Numbered from the stretch's first letter, positions 1-64,000 are shown. The stretch is DNA of 64,000 bases from Rhodospirillales bacterium (GCA_947447625.1 CANFKS010000002.1:52392-116391); one strand, 5' to 3'. Translations and numbers: made by a program. The notes: generated by a model from the sequence alone, not told the origin.

Positions 1-1034
1 AGTTGCGGCTTGCTGTCGATCTCGGCGTCGCGGGAGAGCAGCAGGGTTTGGTTCATCTGGTAGCCGTCGGTTTTCTGGGCGATGCGGGCGACTTCGATCT
101 TGCCCTGGAAGACGCCCTTGGCGTGGCCGGTGAGGACGTTTTTCACGGTCTGGCGGCTGGCGGTGGACGGCGCGTCGTGGCGGACGGTGGTGGTGAAGTC
201 GGAATGCTGGGTGGCGCCGAGGAGTTGGGCGGCGTTGAGGTGGGCCATGGCGTTCTCGCCGGCGAGATGGGCATGGACCTGCACGCGGGCGAGGCGGCCG
301 CCGAGGGCCAGCGAGAAGCTGTCATAGGTGCCGCGTGCCGCGACTTTGGCGAAGACGGTGGAGAGGTGGAAGGCGCCGGGGGCTTCGCGCTGTTCGCGCA
401 GGTGAACCAGGGTGGCGTCCTCGGCGATTTCGGCGGTGATGACGGGGTTGTTGAAGTAGACGCCGGTGCCGCTGTTGATTTCGGCGAGGGTGAGACGGGC
501 GCCCTGGCCGAGGCGGATGGCGTGGCGCGGGTGGAAGGAGACGGGGTGGCCATGGGCGTCGGCGCCGAGGCTGACGAGGAGGATGGTGCCGGCGTCGATG
601 CCGGGGGCGATGTCGATGGCGGCGCCGTCTTCGGCCAGCATGGTGTTCAGCGCGACCAGTTTTTCGCCGTTGTCGGCGATGTGGCCGAAGGCGGGGGCGC
701 CGGTGGTGATGCTGATGCCGTCCGGCAGGCGAGAGAGCGGCGCGCTGAAGCGGCCGTCGATGAAGACGAGGCGGGGCAGGTCGGGCAGGGCCAGGGCGGT
801 AAGCTGTGCCGAGGTGTCGGAGAGGAGGATGACGGGTTCGTGGAACGCGGTTTCAGCGAGCGGGCGCAGCGCGGTGTAGCGCCAGGCTTCCTCGCGCGGG
901 CCGGGCAGGCCGTGGCGGGCGAAGGCGTCGGCGCCGGCGGCACGCTGCGCATTATCGCCGGGGAAGCGGGATTTCAGGCCGGCATAGCGGGCCAGGAAGC
1001 CCTGGGCGCTGGCTTGGAGGGTGGTCTGGGACAC
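1..1034 (-). CDS. sufD: Fe-S cluster assembly protein SufD (3' end beyond window start)
   Basis: Not in ORF track because the stop lies outside the window. Reverse strand from GTG at 1034 reads VSQTTLQASAQGFLARYAGLKSRFPGDNAQRAAGADAFARHGLPGPREEAWRYTALRPLAE...; typical SufD N-terminus, directly downstream of sufC. Confidence 0.85.
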   Translation of the reverse strand, partial: MSQTTLQASAQGFLARYAGLKSRFPGDNAQRAAGADAFARHGLPGPREEAWRYTALRPLAETAFHEPVILLSDTSAQLTALALPDLPRLVFIDGRFSAPLSRLPDGISITTGAPAFGHIADNGEKLVALNTMLAEDGAAIDIAPGIDAGTILLVSLGADAHGHPVSFHPRHAIRLGQGARLTLAEINSGTGVYFNNPVITAEIAEDATLVHLREQREAPGAFHLSTVFAKVAARGTYDSFSLALGGRLARVQVHAHLAGENAMAHLNAAQLLGATQHSDFTTTVRHDAPSTASRQTVKNVLTGHAKGVFQGKIEVARIAQKTDGYQMNQTLLLSRDAEIDSKPQ

Positions 1035-1039
1035 TGGGG

Positions 1040-1789
1040 TTATGCCGCTTCAGCCACGACGGCGGCGTAGCCGTTGGCTTCGAGCTCGTGGGCGAGTTCG
1101 GGGCCGCCGGAGCGGATGATGCGCCCGCCGGCCAGGACGTGGACGCGGTCGGGGACGATGTAGTCAAGCAGGCGCTGGTAATGGGTGATGACGAGGGCGG
1201 AGAAATCGGGGCTGCGGAGCGCGTTGACGCCATCGGCCACGATTTTAAGGGCGTCGATGTCGAGGCCGCTGTCGGTTTCGTCGAGGATGGCGAGTTTGGG
1301 GCGCAGGATGGCCATCTGGAGGACTTCGTTGCGCTTTTTTTCGCCGCCGGAGAAGCCGACATTGACGTTGCGTTTCAGCATGTCGTCAGCCATCGAGAGG
1401 CGCTTGATTTCGGCGCGGGCGAGTTTGAGGAACTTGACGGCATCAAGCTCCTCTTCGCCGCGGGCGCGGCGCTGGGCGTTGAGCGCGGTGCGCAGGAAGT
1501 TGGCGTTGTTCACGCCGGGGAGCTCGACCGGATATTGGAAAGCGAGGAACAGGCCGGCGGCGGCGCGTTCCTCGGGGTCCATCTCCAGGAGGTCATGGCC
1601 ATCAAACATGGCGGTGCCGCCGGTGACGTCGTAGCCGTCGCGGCCGGAGAGGATGTAGGACAGGGTCGATTTGCCGGAGCCGTTGGGGCCCATGATGGCG
1701 TGGACTTCGCCGGTGGGGACAATGAGATCGATCCCCTTGAGGATCTCCTTGTCGGTGATGCCGGCGCGCAGCGCGTTGATTTCGAGCAT
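1040..1789 (-). CDS. sufC: Fe-S cluster assembly ATPase SufC
   Basis: MLEINALRAGITDKEILKGIDL... GPNGSGKSTLSYILSG Walker A, SGGEKKRNEVLQM signature, LDETDSGLDIDALK. Confidence 0.97.
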   Translation of the reverse strand: MLEINALRAGITDKEILKGIDLIVPTGEVHAIMGPNGSGKSTLSYILSGRDGYDVTGGTAMFDGHDLLEMDPEERAAAGLFLAFQYPVELPGVNNANFLRTALNAQRRARGEEELDAVKFLKLARAEIKRLSMADDMLKRNVNVGFSGGEKKRNEVLQMAILRPKLAILDETDSGLDIDALKIVADGVNALRSPDFSALVITHYQRLLDYIVPDRVHVLAGGRIIRSGGPELAHELEANGYAAVVAEAA

Positions 1790-1800
1790 GTCTCTATCCT

Positions 1801-3285
<1,485 letters not shown>

Positions 3286-3295
3286 ACGATGGCTC

Positions 3296-3760
3296 CTATT
3301 CAGCGGCCGACGCGGCGAGCGCGGCGGGAATTCTAAAGGCAGGCGGCACGGAGGCACTGCGCATGTCGGCCAGTGTGATGTTGGTGAGGGCGTCACGGAT
3401 GGCGTCGTTCACGAGGTCCCACCGTCCTTTGACGGCGCAGAGGAAGCCGACGTCGCAGCCGCCGCCCTCGACGCAGGCGGTGAGGGCGATGGGGCCGTCG
3501 ATGGCGCCGATCACATCGGCGACGGTCACGGTCTCGAGGGGGCGGGACAGGCGGTAGCCGCCGCGGGCGCCGCGCTGGGACACGACCAGGGCGGCGGAGG
3601 CCAGGGCCTTGAGCACCTTGGCGACAGTGGGTTCGGGTATGCCGGTGGCAGCCGCGATGCCGGGCGAGGTTTGCACGCAGTCTTCCCCGGCGCGTTGGCA
3701 ATCACCGAGGCGGATCAGCACGACGACCGCATAGTCGGTCAGTTTTGAGAGCCTCAGCAT
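3296..3760 (-). CDS. Rrf2-family Fe-S responsive regulator of the SUF operon
   Basis: [15 protein letters not shown] winged helix; three Cys spaced C-x5-C-x5-C ([13 protein letters not shown]), same spacing as IscR C92/C98/C104; first gene upstream of sufB. Confidence 0.9.
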
Positions 3761-3925
3761 GGCGTGGAACCCTAATCGGACCTGAACAGTCCTGTATCGG
3801 GCAAATGGCGCATCCCCTCCATGTCGTCAAGACGGGCGGGGCGGCTTTTCGTCGGCGCGTTGCGCTTGTAGGGTGCGGCGCCGGCGCCGCCGGCCTGACA
3901 ACCAATCGCCACAGGGAGGCGCCAG

Positions 3926-4246
3926 ATGATCGCCGATGTTCGTATCTATACCTGCAAGCCCAACAAGATGGCCGAGTTCGTGAAAATCTACGAGGAGCTG
4001 GCCTGGCCGCTCCAGGAGAAGTATCTGGGCCGCAATCTTGGATGGTTCACCACCATCGAGGGTGAACTCAACACTGTCGTGCATATCTGGGGCTACGAGA
4101 ACCAGGCCGACCGCGAGGCGCGGCGCAATGCGATGGCGGCCGATCTGGCGTGGGGCGCGTATCTCGCGGCCGTGGCGAAGGCGGAATGCCTGGTGAAGAT
4201 GGAAAACCGCATCACCCGTCCGACCGGTTTTTCGGCGGTTCAGTAA
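3926..4246 (+). CDS. NIPSNAP family protein
   Basis: MIADVRIYTCKPNKMAEFVKIYEE...GWFTTIEGELNTVVHIWGYENQADREARR; NIPSNAP-like ferredoxin fold. Confidence 0.85.
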   Translation: MIADVRIYTCKPNKMAEFVKIYEELAWPLQEKYLGRNLGWFTTIEGELNTVVHIWGYENQADREARRNAMAADLAWGAYLAAVAKAECLVKMENRITRPTGFSAVQ

Positions 4247-4309
4247 GATTTGGGCCGGCCGGGTGTGGCGACGCATCCGGCCGGTTGATCTATTTCGAGG
4301 AGATCCGCC

Positions 4310-5698
4310 GTGTCCGATCGCGCCAGCACCATCCAGTCCGCCCTTGCGTTTTTCGACGATGGGCGGTTTCGCGACCGTCTGGCAGCGCTGGTGGCGATCC
4401 AGTCGACATCGCAGGACCCCGGGCATGATGCGGATGTGTGGACGTATCTGCGGGACGGGATCGGGCCCTGGGTGGAGCGGATGGGGTTCACGGTTTCGAT
4501 CCATCCCAATCCGAAGGACGGGTTTGGACCGATCCTGACGGCGGAGCGGATCGAGGATCCGTCGCGTCCGACGATTTTGACGTATGGGCATGGCGATACG
4601 GTGCGCGGGCTTGAGGACCAGTGGGACGCGGGGCTGACGCCCTGGACGCTGGTGGAGGAGGAGGATCGCTGGTACGGGCGGGGCACGGCGGACAACAAGG
4701 GGCAGCATGCGCTGAACCTGACGGCGCTGGAGCATGTGCTGGCGGCGCGGGGCGGTAAGCTCGGGTTCAATGTGAAACTGGTGATCGAGACCTGCGAGGA
4801 GCGCGGGTCGATCGGGTTGCGGGAGTTCATTGCCGCACATGCGGATGCGTTGAAGGCCGATGCGCTGATTGCGTCGGACGGGCCGCGGGTGGCGCCCGAT
4901 ATTCCCACGCTGTCGACCGGGACGCGGGGGACGTTCCATTTCGACCTGGTGCTGGATGTGCGGCCGGGGGGCGTGCATTCGGGGAACTGGGGGGGCATGA
5001 CGACGGACCCCGCCATCGTGATGGCGCATGCGCTCGGGGCGATCGCGGATCGCAACGGCAAGATCCTGGTGCGGGACTGGTTGCCGTCGAACGGGATGCC
5101 GGCGGCGGTGCGCGGCGCCTTGGCGGGGCTGGAGTTGCAGTCCGAGGCGTCGGCGACGATTGATGCGGGATGGGGGGAGCCGGGGTTCACGGCGGCGGAG
5201 AAGGTGTTCGGCTGGACGAGCTTTATCGTGCTAGCAATGATTTCCGGGCGGCCGGAAAATCCGGTCAATGCGGTGGCGCCGAATGCGCGGGCGCATTGCC
5301 AGATCCGCTACACGGTGGACAGCGATCCGGCGCAGTTCGAGGCGGCGTTGCGCGCGCATCTGGATGCGAGCGGGTTTCCTGAGATTCGCATCGAGAACGC
5401 GGGTATTCGCATGCCGGCGAGCCGGACGAGCCCGGATGATCCCTGGGTGCGGTTCACAGTGGCCTCGATGGAGCAGACGCTGGGGCGGCGGGTGCAGGTG
5501 ATTCCGAACAGCGGCGGCGGGCTGCCCGGCGATGTGTTCGTGGATTATCTGCATGTGCCGCTGATCTGGATTCCGCATTCGTACAACGGCTGCAAGCAGC
5601 ATGGGCCGAACGAACATTTCCTGCGCAAGCCGGCGCGCGAGGGGATCGCGGCCTATGCGGGGATCTGGTGGGACCTCGGCGACTACAGGCCGGCCTGA
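4310..5698 (+). CDS. M20 family metallopeptidase
   Basis: YGHGDTV, WYGRGTADNKGQH, ETCEERGS motifs of M20 (ArgE/DapE/CPG2) peptidases. Confidence 0.92.
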   Translation: MSDRASTIQSALAFFDDGRFRDRLAALVAIQSTSQDPGHDADVWTYLRDGIGPWVERMGFTVSIHPNPKDGFGPILTAERIEDPSRPTILTYGHGDTVRGLEDQWDAGLTPWTLVEEEDRWYGRGTADNKGQHALNLTALEHVLAARGGKLGFNVKLVIETCEERGSIGLREFIAAHADALKADALIASDGPRVAPDIPTLSTGTRGTFHFDLVLDVRPGGVHSGNWGGMTTDPAIVMAHALGAIADRNGKILVRDWLPSNGMPAAVRGALAGLELQSEASATIDAGWGEPGFTAAEKVFGWTSFIVLAMISGRPENPVNAVAPNARAHCQIRYTVDSDPAQFEAALRAHLDASGFPEIRIENAGIRMPASRTSPDDPWVRFTVASMEQTLGRRVQVIPNSGGGLPGDVFVDYLHVPLIWIPHSYNGCKQHGPNEHFLRKPAREGIAAYAGIWWDLGDYRPA

Positions 5699-5735
5699 CC
5701 GATCCCATACGATAAGTGACAGAGAGACACCAGTG

Positions 5736-6296
5736 ATGCAGAGCCGGGGTTATTTCGGGATCGGCGTCGAGGGCGTGTCGAAATCTGCGAATGTGGGGGC
5801 GCTGTTGCGGACCGCGCATGCGTTCGGGGCGGCGTTCTGCTTTACGGTGGCGCCGAGTTTCGATGCCCGTGCGGCGCGGTTGGCGGATACGTCGGACACC
5901 GCGAAGCACGTGCCGCTGTGGCGGTTCGACGATGTGGAGGCGATGGTGCTGCCCAAGGGCTGTGTGCTCGTGGGGATCGAGATCACCGAGGATGCAGCGC
6001 TGTTGCCGAGTTTCCGCCATCCGCTCAATGCGGCCTATGTCCTGGGTCCGGAGCGGTCGAGCCTGTCGGCGGGGTTGGTGGCGCGGTGCAAGCATGTGGT
6101 GAAGATTCCGACGCGGTTTTCGCTCAACCTGGCAGTGGCGGGGGCGTTGGTGCTGTATGACAGGCTGTTGCAGCACGGGCGGTTTGCCGATCGGCCGGTG
6201 ATGAGCGGGGGCGGCGGGGAGGCTGCCGCGGCGGCAGGGGGACACGGGCATCCGGTGTTCCGCCGCAACCGGCCGGATTGGATGAAGGAGGACTGA
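5736..6296 (+). CDS. SpoU/TrmH-like RNA methyltransferase
   Basis: MQSRGYFGIGVEGVSKSANVGALLRTAHAFGA...AYVLGPERSSLS...VKIPTRFSLNLAVAGALVLYD; SpoU motifs. Confidence 0.88.
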   Translation: MQSRGYFGIGVEGVSKSANVGALLRTAHAFGAAFCFTVAPSFDARAARLADTSDTAKHVPLWRFDDVEAMVLPKGCVLVGIEITEDAALLPSFRHPLNAAYVLGPERSSLSAGLVARCKHVVKIPTRFSLNLAVAGALVLYDRLLQHGRFADRPVMSGGGGEAAAAAGGHGHPVFRRNRPDWMKED

Positions 6297-6442
6297 ACCC
6301 GTTGCGGGGCTGACGCTGGGTGATCCGGCCGCGCTCAACTGCGTGGGGCGATGGCGCGGCTGACCTGAGGGAGCCGCGGGGTGATGCGAGGCATGAGCAG
6401 GCAACGCTTGTTCCGCCGCAATGGGGTCCGTATGACTTGCGT

Positions 6443-6949
6443 ATGCGCGCTCTTCTGATCCCGATTTTCGCCCTGATCGCTCCCATCGCTGCCCAGGCGC
6501 AGCCGAAGCCGGCTGCCAAGCCGCCGGGGCCGAAGCCGATCGGCGTGTTCGACGACTGGCAGGCCGCGACCTATGACGAGGGGGGGCAGACCGTGTGCTA
6601 TGCCTTCACCAAGGCGCGGGCCTCGGTGCCGGCGATCGCAGGGCGGGAGGCGATTTTGACCGTGACGCATCGGGTGGGGATGCGTGATGCGGTTTCGCTC
6701 AGCGCGGGGTTCGAGTTCGCGCAGGGGGCCGAGGTTGAGGTGTCCGCCGACAAGGCGAAGTTCCAGTTCTATACGGCCAAGCGCTCGGCATTCGCGCGGG
6801 ATGGACATGCGGCGATCGTCACGTTCGGGAGCGTGAAGCAGGTGACGGCCAAATCGCCGCATCCACAGAAGAAGGAGGTGCTGGATACGTTCAGCGCCAA
6901 GGGGTTCAGCGGCGCCTACGCGGCAATCAACAAGGCATGCCCCAAATGA
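6443..6949 (+). CDS. Invasion-associated locus B (IalB)-like protein
   Basis: Signal peptide [20 protein letters not shown] then [24 protein letters not shown]; IalB-like. Confidence 0.75.
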
Positions 6950-8139
6950 ACGAGATGAGCACCCCAACCGTGGCATCCGCCTCGGCCGCCGATCTGACCG
7001 AGGCTGAGCGGGTCCGGATCATGGCCAAGACGGCACGGTTTGCGCCACCGCCGGCCGTGTTGGCGGATGGGCGGAAGGACCTGGTGGGGTTGTCACGCGA
7101 GGAGTTGGGTACGGCGCTGGCCGAGGTGGGCGAGGCGGCGTTCCGGGCAAAGCAGGTATGGCACTGGATCTATCATCAGGGGGCGACTGATTTTGCCCGG
7201 ATGTCGACCATCGCCAAGCCGACCCAGGCAAAACTGGCCGAGCATTTCGTGATCGGGCGGCCTGAGGCGGCGGTGGTGCAGACCAGCACGGACAATACCC
7301 GCAAGTTCCTGTTCCGCTTCCGCGACGGGCAGGAGGCGGAGACGGTTTATATTCCGGAGGAGGACCGCGGGGCGGTTTGCATCTCCTCGCAGGTCGGCTG
7401 CACGTTGTCGTGCCGGTTTTGCCATACGGGGACGCAGACCTTGGTACGCAACTTGGGGCCGGCGGAGATCGTGGGCCAGTTCATGGGGGCGCGTGATTCG
7501 TACGGCGAGTGGCCGTCACCGCGCGGGGAGTCGCCGCGGCTGTTGTCCAATATCGTGCTGATGGGGATGGGTGAGCCGCTCTACAATTACGAGAACGTCG
7601 CCAAGGCGATGCGGATCGTGATGGATGGGGAGGGGATCGGCATTTCGCGGCGGCGGATCACGCTGTCGACATCAGGTGTGGTGCCGATGATGGATCGGGC
7701 GGGCGCGGAACTTGGGGTCAATCTCGCGGTGTCGTTGCATGCGGTGCGCGACGCCTTGCGCGACGAGATCGTGCCGCTCAATCGGAAGTATCCGATCAAG
7801 GAGTTGATGGCGGCGTGCCGGCGCTATCCGTCGGCGAGCAATGCGCGGCGGATCACGTTCGAATACGTGATGCTCAAGGGGCTCAACGATACGCCGGAGG
7901 ATGCGCGGGAGTTGGTGCGCCTGATCACCGGGTTGCCGGCCAAGGTCAATCTGATACCGTTCAATCCGTGGCCGGGCAGCCCGTACGAGACGAGCACGCC
8001 GGCGGCGATCAACCGGTTTTCGCAGATCGTGATGGATGCGGGGTTCTCATCCCCGGTGCGGGCGCCGCGCGGGCGGGATATTCTGGCGGCGTGCGGGCAG
8101 TTGCGGACCGAGACGAAGCGGGTTCGCGCTGCAGGGTAG
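6946..8139 (+). CDS. rlmN: 23S rRNA (adenine2503-C2)-methyltransferase / dual-specificity RlmN
   Basis: Radical-SAM [32 protein letters not shown] overlap with the IalB-like stop at 6946-6949. Confidence 0.96.
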
Positions 8140-8174
8140 TGCGGCGCTTCTTTTTTGGAAAAGACGCGCCGCAC
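8139..8174. terminator. Hairpin between convergent genes, probable bidirectional terminator
   Basis: GTGCGGCGC-t-TCTTTT-TTGG-AAAAGA-c-GCGCCGCAC, near-perfect stem with internal T/A tracts. Confidence 0.7.
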
Positions 8175-8184
8175 GCGCCGTGCC

Positions 8185-9765
8185 CTATGTCCAGTTCAGG
8201 TTCCATGGATAGGGTGAGGTGCCTTCGAGCATGCCGTTCAGTTCCTTGCGGAATCCGGTGAGGATGAAGAACCGGCCGAGCGTCACGGTGGGCACGGTGG
8301 CGAGGGCTTCGCGGTGGATGTCGTCGGCGAGGCGGTTCTGTTCGGGTTCGGTGGCCGCGGTGAGCCATTCGGCGGTGAGTTTTTCGATGCGGTCGTTGGC
8401 GTACCAGCCGGCCCAGCCTTTGAGGCCGAGGCCGCGGATGACGGTGCTGACGGCGGGGTTCTGGATCGAGGTGCCGATCCACCAGGAGTGAAAGACCGAC
8501 CAGCCGCCTTTCTCGGGCGTTTCGCGGCTGTTGCGGCGCTGGATGACCGAGCCCCAGTCGGCGTCAACCAGTTCCACATTGAGGCCGAGCTTGCGGTAGT
8601 AGTCGTAGGTGACGTGGCCGAAGGGGGCGATGGAGGGGACATCGGCGGGATTGAGGATGACGACTTTGGCGCCGTTGTAGCCGGCGGCCTTGAGGGCGGC
8701 GCGGGCGGCGTCGAGATCGCCGGTCATCATGTCGGTGCCGAGTTCGCGGCCGTAGGGGGTACCGCAGGGGAAGAGGGCTTTGCAGGTGCGGTAGGAATCC
8801 GGATCGTTGCCGGTGACGGCGGCCATGTAGTCGGCCTGGTTGGTGCCGAGGAGGACGGCGCGGCGGATGGCCGCGTTGTCGAACGGGGGGTGGAGGTGGT
8901 TGAAGCGGCTGACGCCGGTGTAGCCGATAGGGTTGGTGTTGATGACGGTGAGGTCAGGGCGCTTGCGCAGGAGTGGGACAACGTCGGGCTGGAGTTGTTC
9001 CCACCAGTCGGCCTCGCCGTTCTGCAGGGCGGCGGCGGCGGTGGAGGGATCCGGCATGACGTGCCATTCGACGCGTTCGATGTGCGCGCGCTTGCCGCCC
9101 GAGGTCCATTGTGCGGGTTCGTCGCGGGGGACGTAGCCGTCAAAGCGGGTATAGGCGACGCGGCTGCCGGGGACGAATTCGTTTTTGAGGAAGCGGTAGG
9201 GGCCGGAGCCAACCATTTCGGTGACTTGGGTGTTCGGGTCGGTGCGGGCGAGGCGTTCGGGCATCATGGCCGCAATCATGCCGTTGGGTTTGGCGAGGGC
9301 CTGGGGGAGCAGGGGGAAGGGGGATTTGAGGCGGATGCGGATGGTGCGGTCATCCTGGGAGCCCCACTCCTCGACGAAGGCTGCGAGGGTCTGGCCGAAG
9401 ACGTCGCGCGCGGCCCAGCGTTTGAGGCTGGCCGCGCAGTCACGGGCGAGGACGGGTTCGCCGTCGTGGAATTTGAGGCCGGGGCGCAGGCGGATGAGCC
9501 AGGTGAGCCCGTCGGGCGAGACGGTATGACCCTCGGCCATTTGCGGGCGTGCACGGAGTTGGGCGTCAACGCCGTACAGCGTGTCGAAGACGTAGTAGCC
9601 GTGGGTTTGCGGCGGCTGGGAGGTGGTCCAGTGCGGATCGAGGGAGGACAGGTCCGAGGTTGGGATGAACCGCAGCGGGCGGGACTTTTGGGCCTGCACG
9701 GCGGGGGCGGCGAGGGTGGTGCCGAGGGCGGCGGCACCGGTGCCGAGAAAATGGCGGCGTTTCAT
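8185..9765 (-). CDS. ABC transporter substrate-binding protein (family 5, peptide/nickel type)
   Basis: MKRRHFLGTGAAALGTTLAAPAVQA Tat-like signal; LDPHWTTSQPPQTHGYYVFDTLYGVD, SBP_bac_5 architecture. Confidence 0.93.
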   Translation of the reverse strand: MKRRHFLGTGAAALGTTLAAPAVQAQKSRPLRFIPTSDLSSLDPHWTTSQPPQTHGYYVFDTLYGVDAQLRARPQMAEGHTVSPDGLTWLIRLRPGLKFHDGEPVLARDCAASLKRWAARDVFGQTLAAFVEEWGSQDDRTIRIRLKSPFPLLPQALAKPNGMIAAMMPERLARTDPNTQVTEMVGSGPYRFLKNEFVPGSRVAYTRFDGYVPRDEPAQWTSGGKRAHIERVEWHVMPDPSTAAAALQNGEADWWEQLQPDVVPLLRKRPDLTVINTNPIGYTGVSRFNHLHPPFDNAAIRRAVLLGTNQADYMAAVTGNDPDSYRTCKALFPCGTPYGRELGTDMMTGDLDAARAALKAAGYNGAKVVILNPADVPSIAPFGHVTYDYYRKLGLNVELVDADWGSVIQRRNSRETPEKGGWSVFHSWWIGTSIQNPAVSTVIRGLGLKGWAGWYANDRIEKLTAEWLTAATEPEQNRLADDIHREALATVPTVTLGRFFILTGFRKELNGMLEGTSPYPWNLNWT

Positions 9766-10072
9766 GCGGGTCGTTTCTCCTGGGCCGGCTCGTGGATGGC
9801 GGGCGTTGGAGGTAAGGCTGTCATGCTATCGAGGGAGCGGGCAACTGGATATTTGCGGCGGGGCGATTGGGTCATCTGGCCTGCGGGGTGATGCGGTTCA
9901 TAGCCAGAGCGCGGTTTAGGGGCGACACCGGTTTTTACGTGGCAGTGGCCCTCGTTTCGATTTCACATGAAGCGTGCGCTTGCAGTATCGTGTGTGGACG
10001 CGGGTGTGGGGAGAGGCTGGTGCATGTCGGAAACGATGAGCGATTTTTGGTGCGGTTTCCGAATGGGCCAGG

Positions 10073-10231
10073 ATGGCGATAGACGATGCGTGTGCCGTCG
10101 TGGCCCGGCTCATCGGGCAGGACAACACGGAAGGACTGGTCATATCGCTGGAGGATTGCGTGGCCGCGGTGCGGCGGGACGAGGAGGCGGATGCATCCTC
10201 GTCGGACCCGCCTGCTGGGCCGGTATTGTGA
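10073..10231 (+). CDS. Small hypothetical protein (52 aa)
   Basis: MAIDDACAVVARLIGQDNTEGLVISLEDCVAAVRRDEEADASSSDPPAGPVL; acidic, just upstream of GT4 gene. No homology evidence. Confidence 0.25.
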   Translation: MAIDDACAVVARLIGQDNTEGLVISLEDCVAAVRRDEEADASSSDPPAGPVL

Positions 10232-10256
10232 TGGCAGGCGGCGGACAGGACGATGA

Positions 10257-11408
10257 ATGCTTCGATTGTGCCATCTGGCGGCAGCATGGAGTGAGGAGCT
10301 GGCGGGTTTGACGGTGCGGCATCTGTTGCATGTGTACCCGACATTCGCCGTCGGGGGCGCGCAGCTGCGGTTGTGCGCGATCCTCAATCATTTCGGGGCG
10401 CGGTGGCGGCACAGCATCGTTGCGTTGAATGGTGATGTGGCGTGCCGGGAGCGGCTGGCCGGGGATGTACCGGCGGTGTTTCCGGCAGTCGGGTTGCCGA
10501 AGGGGGCGACGTTGCCGAATGTGCGGCGGATCCGGGCGCTGCTGGGCGTGATGCGGCCGGACATGGTGATCACCAGCAATTGGGGCAGCATCGAGTGGGC
10601 GATAGCCAACCGCGGGTTGGGCATCGGGCATCTGCATGTCGAGGACGGGTTCGGGCCGGAGGAGCAAGATCGGCAGTTGCCGCGCCGGATGTGGACGCGG
10701 CGGCTGGCATTGGCGGGGCGCAGTGTGGTGGTGCCGTCGCGCACGTTGGAGCGGATCGCGCTGGGGGTATGGCGGCTGGCGCGGCGGCGGGTTTTGTATG
10801 TGCCGAACGGGATTGATCTGGGGCGGTTCGGCCGCGGGCATGGGGGGGGTGGGCTGGTGATCGGGACCGTGGCGACGTTGCGGGCAGAAAAGAATTTGGG
10901 GCGGTTGTTGCGGGCGTTCGCGATGATCGATGGGGGGACGGGGATGGGGGTGGGGATGGGGCCGCGGCTGGTGATTGTGGGGGATGGGCCGGAGCGGGCT
11001 GGGTTGGAGGCAGTGGCGCGAGAACTGGGGGTGGCAGAGCGGGTGATGTTCGCGGGGCACCAGACGGATCCGAGCGGATTCTATGCCGGGTTCGATGTGT
11101 TTGCGCTGTCGTCGGATACGGAGCAGATGCCGCTGAGTGTGCTGGAGGCAATGGCGGCGGGGCTGCCGGTGGTGGCGACGGATGTGGGGGATGTGCGGAC
11201 GATGGTGGCGCTGGGCAATACGCGGTGGTTGTGCGCGCGGGAGGATGGGGCATTGGCGCGGGCGTTGGGCGATGCGTTGGGCGATGCGGCGGGGCGGAGG
11301 GCGGTCGGCACGGCAAACCAGCAGAAGAGCGTGCGCGAGTATGCGCAGGAAGCCATGTTCGCGGCGTATGGAGCGTTGTTTGATGGGGTACCTGGGTTAA
11401 CGAGCTGA
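10257..11408 (+). CDS. Glycosyltransferase family 4 (group 1)
   Basis: LLHVYPTFAVGGAQLRL...YVPNGIDLGRF...VGDGPERAGLEAVARELG...LSVLEAMAAGLPVVATDVG; true start may be TTG 10308 or GTG 10314. Confidence 0.92.
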   Translation: MLRLCHLAAAWSEELAGLTVRHLLHVYPTFAVGGAQLRLCAILNHFGARWRHSIVALNGDVACRERLAGDVPAVFPAVGLPKGATLPNVRRIRALLGVMRPDMVITSNWGSIEWAIANRGLGIGHLHVEDGFGPEEQDRQLPRRMWTRRLALAGRSVVVPSRTLERIALGVWRLARRRVLYVPNGIDLGRFGRGHGGGGLVIGTVATLRAEKNLGRLLRAFAMIDGGTGMGVGMGPRLVIVGDGPERAGLEAVARELGVAERVMFAGHQTDPSGFYAGFDVFALSSDTEQMPLSVLEAMAAGLPVVATDVGDVRTMVALGNTRWLCAREDGALARALGDALGDAAGRRAVGTANQQKSVREYAQEAMFAAYGALFDGVPGLTS

Positions 11409-12392
11409 TCCGGCAAGGAGCGAGAGAGCGAAGTCGGCGAGGTTGGTGCCGGTGAAGCGGTGACCCGGAATGCCGGCAGCTTCGGCGGCCTCGATGTCGG
11501 TGATCTGGTCACCGATCATGAGACAGCGGCCGGGGTCGAGCGACCAGGCGCGGATGAGATCATTCAGCATGCCGGGGGCCGGTTTGCGGCAGGCGCTGTC
11601 GCGGCGGTAGGCGGAGAGGGGGGCTTCGGGGTGGTAGGGGCAATAGCGGGCGTCATCGATGGTGCCGCCGGCAGCCAGGCAGGCGGACTGGATCCAGGCA
11701 AGCAGAGCGTCAACGTCAGCTTCGCTGTAGAAGCCGCGGGCGATGCCGGATTGGTTGGTAACGATGAAGACGTGCCAGCCATTGTCGGTGGCGTGACGGA
11801 TGGTTTCGCGGGCACCGTCGATCCAGTCAAAGCGGTCAGGGCTGCCGACGTAGCCGTGGTCGTGATTCAGCACGCCGTCCCGATCGAGGAACAGCGCAGG
11901 GCGAAGAAGGGGGGCTGGATCGTTGCTGATCAAACGCGTTCGTGGGGCGATGACATCGAGGCGTTGAGGGAGGAATGGCGATTCGAGGATTGTCCGATCA
12001 AGAACGGCGATGGCGATGTCATCGAGGATTGCAGGGGGGCCTGCGCTGTGGGGGATGATGCGGCAAGGAGTCTCGTCATGTGTGGCAGCAGCGAGGAGGG
12101 GGGCAATTGTGTCAGCGACAATGGTGGTGCCGCTGCTGAACAGGACGCGACGGTCGAGTTCAGCGAGGGAGGCGGGGCAGCGTATGGCAAGGGGGCGCGG
12201 CAGGGTGGGTCCGATAGCCTCGATTTGCAGGCGCAGACTGTCGGGTACCGGACCGGAAATCAGAATTTCGTCGATGCCATAGCGCGAGACTTCGCGCGCC
12301 AGCCACCACAGGAAGGGGCGGCCGGCGGTGGGGCGCAGAAGGTCAGGCTTCAGCGTCACGACGCATTGTCGGAGGCGGGGGGGGCGGTTCAT
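11397..12392 (-). CDS. HAD-IIIA hydrolase (GmhB/HisB-N-like) with degenerate nucleotidyltransferase-like N-terminal domain
   Basis: C-terminal FLDRDGVLNHDHGYVGSPDRFDWIDGA...VTNQSGIARG...CRKPAPGML...MIGDQITDIEAA; N-terminal GRPFLWWLAREVSRYGIDEILI resembles sugar-phosphate nucleotidyltransferase. Confidence 0.88.
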   Translation of the reverse strand: MNRPPRLRQCVVTLKPDLLRPTAGRPFLWWLAREVSRYGIDEILISGPVPDSLRLQIEAIGPTLPRPLAIRCPASLAELDRRVLFSSGTTIVADTIAPLLAAATHDETPCRIIPHSAGPPAILDDIAIAVLDRTILESPFLPQRLDVIAPRTRLISNDPAPLLRPALFLDRDGVLNHDHGYVGSPDRFDWIDGARETIRHATDNGWHVFIVTNQSGIARGFYSEADVDALLAWIQSACLAAGGTIDDARYCPYHPEAPLSAYRRDSACRKPAPGMLNDLIRAWSLDPGRCLMIGDQITDIEAAEAAGIPGHRFTGTNLADFALSLLAGSAR

Positions 12393-12411
12393 GGGAGTGG
12401 ACGGGCTCAGC

Positions 12412-12594
12412 TTATCCAGTGAAGAGATAAAGGACCATGCTGCCGGCTTTCCAGAGCAGAGCCCAGAGGATGATCGACAGACCGAAAATCAAAGGCACCG
12501 CCTGGCGGAAGGGGAGCAGACGATCCTGCGGATCGCTGGACCTGACGATACGCTCATGCGGAAAGGAGGAGGGGGAGAAATGCAGTGCACTCAT
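12412..12594 (-). CDS. Small single-pass membrane protein (60 aa)
   Basis: MSALHFSPSSFPHERIVRSSDPQDRLLPFRQAVPLIFGLSIILWALLWKAGSMVLYLFTG; one TM helix; 19 bp upstream of HAD gene on the same strand. Confidence 0.5.
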   Translation of the reverse strand: MSALHFSPSSFPHERIVRSSDPQDRLLPFRQAVPLIFGLSIILWALLWKAGSMVLYLFTG

Positions 12595-12623
12595 GATTTT
12601 CCACTCTGAGGGAGGAATAAACC

Positions 12624-12703
12624 GCAGAGTCTGACAAATTCAGAGTCCGGCAAAATCAGAGTCCGGCAAAATCAGAGGAAGGCAAAATCAGAGGAAGGCA
12701 AAA
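12624..12703. repeat. Five tandem 16-bp direct repeats
   Basis: gcagagtctgacaaat / tcagagtccggcaaaa x2 / tcagaggaaggcaaaa x2, contiguous. Confidence 0.95.
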
Positions 12704-12738
12704 TGAGTAAGATTTCGTACCCGTGATAGGGACATATT

Positions 12739-13830
12739 TCACCACATACGGCGAAGCCAGGCCTCGATCGAGGCTGGCCGCCAGACCGGGCCGAGTTCGA
12801 GCCAGGACAAGCTGTTTTGAGAATTGGTGAAGCTGGTTTTGTAGCGGGCTTCGCCGGCAAGGAAATCATACCCGTTCATGCCCTCGGCCATGTGAGCCTC
12901 GATGGCAAGATGATGGCAGGTCAGGCCGGGCTTACGACGAGGATCAGCGTGAGGGTAGGCGAAGCCGCTCTGATAGGCCAGGACCCAGCCGCGCCACAGG
13001 AAATTGTATAGGTAGCCGATGGTTTGGCCGCCGGCGCTGAAATGCAGGAGTTCCGCCTCCCTTCGAGGAATGGCGCGGGCGATGAGTGCGCGGTGGAAAC
13101 GATAAAACTCCGGGACAGCGAAAGCGCCTTGCCGGTTACGTCGTCGCCAGGACTCTTGGTGCAGGAGAACGAGGCCGTCGAGGCATGCAAGAGCCTCGGG
13201 CACATCCGCGGCGCGGCGCATGACGATGGGGCCATTGGTCTGGTAGCGCCGCAGGGAGCGGCGAATCTGCTGGCGGGTGTTGGCGCTAAGGCTGGCGGCG
13301 TGATCACTGGCGGTGGCGCGCAGGCGGTTGAAGTCAACACACGGTGAGGGGCGGTCCGGGTGCAATTCGAGCGTCCCTGGGATCATGCGCGCGGCGGTAG
13401 CGATGCCACCGCGCACGCCGCTCAGCACCAGGCGGCGGCCAAGGCGGCCGAGGCCGGTTTTTAACAGGCCACGGATCACATCCGGGGCGGCGGTGGCGGC
13501 GACAAGGGGACCGTTATGTTCAACGAACAAAGAATCCCATGCGGGCAGGCCGCTTTCGCCAAGCCAGAGCGTGTCACCACTCCAGCCCGCGATACGGTTG
13601 CAGAGGGCGAGGGCCATCGTTTCGCCACCGAGGGTGGCTTCGATCAGTATGGGATCGGGGAAGCGGGCGGCAACCTCGCAGCCGACCCAGGTCCAACTCT
13701 GGAAAAATGACGCATCTGCCTCGGCTTCGAGCGCACGCCAGCGCTCGCCGAGTTTTTCGAAATCGCCTGGCACGGACAACGTGAACTGCGGCATCCGCGC
13801 AACAAAGGCGGACACTGGGCTGCATGTCAA
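12739..13830 (-). CDS. CelD/BcsL-type GNAT acyltransferase
   Basis: SFFQSWTWVGCEVAARFP...QQIRRSLRRYQ...AELLHFSAGGQTIGYLYNFLWRGWVLAYQSGF; GNAT_6 family. Confidence 0.85.
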   Translation of the reverse strand: MTCSPVSAFVARMPQFTLSVPGDFEKLGERWRALEAEADASFFQSWTWVGCEVAARFPDPILIEATLGGETMALALCNRIAGWSGDTLWLGESGLPAWDSLFVEHNGPLVAATAAPDVIRGLLKTGLGRLGRRLVLSGVRGGIATAARMIPGTLELHPDRPSPCVDFNRLRATASDHAASLSANTRQQIRRSLRRYQTNGPIVMRRAADVPEALACLDGLVLLHQESWRRRNRQGAFAVPEFYRFHRALIARAIPRREAELLHFSAGGQTIGYLYNFLWRGWVLAYQSGFAYPHADPRRKPGLTCHHLAIEAHMAEGMNGYDFLAGEARYKTSFTNSQNSLSWLELGPVWRPASIEAWLRRMW

Positions 13831-13904
13831 ACGATGCTCTTGGGTGGCTTCCCCTGTGGTGCCGCATAGGGCAGCTTGCCAAGATAATACCGGATCGGAA
13901 CATC

Positions 13905-14702
13905 ATGTCCCTGGGCTCTCTGCCGACCGCCTTGCTGTTGCCTCCGGTGAACCTGGTGCCGCTTGCTCTGGCAGGAATGGTGCTGGCACGCTTTCGGCCA
14001 CGCCTCGGGCAGGCGGTGAGTGTGGGCGCGCTGCTGGGTCTCCTGCTCCTCAGTCTTCCGGTCGTCAGTGCGCTGCTCCTGCAGTCGCTGCAGGCGCATA
14101 TCCCGCGCGGGATGGCGGACGCGATGCGCCAACGTGGCGACATGACGGATCAGGAGAGCATCAGGCGGTTGCCGGGGGCGATCGTGGTTTTGAGCGCAGA
14201 TGCGGCGTATGGCGGCGGGGGGGGCATTCTGCCGCAGCTCGGGCTTGGGATGATGACGCTGGAACGGCTGCAGGCGGGGACGATATTGGCGCGCCGGGTT
14301 TCGCTGCCGGTGCTGCTGGCGGGCGGGCCGGCGGGGCCAGGGCAGCCGCCGCTGGCCGTGTTGATGGCCGAGGCGATGCAGCAGAATTTCAGCGTGACCG
14401 CATCATGGATCGAGACCCAATCGAGCGATACCTGGGAAAATGCCGAATTCAGCGCTGGGATGCTGAAGGCCTCAGGGATCGGCAGTGTCTACCTGGTGAC
14501 CAATGCCTGGCACATGCCGCGCAGCCTGATCGCGTTCCGGCATTTCGGGATCGAGGCGATCCCGGTTCCCTCGCGTTTCAGCGCCGCGCCCAGGCTTGAC
14601 GCCGAGGCCTTCACGCCCCGGGTGTCGGCGTGGCTGAACAGCTATTTCGCGATCCATGAATGGGTTGGGGTGGCGTGGTATTGGTATCGTGGTCGGTTCT
14701 GA
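13905..14702 (+). CDS. YdcF/SanA-like (DUF218) protein
   Basis: N-terminal hydrophobic helices; AIVVLSADAAYGGGG...SSDTWENAEFSA...VYLVTNAWHMPRSLIAFRHFGI. Confidence 0.88.
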   Translation: MSLGSLPTALLLPPVNLVPLALAGMVLARFRPRLGQAVSVGALLGLLLLSLPVVSALLLQSLQAHIPRGMADAMRQRGDMTDQESIRRLPGAIVVLSADAAYGGGGGILPQLGLGMMTLERLQAGTILARRVSLPVLLAGGPAGPGQPPLAVLMAEAMQQNFSVTASWIETQSSDTWENAEFSAGMLKASGIGSVYLVTNAWHMPRSLIAFRHFGIEAIPVPSRFSAAPRLDAEAFTPRVSAWLNSYFAIHEWVGVAWYWYRGRF

Positions 14703-15732
14703 CATCGTCGAGGCCGAGACCTTCGACGAGGCTGCCGCCCTCGCGGATGGGCCGTTGGCAGCAGGGGCGGGGCGGAGTTTTTTTCTAGCGCCGTGGTGGT
14801 GGCGGACGATGGAGGCGGGCGGGCTTGCGGCCGGCGCTCGGGTGCGATTTTTGGCCTATCGTGAGGCCGGTACGGCCGTTTGTCTGTTGGCGTTGGGTGA
14901 GGCAGGGGGACGTATCGAAGGACTGACAGGACCTTATACATGCCTCTATCAGCCCTTGTTTGCTGGGACGCTCGATGCTGCCGCGATCAGACGGGCGGCG
15001 GCGGCGCTGGGCGGATGGTTGAGGCGGTATGCAGTGATCCGCTTCGATGCGCTGGATGCTGAGGCAGCGTGGCTTGACCCGTTCCTGGCGGGGATGCAGC
15101 ACGGAGGGCTGCGGGCGTTGCGGTTCGATCACTTCGGCAACTGGCACGAGCCGGTCGCAGGACGGGACTGGGAAGGGTATTTGAGGGGGCGGTCGGGGTC
15201 ATTGCGCGAGATGATACGACGCAAGACACGGCGCAATGCGGGGGTCAATTTGCGGATTGTGACGGGCGGGGACGCGCTGGAGGGAGCGATCACCGGGTAT
15301 GAGGACGTCTATGCGCGGAGTTGGAAGGTGCCGGAGCCGTTCCCACTGTTCAACGGGCGGATGATGCGCGAGGCGGCGGGGGCAGGGGCGTTACGGCTGG
15401 GGCTGTTGGAAAGCGGCGGGGAGTTGATCGCGGCGCAGATCTGGATCGTGGCCAACAGCAGCGCCCTGCTGGTGAAACTCGCGCATGACGAGGCGTTCAA
15501 GCCATTGTCGCCGGGGACGGTGCTGACGGCACGGATGATCCGCCATCTGATCGACGAGGAACAGGTGCGCGAGTTGGATTTCGGGAGGGGGGATGATCCA
15601 TACAAGGCGTTGTGGACGACGGCGCGGCGGCAGCGGATTGGGGTGGTGTTGGCAAATCCGTGGCAGCCGGCGGGGGCGATGGCGATGATGCGCCACGTGG
15701 CGGGGCGGTTGCGCCGGAGGTTGGGGCAGTGA
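14656..15732 (+). CDS. CelD/FemAB-type GNAT acyltransferase
   Basis: SGSLREMIRRKTRRN...ARSWKVPEPFPLFNGRMMREAAGAGALRLGLLESGGELIAAQIWIVANSSALLVKLAHDEAFKPLSPGTVL; GTG at 14689 is an alternative start. Confidence 0.85.
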   Translation: MNGLGWRGIGIVVGSDIVEAETFDEAAALADGPLAAGAGRSFFLAPWWWRTMEAGGLAAGARVRFLAYREAGTAVCLLALGEAGGRIEGLTGPYTCLYQPLFAGTLDAAAIRRAAAALGGWLRRYAVIRFDALDAEAAWLDPFLAGMQHGGLRALRFDHFGNWHEPVAGRDWEGYLRGRSGSLREMIRRKTRRNAGVNLRIVTGGDALEGAITGYEDVYARSWKVPEPFPLFNGRMMREAAGAGALRLGLLESGGELIAAQIWIVANSSALLVKLAHDEAFKPLSPGTVLTARMIRHLIDEEQVRELDFGRGDDPYKALWTTARRQRIGVVLANPWQPAGAMAMMRHVAGRLRRRLGQ

Positions 15733-15780
15733 GGGGGATCGAGGTGCGTGATGTCGAGGCAGCGATGGTGCCGGCGCTGA

Positions 15781-15850
15781 TGGCAGCCTGATGATTTTTG
15801 GCGGAATCACCAAAAATCATCAGGCGATCGAACAAAGAGTTAGAGCGGCA
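15781..15850 (-). repeat. Dispersed palindromic repeat, copy 1
   Basis: Reverse complement gctctaactctttgttcgatcgcctgatgatttttggtgattccgccaaaaatcatcagg; perfect 15-bp arms 15787-15801/15810-15824; contains stop of the adjacent gene. Confidence 0.9.
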
Positions 15851-17699
15851 GGGCGACCAGTTCGGAGTAGAGGAAGGTAACCTGCTCGTGCGGCAAGTCA
15901 GGGCCGCAATAGAGGCGTGGAGTCGGGTTGGGGCGTTGGATGCCGATGGTTGTGTTGTCGGGCAGCAGATGTTCGGGGATACGCATGCCGCAGACGCCGT
16001 GGCGCAGCAGAAGATGCCCGCCGATGGCGCGCTGCCAGCGCAGGAACAGGGCGAGGTTGCTGAAGCCGAAGACGCGGGCGCTGGGCAGGCCCTTGATCAC
16101 CGAGGGGCGCCAGATCACGACGCACCAGTCATCCCCGCGCCCGACCGCGAAACTGTGCAGCCCGGGCAGGCCAACATGGTCGCGCCAGAGCCGGCCTGCC
16201 TCGCCAACCATTTCGCCGGGCGATGTCATCACGCCGAGGCCCATGGCGAAGGCGGGGAGCGGGAGGTTGAACACCACGCGCTCGTTCGAGGGCAGGTCAC
16301 GGAAGCGGAAGAGGCGCAGCATTTTGGCAACGGCCGGCGTCGGGGTGAAATTGGTGAAGCGGAACTGCTTTTGCGACAGGCAAGCGGATAGCAGGTCCAT
16401 CGAGCGGGCCCGGTGGGCGTGTTCAACGACCAGGCTCGTGAGATTGCAGAAATCAACGGGTTCGCCGTTGATCGTTTGGCGCGAATAGATGGCGCCAAGC
16501 GTGCCGACGAGTTCGCCGTCCGCGAGCAGTTGAAAGCCATGGTTGGGTGGGTTGGCCAGCCAGTCATGCCGAAGGGCGCCGATCCAGGCCGGGACCGAAA
16601 TGTCGGCGTTGAGATTGGCGTGCCAGTAGGCGGCAATGCGGGGAAGGTCAGCCGCGGTGATGGGCTGGACCGACAGGGCCGGTTTGCGGCGGGGCGCAAC
16701 GGCGGCGGGCGCGCGCGGGGCAGCGGCGCTCATTTCGGCCCGCAGGTGGAGCGGGTCGATCGGGGTGGCGTTGAATTCAGTGATGAACCAGGCGAGGAAG
16801 CGGTCAAGCGTGGCGAGGAAGGCAGCCTGGTCGGCTTCGGTGCGGACATAGGGCGTATGGCCAGGGGCGACGGAGGGGGAGTGCAGGCAGAGCATGAAGT
16901 CCCGCTGGCCGGCAGCGGCGTTGAAGCGGACGAGGCGGCGCATCTCCTCGAAGGTGAAACCCTCCGGAGTCAATCCGATGCGTTCGAGCATACCGAGGCG
17001 AGACAGGATGCCGGGAATGCGCAGGCGCCGGGCACCGGACGACAGAGCGGCGGCGGCGAGGCGCTCCAGGCCGGGCCGGGCCAGCCACCCGATCCGGCCG
17101 CCGCTGTTGGGGATGCTGAGGACGCTGCCGTTCGAACCCTCCCAGCGCGCGGCGTTGTCCCGGCGCGAGAAATCCGGGCCATGCTGGGCGGAGTAGTCGA
17201 ACGGCGGACGCGGGCTGATGTCGATCTCGTAGCCCAGCGCTTCCAGCGTGGCGAAGCTATGCGGACCGATACCGTAGCGGCCGGCCTTGTAGATGGCCGG
17301 GCGGGTGCCGAAGGCAGCCTCGATCTGGTCGGTGAGTGTGCTGATCTTGGCAGCTTCGAGCGCCTGCGGGAGATTGCCGGGGAACGAGTTTTCCGGCCGG
17401 ACTTCCTCGGTGAATGGCGCAGTGACCCAGGGGTGGAGATGCGTACCGATCAGGGCGCGGCCAGACCCCAGGATGGGGCGCAGGGCACCGATCGAGATCG
17501 GATCGGTCGCGATCGGGGTGGTGACGGCATAGACGGGACGGACGCCGTGACGGTCGAAGACCGCTTGCAGGTCCCCGATCCTGAGCATGTGGCCGACGCC
17601 GGTGGCGCTGCGGTCAAACGGCGCGGACCAGTCAAACTCCTCCTCCGTGTCGACAACGGCCATGATCCGCGGCGGGAGAAAGCGGGAAACGGCGACCAC
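15840..17699 (-). CDS. Polysaccharide deacetylase (WalW-like) fused to C-terminal GNAT acyltransferase domain
   Basis: N-term MAVVDTEEEFDW...IGTHLHPW...CLHSPSVAPG; Pro/Ala linker SAAAPRAPAAVAPRRKPA; C-term LSVQPITAADLPRIAAYWHANLNADI...LLADGELVGTLGAIYS...LTSLVVEHAHRARSMDLLSACL. Confidence 0.85.
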   Translation of the reverse strand: MVAVSRFLPPRIMAVVDTEEEFDWSAPFDRSATGVGHMLRIGDLQAVFDRHGVRPVYAVTTPIATDPISIGALRPILGSGRALIGTHLHPWVTAPFTEEVRPENSFPGNLPQALEAAKISTLTDQIEAAFGTRPAIYKAGRYGIGPHSFATLEALGYEIDISPRPPFDYSAQHGPDFSRRDNAARWEGSNGSVLSIPNSGGRIGWLARPGLERLAAAALSSGARRLRIPGILSRLGMLERIGLTPEGFTFEEMRRLVRFNAAAGQRDFMLCLHSPSVAPGHTPYVRTEADQAAFLATLDRFLAWFITEFNATPIDPLHLRAEMSAAAPRAPAAVAPRRKPALSVQPITAADLPRIAAYWHANLNADISVPAWIGALRHDWLANPPNHGFQLLADGELVGTLGAIYSRQTINGEPVDFCNLTSLVVEHAHRARSMDLLSACLSQKQFRFTNFTPTPAVAKMLRLFRFRDLPSNERVVFNLPLPAFAMGLGVMTSPGEMVGEAGRLWRDHVGLPGLHSFAVGRGDDWCVVIWRPSVIKGLPSARVFGFSNLALFLRWQRAIGGHLLLRHGVCGMRIPEHLLPDNTTIGIQRPNPTPRLYCGPDLPHEQVTFLYSELVALPL

Positions 17700-17702
17700 T
17701 CC

Positions 17703-17975
17703 CTAGGATTGCGTCGCTTGCCTTGATGCGATGAAGGCGGCGATGGCCGAGAGGGTGCCGAGATTATCGATCGTCATGTCTTGGGCCTCCAGGGCAAGGT
17801 CATAGGCGTTGTCGATGAGCATCACGAATTCAATCACACCGGCGCTGTCGAGAATGCCGGTGTCTGGGATGACGTCCTGTTCGGTGATGCTGCTGGCATC
17901 GGTGCCGAAATCATCTGCGAGTTGCTGGAGCAACCGTCGCAGCCTTGTCATGATGGCGTTTCGATCGTCAGTCAT
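17703..17975 (-). CDS. Acyl carrier protein
   Basis: 90 aa; IPDTGILDSAGVIEFVMLIDNAYDL with phosphopantetheine-type D-S motif. Confidence 0.88.
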   Translation of the reverse strand: MTDDRNAIMTRLRRLLQQLADDFGTDASSITEQDVIPDTGILDSAGVIEFVMLIDNAYDLALEAQDMTIDNLGTLSAIAAFIASRQATQS

Positions 17976-17996
17976 GCTGCGTCCCTCGCGCGTTGT

Positions 17997-19103
17997 TCAA
18001 TAGCTACCGGGTTGTGTTAGCGTCTTCAACAGCCGAACAGCATCGAAACCGGACAGCAGGCGGTGATCGTAGGTCATGCCGAGGATGGCACTTTCCCCGT
18101 CGGGAGCGGATGCGGAGTGCGCGATCATGACGCCGGTGTTGGGGGCGAGAACCGGCTGGTGCCGGCGGACGCCCCATCGGGCCATGCTGGTGAAACCGAT
18201 GGTGGCGCCGCGCATTTCGGCGGAGGTCAAGTTGTGGCCCATGGCGCGGCGTTGCAGGTAGAACAGTTTATGGACGAAATCGGAGGCAGCCAAGGTGTCG
18301 GCGGCATTGACGACGCAGAAATAAAGCACCTCACCGGCCTGCACGGTGAAGCCGAGATTGGCCTGCTTGTAGCGGACGAGCTGGGCGGTTTCGCCTTCGA
18401 GGACGGTAGCGTTGGCGCCGGCGTTGTGAGCGAATTGGGCGAGGCGATGGGCCATCAGGGAGAGCAACGGGCTGAACAGCAGGCGGCGCTCGCGCATGAA
18501 GGCGGCGGCGGCGGCTTCCCAGGGCCGCGGGTCGTATTCGAGTTCGAGGTAGGCCGCGGCGGCGTGATCGCGCTGCCAGGTGACGGTGGCGAGCATGCCG
18601 CGAGCAGTCGAGGACAGCGGGCTCGTTTCGGCTGGGGCAGGCAGCTCGATGGAGGACCGCCGAGGAGTGGGGGCGGATGATGCGGCCGGGGGATGGAGGG
18701 CGAGGTAGGCCTCGACATCGGCTGCCGTCAGACGAGCGGCGGTGCGGGGGACGGCGCCGGCGGACAGGGCGTGGCGGCGGAGGAGCAGGCGGGCCTTCGC
18801 GGTCATGCCGCTGTCGGCCACCATGGTGACGGGGCCTGCACTGGCTTGCGGGGGAGCCTCGTCGGGCGTGGCGCCAAGCCACAGGGCGACGGCGCCGACG
18901 GCGATGTCCTGCCCCTGTTCGCAGGCAACGGCGAGGACATAGCCGTCGGACTCGGCCTCCACATCGACGGTGGCTTTTTCGGTTTCGAGCTCCATCAGCA
19001 GGTCTCCGGCGGCGACGGCATCACCAACCTGGACGCAGATGCGGGCGACTTTCACCACGTCGTCGTTGTTGTTTACCCTTGGGGCGTGAACGGGCTGTGC
19101 CAT
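17997..19103 (-). CDS. 2-oxo acid dehydrogenase E2 (lipoyl + peripheral-subunit-binding + acyltransferase domains)
   Basis: Lipoyl LMELETEKATVDVEAESDGYV; PSBD-like AKARLLLRRHALSAGAVPRTAARLTAADVEAYL; C-term LGMTYDHRLLSGFDAVRLL. Confidence 0.9.
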   Translation of the reverse strand: MAQPVHAPRVNNNDDVVKVARICVQVGDAVAAGDLLMELETEKATVDVEAESDGYVLAVACEQGQDIAVGAVALWLGATPDEAPPQASAGPVTMVADSGMTAKARLLLRRHALSAGAVPRTAARLTAADVEAYLALHPPAASSAPTPRRSSIELPAPAETSPLSSTARGMLATVTWQRDHAAAAYLELEYDPRPWEAAAAAFMRERRLLFSPLLSLMAHRLAQFAHNAGANATVLEGETAQLVRYKQANLGFTVQAGEVLYFCVVNAADTLAASDFVHKLFYLQRRAMGHNLTSAEMRGATIGFTSMARWGVRRHQPVLAPNTGVMIAHSASAPDGESAILGMTYDHRLLSGFDAVRLLKTLTQPGSY

Positions 19104-19123
19104 ATCGAATGCGATGCGTCGGA

Positions 19124-21229
19124 TCAGGCCGCAATCGCATCAAGCACGGCGGCGACGACGCTGTCAGCGCCAGGCAGCACCGCTGATTCGAGCGAACGGG
19201 CGGAAGGAATGGGGACCGGTGGGGCGCCGACGCGGCGGATGGTGCCGCGGTAGCCGGATTCGGCGAGACAGGCGATCAGCTCGGCGCCGACGCCATAGCC
19301 GCTATGGGTTTCCTCGGCAATGACAATGGCGTCATAGCCAAAGAGTGCCTCGATCAGCGCATGGCGCGGCAGGGGGGCAAGGAGGGCAAGGACGAGGATG
19401 TCGAGGTCGAGTTCCTCCTCCTGAGCCAGGCGCTCGCCGGCGGCTTCGACGAAGGGGACCATGCCGCCATAGGTGACGATGGCGGCGTCGGGAGTGGCGC
19501 TCCGTCGGCATAGGGTGGGGAAAGCTGCGCCGCCGGCATCCTTGGCGTGGGCGGGCAGCGGGCGATAGCGGCCCGGGTCTTCGGTGGCACCGTAGACAAG
19601 CTTGTGTTCGAGGAACAGCGTCGGATAGGGCCAGTGCTGCACGGCATTGCGCAGAAGGGCGGCGTTATCATGACGCTGGCTGCCGTAGAGCACGGTCAGC
19701 CCAGGGATGGCGGCGAAGATATTCTCCGGGCTTTGGCTATGAGTGGGCCCGTAGCCGCGGCGGCCACCGGCCGGCGTGCGGATCACCATGGGGACGGACA
19801 GTTCGGGAAAGACTCCGGCAAATTTGACGGCGTGGTTGTAGATCTGGTCCGCGCAAAGGGTCAGGAAATCAGCGAACATGATTTCAACGATCGGGCGGTA
19901 GCCGGCGAGCGCAAGGCCGATGGCGGCGCCGGTGAGAGCGGCTTCGCTGATGGGCGTGGAGACCACGCGCCCGGCGTAGCGTTGCGACAACCCAGCAGTG
20001 ACTTTGAAGGCGCCGCCGTAGGGATCATGCAGGTCCTCCCCCATCACGATGGTGCGCGGGTCATCATTCAGGAGTTCGCCGATGGCGGCGTTGAGTGCGG
20101 TGCGGACGCTGCGGGCGGTGGTGGCGGGGGGGGCGGGGGGGGCGGGGGCGATGTCAGAAAGGCACGTGGGGGGGGGGAACATCGAGGGGCGGAACGCGCG
20201 GTCCGTCGCTTCGGACGAGGCTGCAGCAGTCGCGGCAACCTGGGCTATCAGATCGGCGACGGAGGTGTCGATGGCAGCGCGCCGTTCAGAATCGAGACTG
20301 TCACCGAGGCGGGCGACCGGATCCCGGGCGCGGATGGTGGCGATTTCGGACTCTGTCCGCAGGTCATCGCCTTTGCTGTGCGGGCCGAGGCGGAAGGTGT
20401 CGATCACCAGAAAGCCAGGCCGCCTTGTGGCGCGGACTTCATCCACCGCTTCGGCCGCGATTCGCCAGAGCGCGGGATCGGCATCCGACACGCGGCGCGT
20501 GGTGAGGCCGAAGGCGGCGCCGCGCGCGAGCATGTCGCCGCCGATCGTGCCTGCGGTTTCGGTGGTTTGCGCGATGCCGTTGTGCTCGACAACGAACAGC
20601 ACCGGGGCGGGCCATACCGAGGCGAGGTTCATGCTCTCATAAAGCAGGCCCTCGCCGAGCGTGCCGTCCCCGATCATGACAGCCACGATTCCTTCCGAGC
20701 CGTCCATCTCCCGCGCGCGGGCGAGCCCGACGGCAATGCCGGTCATGCCGGCCTGCACGCCATTGCTGTGGAAATGGCGGAAAGCCATGTGCTGGCTGCC
20801 GCCGCGCCCCCCGCAGACCCCCGCTTCGCGACCCATCACCTCAGCGACCAGACCGACGAAATCGCCCGCATAGGTCAGGAAATGGCCGTGATTGCGGTGA
20901 TTCGAAAGCACCGCGTCATCGGCATGCCGCAGCGCCCGCACCACCGCCATTTGGCAGAATTCCTGGCCAAGACAGGTATGGGTGGTCCCGGAGAGTTGTC
21001 CCTTGGAGAACAGATCAAGCAGAAGCGTTTCGGTGCCGCGGATAGCTTGGGCATAGGCATACAAGGCGGCCGGGTCAGCCGGAATGATCGGTCTGCCGTC
21101 AGAGCCGCGGGCGATCCCTGGCACCCCGATAGGGTCTGACACCGTCACCGGTGATTGCATGTTCATATCGTGCGTCTGCTCCACGCTGCGTCTGAGTGTA
21201 TCCACCGGTTGACCTTTATTTTCCGTCAA
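19124..21229 (-). CDS. Fused TPP-dependent 2-oxo acid dehydrogenase/transketolase-like E1 alpha-beta
   Basis: E1alpha: GTTHTCLGQE, GGRGGSQHM, GDGTLGEGLLYESMNLASVW; linker with PPP/PAPPAPP; E1beta: VMGEDLHDPYGGAFKVT, TPISEAALTGAAIGLALAGYRPIVEIMFADF. TTG start overlaps upstream stop; ATG at 21166 alternative. Confidence 0.92.
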   Translation of the reverse strand: MTENKGQPVDTLRRSVEQTHDMNMQSPVTVSDPIGVPGIARGSDGRPIIPADPAALYAYAQAIRGTETLLLDLFSKGQLSGTTHTCLGQEFCQMAVVRALRHADDAVLSNHRNHGHFLTYAGDFVGLVAEVMGREAGVCGGRGGSQHMAFRHFHSNGVQAGMTGIAVGLARAREMDGSEGIVAVMIGDGTLGEGLLYESMNLASVWPAPVLFVVEHNGIAQTTETAGTIGGDMLARGAAFGLTTRRVSDADPALWRIAAEAVDEVRATRRPGFLVIDTFRLGPHSKGDDLRTESEIATIRARDPVARLGDSLDSERRAAIDTSVADLIAQVAATAAASSEATDRAFRPSMFPPPTCLSDIAPAPPAPPATTARSVRTALNAAIGELLNDDPRTIVMGEDLHDPYGGAFKVTAGLSQRYAGRVVSTPISEAALTGAAIGLALAGYRPIVEIMFADFLTLCADQIYNHAVKFAGVFPELSVPMVIRTPAGGRRGYGPTHSQSPENIFAAIPGLTVLYGSQRHDNAALLRNAVQHWPYPTLFLEHKLVYGATEDPGRYRPLPAHAKDAGGAAFPTLCRRSATPDAAIVTYGGMVPFVEAAGERLAQEEELDLDILVLALLAPLPRHALIEALFGYDAIVIAEETHSGYGVGAELIACLAESGYRGTIRRVGAPPVPIPSARSLESAVLPGADSVVAAVLDAIAA

Positions 21230-22266
21230 CGATCAAGGCCGGTTGATGGCGATCCGCCGGGCCGACGGATACGAGCCGGATGGACCGGAGACATCGCCCC
21301 GCTTTTGTTTCGACCGAACAGGAACAGTTTGAAGGCTGCACGCAACAGCCACGGATGCTGTCGCGCAGGGCATTCACCACGCACGCCACGCCAGCCATCC
21401 CACAGGCCGGCAAGGATGGCATCAATGCCGGCCTGATAGCCTCCCATGCGGTTGATCTGATATCTCTGACGCAGAATATGCCACCATATAGATTTTAACA
21501 GGCACAAACCACGAGTGTACTTGACCCAAAAAAGAATTTCATTTCTTGCAACGTAGTAATAAACATGCGGCTTAATAGATTGCGGATTGTCTTTCGTGGG
21601 TTTTTTTTTGTGATAAATAAACGCATCCAAGGCTAAATAATTCCTAAATCCAGCATATATGCTTCGAACCGAATAGTCCGAATCTTCGAAATATGCGAAA
21701 AACCTCTCGTCTAAACCGCCGATTTTTTCCCAAAGCGCACGCCGAACCAGCAAAGCCGCGCCGTAGAGCAGAACCCGTTGCGGGCGTTCAGCAAGCCAGC
21801 TGCGGGCCAGGGAGATGGCATCGGTCTGCTCCGTTAACGGCGCCGCGAAATCGAAATGACCGCAGATAGTGTGGATATCGGGAGCATCGGTCCATTCGCG
21901 CTGGACCGGACTGACCAAGCCGATATCCGGCTCAGTTTCGGCCGTTTCGACCAGTTTGGCGAGGGTATCCGGCGCAGCCAGAGCGTCGTTGTTCAGCAGC
22001 CAGACGTAATCCGCCCCGGCTGCGAACGCGTGCGCCATGCCGATGTTGTTGCCGCCGGTGTAACCAGTATTGGTGCTCAGCGCGATGACTTCGACGTTCG
22101 GTGCGCGATCGCGAAGCGCGGCGACCGAGTCGCCCGTTGAGCCGTTGTCTACAACCAGGATTTGATAGTTCAGATAGGAATGCCCAAGCACCGAATCGAT
22201 GCAACGGGCCGTTTCCTCGAGAGTGTTCCAATTTAGTACAATGACATAAACGGATGGCTGTGGCAC
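21226..22266 (-). CDS. Glycosyltransferase family 2
   Basis: VYVIVLNWNTLEETARCIDSVLGHSYLNYQILVVDNGSTGDS...WLLNNDA...YGAALLVRRALWEKIGGLDERFFAYFEDSDYSVR. Confidence 0.94.
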   Translation of the reverse strand: MPQPSVYVIVLNWNTLEETARCIDSVLGHSYLNYQILVVDNGSTGDSVAALRDRAPNVEVIALSTNTGYTGGNNIGMAHAFAAGADYVWLLNNDALAAPDTLAKLVETAETEPDIGLVSPVQREWTDAPDIHTICGHFDFAAPLTEQTDAISLARSWLAERPQRVLLYGAALLVRRALWEKIGGLDERFFAYFEDSDYSVRSIYAGFRNYLALDAFIYHKKKPTKDNPQSIKPHVYYYVARNEILFWVKYTRGLCLLKSIWWHILRQRYQINRMGGYQAGIDAILAGLWDGWRGVRGECPARQHPWLLRAAFKLFLFGRNKSGAMSPVHPARIRRPGGSPSTGLDR

Positions 22267-22329
22267 AGAAGGCAGGCTCCATAGGGTTCATTTCATTAAC
22301 ATGAGTGTCATCGCGGTGATAGCGCTGTT

Positions 22330-23832
22330 TTGGTTCGGAGCCGTGCCATAACAGCGGCAGCCCCCTCCCCTCCCGGCTTTCGTCGATCGCTGGCGCTGGT
22401 TTTCGTGAACCGCTACGCCGTCATGGCCATTAGCGTCGTTGCGACCTTGACGCTGGCGCGGCTGGTGTCGCCCGCCGAGACCGGGCTTTTTTCGGTGACC
22501 GCGTCAGTCATTTTTATGGCGCAGGCGGTTCGCGAGGTCGGCATTGTCGAGTTTCTGATGCAGGACCGGGACCTCACTTCGGAAAAAATCCGGACTGCGT
22601 TCGGCATCACGATCGTCATGAGTTGGAGCCTGGGGGGGGCAATCTTTCTCTCTCGCGGCTGGATAGCTGATGGCTACGGCACGCCGGAACTTGGATACAT
22701 GATCGGATTGGCATCGATTTCCTTCCTGGTCGCTCCGATCAGCAGTACCACCATGGCGTTGCTCAACCGCAACATGGAGTTCGGCAAATTGCTGCGCATT
22801 TCGATCAGCGCCAATTTGGTCAATGCGGTGGTTTCGATCGCGCTGACGTCCATGGGTTTCGGAGCGACGGGGCTCACGATCGGCCTGGTGGCGATGGGGG
22901 TGACGTCGGCGGCCGTGGCAAGTCTGGCGCTGCACTCGTGGGATCATTTCATTCCTTCGCTCAGCGCCTGGCGACAGATCCTCGGGTTTGGCGCCTATGT
23001 GAGCGTCACCAACATCATCAACGAGATCGCCGTGCGGGCACCCAATCTTATTATCGGACGCGGCCTGGGCTACGCATCGGTTGGCATCTACAATCGAGCC
23101 AGCGGCACGGTTGGCCTGTTCGGCGATTTGGTGGGATCGGCGATCCAGGCTGTAACGTTCCCGACCTTCGCCAGGATGCACCGGGCAGGCGAGGATTTGC
23201 GCAGGCCTTATCTCAAGATTGTCGCGCTGATGACCGGCGTCGCGTTCCCGGCACTCACGCTGGTGTCGGTGACGGCGGAACCGGTTATTGAGGCATTGCT
23301 CGGACATCAATGGTCAGCCACGGTGCCCTTGATACCGTATCTCGCCGCAGCGACGATGATCGAGGGCTTTGCGCCGATGAGCGCGCTGGTCTTCACGGTG
23401 CTTGGTCAGGTATCGCAGCGCCTGCGGATGACGCTGCTGATACGCGGCGCGCAAATTGCCAGCATCCTGTTTTTTGTCCATTTCGATCTTGCATGGATCG
23501 TCATTGCCCAAATCGGGTGCGCCGTGTTGGGCCTGCTGCTCAACGTCCTCGCGCTTCGGCGATTTCTCCAGATCCGGATACAGGACTTGTTCATGGCATC
23601 AGCGCGCAGCGTGCTGCTCGCGATGGTCACGGTCGCGCCGGTATTCGCAATGCAGGCGTGGTGGTCCGGCGCCAATGATTCGGTGTTTGTGACGCTCGCA
23701 CTCACATATTCGGCGGCGGGCGCAGCGTGGCTGATCGGCGTCGCCGCGCTGCGGCACCCATTTGCCCGGGAGATCAGCACGATCCTGCACCCGCTGAGGG
23801 CGAAGGCGATGCGGCTGACCGGACGCAAATAG
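22330..23832 (+). CDS. Oligosaccharide flippase (Wzx/MOP family)
   Basis: Multi-TM; LARLVSPAETGLFSVTASVI...GYASVGIYNRASGTVGLFGDLVGSAIQAVTFPTFARM. Confidence 0.92.
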   Translation: MVRSRAITAAAPSPPGFRRSLALVFVNRYAVMAISVVATLTLARLVSPAETGLFSVTASVIFMAQAVREVGIVEFLMQDRDLTSEKIRTAFGITIVMSWSLGGAIFLSRGWIADGYGTPELGYMIGLASISFLVAPISSTTMALLNRNMEFGKLLRISISANLVNAVVSIALTSMGFGATGLTIGLVAMGVTSAAVASLALHSWDHFIPSLSAWRQILGFGAYVSVTNIINEIAVRAPNLIIGRGLGYASVGIYNRASGTVGLFGDLVGSAIQAVTFPTFARMHRAGEDLRRPYLKIVALMTGVAFPALTLVSVTAEPVIEALLGHQWSATVPLIPYLAAATMIEGFAPMSALVFTVLGQVSQRLRMTLLIRGAQIASILFFVHFDLAWIVIAQIGCAVLGLLLNVLALRRFLQIRIQDLFMASARSVLLAMVTVAPVFAMQAWWSGANDSVFVTLALTYSAAGAAWLIGVAALRHPFAREISTILHPLRAKAMRLTGRK

Positions 23833-23838
23833 GCCGGC

Positions 23839-24915
23839 TCACCCCCTGAGCCGGCGCGCCTCTTCGAGGATTTCGAAAAAACGGGCCCGCAACGGGCCGA
23901 ATGCAACGTCGCTTTGTTGGGCCCGGCACAGAGCCCTGGCGGCATAGTCAGCGTGGCACACCGGATCATCCCATAGCCGGCCGACCGCCCCAGCCCAGAG
24001 CGACGGGTCGTCCTCGATGTGCAGGAGCATGCCGCCGCTCCCGACCGACTCCGGCAGGCCGCCGCGATCACTGGCCACGACGGGGATGCCGTTGAGTTGT
24101 GCCTCCGTCACCACGCGGCCCCATGTTTCATCCCAGGCGCTGGGAACCAGCATGAGCCGAGCCATGCCATAGAGGCGCTTGGGATCGCGTTGAGCCGGAA
24201 TGATTTCGATGTTCGGCAGCGCGTTGGCCATTTCGATGATGGCCGCATCTTCGGGGGATGGACGCAAACCCTCCCATGTCCGCACCATCGTGAACGGAAT
24301 ATCGGGGCGCAAGCGCGCGATCGCCACCGTGATCGCCGCACCCTTGCGCTGGTTGAGCCCGACATGGAGCACGCGCGAGCGGGGCCCGGACGCACGATAG
24401 CGGTCGGGGCGAACAATGGGATGCAGCACGTCGAACGTTGCAGCCAGCGCCGCGCCCTGGAAGCGCGCGTTGAACCGCGAATTGGCCAGCAGCACGCAGC
24501 GCCGGGTCCAATCTCCGCCGATCGTGTCGGCATAGGGTGAATGTGCGCTATGGCTGTAGAGGACCACGCCGCAGCCACGGTCAAGCGCGATTGCCACCAT
24601 GTCGAGGCGCCAGGACTGCACGACGACGACCTCGGGTCCGTAGCGGTCGATTACATCGGCCAGCACGTCAGCGGAATGCCAGCTCCGCAGCACGGGATAG
24701 CCAAGCCCGCCATCTTCCGCCCATCGGCTGCCGAGGCCCAACTTCAGTTTTAAACGAGCCCTGAACCCGACCCAGCCACGCCCGATCAAACTCGCCAGCA
24801 CCATCGGTTGGTGGCCAGCATCGCGCAAGGCGAGGCTGAGTTCATGGGTGTTGATCTCGGTCCCACCGGTATTTTCAGGAATATGGGGGTAATCGGAGGC
24901 GAACAGAACGCGCAC
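23839..24915 (-). CDS. Glycosyltransferase family 4
   Basis: PENTGGTEINTHELSLALRDAGH...LMLVPSAWDETWGRVVTEAQLNGIPVVASDRGGLPESVG. Confidence 0.92.
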   Translation of the reverse strand: MRVLFASDYPHIPENTGGTEINTHELSLALRDAGHQPMVLASLIGRGWVGFRARLKLKLGLGSRWAEDGGLGYPVLRSWHSADVLADVIDRYGPEVVVVQSWRLDMVAIALDRGCGVVLYSHSAHSPYADTIGGDWTRRCVLLANSRFNARFQGAALAATFDVLHPIVRPDRYRASGPRSRVLHVGLNQRKGAAITVAIARLRPDIPFTMVRTWEGLRPSPEDAAIIEMANALPNIEIIPAQRDPKRLYGMARLMLVPSAWDETWGRVVTEAQLNGIPVVASDRGGLPESVGSGGMLLHIEDDPSLWAGAVGRLWDDPVCHADYAARALCRAQQSDVAFGPLRARFFEILEEARRLRG

Positions 24916-24923
24916 CGGCAGAC

Positions 24924-25847
24924 CTATCGCCCCAGCAGGCGCTTGAGCCAGCCAGGCAGCAGCATCGAGATCGACCGGCGCAGCCGGTTGAACACCGTGC
25001 GATCAAGGGGCTGAAAATCACGCCACGGGGTCAATCGCAGGGCGTGCCAATAGGCATCACGCCGCGGGTGCCGGCAGAAGTAGCTCCAGGGTTTCGAGGC
25101 TCCGTTGAAATGCAGGATGCGGGCTTGCCGGCGCACGCGCTCGACCTCAGCGGCCGTGAGCCGGAGGTCGTGATAGGGAAAATAGAACGGGGTGATGACG
25201 TTCCAGATAGGGTCGAGCGGCATACGGTCATGATGCAGCACGGCGTTGAGTGCATCCTGGTCGGGATCGATCAGCCGGGCGTGATTGGCCTGGATGAACG
25301 CCATCAACCGGTCGAACGCATTGGTTTTGCGCCATCGGGCAAGGTCGATCAGCAGCACGCCGGAGTTGAAATACCCTGCGGTTTCAGGGATGGCGAACAT
25401 CGGACAACGGGTGGAGCCGGGGATCGACACGGCGCCGAGGGTGTGATCTCGCAATGGCATCTCCCACAAGGGATCAAGGCTCTCAACGATAACCATGTCG
25501 CTGTCGAGATAAAGTACCCGATCGACATCGTCCCCAAAGAAGTCCGACACCCAAAGCCGGGTGAAGATGTCGACGGTATAGTGTGCCCGGGTCGGCAGTA
25601 CGAGGCTTGCGTCCGGAACAAAACGCCGGAAGGCCACTTGCATGTGCGTGTAGCGCCCCAAAGCATCCCGCGCGATGCGATCGTGCTCGGCCGGATCGCC
25701 GTCCTGCATCACGACAACCACATTGTATCCGAAATGGGAATGCTGTTCGGCGATCGAAGTCAGAACAACGAAGAGGTGCTGCAGATAGGATGCGTTGCAG
25801 CAGAGCAGCAGGTGGATCAGCGGCCGCGAAGACACGTCTTCATCCAC
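24924..25847 (-). CDS. Glycosyltransferase family 8
   Basis: RVLYLDSDMVIVESLDPLWEM (DxD), YFNSGVLLIDLARWRK, PDQDALNAVLHHD, ILHFNGASKPW. Confidence 0.93.
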   Translation of the reverse strand: MDEDVSSRPLIHLLLCCNASYLQHLFVVLTSIAEQHSHFGYNVVVVMQDGDPAEHDRIARDALGRYTHMQVAFRRFVPDASLVLPTRAHYTVDIFTRLWVSDFFGDDVDRVLYLDSDMVIVESLDPLWEMPLRDHTLGAVSIPGSTRCPMFAIPETAGYFNSGVLLIDLARWRKTNAFDRLMAFIQANHARLIDPDQDALNAVLHHDRMPLDPIWNVITPFYFPYHDLRLTAAEVERVRRQARILHFNGASKPWSYFCRHPRRDAYWHALRLTPWRDFQPLDRTVFNRLRRSISMLLPGWLKRLLGR

Positions 25848-27381
25848 CGGAACCGGACCCGGCGCGGCTGAGCCGGCTCACCTCATGGTTCAATGTGTAT
25901 TGGACTTGCAGGAAATTCGTGATCAGCGCCTTGATCTTCCGCTCCTCGTCCAGACGGATGGCGGAGCGATCGACCTGCACTCCGACCGAGAGCAGGATGC
26001 TGCGCGAGCCACCTCCAAGGATGCTCTGGCGGGCCAGCAGGACCCGCCCACCGAGTCCGCCAGGCGCCGGATTTCCGCCCGTCCACAGGGCAGTCGCGGT
26101 CATGTACGAACCGCTCGGCGTGCCATTGGCGATAAGGTATGACCAGCCCGGACCGACAGCGATACGCCCGCCGGTCGTCTCTTCGGCACGGCTCTCGTTG
26201 GTCAACCGGGAGCGCGCATGGCCGATCGCCGACCAGGTGCTCCGCGCGGAAAAAACCTGCGCCGAGACGAGCAGCACGCCCTGCGGACAGGTGAAGCGCA
26301 CCTGTTCGCTGCCGGCCACCAGTCCCGGCTCCGCAACGCCCTCCCGGCATCCGATCGGGGTGATCCATGTGAAATGCTCAGGAACCGTCGCGGCAAGACC
26401 TGCTCGATCGATGAGGCAGGCAACCAGCGGTCCGATCCCTGAGATCACAACGACGAGCAAAGCCACCGGCAGCAATCGACCCGCCGCAGGGACCGGCACG
26501 GCACTTGGCACTGCGACGCGCCCGACCCCATCCTGGCGAAACGGCAGCCCGACCGCGATCAGCAACAGGGTCACCGCCGAGAAGAAGACCCAGCCATAGA
26601 TGATGTGGTCAGCCGCCGCCGCCTCGGCGCTGCCCAGCACATATCCGAGCACAATGATCCCCAAGGCCCGAAACCAGTTGGCGATGATGGGCACGACGAT
26701 CGAGGCCAGGATAAAAAAAGCGCGCCGCCACAGGCTGCGATACATCAGGCAGGCATACAGGACCCCAAATGCAATCGAGGCAATCAGGAAGCGCAGACCG
26801 GCGCAGGCTTCCGCGATAAAGAACCGGCCGCCCGGCACGTCAATCAGATAGCCGTCGGTCTCGTGCGGAATATCGAGCACATTCAGCCCAAATTCAGTGA
26901 AGACCGCCGTCCAATACTGCAGCAACGGGGTGATGAAGGCCCCGAACGGGACCAGGAAATACAGATACAGCAACGGCGCCGCCAACGCGGCCGCCATCCG
27001 CCAGCCCAGCACCGAAAGAAACAGCACCTCGACCAAGCTGATCGCCATCAGTTGCCGCCCCTCCATAATCCCGAGCCGCTCCGCCACAAACCAGGCGATA
27101 CCGATAGGGAGCGCCGCGAGCCCGGCCCATCGCAGCGGAACCACCGGCTCGGCCAGGATCCCGGCGCGCCGCTCCCAGGCCAGATAGAGCACGATCGGCA
27201 GGACAAAGAGGCAATGACTGTAAGCGGTGCTGTCCATCCACACCCGGTAAGCCGCCGCCACCTCGGTAGAGAACGCATAGCCCAGGACCGCAAGCCCAGC
27301 TGCCAGCACGAGCAAGGGGCCGTGCAGGGTGCGCAACAGGTCCTGTAATCCGGGCGGTGGTGTTTCGACGGTTGTGTTCAT
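25840..27381 (-). CDS. xrtA: Exosortase A with C-terminal EpsI domain
   Basis: Multi-TM; catalytic Cys in FIAEACAGLRFLIAS, Arg in VPIIANWFRALGIIVLGY, His in ADHIIYGWVFF; EpsI-like C-terminus. Start MNTTVETPPP at 27381. Confidence 0.95.
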   Translation of the reverse strand: MNTTVETPPPGLQDLLRTLHGPLLVLAAGLAVLGYAFSTEVAAAYRVWMDSTAYSHCLFVLPIVLYLAWERRAGILAEPVVPLRWAGLAALPIGIAWFVAERLGIMEGRQLMAISLVEVLFLSVLGWRMAAALAAPLLYLYFLVPFGAFITPLLQYWTAVFTEFGLNVLDIPHETDGYLIDVPGGRFFIAEACAGLRFLIASIAFGVLYACLMYRSLWRRAFFILASIVVPIIANWFRALGIIVLGYVLGSAEAAAADHIIYGWVFFSAVTLLLIAVGLPFRQDGVGRVAVPSAVPVPAAGRLLPVALLVVVISGIGPLVACLIDRAGLAATVPEHFTWITPIGCREGVAEPGLVAGSEQVRFTCPQGVLLVSAQVFSARSTWSAIGHARSRLTNESRAEETTGGRIAVGPGWSYLIANGTPSGSYMTATALWTGGNPAPGGLGGRVLLARQSILGGGSRSILLSVGVQVDRSAIRLDEERKIKALITNFLQVQYTLNHEVSRLSRAGSGSGG

Positions 27382-27388
27382 GTCGGCG

Positions 27389-28432
27389 TCACCCCAGCCC
27401 GCGCACGATCGGCGGGCCAATCAGGTTGGCAAGCGACAGCGGCAGCCGCTTCCAGGCCGCAATAAAGAGGCGATATTTCGGGTTCAACGGGTTGATGTCC
27501 GGAATCGCCGCGCCGGGCGCCAACCGGAATCGGTAATGCAGTGGAACCGGGACAAAACCCCAGTTCTTTTTGAACGAAAAGGCGCCCGTCCCGAGCTTGC
27601 TGCGCCCGAAGTCGAACAAGGTATAGCCCCGCGCCGCCGCGCGGCGCATGACCTCCCAATACATGAAGTCATTGCCATAGCGCTCACGTGCAACCGCCCG
27701 GCCGCCGCCGTAATAGGGCAGCACTTCATCACGGAAGTAGAAATTCAGTACTGAGGCGATTGCCTGCTCACCATCCAGGACCGTCACGATGTCGCATGCG
27801 TCGCCGAAAACCTCGCGCAGGATCTGGAAATAGCGGCGCGCGAACACCGGGGTGCCGAGATTGCGCACGCTTTCGGCGTATATGGCATGCAGCCGCGCGG
27901 CATCCGTATCGATCACCGAACACAGCCCGCGATCAATACCTTTACGCACCATCGCTCTCTGCTTGCGCGGAATGCCCTTCAAATTCGTCTCGTCGCTCGC
28001 AGCAATCGGCTTTCGGAACGTGACATACAAATCGGGCCGCGCCGGCCATTTCGCCTCGTCAAGCCACGCGATCGGAAGCCGGGAGCGGAACTCAAGCACC
28101 GGCACGCCGCGTGCCTTCATCAGCCCCTCGGCATGCGCAGCCAGCGCCTGGCCCGCTTCGGCATCAGCCGCCAACGGTCCGCCATAAACGCAAAATGGCA
28201 ACGATATCATGTTGTTGCCGAAAAATACTGTCTTGACGTGGCCAAGCGGCAACACGCCGACGATAGCGCCGTCACGCTCCGCGTAGACGTAGTGCGTCCG
28301 ATGTCCGAAGGCGCGCGCAATCACAATGCGCCACGCCGCGAGATGGAAGAACGAGCCTTCCGGATGGGCCCGCACGAACCCATCCCAGGCCGGCGCCGCA
28401 GCGTCGTCGAGTTCCCGGCAAATTACCGCCAC
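27389..28432 (-). CDS. FemAB-like GNAT, XrtA/PEP-CTERM system-associated
   Basis: VLPLGHVKTVFFGNNMISLPFCVYGGPLA...LFDFGRSKLGTGAFSFKKNWGF; between xrtA and deacetylase. Start GTG 28432 chosen near upstream stop. Confidence 0.92.
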   Translation of the reverse strand: MAVICRELDDAAAPAWDGFVRAHPEGSFFHLAAWRIVIARAFGHRTHYVYAERDGAIVGVLPLGHVKTVFFGNNMISLPFCVYGGPLAADAEAGQALAAHAEGLMKARGVPVLEFRSRLPIAWLDEAKWPARPDLYVTFRKPIAASDETNLKGIPRKQRAMVRKGIDRGLCSVIDTDAARLHAIYAESVRNLGTPVFARRYFQILREVFGDACDIVTVLDGEQAIASVLNFYFRDEVLPYYGGGRAVARERYGNDFMYWEVMRRAAARGYTLFDFGRSKLGTGAFSFKKNWGFVPVPLHYRFRLAPGAAIPDINPLNPKYRLFIAAWKRLPLSLANLIGPPIVRGLG

Positions 28433-28436
28433 GTCG

Positions 28437-29324
28437 TCAATCCTCCGCGTTCCAGCAGCGCTCGAATACGCGATCCATCCGATCCCATTGGAAATCATGG
28501 AGCAGTTGGTCAAGGCGGCCCGACATCGCACCGAGGTTCACGTAGTGACGGAACCGGGCCAAGGCCGATGCGCCGGCCATGCGGGGCTGCGCAGGATCCA
28601 CCTCCCAAGGATGGAAGTAGAAAACCGCCGGTTTACGCTCGCCGCGGTTGAGGTGCCGGACGCCGGTACGGAACAGGCGATACGGCAGGAGGCGGAAATA
28701 CCCACCGCCCGCACAGGGCAGATTGCGCGAGCCGATGCGAACCGTCGTCATCGGTATCTCCCACATCGCGGACTCGACGACGCGATAGGCAAAGCGCGGC
28801 CCACTCGGATCGCCGTAGAGATCATGCAGGATCGGGTAGATGGAGGAACTGTATCGGTATCCAGCCTCCTCCAGCAACGCATGGGCCCACGGCGTGCGCG
28901 GGCCCATCGAAAACGTCGGCGCGCGATACCCGGTGACGGCGACGCCGCCGATGTCCTCCAGGAGTTCCCGCGCACGGCGGACATCGGCACGGAAACCACC
29001 TGGCGTGAGCGAATAGATCGGCTGATGACCGAACCCGTGGCTCGCCAGTTCATGCCCCCCCGCAACAATCCGACGCACCATCGATGGATAACGCTTGGCA
29101 ATCCAGCCAAGCGTAAAAAATGTCCCATGCACACCATGGGCTTCGAACTGCATCAGGATGCGCTCGACATTCGCCTCGACCCGGCAATCGAAACCCTCCC
29201 ATTGAGCCGGCGAGACAACGTTTGCAAAGGCCTGGACCTGGAAATAATCCTCTACGTCAACGCTCATGGCGTTCACGATCTTCGCGGGGTCGTCCAGGAC
29301 ACGTGAGGGGGCTAAATCTGCCAT
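28437..29324 (-). CDS. XrtA-system polysaccharide deacetylase
   Basis: NAMSVDVEDYFQVQAF...GTFFTLGWIAKRYP...HELASHGFGHQPIYSLTP...FYFHPWEVDP; PuuE/HpPgdA-like with DUF3473-type end. Confidence 0.95.
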   Translation of the reverse strand: MADLAPSRVLDDPAKIVNAMSVDVEDYFQVQAFANVVSPAQWEGFDCRVEANVERILMQFEAHGVHGTFFTLGWIAKRYPSMVRRIVAGGHELASHGFGHQPIYSLTPGGFRADVRRARELLEDIGGVAVTGYRAPTFSMGPRTPWAHALLEEAGYRYSSSIYPILHDLYGDPSGPRFAYRVVESAMWEIPMTTVRIGSRNLPCAGGGYFRLLPYRLFRTGVRHLNRGERKPAVFYFHPWEVDPAQPRMAGASALARFRHYVNLGAMSGRLDQLLHDFQWDRMDRVFERCWNAED

Positions 29325-30361
29325 TGCCGCGCCGCGTTGAAGCCGCTGAACATGTCCATCAAGCGCTGGGACCCCTGTTCGAGCCGCGCCACCGCGTCCT
29401 CGAGCGCTTCGATACGCCGTTCCATCGCGGCAGAGGTCGGGGCATACTCCCCCTGGAAGCCAAAGCCGCCAGTGCCTTGGAATGGCTCTCCACGCTGGGT
29501 CGCCGTATCGCTCCCGGGGCCGGATCCGCCCCCTCCAGCACCACCCTCAAGATCGCGCTGCAACTCGGCCGCCGTGTTGTCGACCATCGGGCCGGTGATC
29601 ATGGTGCTTTCCTCGAGCGAGCCGTAGAGCAGGACACGTGAGCACAACCGATTGATCCGGCGCGGTATTCCGCCCGTATGGCGATGCATGGCACCGAACG
29701 CGCCGTCAGTGAAGGCCGGGTTGTTATGCCACCCCACCGCGTTCAACCGATATTCGATGTAGGCCCGCGTCTCCTCCTCCGAAAGCGGCCCCAGATGATA
29801 CGAGGCCAGGACGCGCTGGCGCAGCTGGTCGAGGTCCGGACTGGCCAGCGTGCGGCGGAACTGCGGCTGGCCCAGCAGAATCGTCTGCAATACCGAATGA
29901 CCGCCCTCGATTGTGACATTGGAGAGCATGCGCAACTCCTCCAGCGCCTGCAGCGGCAGGTTCTGCGCCTCATCCACCACCAGCAGACAACGCCGCCCCC
30001 CGGCGGCATAGGCCCGCAGCATGTCCTGGAAATCGCGCAGCAGGGTCGCCTTGTCGAGGCCCGAGGCGTTGATGCCGAAGGCAGTCATCGTCAGTCGGAA
30101 CAGATCCTCGCCCGACACCTGCGTCGTATTAATCCGAGCCAGCAGGTAGGTGTCCCGATCAAGTTCCGACCACAAGCGCTCCACCAGCGTCGTCTTACCT
30201 GCGCCAACCTCGCCGGTAACAATGATGAAACCTTCAGCTTGCGAAAGCCCATAGATCAAATGGGCAATCGCCCGGCTATGCCCCTTAGAGCCGAAAAAAA
30301 ACCGGCTGTCCGGCGTCAGTTGGAACGGCATCGCCGCGAAATCGTAGAATGTCTCGTACAT
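29312..30361 (-). CDS. XrtA-associated ExeA-like AAA ATPase
   Basis: MYETFYDFAAMPFQLTPDSRFFFGSKGHSRAIAHLIYGLSQAEGFIIVTGEVGAGKTTLVE...LLVVDEAQNL. Confidence 0.95.
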   Translation of the reverse strand: MYETFYDFAAMPFQLTPDSRFFFGSKGHSRAIAHLIYGLSQAEGFIIVTGEVGAGKTTLVERLWSELDRDTYLLARINTTQVSGEDLFRLTMTAFGINASGLDKATLLRDFQDMLRAYAAGGRRCLLVVDEAQNLPLQALEELRMLSNVTIEGGHSVLQTILLGQPQFRRTLASPDLDQLRQRVLASYHLGPLSEEETRAYIEYRLNAVGWHNNPAFTDGAFGAMHRHTGGIPRRINRLCSRVLLYGSLEESTMITGPMVDNTAAELQRDLEGGAGGGGSGPGSDTATQRGEPFQGTGGFGFQGEYAPTSAAMERRIEALEDAVARLEQGSQRLMDMFSGFNAARQWQI

Positions 30362-30366
30362 GTCTA

Positions 30367-32004
30367 TCAGAACGCCTTGCGCAACCCGACCACCACGAGA
30401 TCCCGCACTGGCGCAAATCCAAAGGTCTGCCCGGTCGAAACCATGTGCGAAATCAGAATATTGATCGAGAGTGTCTCAGACAGAAGATATTGAGCGGAAA
30501 CGCTGACCGCGGTGGTCGTCGTGTCGGTCTTGAGCAGCGGAGCGCTGCGGACACCATATTGAAGCGATGCCGACGTCGTGAACACCTCCGAAATCAGATG
30601 CTTCCAGATCGCCGCGGTGTTCATGCTGGTGTTGGAGCCAAATCCGCTCCCACCACCGCCGGAAAGCAGGACATATTCCGAGTTCGACCAGTCCAGCGTG
30701 ATGACGTCGCGGTCGAGGAGATAGACGCCCGACACTGAAGCAACCGTGCTACGGTAGACGCCTGGCTGCTGGTTGAGCAGGTTCCCCAATTGCACCGGCG
30801 CGCCGGACGCGCGATCAACTGCCACCCCGGCAGGGCCGCTGACGGTGCCGGCGAGCGCATTCTGGAGGTTTTGCAAATCGGTGCCGACGCCCTGACTGTA
30901 GCGGGCGAGCAGCCGGATACGCGCCGAGGGCGCATAGGTGCCGTCAAACGAAAAACTGCTCGCGCCTTGCTGACGGCCATATTTGGCGGTGATCGCGCTG
31001 TCTGGATTCGGCGTCAGCACCACACCGGCCGACCAGGTCAACCCGTCGATCTTCTTTGGTCCACCAGGCCCATATATGATCGTTTCATGCCCGAGGCTGC
31101 CCGTGGCAGTGACCGTCCGGGTCAGTGCGTAGCCGGCCGCCGCGGTCACCGTTTCGCTGTGTGCCCCTCGATAGACCCCACTCCCGTCATACTGCGCCGC
31201 CATTGCCGCCAGGCTGCCCTTGATGCGCCCGAAGTCAGGGCCGGTGGCAATCGACACCGCCTCGTGTTGCGAGGAGAAATTGCCGGTCGTACCGTCGGTC
31301 AACGTCAAGGTCGATTGTGGGGCGAGCGGCGAGCGGCTGGTCTGCGATATCGTATAGCCGGCGTTCAGGATGGCGAAATCGCCGAAGCGCTTTTGCAGAT
31401 AGGGGGCCGCGCTGAAATGACTTGTCTGCACTTCATTCACCCGGCCCGAACTGCCCGTGCTCGGCACCGCATAGCCGAGCAAAGGCTGGGTGGCGGCATA
31501 GCCTCGCAGGTCTGTGAACAGCAGGTCCGGCACCAAGGTCGCAGCCAGGTTCGCGTTGAGATCATGGGTGAATCCGGATTCCGCGCGATGCAGCGCATAG
31601 AGGTTGTAGGATGGGCTATACGCCAGCGCGCCCTTGAGCCGCTGCGCATCGAGAGTCCCCGCAAAAATCGGCGTTATGCGCGTGATAAAGTCGCGACCAC
31701 GGCCACGCGGCAGCAGCACCGCACTGTCGTAGGTTTCGCTGAGTTCGATGGACGGGGAAAAATTCCACCGCCGGTCCGACAGTGTCTTCGGGCCGGATTC
31801 CATCGCGTTCTCAAACTGTTTTCGCAGATCGCCGACCCGAACATCGGCGCCGTAGGCCGGCAACACGCCCTGCGCCGCGGCGCGTGTAAAGACCGTGATC
31901 GCCGAGACAGCCGCCACGGAGGCGAGCAGTGCCGCGCACCGCCGCTCCTGCCATCCATGCCGGCCGCGGCTAAGAATAGGTACCAAAATAGTGGTACGCA
32001 CCAA
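30367..32004 (-). CDS. XrtA/PEP-CTERM system-associated outer-membrane beta-barrel protein (TIGR03016-like)
   Basis: Signal region then WNFSPSIELSETYDSAVLLPRGRGRDFITRITPIFAGTLDAQRLKGALAYSPSYNLY; syntenic position. Confidence 0.85.
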   Translation of the reverse strand: MVRTTILVPILSRGRHGWQERRCAALLASVAAVSAITVFTRAAAQGVLPAYGADVRVGDLRKQFENAMESGPKTLSDRRWNFSPSIELSETYDSAVLLPRGRGRDFITRITPIFAGTLDAQRLKGALAYSPSYNLYALHRAESGFTHDLNANLAATLVPDLLFTDLRGYAATQPLLGYAVPSTGSSGRVNEVQTSHFSAAPYLQKRFGDFAILNAGYTISQTSRSPLAPQSTLTLTDGTTGNFSSQHEAVSIATGPDFGRIKGSLAAMAAQYDGSGVYRGAHSETVTAAAGYALTRTVTATGSLGHETIIYGPGGPKKIDGLTWSAGVVLTPNPDSAITAKYGRQQGASSFSFDGTYAPSARIRLLARYSQGVGTDLQNLQNALAGTVSGPAGVAVDRASGAPVQLGNLLNQQPGVYRSTVASVSGVYLLDRDVITLDWSNSEYVLLSGGGGSGFGSNTSMNTAAIWKHLISEVFTTSASLQYGVRSAPLLKTDTTTTAVSVSAQYLLSETLSINILISHMVSTGQTFGFAPVRDLVVVGLRKAF

Positions 32005-32932
32005 ACGTATAGCTCGTCGTCAGGCGGACCTTATTGAGCATCAACGTGATCGATGGGCAGGCCTTGATGAGATCGAGCGCAGCAACCACCTCGTTGCGCT
32101 GTGTCCGCTCGGCTTCCACCACCAGCACGATCTGACCGACAAAGGGCGCCAAGGTCGATGGATCCGACGTCGACAGGCAAGGCGGCGCGTCAAGCAGGAC
32201 GACAGCATTCGGGAAGCGGCGCGCAATCCGCTCAACCAGCATCGACACCGGACGCGCTGGCGCGATTCCGCTGCCGATGCTGTGGTCCCGGCCGTTGGTG
32301 ATCAGCGAAAGATGTGGGATCGCAGTGCGGATGATCACATCCTCGATGCGCATCGACACAGTGGCGCTGAGATCCAGCAGACCGGGCCGGTCAGCCAACC
32401 CGAGTTCCGCCGTCAGCGATCCCTGCTTGGCGTCCACGTCCACCCATAGAACCTCGCGCTGCGTGTGCTGCGCGATCGAACCCGCCAGGTTCAGCGAGGA
32501 GAAGCTCTTGCCCTCGCCCGGACGGGCGCTGGTCACCATCAGGACATTCGGTGCGCCGCGGCCAGCGCTGTAGTTGGAATGCATGGTCCGCAGGATATGG
32601 CCCACAGTGATGCGGAATTCCTCGGAAATCCGAGTGCGTACCTTGTGTCCGACAACCAACCCGGCGCGTTCGAGCGCAGCCATGTCGAGTTGCGACAAAC
32701 CGCTGACCCCGCCCATCGATCGCGGGTTCATCGTGTCGGTCACGGCCGGCGAAATCGGGTGCGGATCGATCATGGCACCGAACGCATCCTGGTCCGATCC
32801 GCCGGCATTTGCCCCCCCCACGGCATCCTTGCGGGTATCGCGCTTCAGCACGGGCTGCACCGCAGCCAATCCACCAACGCCGCGCAACCGCTCCACAGCC
32901 CGCTCGACAAGGTGGAAGGGATCGATTGCCAT
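31970..32932 (-). CDS. XrtA-associated tyrosine autokinase (CpsD/BY-kinase-like)
   Basis: NVLMVTSARPGEGKSFSSLNLAGSIAQ...VLWVDVDAKQGSLTAELGL; C-terminal Tyr cluster TSYTFGAYHYFGTYS. Confidence 0.94.
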   Translation of the reverse strand: MAIDPFHLVERAVERLRGVGGLAAVQPVLKRDTRKDAVGGANAGGSDQDAFGAMIDPHPISPAVTDTMNPRSMGGVSGLSQLDMAALERAGLVVGHKVRTRISEEFRITVGHILRTMHSNYSAGRGAPNVLMVTSARPGEGKSFSSLNLAGSIAQHTQREVLWVDVDAKQGSLTAELGLADRPGLLDLSATVSMRIEDVIIRTAIPHLSLITNGRDHSIGSGIAPARPVSMLVERIARRFPNAVVLLDAPPCLSTSDPSTLAPFVGQIVLVVEAERTQRNEVVAALDLIKACPSITLMLNKVRLTTSYTFGAYHYFGTYS

Positions 32933-32934
32933 GT

Positions 32935-34575
32935 TCAGAGCCCACCCGATGCGCGGCTGATGCGATACATCAACACTCCATAGATGCCACCCAACAGCAG
33001 AACCACGAAGCTGAACATCATCACCGAGGCGACCCGCCCACGCGTAACCGTCGCGTTGAGCAGTGAAACGCCTCCGGCAACCGGCAGTCCGAGATCGCGC
33101 AACTCATCGATCGTATGGTAGGACTGGTCGAACTGCACCAACATGACCGCCGTAGCCAGACCCGCGCCAACGCCCAAAGCCAGCAGGACCGAAATCAGCA
33201 GCATACGCTTTGGCGCGACTGGATTCTGCGGCACCTGAGGTGGATCAATCACCTGGATCTTGATTTTGTCGGCATCCGCCTCGGCGGCAGTCGAGATCCG
33301 CATGGATTCGCGCCGGGCCACAAGTTCGTCGTAATTCTTCCGCAGCACATCGTAGTCACGATTCAGGTTCAGGAACTCGGCCTGAACACCGGGGGCACTC
33401 CGCGCCATCTCCTCCAGCCGATCACGTTCGCGCGTCGCATCGGCTATCTGCCGCTGCATCGACGCGATTCCGGATTCGGTCTCATAAAGCCGCACCTTGA
33501 GCTGCTCAAAAACAGCATTCTGCGACGAACGCACGGCACGGCCCGCCGGGACGGCTGGCTTGCCGCCCTTCTCCTCGGTAGCCTTAACCGCCGCCCCTCC
33601 AGAGGCGGCCTTCTGCTCGGCCGCTTTCCCTGCATCGGCGGCCACAATTATGTCGACCTGAGCCTTCAAGGCCTCAAGTCGCTTTTTGGCTGAAACAACG
33701 TCCGGGTGATTTTCGGTGTAGCGCAACCGCAACTCGGCCAAATCGTTCTGAGCCTGCTCAACCCTGGGATCTCTCAGTGATCCCGCCCGACTGTAAAGCC
33801 CAGGCTGGCCCCACGGTTGCTGAATTGCTTCGTTCTCAGTGACGATGAGCTGCGGCGTATTGGTCAGTTCGCGGTTCAAGATATCTCGCTTGGCGATCAG
33901 ATCCGCAATTTGCCCCTGCAACTGGCGAAGCGCGCCCTGAGCCTGGTCCAGGCGGTTGCCACCGGTATCGCCCATCGGCAACAAATCAAGATACTTCGCC
34001 CGAAAATCCGCCCGTTTGCGTTCCGCCGCCCGCAACTGCTGCTCGTAGACGGACAATTGCTGCTGCAGGAACGACTGTGCATTTTCCATCTCAGAGCGGT
34101 TGTTGCCCGTCTTGCTCTCGATGAACGTCGTCAGGATGGTCTGCACCACATCGAATGCGAGCTTTGGCGTGGTGTTGCGATAAGTGATGGTGAACAGGTT
34201 CCGCGTCTGCGGCGTGATCTTGATTTCGGCCCCAAGTTTACCAACCAGCGTCTCGAGATCGGACAAGCCGGTGATCGTCAGGTCGAGATCGGTGTTTGAC
34301 ACCAGTTTTTCGAGATTGGGACGGCTTAAAAGCGTCCGCTGCAAGACATCGAGTTGACTCGACAGCGCGCTATCGATCGACAAACCCTTCAGGAGCGGCG
34401 TCAACACCGCATCGGCATCGACATAGAGCCGTGCGCTCGCCTCATACTGGCTGGGGATGGCGAAGACGAACACCCAGCCCCCACCACAAACCAACCATGC
34501 CACCGCCACGGCCATCCAGCGGTAGCCCCACGCCGCCAGCAGCGTGCGGCGAACCATGATCAGAAGGGTCCCCAT
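32935..34575 (-). CDS. XrtA-system polysaccharide chain-length determinant (Wzz/GNVR)
   Basis: TM at both ends; LRYTENHPDVVSAKKRLEALK...VQAEFLNLNRDYDVLRKNYDELVARRESMRIS; KIQVIDPPQVPQNPVAPKR. Confidence 0.95.
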   Translation of the reverse strand: MGTLLIMVRRTLLAAWGYRWMAVAVAWLVCGGGWVFVFAIPSQYEASARLYVDADAVLTPLLKGLSIDSALSSQLDVLQRTLLSRPNLEKLVSNTDLDLTITGLSDLETLVGKLGAEIKITPQTRNLFTITYRNTTPKLAFDVVQTILTTFIESKTGNNRSEMENAQSFLQQQLSVYEQQLRAAERKRADFRAKYLDLLPMGDTGGNRLDQAQGALRQLQGQIADLIAKRDILNRELTNTPQLIVTENEAIQQPWGQPGLYSRAGSLRDPRVEQAQNDLAELRLRYTENHPDVVSAKKRLEALKAQVDIIVAADAGKAAEQKAASGGAAVKATEEKGGKPAVPAGRAVRSSQNAVFEQLKVRLYETESGIASMQRQIADATRERDRLEEMARSAPGVQAEFLNLNRDYDVLRKNYDELVARRESMRISTAAEADADKIKIQVIDPPQVPQNPVAPKRMLLISVLLALGVGAGLATAVMLVQFDQSYHTIDELRDLGLPVAGGVSLLNATVTRGRVASVMMFSFVVLLLGGIYGVLMYRISRASGGL

Positions 34576-34588
34576 CCGAAGGGTCTCC

Positions 34589-35248
34589 CTAGAACCAGGT
34601 TTCAGGGATGATCAGGGTATCCCCCGGCAGCATTTCGACGTTCTGCTCGATATCGCCATCCTTCAGGAGATCACCCAGCCTCACCTTGATCGTGTCCCGC
34701 CGATCGCCGTTCAGGCGCACGATGATCGCCCGATTGCCCGAGGCGAACTTGGTCAGCCCCTTGGTAACGATCATGACGTCAAGCACGGTCATATGATCAC
34801 GATACGGGATCGCCATCGGCTCAGTCGCAGCCCCGATGACGCGAACCTGGCGGCTGAACGGGCCGATGAAGTTGGACACCATCACCGTGACGATAGGGTC
34901 CTTGACGTATTCCTTCAGCCGGCTCTCGATTTCCTTGCCGAGTTGCGTCGGGGTCTTGCCGGCGGCAACGATGTCAGGGATCAGGGGCATCGAGATCCGC
35001 CCATCAGGCCGCACCGGCAGCGAGGGAACGCTCAACTCCGCGGCGCGGTAGACTGAAATCCCAAGTTGATCGCCTGCCCCGATGACATATTGCGCACTGG
35101 TGCCGGCATCAATTGCATGAGCCTTCGCGGCGGCGGATGTCGGCAGCAGCGCCGCGTCGGACACCGGCCTTGTTTCGGCACAGGCGCCTGTGACTGCGAC
35201 CCCGAGAAAGACTGCACAGCGCCAGAAGGGTTTCGTGGCAGAATTCAT
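34589..35248 (-). CDS. Polysaccharide export protein (Wza-like, SLBB), lipoprotein
   Basis: Lipobox-like VTGAC; YVIGAGDQLGISVYRAAELSVPSLPVRPDGRISMPLIPDIVAAGKTPTQLGKEIESRLKEYVKDPIVTV. Confidence 0.94.
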   Translation of the reverse strand: MNSATKPFWRCAVFLGVAVTGACAETRPVSDAALLPTSAAAKAHAIDAGTSAQYVIGAGDQLGISVYRAAELSVPSLPVRPDGRISMPLIPDIVAAGKTPTQLGKEIESRLKEYVKDPIVTVMVSNFIGPFSRQVRVIGAATEPMAIPYRDHMTVLDVMIVTKGLTKFASGNRAIIVRLNGDRRDTIKVRLGDLLKDGDIEQNVEMLPGDTLIIPETWF

Positions 35249-35431
35249 GATCGTTCCGGTATTACCAGCATCCAAAGCCCCCCGTCACACGCACCGGTGA
35301 CCTGTTTCATTCGCCCCCCAACTCACCATAATCCGCACACTCCACAACCTCGAATTAAACATAGACATACCTTTTAATGCAAACAAAAACATTTTCCGCC
35401 GCGGGGCCCTGGTATGTTTCCTGGGCTGACA

Positions 35432-35503
35432 TGGGCGCGGAAGGAGTCGAACCCCCAGCCTCTGCCATGTAAAGACAGCGCTGTACCATTGAGCCACACG
35501 CCT
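35432..35503 (-). tRNA. tRNA-Val(UAC), atypical (A1-C72 mismatch, no encoded CCA)
   Basis: Reverse complement AGGCGTG TG GCTC AATGGTA CAGC G CTGTC TTTACAT GGCAG AGGCT GGGGG TTCGACT CCTTC CGCGCCC A folds as a canonical cloverleaf; anticodon TAC. Confidence 0.8.
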
Positions 35504-35509
35504 TGAATC

Positions 35510-36050
35510 GCCTCATCATATCATGATGAAGCGCCGACCAAGCCTCAGAACATTTTTATTATTAGCAATATATATAAAAATATCAAAACAATATCAACTT
35601 CATATTGTAAATATTATTTCCATATTATCACTCAATGGTAGATTTTATTTATATATATTAGCAGAAATGGCAAAAATGTATGTTCTACAAAGCGTCGCCC
35701 GATCCATTTATATTAATTTATGAATATATAAATTCATTCATAAATTTCCTCTTGCTGATCATATTTTAGTGACAAAAATTTAATATCAATGTGGACAAAC
35801 ATTCCATTTTTAACAGTTTTGCCGCCCTTGAACAGAGTTTGCCGTGGCAGGCCACACCGCGCCAAGCAAGGCCGCATAGCCCGGATCAGCCGATCAGCTC
35901 AGCCATCTTCGCCCGCGCACGCCAGCACCTCCAAATACCCGGCTACCCCTCTGCCCAGGCACCACGCCACCTTAACAATTTATAAATTTAACCGGCTTCA
36001 ATATCATTCAAAAGACATTATTTTACGAATAACTGCCTTTTGAAGCGACG
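35510..36050. other. AT-rich intergenic island
   Basis: Long stretches such as aatatatataaaaatatcaaaacaatatc and ttatttatatatattagc in an otherwise GC-rich window; includes a GC-richer core ~35830-35970. Confidence 0.9.
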
Positions 36051-36103
36051 CAATGGCAGAATGGCGCGACAATCGCGTTGCACGCCCCTCTCACAGGACC
36101 ACC

Positions 36104-36523
36104 ATGAACAAGCCGAAGCTGCTGACTGTCGAAGATGACGAGGGGCTTTCGAGCCAACACCGCCGGGCGTTCCCCACGTGCGACGTCATCATCGTCGGCG
36201 GCCATCCTCAGGCAATGGCTATCCTCGAAAAGGAACGCCCCGCCGCCGCCATCGTTGAACGCGCCCTCCATCCACATGCCCTCGCGGAGGAAAACCGCCG
36301 CCTCGCCACGGTCCAGGGGTGCGCGCCGATCAAGCGCATCATCACCCATTCCGCCTCCATGCTGAAAGTCTGCCGCACGATCGAGCGTCTGGCCGCCACC
36401 AACGTCACCATCCCGCTGCTCGGCGAATCCGGCACCAGCAGACGCCCCATTTTTTGCGCCTTGCTCGAATCCCATCGCCTCGCCAACGCTGTCGAGCCGC
36501 CTTGCGGCTCTGCAGCCGACTGA
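36104..36523 (+). pseudogene. prsR: Degenerate remnant of PrsR-type PEP-CTERM-box sigma-54 response regulator
   Basis: MNKPKLLTVEDDEGL... then AEENRRLA...IITHSASMLKVCRTIERLAATNVTIPLLGESGTSRR and early termination; resembles PrsR with internal receiver deletion, Walker A broken (GESGTGKE to GESGTSRR) and rest of AAA+/HTH missing. Confidence 0.82.
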
Positions 36524-36533
36524 AGCGTCTGTT

Positions 36534-39311
36534 ATGAAAAAACTTCTCATCCTGCTCGTCCCCATTCTGCTCCTGTCAGGCGCAAGCGGCGCGCTGTGGT
36601 GGAAATATGGGCGCGTCCACGACCCTCTGATCCGTGCCCAGGACCTGATCGACAAAGGCGACCTGCGCAGCGCCGCGATCGAACTGCGCAGCGTGCTCCG
36701 CGACAACCCCAACAACGCCGCGGCCCATTACCGCATGGGCATCACCGCTCAACGCCTGGGCGATCCGGTCGCCGCCGAAAAGGAATTCAAGAGCGCGCGT
36801 GACCGCGGCTTCGACATCCGCCTCATCAATCTGCCGCTCGCCCAGGCCTACATGGCGCAAGGCCACTTCCGCGAACTGCTGCGTGACTTCCCGACCCAGA
36901 GCCTCCCCGCCGATCAGGCCGCCCCGCTGCTAACCCTGCGCGCCATGGCGCACCTCTCCCTCGGCGACGCCAAAGCCGCGCTCGCCACCGCCGGTGACGC
37001 CGAGCGCCAATCCCCGCAATTCGTTGAAGCTGCCCTGGCCTCCGCCCGCATTCTGGTCAGCACCCAGGACACGCCGGGCGCCGAAGCCAAGATCGAACGC
37101 GCCCTCCAGCTCAACCCGCGCTCGACTGAGGCACTCATCATGAGGGGCCAGCTGCAGAACATCCGCGGCGACCACCTCCGCGCCACCGAAACCTTCGACA
37201 CCGCGCTGGCCTTCAACCCGCGCAGCCTCAGCGCCCGTCTCGAACGCGCCAACCTCCTCATCATGGACGGCAAGGACGCCCGCGCGAGAGCGGACATCGA
37301 GGAAGCCCTGCGCCTCGAACCGCGGAGCTCGATGGCCATTTTTCTGCGCGCCGTTCTCGCCGTCAAAGCCGAGAACTTCGCCGCCGCCGATTCCGATCTC
37401 ACCAAGATCGCCACTATCATCGCCCGCTTCCCGCGCGGCCTCTTCTTCTACGCCATCACCAAATTCAACATCGGCCAGGCCGAACAAGCGGCCGACGCCG
37501 CCAACAAATTCCTCGCTAAAAACCAGACCGACCCCGACGCCATCAAGCTCTACAGCCGCATCGAACTCGCCGGCCGGCGCACCGCCGGCGTCATCACGCT
37601 GCTGACCCGCTCGCAACAGGCCGGCCTCGCCGATGCCGACATGCTCGACCTTCTCGCCACCGCTTACGCCATGGCCGGCAAGCCCGACGGGGCACTGGCC
37701 AATCTCGAACGCGCCGCCGCCCTCGCACCACTGAACACCACCATCCTGACCCGCCTCGCCACGCTGCGCCTCAACCTGGGCGACGCCGACCGCGCCGCCG
37801 GCGAATTCGAGCGCGTGCTGGATATCTCGCCCCAGCAAACCGAGGCCGCCGAGCAACTCGTCCTCGCCGCCCTGTCCTCGGGCGATCCCGACCGCGCCAC
37901 AATCGGCCTCGGGCGCCTGCGCAAAATCCAGGGCGAGAGCGAAAGCGTCGGCAACCTCGCCGCCCTCATCCGCATGGCCCAGCTTGACCTCGCCGGCGCC
38001 ACCACAATCCTGCAAGACACCATCGAGGCCTTCCCGGACACAATCCAGCCTCGCATCAACATGGCCCGCGTCCTCATCCTACAGGACCGCACCCTGGAGG
38101 CGCAGGTACTGCTCAACGAAGTGCTGGACCGCAAACCTGCCGAATACAGCGCCCTGTCGAGCCTTGTCGGCCTCCTCGTGGCCGACGGCAAACTGAACCC
38201 GGCCCTCCGCCGCCTCCAGGCCGCCCATGCGGCCGCACCCGGAGATGCCGACATCACCATCGCCCTGGCCAACCACCAGATCCGCATGGACGACCCGCGC
38301 AAGGCCTTCGCCCTCATCGACGAGGTGCTGAAACTGCAGGAGGGCAATACCGCCCTTCTCGCCGCCAAGGCGCGCCTCTGCCTCTCCCTCGGCCAGACCG
38401 AGGAGGCCGAAGCCGCCTATCGCCGCATCATCGACGCCTCTCCGCTTGACAGCGCCAGCCGCCGCGCCATCGCCGACATCCGGCTTGACGCACAGGACCC
38501 GCAAGGCGCCCTCACCATCCTCGATGACGGCCTGCGCGCCGACCCCGGTAACATCGACCTGATGCAAGCCCAACTCAAAATCGCCCTCAAGACCGGCGGC
38601 ATCGAGCAGGCCCTCGCCACCGCCGACAAACTCACCCTCAACCCCGCCAGTATGCCGAACGCCCGCTGGCTGCGCGGCGACGCCCTCATGGCCGCCGGCC
38701 GCTTCATTGACGCCGTGCCCGCCTACACCGCGGATTTCCGCGCCGAACCCACCACGCAAAGCCTCGCCCGCCTCGTCAGCGCCTACAACGCTGCCGGCCG
38801 CGCCAACCAGTCCACCCTCATCCTGCGCGACTGGCTCGCCAAGAACCCGACCGACGCCGCCGCCGCCGAAATGCTCGCTCCGCTCGACCTCATCGCACGC
38901 CGCTTCTTCGATGCCGAAAAACACCTTACCATCATCCTGGCGCAGCGCCCCTCCGACGCCACCGCCCTCAACAACCTCGCTTGGGTCTACCTCCAACGCA
39001 CCGACCCTCGGGCCCGCATCGTTGCGCAAAAGGCTTACCTCCTGAAACCCACCCCCGAGACCGCCGATACACTCGGCTGGATCCTCGTCACCACCGGCTC
39101 CCCCGCCATCGGCCTCACCCTCCTGCGCCAGGCCTATGGCCCGCTGCGCAACGACCCCACCGTCAGCTACCACATCGCCGTCGCCTACAACGAAACCGGC
39201 CGCACCGAGGATGCCATAGCCGCCCTGCGCCCCGTCCTGGAAAGCCCGGCCGAATTCGATGAACGGCCCGCCGCCCAGGCCCTGCTCGCCAAACTGACCG
39301 CCCCGAGATAA
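36534..39311 (+). CDS. prsT: PrsT: XrtA/PEP-CTERM system TPR-repeat protein
   Basis: 925 aa of TPRs: DLRSAAIELRSVLRDNPNNAAAHYRMGITAQRLGDPVAAEKEFKSARDRGFD...; ALNNLAWVYLQ...; PrsT-like N-terminus and position. Confidence 0.93.
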   Translation: MKKLLILLVPILLLSGASGALWWKYGRVHDPLIRAQDLIDKGDLRSAAIELRSVLRDNPNNAAAHYRMGITAQRLGDPVAAEKEFKSARDRGFDIRLINLPLAQAYMAQGHFRELLRDFPTQSLPADQAAPLLTLRAMAHLSLGDAKAALATAGDAERQSPQFVEAALASARILVSTQDTPGAEAKIERALQLNPRSTEALIMRGQLQNIRGDHLRATETFDTALAFNPRSLSARLERANLLIMDGKDARARADIEEALRLEPRSSMAIFLRAVLAVKAENFAAADSDLTKIATIIARFPRGLFFYAITKFNIGQAEQAADAANKFLAKNQTDPDAIKLYSRIELAGRRTAGVITLLTRSQQAGLADADMLDLLATAYAMAGKPDGALANLERAAALAPLNTTILTRLATLRLNLGDADRAAGEFERVLDISPQQTEAAEQLVLAALSSGDPDRATIGLGRLRKIQGESESVGNLAALIRMAQLDLAGATTILQDTIEAFPDTIQPRINMARVLILQDRTLEAQVLLNEVLDRKPAEYSALSSLVGLLVADGKLNPALRRLQAAHAAAPGDADITIALANHQIRMDDPRKAFALIDEVLKLQEGNTALLAAKARLCLSLGQTEEAEAAYRRIIDASPLDSASRRAIADIRLDAQDPQGALTILDDGLRADPGNIDLMQAQLKIALKTGGIEQALATADKLTLNPASMPNARWLRGDALMAAGRFIDAVPAYTADFRAEPTTQSLARLVSAYNAAGRANQSTLILRDWLAKNPTDAAAAEMLAPLDLIARRFFDAEKHLTIILAQRPSDATALNNLAWVYLQRTDPRARIVAQKAYLLKPTPETADTLGWILVTTGSPAIGLTLLRQAYGPLRNDPTVSYHIAVAYNETGRTEDAIAALRPVLESPAEFDERPAAQALLAKLTAPR

Positions 39312-39324
39312 CCGGGCCGTCAGC

Positions 39325-40512
39325 ATGGACATGGCAAGACCCTTGCGCCTCCTCACATTCTCGACGCTGTTCCCCGACAGCGCCCGGCCCAGCCACGGCG
39401 TCTTCGTCGAAAACCGCCTGCGCCACCTCGTCGCCTCCGGACACGCCACCAGCACCGTCCTCGCCCCAGTCCCCTGGTTCCCCTCGACCAACCCCCGCTT
39501 CGGCACCTACGCCCGCTACGCCGCCGTGCCCCGCTTCGAACATCGCCACGGGCTTGACGTGCACCACCCACGCTACGCCGTCCTCCCGGCCATCGGCATG
39601 AACATCGCGCCCCATCTGCTCTACGCCGCCGTCCGCCCGGCACTGGCCCGCCTGATCCGCCGCGGCCTCCAGTTCGACGCCATCGACGCACACTACCTCT
39701 ACCCCGACGGCGTCGTCGCCGGCTGGCTCGGCGCCGCCTTCAAGACGCCCGTCGTGATCACCGCACGCGGCTCGGACGTCACCGAACTGCCGGACCACGC
39801 AACCCCCAACCGCCTCATCCGCGCCGCCATCCAATCCGCCACCCACCTGATCGGCGTCTCCGCCGCCCTGTGCGCGCGCATGATCGAACTCGGCGCCGAC
39901 CCCGCTTGCGTCACCACGCTGCGCAACGGCGTCGATATCACGGTCTTCCATCCCATCGATCGCGCCGCCGCTCGCGCCGCTCTCGGCCTCACCCGCCGCA
40001 CCCTGATCTCGGTCGGCCACCTCATCCCGCGCAAACGCAATCACCTCATCATCCAGGCACTGGCCGAACTTCCGGATATCGACCTCATCCTCATCGGCGA
40101 AGGGCCCGAACGCACCCGCCTCGCAGCCCTCGTCGCCGAACTCGGCCTCGGCCTCCGCGTCCGCTTTCTCGGCGCCCGCCCGCATCACGACCTGAAACGC
40201 GACTACACCGCCGCCGACGCCATGGTCCTCGCCAGCTCCCGCGAGGGCTGGGCCAACGTCCTCCTGGAATCAATGGCCTGCGGCACCCCGGTCATCGCCA
40301 GCAACATCCCCGGCAACCGCGAAATCGTGCAAACCCCGGCCGCCGGGCGCATCACCGCCGACAACACCCCCGCCAGCTTCGCCGCCGCCATCCGGGACCT
40401 CTTCGCCACCGAGCCCGACCGCGCCGCCACCCTGGCCTACGCCCTGCCCTTCTCCTGGGCCGCGACCACCGAAGGACAGCTCGCCATCTTCCGACACGTC
40501 ACCGGCCGTTGA
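39325..40512 (+). CDS. Glycosyltransferase family 4
   Basis: LLTFSTLFPDSARPSHGVFVENRLRHL...ITARGSDVTELP...LRNGVDITVFHP...LASSREGWANVLLESMACGTPVIASNIPGNREIV. Confidence 0.95.
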   Translation: MDMARPLRLLTFSTLFPDSARPSHGVFVENRLRHLVASGHATSTVLAPVPWFPSTNPRFGTYARYAAVPRFEHRHGLDVHHPRYAVLPAIGMNIAPHLLYAAVRPALARLIRRGLQFDAIDAHYLYPDGVVAGWLGAAFKTPVVITARGSDVTELPDHATPNRLIRAAIQSATHLIGVSAALCARMIELGADPACVTTLRNGVDITVFHPIDRAAARAALGLTRRTLISVGHLIPRKRNHLIIQALAELPDIDLILIGEGPERTRLAALVAELGLGLRVRFLGARPHHDLKRDYTAADAMVLASSREGWANVLLESMACGTPVIASNIPGNREIVQTPAAGRITADNTPASFAAAIRDLFATEPDRAATLAYALPFSWAATTEGQLAIFRHVTGR

Positions 40513-40990
40513 ACCGCTCCCGCGTCAACACCATCATGGTGTCGTCGTAGAGCACGCCATCGACACAATGGATCCCCGGAATCCCCCCGCACGCCTCAAA
40601 CCCCACCGCCCGATACAACCCCTCGGCCGCCACATTGCCAACCCGAACATTCAACTCCACCTGCCCGACCCGCTCGAACGCCACCGCCAGCGCCGCCATC
40701 AGCAGCCCCCGCGCCAGCCCTCGCCCTCTCGCATATACCCCCCACAGATAGGCGCGATGGCGCTCCTTGGCATTCGCATGGAACAAAAGCCCCACGACCC
40801 CAACCAGTTCTCCGTCAACAAACGCCCCGATCACATGATTATCGGCAAGCTGTCCAACAAAGAAGGACAGCGGCTTGACCACGGTCGTCTCATAATCCGA
40901 CCCGAAATCAGCCGGATGATCCCGCAACGCCCGCAGCCGCAATGCCCGAAACGCCGGCGCCTCCGCCATTTGCACACGTCGAAATTCCAT
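40499..40990 (-). CDS. GNAT family N-acetyltransferase
   Basis: MEFRRVQMAEAPAFRALRLRALRDHPADFGSDYE...YLWGVYARGRGLARGLLMAALAVAFERVGQVELNVRVGNVAAEGLYRAVGFE. Confidence 0.92.
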   Translation of the reverse strand: MEFRRVQMAEAPAFRALRLRALRDHPADFGSDYETTVVKPLSFFVGQLADNHVIGAFVDGELVGVVGLLFHANAKERHRAYLWGVYARGRGLARGLLMAALAVAFERVGQVELNVRVGNVAAEGLYRAVGFEACGGIPGIHCVDGVLYDDTMMVLTRERFNGR

Positions 40991-41017
40991 CACACCTGTC
41001 CTGTCACCTGGCATTCT

Positions 41018-41083
41018 GCTCTAACTCTTTGTTTGATCGCCTGATTCAGGCTTTTTGGCGATTCCGCCAGAAATCATCAGGCT
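41018..41083 (+). repeat. Dispersed palindromic repeat, copy 2
   Basis: gctctaactctttgtttgatcgcctgattcaggctttttggcgattccgccagaaatcatcaggc. Confidence 0.88.
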
Positions 41084-41144
41084 TTAGCTCTGTGTTTTTC
41101 GCGTGATTCACACCGCCGGTGAGTCCATCTCTGGCAATCCCGCT

Positions 41145-42518
41145 CTAAACCACCCCAAACAGCCGCATCACCACCCCGCAACCCGCGCACGCCAGCAGCG
41201 TCCACACCATGCCGAAGCCCCGGCCAAACGCCAGCACAAACGCCAGCACCGTCATCGCCGCCATCGCCGGATTGAGGCTCCCCAACACCGGCAGATCCGG
41301 ACCCCAGGCCATGTGCACGGACCGGCGGAACACCGCATGGATCGCGAACCACAACGCCAGGTTCGCAATCACCCCCACCACCGCCGCCGTGATGCCGTTC
41401 AACGCCCCCGACAGCCGCTGATTGCCCCGCAGCGCCTCGATCCACGGCGCACCGGCAAAAATCCAAAGAAAACAAGGCGCAAACGTCACCCATGTCGTCA
41501 ACAACCCGCCCAACGTCCCCGCCAACAGCGGCGGCAGCACGCCCGGCGCCCGATAGGCCCCCAGAAAACCCACGAACTGCAACACCATGATGAGCGGCCC
41601 CGGCGTCGTCTCCGCCATAGCCAACCCATCCAGCATCTCCCCCGCCTTCAGCCAGTGGTACTGATCCACGGCGGACTGCGCGACATAAGCCAGCACCGCA
41701 TAGGCGCCCCCAAACGTAACCACCGCCATCTTCGAAAAAAACAGCGCAATATCCGCATACGCCGTCCCCGGGCCGGCCAATCCCACCACCAGCCCCACCG
41801 GAATCAGCCAGGCCGCCAGCCAAAACACGCTGATCCCCATCGTATTCCCACCCCGCGCATGGTCCGGCGTGTCCGGCCCCAGCAGCCCATCCCCCTCCGC
41901 CGACGCCGCGCCATGCCCACCCAAGCCCACGAACTGCGGCAAGCCCAGCATCGTCGCGCCAAACCCGATCACCCCGGCCACCACAATCACCAGCGGAAAC
42001 GGCAGATCAAACACGAACAGCGCCACAAACGCCGCCACCGCCACCGCGTACCGCGCGCCGTTGGCCAAAGCCCGCCGCCCCACCCGGATCAACGCCTGCA
42101 CCACAATCGCCAGCACCGCCGCCTTGAGCCCGAAAAACAGACCCTCGATCGCCGCCACATCGCCGAACAACACATAAATCCACGACAACGCCATAATCGC
42201 CAGAAAACCCGGCAACACAAACAACCCACCCGCCATCAAACCGCCGGGCGTGCGATGCATCAGCCAGCCGATATAGGTCGCCAATTGCTGCGCCTCCGGC
42301 CCAGGCAGCAGCGTGCAATAGGACAGTGCGTGCAGGAACCGCTGCTCGCCGATCCAGCGCTTCTCCTCGACGATGATCCGATGCATCACTGCGATCTGGC
42401 CCGCCGGACCGCCGAACGAAAGCAGGGCCACCCGAGCCCAAACCCGGGCGGCTTCCCCGAAGGTGACGCCATGGGCCGGAGACGTGCGCGTTGGGGATGT
42501 CATCCGCAACCCTCCCAA
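41145..42518 (-). CDS. chrA: Chromate transporter ChrA family (two-domain)
   Basis: VALLSFGGPAGQIAVMHRIIVEEKRWIGEQRFLHALSYCTLLPGPEAQQLATYIGWLMHRTPGG...LKAGEMLDGLAMAETTPGPLIMVLQFVGF. Confidence 0.95.
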   Translation of the reverse strand: MGGLRMTSPTRTSPAHGVTFGEAARVWARVALLSFGGPAGQIAVMHRIIVEEKRWIGEQRFLHALSYCTLLPGPEAQQLATYIGWLMHRTPGGLMAGGLFVLPGFLAIMALSWIYVLFGDVAAIEGLFFGLKAAVLAIVVQALIRVGRRALANGARYAVAVAAFVALFVFDLPFPLVIVVAGVIGFGATMLGLPQFVGLGGHGAASAEGDGLLGPDTPDHARGGNTMGISVFWLAAWLIPVGLVVGLAGPGTAYADIALFFSKMAVVTFGGAYAVLAYVAQSAVDQYHWLKAGEMLDGLAMAETTPGPLIMVLQFVGFLGAYRAPGVLPPLLAGTLGGLLTTWVTFAPCFLWIFAGAPWIEALRGNQRLSGALNGITAAVVGVIANLALWFAIHAVFRRSVHMAWGPDLPVLGSLNPAMAAMTVLAFVLAFGRGFGMVWTLLACAGCGVVMRLFGVV

Positions 42519-42533
42519 AGCCGCAACCGGCCG

Positions 42534-42956
42534 TCAACTCAAACCGCGCGGAGCCTCCCCGGCCAGCCATACCCCAACCAGCAACACCGCCCCTGCCGCC
42601 AGCGCGCCAAACGTCAGAACCATCCCGGTGACACGAAGCCGAAAATCCTCCCGCACCTGCGAAACCCCATAGGCGTGCACAACGCGGCCCACCAGCAGCG
42701 CCCCGCCCAGCCCATGCACCACCCAGGCCGGATACCGGCTCATCTCCACCAGCCACACCAGCAACAGAATCAGCGGCGTATATTCAGCAAAATTGGCCTG
42801 CACCCGCGCCGCCCGCTCCAGCCGAGCATCCCCAGCGACCCCCAGCGCAACCCGCGCCCGCCGACGATGACCAATCACCTGCACCGACAAATACAGGAAC
42901 ACCAACCCGAGCAGCCCCGCATAAAGCGCAATGATCGGGGTATGGATGCCCATCAT
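42534..42956 (-). CDS. MAPEG family membrane protein
   Basis: VQANFAEYTPLILLLVWLVEMSRYPAWVVHGLGGALLVGRVVHAYG; ends/starts overlap with ugd by 4 nt. Confidence 0.92.
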   Translation of the reverse strand: MMGIHTPIIALYAGLLGLVFLYLSVQVIGHRRRARVALGVAGDARLERAARVQANFAEYTPLILLLVWLVEMSRYPAWVVHGLGGALLVGRVVHAYGVSQVREDFRLRVTGMVLTFGALAAGAVLLVGVWLAGEAPRGLS

Positions 42957-44260
42957 GCCCGCCCGATCCCATGATACTCCAGCCCCGCCTGGCGCATCGC
43001 AACGGGATCATAGATATTGCGCAGATCGATCAACACCCGCCCCCGCATCGCCGCCGCCAGCCGGGCCGGCGACAACGCCCGGAACTGGTTCCACTCGGTG
43101 ATCAACACCGTCGCATCCGCCCCCTGCGCCGCATCGAGCGCATCGCGGCAATACGTCACACTCCAAGGCAACAGCGCCCGCGCCGCCTCCATCCCCTCAG
43201 GGTCGTAAACCCGCACATCCGCCCCATCTTCCAACAGCCGGGATACGATCGGAATCGCCGGACTATCCCGCATATCATCCGTATCCGGCTTGAACGTCAG
43301 GCCCAGGATCGCAATCGTCTTGCCCCGCACCGCGCCGCCACATGCCGCAATGATGCGTGCCGCCATACCGGATTTGCGTGCATCATTGACCGCAACCACC
43401 GTCTCCACCAGGCGCAACGGCGCCCCGGCCTCCTGCGCGATCCGCACCAGCGCCAGCGTATCCTTGGGAAAGCACGACCCGCCAAACCCAGGCCCCGGCT
43501 GCAGGAAGCGATTGCCGATCCGCGCATCAAGCCCGATCCCCCGCGCCACCTCCAGCACATCCGCGCCCGCCCGCTCGCAAAGATCCGCCATCTCGTTGAT
43601 GAACGTCACCTTCATCGCCAGAAACGCATTGGCGGCATATTTCGTCAGCTCCGCCGTCTCGATCCCGGTAAACAGGATCGGCGCCTCGGTCGCCGCGATC
43701 GGCGCATAAAGCCGCTGCATCGTCGCCCGCGCTTGCGCGCTATCCGCCCCGATCACCACCCGATCCGGCTTCATGAAATCCCCGATCGCATTGCCTTCCC
43801 GCAGAAACTCCGGGTTGGACGCCACATCGAACGCGAGATCCGGCCGGGTCGCCCGCACGATCTCCGCAATCCGCCGCCCCGTCCCCACCGGCACCGTCGA
43901 CTTGGTGACGATCACCGCATACCCCGTCATGCTACGCGCCACCTGCTCGGCCGCCGCATAGACATAAGACAAATCCGCATGCCCATCGCCGCGGCGCGTC
44001 GGCGTCCCAACCGCGATAAACACCGCCTCCGCATCCCGCATCGCCTCGGCCAAATCATCGCCAAACGTCAGCCGCCCCGCCGCAACATTGGTGCGCACAA
44101 GATCCTCAAGCCCCGGCTCATAGATCGGCATCCGCCCGCCCCGCAACGCCGCAAGCCGCCCCGGATCCGCCTCAACCACAGCCACATCCACGCCAAATTC
44201 GGCAAAGCAGGCCCCCGAAACGAGACCCACATAGCCCCCACCAATCATCGCAATGCGCAT
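42953..44260 (-). CDS. ugd: UDP-glucose 6-dehydrogenase
   Basis: MRIAMIGGGYVGLVSGACFAEFGVDV...LQPGPGFGGSCFPKDTLAL...GLTFKPDTDDMRDSPAI. Confidence 0.97.
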   Translation of the reverse strand: MRIAMIGGGYVGLVSGACFAEFGVDVAVVEADPGRLAALRGGRMPIYEPGLEDLVRTNVAAGRLTFGDDLAEAMRDAEAVFIAVGTPTRRGDGHADLSYVYAAAEQVARSMTGYAVIVTKSTVPVGTGRRIAEIVRATRPDLAFDVASNPEFLREGNAIGDFMKPDRVVIGADSAQARATMQRLYAPIAATEAPILFTGIETAELTKYAANAFLAMKVTFINEMADLCERAGADVLEVARGIGLDARIGNRFLQPGPGFGGSCFPKDTLALVRIAQEAGAPLRLVETVVAVNDARKSGMAARIIAACGGAVRGKTIAILGLTFKPDTDDMRDSPAIPIVSRLLEDGADVRVYDPEGMEAARALLPWSVTYCRDALDAAQGADATVLITEWNQFRALSPARLAAAMRGRVLIDLRNIYDPVAMRQAGLEYHGIGRA

Positions 44261-44367
44261 GCCGGGATTCCCGTCGTTTCTTCACTTTCAAGCATAACAC
44301 ACCGGCTCGAAATCCCGCCCAATGTGCACATGTCTTGGTTAACCCTCTGTAAAAATAACGCGCGCCG

Positions 44368-44961
44368 TCAATAAGCCCGCCGTGCCCGCAGCGCCGCCGC
44401 CAGCGTCCCGTCATCCAACACATCCAGCGCCCCGCCCATCGGCACGCCATGCCCCACCCGGCTGACCGTGACGCCCATCGGCTTCAGCTTCTCCATTAGC
44501 CAATGCGTCGTCGTCGCACCATCCACGGTCGCAGCCAGCGCGAGGATCACCTCGCTCACACCACCCTCGCGCACCCGCTCCATCAGCGGCGCGAGGTTCA
44601 GGTCTTCCGGCCCGGTGCCCCCAAGCGCAGACAATGTGCCACCCAGCACATGATACAGCCCGCGATGCACATGCGCCCGTTCGAGCGCCCACACATCGCC
44701 AACCCCCTCCACCACGCAAATCAACCCCGGGTCACGATGCGGATCGGCGCAAACCGCGCAGGGATCGGAACTGTCGAGATTGCCACAGCGCGCACAGCTG
44801 CGCACCGCCCGGGCGGCCTCCGCGAGTGCCACAGCGAGCGGTAGCATGCGGATGTCAGGCGCTTGCAGCAGCCGCAATGCCGCACGCCGCGCGCTGCGCG
44901 GACCAAGCCCCGGCAATTTCGCCAGCAGCCCGATCAGCCGCTCGACTTCAGGGCCGCCCAT
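44368..44961 (-). CDS. recR: Recombination protein RecR
   Basis: LIGLLAKLPGLGPRSARRAALRLL...CARCGNLDSSDPCAVC...VEGVGDVWALE. Confidence 0.97.
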   Translation of the reverse strand: MGGPEVERLIGLLAKLPGLGPRSARRAALRLLQAPDIRMLPLAVALAEAARAVRSCARCGNLDSSDPCAVCADPHRDPGLICVVEGVGDVWALERAHVHRGLYHVLGGTLSALGGTGPEDLNLAPLMERVREGGVSEVILALAATVDGATTTHWLMEKLKPMGVTVSRVGHGVPMGGALDVLDDGTLAAALRARRAY

Positions 44962-44965
44962 TCGA

Positions 44966-45289
44966 TCAGAACGGCAGCTTGAAGCCGGGCGGCAAGGACA
45001 GCCCGCCGGTCAGCCGCTGCATCTCCGCGCCCTTGGCCGCCTCGATCTTGCGCTGCGCATCGGCATGAGCGGCAACGATCAGGTCCTGCATCATGTCCAC
45101 ATCGTCAGCAGTGGCCAATTTCGGATCGATCTTCACCGATTTCAGCACGCCCTTGCCATTCAACGTAACCGACACCATCCCCACCCCGGCGCTGCCCTCC
45201 ATCACCATGGCCTCCAGCGCGGTCTGCAACTCTTCCATTTTGCGCTGCATATCCGAGGCCTGTTTCATCAGACCAGCAAGATTTTTCAT
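44966..45289 (-). CDS. YbaB/EbfC nucleoid-associated protein
   Basis: [55 protein letters not shown]; dnaX-ybaB-recR order. Confidence 0.96.
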
Positions 45290-45291
45290 GA

Positions 45292-47208
45292 TCAGTTTTC
45301 CCAGGCGGCAGTTGGATCATCGACAAATTCGGCATCGAGCGGCGCAAAATCGGGCCCCTCGGGGTCGCTCCCAGCGAAGCCTTCGGCCTCCCCGCCGAGC
45401 GAGGCAGGTTCAGCCAGGAGCCCATAGGCATCGGCGCGCGAATCACGGACGGAGTCGATTTTCGCCCCCGGAAACGCCTCAAGTATGGCCTGCACCAGCG
45501 GATGCTCAGCCGCCAGGCCCCGCCGCGCCGAATCGGCCGCCATGCCCTGCTCGGCCAGCGTCGGCTCGCCCGGCGCGGTCGACAGCGCGATCGTCCAGCG
45601 CTGCCCCGTCACCTCCTGCAACATCGCCGCCAGGCGCGAGGCCAAATCCCGCGGCGCATCGCCCTGCGGCCGCACTTCGATCACCGGCGGCGCGAAGCGC
45701 ACCAGATGCACGGAATGCACGAGATGCCCATGCAGCAGCGCCTCGCGCCGCTCCGAAGCCAGCATCGCCACATCGCGGAAACTCGCCAACCGCGGCCCCG
45801 CGGACACCGGTTCCGGCGCATAAGCCTGCACCGGCGCGCCATTGGCCACCGCCCGCACCCCGCCGCCCGACGGCCCAGGCGCCGCCCCGCCACCGCCGCC
45901 GCCCGTCCCGCTCTCCATGATCCGCCGCACCAGATCGCCCGGCGGCGGCAGGTCGGCCACATGGCAAAGCCGGATCAACACCATTTCAGCCGCACCACGC
46001 CGGTCCGGCGCGATTTCAACCTCGGAAATCCCCTTGAGCAGCATCTGCCAGGTCCGCCCAAGCACGGCCATCCCCATCCGATCCGCAAACCCGGCCCCGC
46101 GCGTGCGCTCCGCCTCGGGCAGTTCCGCACTGTCGCGCAAACCCGGAACCGCCTTCAGCCGCGTCACGGTATGGACCAGTTCGAGCATGTCCTGGAGCAT
46201 CACCCCAAGGTCCGCCCCCCGCTCATGCGCCCGATCCGTCAGCGCCAGCGCCTTGGCCGGCTGCCCCGCCATCACCGCCTCGAACAAATCAAACACCGCC
46301 TCGCGATCCGTCAGCCCCAGCATCTCGGCCACCATCGGCACGTCGATCGTTTGGCCCGGCTCGTTCTGCGCGATCGCCTGATCAAGCAGCGACAACCCGT
46401 CGCGCGCCGAACCATCCGCCGCCCGCCCGATCAACGTCAACGCCTCTGCGCTCACCTTGATCTCTTCCTTCTCCGCAATCCGCCCGAAATGCCCCGCCAA
46501 TTCAGCCGCCGAAATCCGCCGCAGATCAAACCGCTGGCAGCGCGACAGCACCGTCACCGGCACCTTGCGGATTTCCGTCGTCGCAAAAATGAACTTCACA
46601 TGCGCCGGCGGCTCCTCCAGCGTCTTCAGCAGCGCATTGAACGCGGCCTTGGACAGCATGTGCACTTCATCGAGAATGAACACCTTGGTCCGCGCCTGCA
46701 TCGGCCGGAACCGCACCGCCTCGATGATTTCGCGCACCTCGTCGATCCCGTTGTTCGACGCGGCATCCATCTCCACCACATCCGGATGCCGATCCGCCAG
46801 GATCGCCGTGCAATTGGCACACACCCCGCACGGATCAACCGTCGGCCCGCCGCCCCCGTCCGGCCCGATGCAATTCAACGCCCGCGCAATAATCCGCGCC
46901 GTGGTGGTCTTCCCCACCCCGCGCACCCCGGTCAGCATGAACGCATGCGCGACCCGGCCTGCCGCAAACGCGTTGCGCAACGTGCGCACCATCGTCTCCT
47001 GCCCGATCATGTCGCCAAAATGGGTCGGCCGGTATTTCCGCGCCAGCACGCGATAGGGCGTCGAAACCGCGACCACCGGCGCCTTCAGCGGCTCCGCATC
47101 GCCGAACAGCCCAGGCCCGGCGGGCTCAGGCTCTGGCAACTTCTCGTCATCATCGAACAAGCCGGACATGCGGGGCGCCGGTTCAGGGGCGCCAGGCTGC
47201 GACAGCAC
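45292..47208 (-). CDS. dnaX: DNA polymerase III subunit gamma/tau
   Basis: [55 protein letters not shown]...[27 protein letters not shown]. Confidence 0.97.
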
Positions 47209-47228
47209 CGCGGCGGCCGGGTTGATGG

Positions 47229-47331
47229 GGTGGGAGGCCGAACAAACGACCCGAGCGTAAACTCACTGCGGCTGCTTCCTTCCGGACCTGACCGGGTTGG
47301 CGAGGCGCCCGTCCGCCGCCGACCTCCCGCC
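47229..47331 (-). ncRNA. ffs: Small bacterial SRP RNA (4.5S type)
   Basis: Reverse complement contains the SRP core ggtcaggtccggaaggaagcagccgcag, flanked by complementary ends ggcgggaggtc / ggcctcccacc; located next to dnaX. Confidence 0.93.
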
Positions 47332-47372
47332 CTCCATATCGTCTATCCCGCGCCCTCCCGCAAGGGCATTCC

Positions 47373-48092
47373 TCATCCGGCCCGCGCCGCCACCATCAAG
47401 GCCTTCATGCGCCGCACCACCGCCGGCAACCCGTCAAACACCGCCTGCCCGATCAGGAAATGCCCGATATTGAGCTCCACCACCTCAGCAATCGCCGCCA
47501 CCGGCGCCACATTGTCGAACGTCAGCCCATGCCCGGCATGGCATTCGAGCCCCAATTCCGCCGTCAGCCGCGCCGCCGCCACCAGCCGCTCCAACTCGCC
47601 GGCCGCGCCATGCGCATACCCCCCGGTATGCAATTCCACGATATCCGCCCCGATCGCCGCCGAAGCCCGCAGCTGCACCGGGTCCGGATCGACAAACATC
47701 GAGACCCGGATCCCAGCCGCCTTCAACCGCCCAACGATCCCGCGCAGCGCCACCTCATGCCCCACGACATCGAGGCCCCCCTCGGTCGTCACCTCGGTGC
47801 GCTTCTCCGGCACGATGCAGCACGCATGCGGCCGCACCGCCAGCGCGATCTCTACCATCTCCTCGGTCGCCGCCATTTCGAAATTGAGCGGCTTGTCGAT
47901 CCCCGCCTTCATGGCCGGCACATCGGCATCGCGGATATGCCGCCGATCCTCCCGCAAATGGATCGTGATCCCATCCGCCCCCGCCGCGATCGCCAGCAGC
48001 GCCGCCGCCACGGGGTCCGGATACGCCTCGCCGCGCGCATTGCGCAGCGTCGCGACGTGATCGACATTCACTCCAAGCCGCTGCGCCTTCAT
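47373..48092 (-). CDS. pdxJ: Pyridoxine 5'-phosphate synthase
   Basis: [51 protein letters not shown]. Confidence 0.97.
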
Positions 48093-49090
48093 GCCGCCAT
48101 CTCCTTGCGTTCCGCCAGATCCGAAGCCAGTTCGATCGCCGCAATCAGGCTCGACGCATCCGCCACCCCCTGCCCGGCAATCGCAAACGCCGTGCCATGA
48201 TCCGGTGACGTGCGAATGATCGGCAGCCCCAGCGTCACATTCACGCCGCGCCGCATATCAAGCGTTTTCAACGGGATCAGCGCCTGATCATGATACATCC
48301 CCATCGCCACATCATACCCCTCGCGCGCCTCGGGCGTGAACATGCTGTCCGCCGCCCACGGCCCCGTTACATTCATCCCCCCCGCCCGCAAAATCTCGAT
48401 TGCCGGGCGGATTACCGCGATCTCCTCCTCCCCCATCGTGCCGTCCTCGCCCGCATGCGGATTGAGCCCCGCCACCGCCAGCCGCGGCCGCGCGATCCCC
48501 CATTGCGTCCGCAACGCCGCTTCCGTCACGCGGCACACATCGACGATCCGCTCCACCGTGATCATCTCCAGCATCCGCCGCAACGAGGCATGCACCGTAA
48601 CCGGCACCACCCGCAAATCCGGGCTCGCCAACATCATCACCGGCAACCGCGCCCCGGTCAGCGCCGCCAGAAACTCGGTATGCCCGGGATAAGCGAACCC
48701 CACGCCATACAATGTCGATTTGTGGATCGGGTTCGTCACCACCCCCGCCGCCTCGCCCACCAGCACCAGCCGCACCGCCCGCTCGATCGAGGCAGTCACC
48801 GCCGAAGCATTCGCCGGATCAGCCCGCCCCGGCATCACCGGCGCCCCAAGCTTCACCGGCAACACCGGCAACGCCTTGCGAAACACCGCCCCCGCCGCCC
48901 CCATTGCATTGATCGCCCGCACCGGCACATCAAGCCCCAGATCGCGCGCAATCCCCGCCAACCGGTCCGGATCATCAAGCGCCACAAACGGCCGGCCGCC
49001 GCGTCGCGCAAGCCATGCCTTCAATGACAACTCCCCGCCGATTCCAGCAGGATCACCCATCGTCAACGCCAAAGGCAGCTTTGTTTCCAT
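48089..49090 (-). CDS. pdxA: 4-hydroxythreonine-4-phosphate dehydrogenase
   Basis: [26 protein letters not shown]...[14 protein letters not shown]...[14 protein letters not shown]...[14 protein letters not shown]. Confidence 0.97.
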
Positions 49091-49144
49091 GTGCCCGATG
49101 CTGCCCCGAATCAAAGCGAAAGGCGAGGCCCGCCTCCCGTCACC

Positions 49145-50536
49145 TCAGATATGCAGCGCCCGCCCAGCCACCGCCAGCGCCGCTTCCTTCACCGCCTCGT
49201 TCAGCGTCGGATGGGCATGGCACGTCCGCGCCACATCCTCCGCACTCGCCCCGAATTCCATCGCCAGCGCGATCTCGGCAATCAACGTCCCCGCATCCGG
49301 CCCCAGGATATGCGCGCCCAGCAGCCTGTCCGTCGCCTTGTCCGCCAGCAGCTTCACGAACCCGTCCGTCGCACCCATCGCCCGCGCCCGCCCATTGGCC
49401 ATGAACGGGAACTTGCCGACCCCATACTCGACGCCAGCCGCCTTCAACTCCTCCTCGGTCCTGCCCACCGAAGCCACCTCCGGCGCGGTATAGATCACCC
49501 CGGGGATCACCCCGTAATTGACATGCCCGGCCTGCCCCGCCAGCCGCTCCGCCAGCGCGACCCCCTCATCCTCCGCCTTGTGCGCCAGCATCGGCCCCGC
49601 AATCACATCGCCGATCGCGTAGATCCCAGGCACACTGGTCGCGAAATGCCCGTCGGTTTTCACCCGCCCGCGCTCATCCACCGCCACGCCCGCCTCCGCC
49701 AGCCCAAGCCCCTCGGTGAACGCCCGCCGCCCGATCGCGAGCAGCACGACATCGGCCGCGATCGCCTCGACCTTGCCCGACTTCATCGTCTCGACCGTCA
49801 CCACAACGCCGGTCTCCGACGCCACCGCGCCGGTCACCTTGGCGCCAAGCCTGAACTTGATGCCCTGCCGCCCCAGCACCCGCTCGAACTGCTTGGCCAC
49901 TTCGCCGTCATTGCCCGGGATCAACCGATCCAGGAACTCCACCACCGTCACCTGCGCGCCCAGCCGGCGCCACACGCTGCCGAGTTCGAGGCCGATCACC
50001 CCGCCGCCGATCACCACCAGGTGCCCCGGCACGGCCGACAACTCGAGCGCCCCGGTCGATGTGACGATCCGCGTCTCATCCACCGTCACGCCATTGAGCG
50101 GCATGCTCTCGCTGCCCGTCGCGATCACGATGTACTTCGCGTCATATTCCACGCCGGCCACATCCACGCGTCCGGCGCCAAGGATGCGCCCCGCGCCCTT
50201 CAACCAGGTGATCTTGTTCTTCTTGAACAGGAATTCGACGCCCTTCACATTGGCGCCGACCACCTCCCCCTTGCGCGCCTGCATCCGCGCGAGATCAAGC
50301 TTTACGCCCTCGACCATGATCCCATGGTCCTTCCAGGCATGCAGCGTCTCGGCATAGTTCTCCGAGGATTGCAGCAGCGCCTTGGACGGAATGCACCCGA
50401 CATTGAGGCAAGTGCCCCCCAGGGTCTCGCGCTTCTCCACGCAAGCCACCTTCATGCCCAGTTGCGCCGCCCGGATCGCGCACACATACCCGCCCGGCCC
50501 GGAGCCGATGACGATGACGTCGAAGTTTTCGGACAT
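49145..50536 (-). CDS. lpdA: Dihydrolipoyl dehydrogenase (E3)
   Basis: [55 protein letters not shown]. Confidence 0.97.
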
Positions 50537-50765
50537 GAACTCGCGTCCTTCTCTGCGGCACGACACTGCGTGCAATTGCGGAATAGTCTCAACTCAAGCT
50601 GGCAGATTGACCCGAAGGACTCGCCCCGGGCCGTCTGAACATCACGGCAAACTCGTCAGCGCAGTATCCACGCGCCATGCGGCTTGGAGCAGATTTTGCT
50701 CGCAACGATCTTCAATTTGTAGGATAATTTACCTTGTTTCGACAACTTCCAAACCGGAGGCAAGG

Positions 50766-51137
50766 ATGAGCTGGGAAGACCAAGGGCGACAGGAACATGG
50801 CTACTTCGGTCACGGCACCTCGACGCACCCGAACGCCACACAACGTCAAGGACGTGCCTCATTCTATGACCTGCTCGGCAACATGCTGGCAAACGGTAAA
50901 ATGTTTGATGCCACAGCAATGAATGCGGCAATGTTGGGCGTCCCGTTCGGAACGATCGTCACTGTCACCTCCCTCAAGGACCCGACAAAATCAATCAACG
51001 GGACGATCACTGACCGTGGACCGTATGCTCCGGAACGAATCATCGATCTGACGCCAACGGCATTCCGGGCGTTATTTGGTGGCACCCGCATAGGCGTTGG
51101 CGACGTGATCGTCGTAATTCCAGCACCATGTTCATAA
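50766..51137 (+). CDS. RlpA-like double-psi beta-barrel protein
   Basis: GRASFYDLLGNMLANGKMFDATAMNAAMLGVPFGTIVTVTSLKDPTKSINGTITDRGPYAPERIIDLTPTAFRALFGG; no signal peptide. Confidence 0.82.
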   Translation: MSWEDQGRQEHGYFGHGTSTHPNATQRQGRASFYDLLGNMLANGKMFDATAMNAAMLGVPFGTIVTVTSLKDPTKSINGTITDRGPYAPERIIDLTPTAFRALFGGTRIGVGDVIVVIPAPCS

Positions 51138-51259
51138 CAGCGCACCCCTAGTGCGCAATCGTTGCGATCACTCTCATAGCCGCCGCGCCTGCCGGCGCGT
51201 CGGCCTGTCGCCTCAGCGTTGACCCGATCAATGGCGCGCCCCGCGGCCGAGTTGCCGGA

Positions 51260-51562
51260 TTGCATATCGAGGTCCCCAATGCAGCATTGGAGACCGTCAT
51301 CGGCATACCTCCCGGTTGGCAAGTCTTGATCGACAACGAGCCTACTTGGACGATCAGAATATCCGCCCATGCAATAGTCGGGGCGGCCTTCCTGGACGAG
51401 GGAGCGCCTATTCCTGGCATACAACTGCGGCCGCAGCCGGGCCATACCTGCAACAGCCCGAACGCCGCACACTCCGCCCGTGTATTCGTCACTCGCTATC
51501 TCAACGACGCGCTGCACGTTGGGCCGCTCCTCCCCTCGCAAATCCGCATCACCGCCGAATAG
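51260..51562 (+). CDS. Hypothetical protein; reading frame extends upstream into a signal-peptide-like stretch without a clear start
   Basis: Frame upstream of the TTG at 51260 reads CAIVAITLIAAAPAGASACRLSVDPINGAPRGRVAG...; follows rlpA-like gene. Confidence 0.45.
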   Translation: MHIEVPNAALETVIGIPPGWQVLIDNEPTWTIRISAHAIVGAAFLDEGAPIPGIQLRPQPGHTCNSPNAAHSARVFVTRYLNDALHVGPLLPSQIRITAE

Positions 51563-51583
51563 CGCTGTCACGAGGAATTCGCC

Positions 51584-52864
51584 CTACAACCCCAACAACA
51601 GCCGCCGCGGATCCTCGATGCCTTCCTTCACACGCACGAGGAACGACACCGCCTCCTTGCCATCGATAATCCGGTGATCATACGACACCGCCAGATACAT
51701 CATCGGCCGAACCTCGACCTTGCCGCCGATCACCACCGCGCGGTCCTGGATCTTGTGCATCCCCAGGATCGCCGACTGCGGCGGATTGAGGATCGGCGTC
51801 GACATCAGCGAGCCATACACCCCGCCATTGGTGATGCTGAACGTCCCGCCCGCCATCTCCTCCAGCCCCAGTCTACCGTCACGCACCTTGCGGCCCATGT
51901 CGGCGATCGATTTCTCGATCTCCGCGAACCCCATCTGATCCACATTGCGCACCACCGGCACCACCAGCCCGTTCGGCCCACCAACCGCAATACCCATATG
52001 GACATAATGCTTGTAGACCACGTCATCCCCGTCGATCTCAGCATTGACCGCCGGAAATTCCTTCAGCGCGGCCACGCAAGCCTTGACGAAAAACGACATG
52101 AATCCAAGCCGCACGCCGCCGTTCTTCTTTTCGAACGCGTCCTTGTACTCGGCCCGCAACGCCATCACCGCCGACATGTCCACCTCGTTGAAGGTGGTCA
52201 AAATCGCCGCCGTGTTCTGCGCCTCCTTCAGCCGTGTCGCGATCGTGCGCCGCAGCCGGGTCATCTTCACCCGCTCCTCGCCGCCCTGCGCCATCCGCGG
52301 CACCACCACGGCCGGCCGCGCCACCGGAGCCGGCGCGACAGCAGCCGGCACCGACAACCGCGCCAGAAACGCCAGCACATCCCCCTTGGTGATCCGCCCG
52401 TCCTTGCCCGTCCCCGCTCCAACGGCAGCAGCCGAAACTCCGCTCTCCTCGATCATCTTCGCCGCAGCCGGCATCGGCGCATGCACCGGCGCGATATCGA
52501 CAGGCCCCGCCGCCGGCCGTGCCACCGGTCCGCTCGCCGACGGCGGCGGATTCACCCCCGCCTGCGGATTGGCAGCCGGCCGCGCCGTCTCGACCGGCTT
52601 CGACACGGAACCCGCAACAGCACCGGCCTCCACCAGCCCCAGCAGCGCACCCACCGAAACCTCGCCGCCTTCAGCCACCACGATCTCCGCCAGGCGCCCC
52701 GCCGCCGGCGCAGGCACCTCGACCGTCACCTTGTCGGTCTCAAGCTCCACCAACGGCTCATCCGCCGCCACCGCGTCACCCGCCTTCTTGAGCCACCGCG
52801 CAACCGTCGCCGTGCTCACGCTTTCGCCCAGACCAGGCACCTTGATCTCAATAGACATACTCAA
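51584..52864 (-). CDS. sucB: 2-oxoglutarate dehydrogenase E2 (dihydrolipoyllysine succinyltransferase)
   Basis: [26 protein letters not shown]...[17 protein letters not shown]...[23 protein letters not shown]. Confidence 0.97.
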
Positions 52865-52888
52865 AACCCCGTTCTGGAGTGAAATCGT

Positions 52889-55705
52889 TCAGTCGAGAGC
52901 CAGAGCCGCCGCAACCAGGGCCGCCTGTTCCGCCGCATGGGTCTTGGCCAGGCCCGTCGCGGGACTCGCAGCCTCCGGCCGCCCGACATAAGCCGGCCGC
53001 TTGGCCCGAACGTCGAGCCCGCCCAACACCTTCTCGATCCGCCGGTCAACGAACGTCCAGGCGCCCATATTCTCCGGCTCCTCCTGGCACCACACCACCT
53101 GCGCCTCGGGATACTTCGCCAATTCCCGCGGCAGCGACACCACCGGGAACGGATACAACTGCTCCACCCGCACGATCGCCACATTGGTGATCCCGCGCGC
53201 CCGCCGCTCCGCCAGCAGATCGTAATAGACCTTGCCCGTGCACAGCACGACGCGCTTCACCGCGCCACCCGGCGCAATCTCGTCGATCTCCGGGATCACC
53301 GGCAGGAACCGGCTGCCCGGCCCGAACGCCTCAAGCTTCGACACCGCCAACTTGTGCCGCAACAACGATTTCGGCGTCATCAGCACCAGCGGCTTGCGGA
53401 AATTGCGCTTCAACTGCCGGCGCAGCGCATGGAAATAATTCGCCGGCGTGGTCAAATTCCCCACCGCCATGTTCCGCTCGGCACACAACTGCAGATACCG
53501 CTCCAACCGCGCCGAGGAATGCTCCGGCCCCTGCCCTTCGTAGCCATGCGGCAGCAGCATCACGAGCCCCGACATCCGCAGCCACTTGCTCTCGCCCGAT
53601 GCCAGGAACTGATCGATAATTACCTGCGCGCCATTGGCAAAATCGCCAAATTGCGCCTCCCACAACACCAGCGTCCGCGGATCAGCAAGCGTATAGCCAT
53701 ACTCAAACCCAAGTACCCCCACTTCCGAAAGCAGAGAATTGTAGATCTCGATCTTAGGCTGCGCCGTGTCGATATTATTGAGCGGCACATATTCGTTCTG
53801 GTTGTTCTGATCGACCAGCACCGCATGACGCTGGCTGAACGTACCACGCTGCACATCCTCGCCTGACAGCCGCACCCGATGCCCGTCCAACAGCAGCGAT
53901 CCGAACGCCAGCGCCTCGCCCGTCGCCCAGTCAACCCCCTCCCCGGTCTCGATCGCGGTCCGCTTGGCATCCAACTGCCGCGCGATCTTCGAATTCACCT
54001 CGAACCCCGCCGGCGCCCGCGATATCGCCATGCCGATCCGCTTCAGTTGATCGTCCGGCGCCGCCGTCTCGCCCTCGGTCCCCTCGGCCTCATTGCCCGG
54101 CACCGTCAGCCCAGCCCAATGCCCCTCAAGCCAATCCGCCTTGTTCGGCTTATACGCCTGCGCCGCCTGGTAGGCCGCCTCCAGCTTGTCCGCAAAACCG
54201 TCCCACATCGCCTTCGCATCGTCCGCCGCCAGCACGCCCTCCGCCGCCAACCGCTCGGCATACAGCGTCCGCGTCGTCTTCATCTCCTTGATGGCGCGAT
54301 ACATGATCGGCTGCGTGAACGCCGGCTCATCCGTCTCGTTGTGCCCATGCCGCCGGTAGCACACGATATCAAGCACGAAATCGGTCGCAAATTCCTGCCG
54401 GAACTCCGCCGCCATCTGCGCGCACCACACCACCGCCTCTGGGTCGTCGCCATTGACGTGCAGGATCGGCACCTGGATCGACTTCGCCACATCCGTGCAG
54501 TACAGCCCCGAATACGCATGCGCCGGCACCGTCGTGAACCCGATCTGGTTGTTCACGATCACATGGACCGTCCCGCCGGTGCGGTAGCCGATCAACTGGC
54601 TCATCGCCAGCGTCTCATACACCAGGCCCTGCCCCGCGAACGCCGCATCCCCATGCATCAGGATGCCCATCACCGACCGCCGTGCCCGCGTATCCCCGGC
54701 CATATCCTGCCGCGCCCGCACCTTGCCGACCACCACCGGATCGACCGCCTCCAGATGCGACGGGTTCGGCTGCAACGACAAATGCACCATATGCCCGGCG
54801 ATCTCGACATCAGTCGACGTGCCGAGATGGTACTTCACATCCCCCGAACCCTGCACATCATCGGGCTTGAACGATGACCCGCCGAACTCGCTGAACAGCG
54901 CCGCATACGGCTTCTTGACGATATTCACCAACGTATTCAACCGCCCACGATGCGGCATCCCGATCGCGATCTCCCGCACGCCAGCCTTCGCGGCCGTCTC
55001 GATGATCGCCTGCACCGCCGGAATCGTCACCTCGCCGCCCTCAAGCCCGAAGCGCTTGGTCCCCACATAGCGCCGCTGGCAGAACGATTCGAGCCCCTCG
55101 GCTTCCGTCAACTGCTGCAAAATAACCTTCTTCGCCGCCCGCCCGAACGAACTCCGCCACGGCGCGCCCTCCACCCGCCGCTGGATCCAGGCCTTCTGGT
55201 CCGGATCCTGGATATGCATGAACTCCACGCCGATCGGCCCGCAATAGGTCTCGCGCAACACCTGCAAAATCTGCCGCGGCGTCGCCGTCTCCAAACCCAG
55301 CACATTGTCGATGAACACCGGACGATCCATATCCGCAGGCCCAAACCCATAGGTGATCGGGTCCAATTCCGGATGCGGCTTCGGCACCTGCAGCCCGAGC
55401 GGATCAAGCTTCGCCTCCAGATGCCCGCGCACCCGATAGGTGCGGATCATCATCAGCGCACGCACACTGTCCTTCGTCGCAGCGCGCACCGCCCCAGACC
55501 CGGCCGCCTGAACCGGCGCCGCCGCATAGGACGCGCCCGCCACATCCATCAACACCGCCCGGGCATCCTCATCCATCGCCGCGAACACCGACGCATACCC
55601 CGGATCAACCGACCCCGGATCCGCCTCCCACTGCTCATAGACATCGGCAATGAACGCCGCATTGGCCCCGCTGAACGCCGAAGCCAGAACGTCAATACCC
55701 GCCAT
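52889..55705 (-). CDS. sucA: 2-oxoglutarate dehydrogenase E1
   Basis: Start MAGIDVLASAFSG at 55705; GMPHRGRLNTLVNI, DVKYHLGTSTDVEIAG, CYRRHGHNETDEPAFTQP. Confidence 0.97.
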   Translation of the reverse strand: MAGIDVLASAFSGANAAFIADVYEQWEADPGSVDPGYASVFAAMDEDARAVLMDVAGASYAAAPVQAAGSGAVRAATKDSVRALMMIRTYRVRGHLEAKLDPLGLQVPKPHPELDPITYGFGPADMDRPVFIDNVLGLETATPRQILQVLRETYCGPIGVEFMHIQDPDQKAWIQRRVEGAPWRSSFGRAAKKVILQQLTEAEGLESFCQRRYVGTKRFGLEGGEVTIPAVQAIIETAAKAGVREIAIGMPHRGRLNTLVNIVKKPYAALFSEFGGSSFKPDDVQGSGDVKYHLGTSTDVEIAGHMVHLSLQPNPSHLEAVDPVVVGKVRARQDMAGDTRARRSVMGILMHGDAAFAGQGLVYETLAMSQLIGYRTGGTVHVIVNNQIGFTTVPAHAYSGLYCTDVAKSIQVPILHVNGDDPEAVVWCAQMAAEFRQEFATDFVLDIVCYRRHGHNETDEPAFTQPIMYRAIKEMKTTRTLYAERLAAEGVLAADDAKAMWDGFADKLEAAYQAAQAYKPNKADWLEGHWAGLTVPGNEAEGTEGETAAPDDQLKRIGMAISRAPAGFEVNSKIARQLDAKRTAIETGEGVDWATGEALAFGSLLLDGHRVRLSGEDVQRGTFSQRHAVLVDQNNQNEYVPLNNIDTAQPKIEIYNSLLSEVGVLGFEYGYTLADPRTLVLWEAQFGDFANGAQVIIDQFLASGESKWLRMSGLVMLLPHGYEGQGPEHSSARLERYLQLCAERNMAVGNLTTPANYFHALRRQLKRNFRKPLVLMTPKSLLRHKLAVSKLEAFGPGSRFLPVIPEIDEIAPGGAVKRVVLCTGKVYYDLLAERRARGITNVAIVRVEQLYPFPVVSLPRELAKYPEAQVVWCQEEPENMGAWTFVDRRIEKVLGGLDVRAKRPAYVGRPEAASPATGLAKTHAAEQAALVAAALALD

Positions 55706-55779
55706 CGCACAAACCTCGCCGCTGTGCCACGCAAGAGACGGCGTGGCGGTGGAAAGCAAGAAAGCCCAAGGCGCGCTGC

Positions 55780-55980
55780 CCTGGACCCGCTGGGGGCAGA
55801 GCCCCCAGACCCGCATTTATTCAAGAGGTTCCTGGTTTGAGACAGGAGCCCGCACCGAGGTTTCACCCACCGTGTCAGCCCCTCTCTCAAACCAGGAACA
55901 GCCTTCAAATGAAGGGTTCCAAAAGGTTACCCCAGGCGATACGCCGGGGCGAAGTCCAGGGGCTGCCCCCTGGACTTGCG
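55780..55980. repeat. Palindrome-rich intergenic element between sucD and sucA
   Basis: Inverted repeats CTGGGGGCagaGCCCCCAG (55790-55808), GTTCCTGGTTTGAGA/TCTCAAACCAGGAAC (55828-55842/55885-55899), GTCCAGGGG/CCCCTGGAC (55954-55975). Confidence 0.85.
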
Positions 55981-55984
55981 TGTC

Positions 55985-56859
55985 TTACCCCCGCAACGCC
56001 TTCAGCATCGTCGAACCCAGCGCCGCCGGACTCTCCGCAACATGCACGCCAGCCAAACGCATCGCCTCAAACTTCGCAGCAGCCGTGTCGTTGCCGCCGC
56101 TGATCACCGCGCCGGCATGACCCATCCGCCGCCCCGGAGGCGCCGTCGCACCGGCGATGAACCCAACCGTCGGCTTCTTGATCCTGTTCGACGCGATAAA
56201 CGCCGCCGCATCGATCTCGCTCTGCCCGCCGATCTCCCCGATCATGATGATCGCCTCGGTCTCATCATCGGCCAGAAACATTTCCAAAACCTCAATGAAG
56301 TCGGTACCCTTCACCGGGTCGCCGCCAATCCCGACGCAGGTGCTCTGCCCGAGCCCCGCGGCCGTGGTCTGCGCCACCGCCTCATACGTGAGCGTGCCGG
56401 ACCGGGATACAATCCCCACCTTGCCGCGCCGATGGATATGCCCCGGCATGATGCCGATCTTGCAGGCATCCGGCGTGATCACGCCCGGGCAGTTCGGCCC
56501 GATCAACAGCGACCGGCTGCCCGACAACGCCCGCTTCACCCGCACCATGTCGAGCACCGGAATGCCCTCGGTGATGCACACGATCAGCGCAATCTCGCTC
56601 TCGATCGCTTCCAGGATCGCATCCGCCGCAAACGCCGGCGGCACATAGATCGCGCTCGCGCTCACCCGCGTGGCCGAAACCGCCTGGGCCACCGTGTCCC
56701 ACACGGGCAGGCCCAGATGGATGCTGCCGCCTTTCCCCGGCGTCACGCCGCCCACCATCCTCGTCCCGTAGGCGATCGCCTGCTCGGAATGGAACGTGCC
56801 CTGCGCGCCGGTAAAGCCCTGGCATATCACCGTGGTATTGGCATCGACGAGAACAGCCA

Positions 56860-56860
<1 letters not shown>
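55985..56860 (-). CDS. sucD: Succinyl-CoA synthetase subunit alpha
   Basis: [45 protein letters not shown]...[10 protein letters not shown]. Confidence 0.97.
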
Positions 56861-58056
<1,196 letters not shown>

Positions 58057-58060
58057 GCGA

Positions 58061-59104
<1,044 letters not shown>

Positions 59105-59240
59105 CTAGGGGCGCCCGGACACCCGTAAGGCGCCCGGTCACTAGCCCAAAGCCCCACAGGCGGCAAGACGCACCGCACGCGCGGCCGTATGACATTCTGC
59201 GCCGCCACCTATGAAGAAAGCGTTTACCCCCCAAGAACCC

Positions 59241-60404
59241 TCAGGTCAGGTGGTGCAGGCCGAGATAATCCTGGCTCTGCATCTCCTCCAGGCGTGACGC
59301 CGTGCGCTCGAACATCTTCGCGTTTTCGCCGCGCATATAAAGCTGGTCCGGCATGGCCTCGGCCGAGGCCACAAGTTTCACCCGATGGTCATACAGCGTG
59401 TCGATCAGCACGATGAAACGCCGCGCCACATCGAAATTATCGGGCGACAACCGCGGAATACCATCCAGCACCACGCAATGGTATTGCGTCGCCAGCGCCA
59501 GATAGTCCCCCGCTCCGCGCGGCTGGCCGCATAATTCCATGAAGTCGAACCGCGCCACCCCTTCGGCCGCGCACGGCACTTTGAGCGTGCGCCCCATCAC
59601 CAGCAGCGACTCCTCGCGCGGCACGGCATGGCCGGTCAATTCGTCGAACGCGCTGTCCAGCGCCCGCTCCGCCCGCCCGCCCGGCGGCACATGCCAGGTC
59701 GACATTCCGCGCAGTCTCGCGCGGCGGAAATCCCGCCCGGCATCCATCACCAGCAGGTCGAGGTTCTTTTTGATCAGCGCGATGAACGGCAAAAACGCAT
59801 CCCGTCCGGGCTGGCCGCGGAACAGATCATCCGGCGCCGTGTTCGATGTCGTCACCACCACCACCGCGCGATCGAACAGCCCCTGGAACAGCCGGCCCAG
59901 GATCATCGCATCCGCGATGTCGTTGACCTGGAATTCGTCAAAACACAGCAGCGCCGCCTCGGCCGCGATGGCATCGGCCAGCGGCGGAATCGGATCGGTG
60001 CCCCCGGGGTTGGCCTTCTTCCAGGCATGCACCCTGGCATGCGCATCCTGCATGAAGCGATGGAAATGCATGCGTTTGCGGCGTTTGACCTCGGCGGCAG
60101 CGAAAAACAGGTCCATCAGCATCGACTTGCCACGCCCGACCGTGCCAACCAGATACAACCCGTTCGGCCGCGCCGCCTCCGCCCCCCCGGCTGGCTTGCG
60201 ACGAAAAAATCGGCCCAGAAATCCGTTGTTTGCCGCAGCCGTGCCGGGTCCGGGGTCGTAGCCGCGCAAACGGATCCACAAATCCTGCAATTGCTCGGCA
60301 GCCATCCGCTGCGACGGATCGGGCGCCAGCAGCCCTTGCGCCACGCGGGCGCGATAGGCGGGCAATGGGCCGTGGCTCAGGTCTTCGGGATCGTGTGCGT
60401 CCAT
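59241..60404 (-). CDS. zapE: AFG1-like ATPase, cell division protein ZapE
   Basis: GLYLVGTVGRGKSMLMDLFF...RKRMHFHRFMQDAHARVH...LLCFDEFQVNDIADAMILGRLF. Confidence 0.95.
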   Translation of the reverse strand: MDAHDPEDLSHGPLPAYRARVAQGLLAPDPSQRMAAEQLQDLWIRLRGYDPGPGTAAANNGFLGRFFRRKPAGGAEAARPNGLYLVGTVGRGKSMLMDLFFAAAEVKRRKRMHFHRFMQDAHARVHAWKKANPGGTDPIPPLADAIAAEAALLCFDEFQVNDIADAMILGRLFQGLFDRAVVVVTTSNTAPDDLFRGQPGRDAFLPFIALIKKNLDLLVMDAGRDFRRARLRGMSTWHVPPGGRAERALDSAFDELTGHAVPREESLLVMGRTLKVPCAAEGVARFDFMELCGQPRGAGDYLALATQYHCVVLDGIPRLSPDNFDVARRFIVLIDTLYDHRVKLVASAEAMPDQLYMRGENAKMFERTASRLEEMQSQDYLGLHHLT

Positions 60405-60475
60405 GGTGCGGCGCGCAATATCAGGAGATCGCGCGGTTTGGTATAGTCGGCGGCCTTCGTATCAGCAGGACCGCC

Positions 60476-60892
60476 ATGACCGACGCCGCAACCACCATCC
60501 GTGCCTACTACGCCGCCTTCAACGCCGGGGACACCGAGGCCTTCCTCGGCCTGCTTACCGAGGATGTGATCCACGACATCAGCCAGGGCGGCCGCGAGGC
60601 CGGGCGCGCCGCATTTCGCCGTTTCATGGGCCATATGGATCGCTGCTACAAGGAAACCCTGACCGACCTCGTGGTCATGGCGTCACCCGACGGCAGGCGC
60701 GCGGCTGCGGAGTTCGTCGTGCATGGCACCTATCTGGCGACCGACCCCGGCGTTCCCGCCGGCACGGCGCCGGCACGGGGACAAACCTATAGCCTGCCCG
60801 CCGGCGCCTTTTTCGAATTGCGCGACGGCAAGGTCTCGCGGATCTCGAACCACTACAATCTCGGCGACTGGATCGCCCAGGTGAACGCCTAG
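60476..60892 (+). CDS. NTF2/SnoaL-like (ketosteroid isomerase-related) protein
   Basis: MTDAATTIRAYYAAFNAGDTEAFLGLLTEDVIHDISQGGREAGRAAFRRFMGHMDRCYKETL. Confidence 0.88.
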   Translation: MTDAATTIRAYYAAFNAGDTEAFLGLLTEDVIHDISQGGREAGRAAFRRFMGHMDRCYKETLTDLVVMASPDGRRAAAEFVVHGTYLATDPGVPAGTAPARGQTYSLPAGAFFELRDGKVSRISNHYNLGDWIAQVNA

Positions 60893-60930
60893 AGCTGGAT
60901 GCCTTCTGATAGGCGAAGGCATCCAGCTCT
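60891..60930. terminator. Strong hairpin with 16-bp perfect stem
   Basis: AGAGCTGGATGCCTTC tgataggc GAAGGCATCCAGCTCT followed by aattttt; starts inside the upstream stop codon. Confidence 0.8.
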
Positions 60931-60994
60931 AATTTTTGGTTTGTTCGCCAGGTTCAGATTTTTGGCCATTCCACCAAAAATCATCAGGCTCTAG
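60926..60994 (+). repeat. Dispersed palindromic repeat, copy 3
   Basis: gctctaatttttggtttgttcgccaggttcagatttttggccattccaccaaaaatcatcaggctctag; overlaps stop of the next gene. Confidence 0.85.
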
Positions 60995-61575
60995 GCCAGC
61001 ACCGAGACCTCATCAAAGCTGAAGCGCGGCCCGCGCGGATGAAGCGCCGCAGGGTCGCCGTGGCCGAGGTTGATCAGGAAGTTGGACTTCCAGCCGCGAT
61101 CCCACAGGAAAGCGCTATCGACCTTGGACTTGTCGAAACCTGACATCGGACCGCAATCGAGCCCCAGGGCGCGGGCAGCCATGATGAAGTAGGCGCCTTG
61201 CAGGCTGCCGTTGCGAACGGCGGTTTCCTCGGCGAGCGTGTAGTTGCCGCTGAACCAGCTTTTCGCATCGGCGTGCGGGAACAGCTTGTAGAGGTGATCG
61301 TAGAAATGCGGATCATGCGCCACGATCACCGTCACCGGAGCGGCCATGGTCTTGGCGGCGTTGCCGGCGGAGAGGGCCGGCTTCAGCTTTTCCTTGCCTT
61401 CGGGTGTGCGGATGAAGACGAAGCGGGCCGGGGCGCAGTTGGCGGAGGTGGGCGCCATTTTCATCAGGTCGAACACGGCGCGCAGGTCATCGTCGCTGAC
61501 GGGCTGGTCGGTCCAGGCGCTGTGGGTGCGGGCTTCGGTGAAGAGGGCGGCCAGCGCGGCGTCGTCCAGCTTCAT
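60991..61575 (-). CDS. Nitroreductase family, malonic semialdehyde reductase RutE/HadB-like
   Basis: [66 protein letters not shown]...[12 protein letters not shown]. Confidence 0.9.
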
Positions 61576-62132
61576 CAGAACATCACCTGCTCAACGCTGC
61601 GGACTTCGGGGACGTAATGCTTGAGCATGTTTTCGATGCCATGCTTCAGCGTGGCCGAGGACGAGGGGCAGCCGGAGCAGGCGCCCTGCATGTGCAGGCG
61701 GACGATGCCGTCGCGGAAGCCGCGGAAGACGATATCCCCGCCATCGCTGGCGACCGCGGGGCGGACGCGCGTGTCGAGGAGTTCCTTGATTTGCGCGACG
61801 ATCTCGGCGTCCTCGGGCAGGGTGTCTTCCTCGGCATCGACGTCATCGCCGAGGATCACCGGGCGGCCGGCGACGAAATGCTCCATGATCGCGCCGAGGA
61901 CGAGGGGCTTGAGGCCCTGCCAGGACGCGACATCGGATTTGGTGACGGTTACGAAATCGCCGCCGAGGAAGACGCGCACCACGCCGGGGATGGCGAAGAT
62001 GTCGGCCGCGAGCGGACTGCGGTCAGCGGCGGTGGCGGTGGCGAAATCGGCGGTGCCGGCAGCCATCACATCGCGACCCGGAAGGAACTTCAGGGTCGCG
62101 GGGTTCGGCGTGCTTTCGGTTTCGATGAACAT
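61575..62132 (-). CDS. NifU family Fe-S scaffold protein
   Basis: [22 protein letters not shown]...[53 protein letters not shown]. Confidence 0.95.
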
Positions 62133-62257
62133 AATATGTACCCCAGGGGTTCAAAGGGGACTTGAACGGTCCGGTTGCTACATCGCCCCTATCGGTGGCA
62201 AAGACAAGGGGGGGTGCGGATCGTACCGCATCCGGTATCGTGACAGGACATAGGCCC

Positions 62258-63838
62258 ATGATGCTCCATCGCCGTCTTCTGCTGGCTGGCCTGGCTTCGA
62301 TGCCGATGGTGCGGACGGCCGAGGGGGCCGCGGTGCGGCGGTTGACGATCCTGCACATGAACGATTTGCATTCGCGCCACGAACCGGTCGATGGCCGGGC
62401 GCTGTCGTGCCGGGCGGATCTCGCAAGGGAGGGTTGCTTCGGTGGCGTGGCGCGGCTGGCGAGTGCGCTGGCGGCGGAGCGGGCGGCGGCGGCGGCGCAG
62501 GGGCGGAGTGTGCTGCTGCTCGATGCGGGGGATCAGTTTCAGGGCAGCCTTTTCTATACGGCGTGGAAGGGGGAGGTGGAGTTGGCGGTGATGCATGCCT
62601 TGGGCACCGAGGCGATGGCGGTGGGCAATCACGAGTTCGACAGCGGGCCGGCCAATTTGGCGCGGTTTGCCGGGGCGGCGCGGTTCCCGGTTTTGTCGGC
62701 CAATGTGGATGCGTCGGCCGAGCCTGATTTGGCCGGAAAATTGCAGCCGCATGTGATGATCGAGAAGGATGGGTTCAAGATCGGGGTGGTGGGGTTGACG
62801 ACATTGGAGGCGGTGTCCGGATCGATGCCGGGGCCGCTTGTGCGGTTCAATCCGCCGGGGCCGGCGCTGGCGGCGTCGGCAGCGGTGTTGCGGGCGCAAG
62901 GGGCGCAGATCGTGATTGCGTTGTCGCATTTGGGGGTCGGGGTGGACCGGGCGTTGGCAGGGCGTGTGTCGGGGGTGGATGTGTTTGTGGGGGGGCATTC
63001 GCATACGCTGTTGTCGGACAGCGAGACGGGGGCGATGGGGCCGGCGCATCAGGTGATGACGGGGGAGGCGGGGTCGGCCGTGGTGGTGCAGGCGGGGTGT
63101 TTCGGGCGGTATTTCGGGCGGTTGGATTTGGATCTGGATGCGGCCGGCGGGGTGGTGGGGGTTGGGGGGGATGTTCGCCATGTCGGGTTGGATTGGCCGG
63201 AGGAGCCCCGTGTGGCGGGGATTGTGGCGGGGTATGCGGTGCAGCTCGATGGGGTGCGCAAACGGGTGATCGGGACGGTTGCAGGGCCGATCGACAATGC
63301 GGCGTGCCGGGTGGGGGAGTGTCCGCTGGGGAATTTCATTGCGGATGCCATGATGGGGGCGGTGCATGGGGCGGATTTGGCGATCATGAATGCGGGGGGG
63401 ATCCGGACCGGGTTGCCGGGGGGGACGATCACGATGGGGGATGTGCTGACGATGTTGCCGTTCAGCAATACGGTAGCGACGGTGACGCTGACGGGGGCGG
63501 ATGTGATGGCGGCTTTGGCCAATGGGGTGGCGCGGGCGGGGGCGGGGGGGTTTCCGCAGTTGGGGGGGGCAAGGATGGCGTGGAATGCGGGCGCAAGGAC
63601 GGTGGAGGCGGTGGAGGTGCGCCAGGCCGATGGGTCGTTCGCGCGGCTTGATCCGGGGCGGCGCTACACGGTGGCGACGAATAATTTCCTGCGGGCCGGG
63701 GGGGATGGTTACACGGTGATGCGGGATCGGGGGGTGGATGCGTATGATGCGGGGCCGTCGATGGAGGATAGCGTGATGGCGGCGTTCGGGCGGGGGATGG
63801 TGCCGGGGGCGATGGAGGGGCGTATCACGCGTCAGTGA
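62258..63838 (+). CDS. 5'-nucleotidase / bifunctional metallophosphatase
   Basis: LTILHMNDLHSRHEPVDG...DAGDQFQGSLFY...AVGNHEFDSGPANLARF...FVGGHSHTLL...MNAGGIRTGLPGGTITMGDVLTMLPFSNTV. Confidence 0.95.
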   Translation: MMLHRRLLLAGLASMPMVRTAEGAAVRRLTILHMNDLHSRHEPVDGRALSCRADLAREGCFGGVARLASALAAERAAAAAQGRSVLLLDAGDQFQGSLFYTAWKGEVELAVMHALGTEAMAVGNHEFDSGPANLARFAGAARFPVLSANVDASAEPDLAGKLQPHVMIEKDGFKIGVVGLTTLEAVSGSMPGPLVRFNPPGPALAASAAVLRAQGAQIVIALSHLGVGVDRALAGRVSGVDVFVGGHSHTLLSDSETGAMGPAHQVMTGEAGSAVVVQAGCFGRYFGRLDLDLDAAGGVVGVGGDVRHVGLDWPEEPRVAGIVAGYAVQLDGVRKRVIGTVAGPIDNAACRVGECPLGNFIADAMMGAVHGADLAIMNAGGIRTGLPGGTITMGDVLTMLPFSNTVATVTLTGADVMAALANGVARAGAGGFPQLGGARMAWNAGARTVEAVEVRQADGSFARLDPGRRYTVATNNFLRAGGDGYTVMRDRGVDAYDAGPSMEDSVMAAFGRGMVPGAMEGRITRQ

Positions 63839-63879
63839 TTTGATATCGTAACAATTTGGTCGGACGGGAGCCGGGGCTG

Positions 63880-64000
63880 TCAGGCGGGTTCTTCGGTGAA
63901 GGGGCCGAACCACAAGGAGGTGATGCGGCGCCGGGGTGCGAGGGCGGGGGGTTTTGATGCGGGGTGTGGTGCGCGAGGTCGGCGATGGCGGGGTCGGTCA
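63880..64000 (-). CDS. 3' end of a minus-strand CDS running off the window (hypothetical)
   Basis: Open frame ending ...RRRITSLWFGPFTEEPA* ; position downstream of convergent 5'-nucleotidase gene. Confidence 0.3.
   Translation of the reverse strand, partial: DRPRHRRPRAPHPASKPPALAPRRRITSLWFGPFTEEPA

Follow-up and report, generated by a model that had tools for sequence, protein, structure and literature searches.

In work published in PNAS in 2012, NapB/NapD and QncN/QncL were reportedly shown in vitro to make glycolyl-ACP from a ketose phosphate. NapB/NapC/NapD, QncN/QncM/QncL and SclQ1-4 are sets in which a ThDP-dependent E1, a lipoyl-E2 and a small dedicated ACP are encoded together. By homology to QncN/QncL/QncM, the SclQ1-4 proteins of scleric acid biosynthesis have been assigned the formation of glycolyl-ACP from ketose phosphate (PMC6335953), and the same glycolyl-ACP assignment has been made for DinS/DinT/DinU of dnacin and for NapB/NapD (PMC7570522). 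A further pair, RenH/RenI, is encoded on the renieramycin plasmid of Candidatus Endohaliclona renieramycinifaciens as a fused E1 alpha-beta gene followed by an E2 gene, and serves a tetrahydroisoquinoline natural-product pathway. XrtA loci can carry an ACP-based acyl supply of another kind, the ligase_PEP_1/dCO2ase_PEP1/ACP set (TIGR03098, TIGR03099), whose chemistry is adenylation and PLP decarboxylation, not that of ThDP and lipoyl groups. In the open-licence literature we found no description of E1/E2/ACP genes in exosortase or EPS loci, or of glycolyl-ACP there, and the text of Haft 2006 mentions neither E1/E2/ACP nor glycolyl-ACP.

An E1/E2/ACP trio is encoded in the window, the whole 64,000-nt stretch of Rhodospirillales DNA analysed here (GCA_947447625.1, CANFKS010000002.1:52392-116391). 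It belongs to an operon of five minus-strand ORFs, which starts with a family 2 glycosyltransferase gene (GT2, 21226..22266; PF00535, E 3.4e-21) and continues with a fused, ThDP-dependent E1 alpha-beta (19124..21229; PF00676, PF02779, PF02780), an E2 with one lipoyl domain and an acyltransferase core (17997..19103; PF00364, PF00198), a stand-alone ACP (17703..17975; PF00550 above cut-off) and, as the last gene, a deacetylase-GNAT fusion (15840..17699). All five genes lie at the coordinates given by the initial annotation, whose intergenic gaps of 20, 21 and 3 nt were also reproduced; the first gap measures -4 nt, not -3 nt as it had stated. The best NCBIfam match of GT2 is the rhamnosyltransferase model TIGR01556, under its cut-off; GT2 homologs are unlinked to E1 in most related loci, and gene linkage places GT2 outside the conserved cassette. 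Like the Nap, Qnc and Scl sets, the window encodes a ThDP E1, a lipoyl-E2 and a small dedicated ACP together. Unlike them, it has E1 alpha and beta fused (as in RenH), and the partner of the trio is an N-acyltransferase with a deacetylase; no NRPS gene was identified near the trio, and GT, XrtA, deacetylase and GNAT genes are found there instead, so that we do not class the trio as a Nap/Qnc member proper. We give an even chance to the reading that the cassette is the EPS/amino-sugar branch of the ACP-partnered two-component transketolases, in which a glycolyl unit from a ketose phosphate would be passed to the ACP and then to the amine of a deacetylated sugar.

Scanning of genome contigs yielded 33 related loci (L019-L051) with E1s 48-72% identical. 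Their hosts are Acetobacteraceae, Methylomonas, Rhodocyclaceae and other Burkholderiales, Nitrosomonas, Accumulibacter, Hoeflea, Nitratireductor, Rhizobium and Acidobacteria. E1, E2 and ACP are contiguous in 29 of the 33, with the ACP gene directly after that of E2; in two others (L020 and L043) the contig ends before the trio is complete, and two (L025 and L049) are rearranged, with the ACP about 9.5 kb off in the same stretch. Because this contiguity extends over several classes and two phyla, the arrangement is not due to chance. The neighbourhood search proposed in the initial annotation thus recovered the trio as a recurrent unit, with a deacetylase and/or an N-acyltransferase as recurring partner. 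Among 397 genomes of the window's own order, in a first look that scored few candidates per genome, only the source genome carried the cassette, and its acquisition there was therefore probably horizontal.

The E1 is a single 701-aa chain with the Pfam domains E1_dh, Transket_pyr and Transketolase_C. To place it, a tree of 64 E1s was built, among them 23 EPS-type rows and 13 NRPS-type rows including RenH. The EPS-type E1s formed one group (SH-aLRT 99) with the NRPS-type E1s as its sister (SH-aLRT 98), and these 36 rows together were split from all other E1s (SH-aLRT 100); RenH and a Paenibacillus E1 lie on long branches. Seven motifs, HSKGDDxR, GG[SA]QH, [ST][NT]GVQ, PYGGAFK, GYGPTHSQ, HTC[LI]GQE and NHRxHGH, recur across nearly all E1s of the EPS and NRPS types, whereas 46 other E1s have none of them; the HRxHGH of the family is close to the THRGHGH found in many of the other E1s compared. 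Some of these other E1s may act on acetoin, a ketol. RenH has all tested E1 motifs, with 43% and 36% identity to the window E1 in the alpha and beta parts, respectively. When plasmids were searched by tblastn with an actinobacterial relative as query, RenH of the renieramycin plasmid and Streptomyces plasmids were returned. Streptomyces sp. NBC_01136 has consecutive genes for ACP, E1 alpha, E1 beta and E2, close to an NRPS condensation-domain gene; these four are the same gene set as SclQ1-4. By clade and motifs, the window E1 groups with the NRPS-type E1s of ACP-partnered two-component transketolases. Since NapB and QncN are not among the rows of the tree, its likely kinship to these characterised enzymes runs through RenH, whose function has been assigned by its cluster, and through published homology tables.

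The EPS-type E1s, which have a clade of their own, are only sisters of the NRPS-type, so the donor of the EPS branch could differ, and donor or acyl group may have shifted. We therefore considered the same module and the same N-acylation with a 2-oxo acid (pyruvate, hydroxypyruvate, 2-oxobutyrate or a branched one) as the donor of E1, in which case the ACP would carry acetyl, propionyl, glycolyl from hydroxypyruvate, or a branched acyl group. The fold and Pfam families of the 2-oxo acid dehydrogenases and the separation of the EPS clade from the NRPS clade are consistent with such a donor, and no residue proving ketose binding was identified in E1. However, all seven motifs that set the family apart are common to the NRPS-type branch, and for plain acetylation acetyl-CoA would presumably already suffice, leading us to regard a 2-oxo acid donor as unlikely, if a serious contender.

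The E2 carries Biotin_lipoyl and 2-oxoacid_dh domains (Pfam), with the lipoyl lysine within ETEKA. The lipoyl and catalytic domains of the initial annotation were hence recovered; the peripheral subunit-binding domain (PSBD) that it had also listed was not, as no E3_binding match was obtained with Pfam and the resemblance is weak. In the active-site motif YDHRLLSG the His is kept and the Asp of HxxxD is replaced by Ser. The Asp of HxxxDG is likewise missing, with the His retained, in most E2s of both branches; in the related E2s the position is mostly S, N, T or H, once G, and Asp in three (L040, L041 and L046). The window E2 starts with PRVNNNDD, and E2s of both branches start with P-x-[LVI]-NNND or near variants; RenI, for example, starts with PRLSSNDD and has FDHRVLTG. 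The window E2 shares only about 25% identity with NRPS-type E2, and the likeness of the two is drawn from these shared motifs. Likeness to the Nap, Qnc and Scl systems in E1 and E2 motifs was seen via RenH/RenI and Streptomyces NBC_01136. The ACP has its phosphopantetheine serine within LDSAG, the D-S of which is conserved in the alignment. The E1 tree, the E1 motifs and the E2 motifs together support the proposal of the initial annotation that the trio is an acyl-loading module of Nap/Qnc type.

Transfer of a C2-ThDP enamine to lipoamide reduces the disulfide, and the dihydrolipoyl group needs reoxidation with 2-oxo acid and ketose donors alike. The argument of the initial annotation that ketose chemistry proceeds without oxidation and so without E3 consequently failed, because acylation of the lipoyl group from a ketose also reduces the disulfide and calls for reoxidation. 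Absence of a local E3 does not discriminate between the donor types, and we rejected it as support for ketose chemistry, given also that the source genome has two full lpd genes, one at about 49 kb of the window, as previously annotated, and one adjoining the PDH E2 on contig C67. Three E2 genes are present in the source genome, namely those of PDH, OGDH and the operon, the first two named from their position beside lpd and from the suc annotation made earlier. An ordinary catabolic pyruvate or acetoin dehydrogenase complex, placed in an EPS locus by chance, would share the domain make-up of E1 and E2 with the window, and the best NCBIfam matches of both proteins are indeed PDH E1 alpha/beta and E2 models. 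All of these scores are far under cut-off, however (172.1 bits vs 393.85 for TIGR03182 on E1 alpha; 78.3 bits vs 722 for PRK11854 on E2). Unlike such complexes, the window has a dedicated ACP, as do the 29 contiguous loci, and no local E3; it also has no HxxxDG Asp, other ThDP-site loops and an E1 in a separate clade, and separate E2s for PDH and OGDH are encoded in the genome. On cut-offs, clade, ACP and motifs we rejected this explanation, which we find scarcely credible; as judged from its sequence, the E1 does not belong to the pyruvate or acetoin dehydrogenases.

The last protein of the operon gave no Pfam or NCBIfam match at default threshold, and a sequence search against the PDB was also empty; its two halves were assigned by predicted fold. 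For the N-terminal half (16710..17699, minus strand; AlphaFold2 pLDDT 84, pTM 0.87), the best Foldseek matches are largely CE4/NodB polysaccharide deacetylases, with E down to 4e-6. The C-terminal half (15840..16709, minus strand), with pLDDT mostly above 90, matches GNAT, NMT (N-myristoyltransferase) and Eis structures, with E down to 4e-9. Both folds of the fusion proposed in the initial annotation were thereby recovered, the reactions being predicted from the folds. Two motifs of the deacetylase-like half, candidates for the Asp and His-x-His metal motif of the family, were recognised by eye, VDTEEEF (DTEEE) and HLHPW (HLH). One motif position is Asp in the window and His in Methylomonas, suggesting that deacetylase activity may vary among members. 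The Foldseek assignment holds for the window protein only; the Methylomonas homolog of the GNAT half (L022) passes the cut-off of PF00583 (Acetyltransf_1), and comparing profiles for the deacetylase-like and the GNAT-like proteins, with small alignments, gave nothing usable. The protein has no strongly hydrophobic stretch (maximum 19-residue mean 1.47), which fits a cytoplasmic step with an acyl-ACP.

The genes beside the trio bear on where the acyl group would go. Some N-acyltransferase-type gene is found with 30 of the 33 loci. The sort of partner varies, from GNAT_C and another GNAT to Antibiotic_NAT and, in Acidobacteria, a GNAT-like protein; a homolog of the GNAT half is nearby in 23 loci. 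In four Acidobacterial loci, the ACP is followed by a NodB-like gene (FDDPDG, YHN, THxG) and a GNAT-like gene, both recognised by eye, and neither protein gave a family match. In L047 an Antibiotic_NAT gene (aminoglycoside 3-N-acetyltransferase family) directly follows the ACP, and in Hoeflea and Nitratireductor another GNAT-like gene, in divergent orientation, lies 3.5 kb away (Acetyltransf_9 just below cut-off). The three loci lacking such a gene are two short contigs (L043 and L051) and L046, which has a hexapeptide-repeat protein. Methylomonas has the unit E1-E2-ACP-GNAT-deacetylase, in which the GNAT and deacetylase genes overlap, near rsgA and with no other EPS gene close to it; from its gene order this unit is taken as the minimal cassette, and the window has the same with deacetylase and GNAT fused. 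In beta-proteobacteria the genes usually run E1-E2-ACP-hydr2_PEP-hydr1_PEP-GNAT, frequently accompanied by a second ACP and by nearby ligase_PEP_1 and dCO2ase_PEP1 genes; hydr1/hydr2 and the second ACP, which stand between or beside the parts, count against the role proposed for the cassette.

N-acylation is inferred mainly because different N-acyltransferases recur near the ACP. The same acyl-ACP module might instead deliver its product to a polysaccharide hydroxyl, a lipid or a small signal, with the deacetylase-GNAT protein a neighbour with a job of its own. The remote fold match of the GNAT half and the alpha/beta hydrolases that beta loci place between ACP and GNAT would agree with this, as would a link of XrtA systems to N-acyl amino acid synthases, suggested by a title cited in PMC8776678. 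Against it stand the N-acyltransferase-type partners, which belong to different families, Antibiotic_NAT included, and the deacetylase and GNAT genes of Methylomonas, which stay beside the trio although other EPS genes are missing from the neighbourhood. We consider another destination of the acyl group improbable.

The window trio sits inside an XrtA/PEP-CTERM exopolysaccharide locus. On the minus strand, 23839..34575 encodes GT4, GT8, exosortase XrtA, FemAB, an XrtA deacetylase, an ATPase, an outer-membrane protein, a tyrosine kinase and a chain-length determinant, GT4 and GT8 being assigned by Pfam; the XrtA, FemAB, deacetylase, ATPase, kinase and chain-length genes are at 25.8-34.6 kb of the window. 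TIGR03109 (XrtA, 272.6 bits vs cut-off 208), TIGR03019, TIGR03006, TIGR03015, TIGR03016 and TIGR03007 matched above cut-off, and TIGR03018 under its cut-off. With XrtA and core EPS genes over cut-off, the exosortase EPS locus annotated earlier around the operon is upheld. Also in agreement with that annotation, the usual set of acyl-CoA ligase and PLP decarboxylase (ligase_PEP_1/dCO2ase_PEP1) is missing from the window; no ligase_PEP_1 above cut-off and no hydr1_PEP at all were found in the source genome. That set coexists with the trio in Rhodocyclaceae and others. XrtA was over cut-off in 23 of the 33 genomes with related loci. In Methylomonas sp. LW13 the cassette is megabases away from the XrtA genes of the strain, and no XrtA match was obtained in the genomes of the Hoeflea, Nitratireductor and Rhizobium members; an exclusive tie of the cassette to XrtA was rejected on these cases. 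The EPS-type cassettes, in polysaccharide or stand-alone context and with a sister clade of their own, differ in this respect from the Nap, Qnc and Scl systems.

From the observed gene content, order and conservation, the E1 clade, the shared E2 motifs and the folds of the last enzyme, we infer the donor, the acyl group, the acceptor and all activities of the glycolyl-transfer reading. With ThDP as cofactor, the fused E1 would draw a C2 ketol unit from a ketose phosphate and load it, as a thioester, on the lipoyl arm of E2. From there E2 would hand the acyl group, most likely glycolyl, to the dedicated ACP, and a housekeeping lipoamide dehydrogenase would reoxidise the dihydrolipoyl group. In the cytoplasm, the CE4-fold domain is predicted to N-deacetylate an amino sugar or a sugar-containing intermediate, and the GNAT domain to put the ACP-borne acyl group on the freed amine. 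Since it would be futile to put back the acetyl just removed, the acyl group is presumably one other than acetyl. We tentatively suggest, at somewhat less than an even chance, a dedicated N-glycolylation of surface or lipid-linked amino sugars, in which the fused transketolase-type E1 and the lipoyl E2 would make glycolyl-ACP from ketose phosphate and the fusion enzyme would swap N-acetyl for N-glycolyl, with neither glycolyl-CoA nor an oxygenase, the cassette having spread horizontally through several classes, including Accumulibacter and other wastewater bacteria. The open-licence literature yielded no report of N-glycolyl EPS in cassette-bearing organisms.

If the proposal is true, bacterial polysaccharides would also be decorated by a chemistry that has until now been known from antibiotic-type assembly lines only, and cells would have a direct way of making an N-acyl group from pentose-phosphate sugars. 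The proposal would also provide a function for gene sets in EPS loci that are now likely annotated as pyruvate dehydrogenase. Accumulibacter, Rhodocyclus, Dechloromonas, Paucibacter and Methylomonas would be predicted to bear a specific EPS substituent; several of these bacteria are important in sludge flocs and granules, which are held together by a poorly defined glue.

The exosortase reading frame of the window (25840-27420) encodes 526 aa, about twice the length of the XrtA model, which it matches at 38-295, and the enzyme thus carries a long C-terminal extension. Three FemAB/GNAT-type proteins (PF13480) are encoded within or close to one XrtA locus of the window, at 12739-13830 and 27389-28531 on the minus strand and at 14656-15732 on the plus strand, and a DUF218/ElyC-like gene (13824-14702) lies between those at 12739-13830 and 14656-15732.

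Among the loci with EPS-type E1s, those of beta-proteobacteria (within L021-L050) have two alpha/beta hydrolases, hydr2_PEP and hydr1_PEP (for example L023:11370-13144), separating the ACP of the E1/E2/ACP trio from the GNAT. Neither hydrolase was seen in the window or in the Methylomonas or Acidobacterial loci, and their role is perhaps acyl editing. The Methylomonas loci (L032 and others) hold a five-gene unit, E1-E2-ACP-GNAT-deacetylase, in the vicinity of rsgA, and in strain LW13 the XrtA genes are megabases away from it. In Actinomadura macra (L052:7774-9986), a stand-alone lipoyl-domain ORF of 83 residues lies immediately 5′ of a fused E1 alpha-beta, which falls outside the ACP-partnered clade.

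NRPS-type ACP, E1 alpha and E1 beta genes were also found on the Paenibacillus polymyxa plasmid p-YT9A (L126:5509-9882), where a methyltransferase gene stands between them and E2, and the set is surrounded by a ketosynthase/thioester-reductase island. In the order of L090 (Microbispora and kin), a protein closely related to the NRPS-type E1 alpha is encoded by 106 of 349 genomes, including those of L090 and L099-L123, often in two copies; this suggests a large and for the most part uncharted set of NRPS clusters using C2 units of the glycolyl-ACP type.
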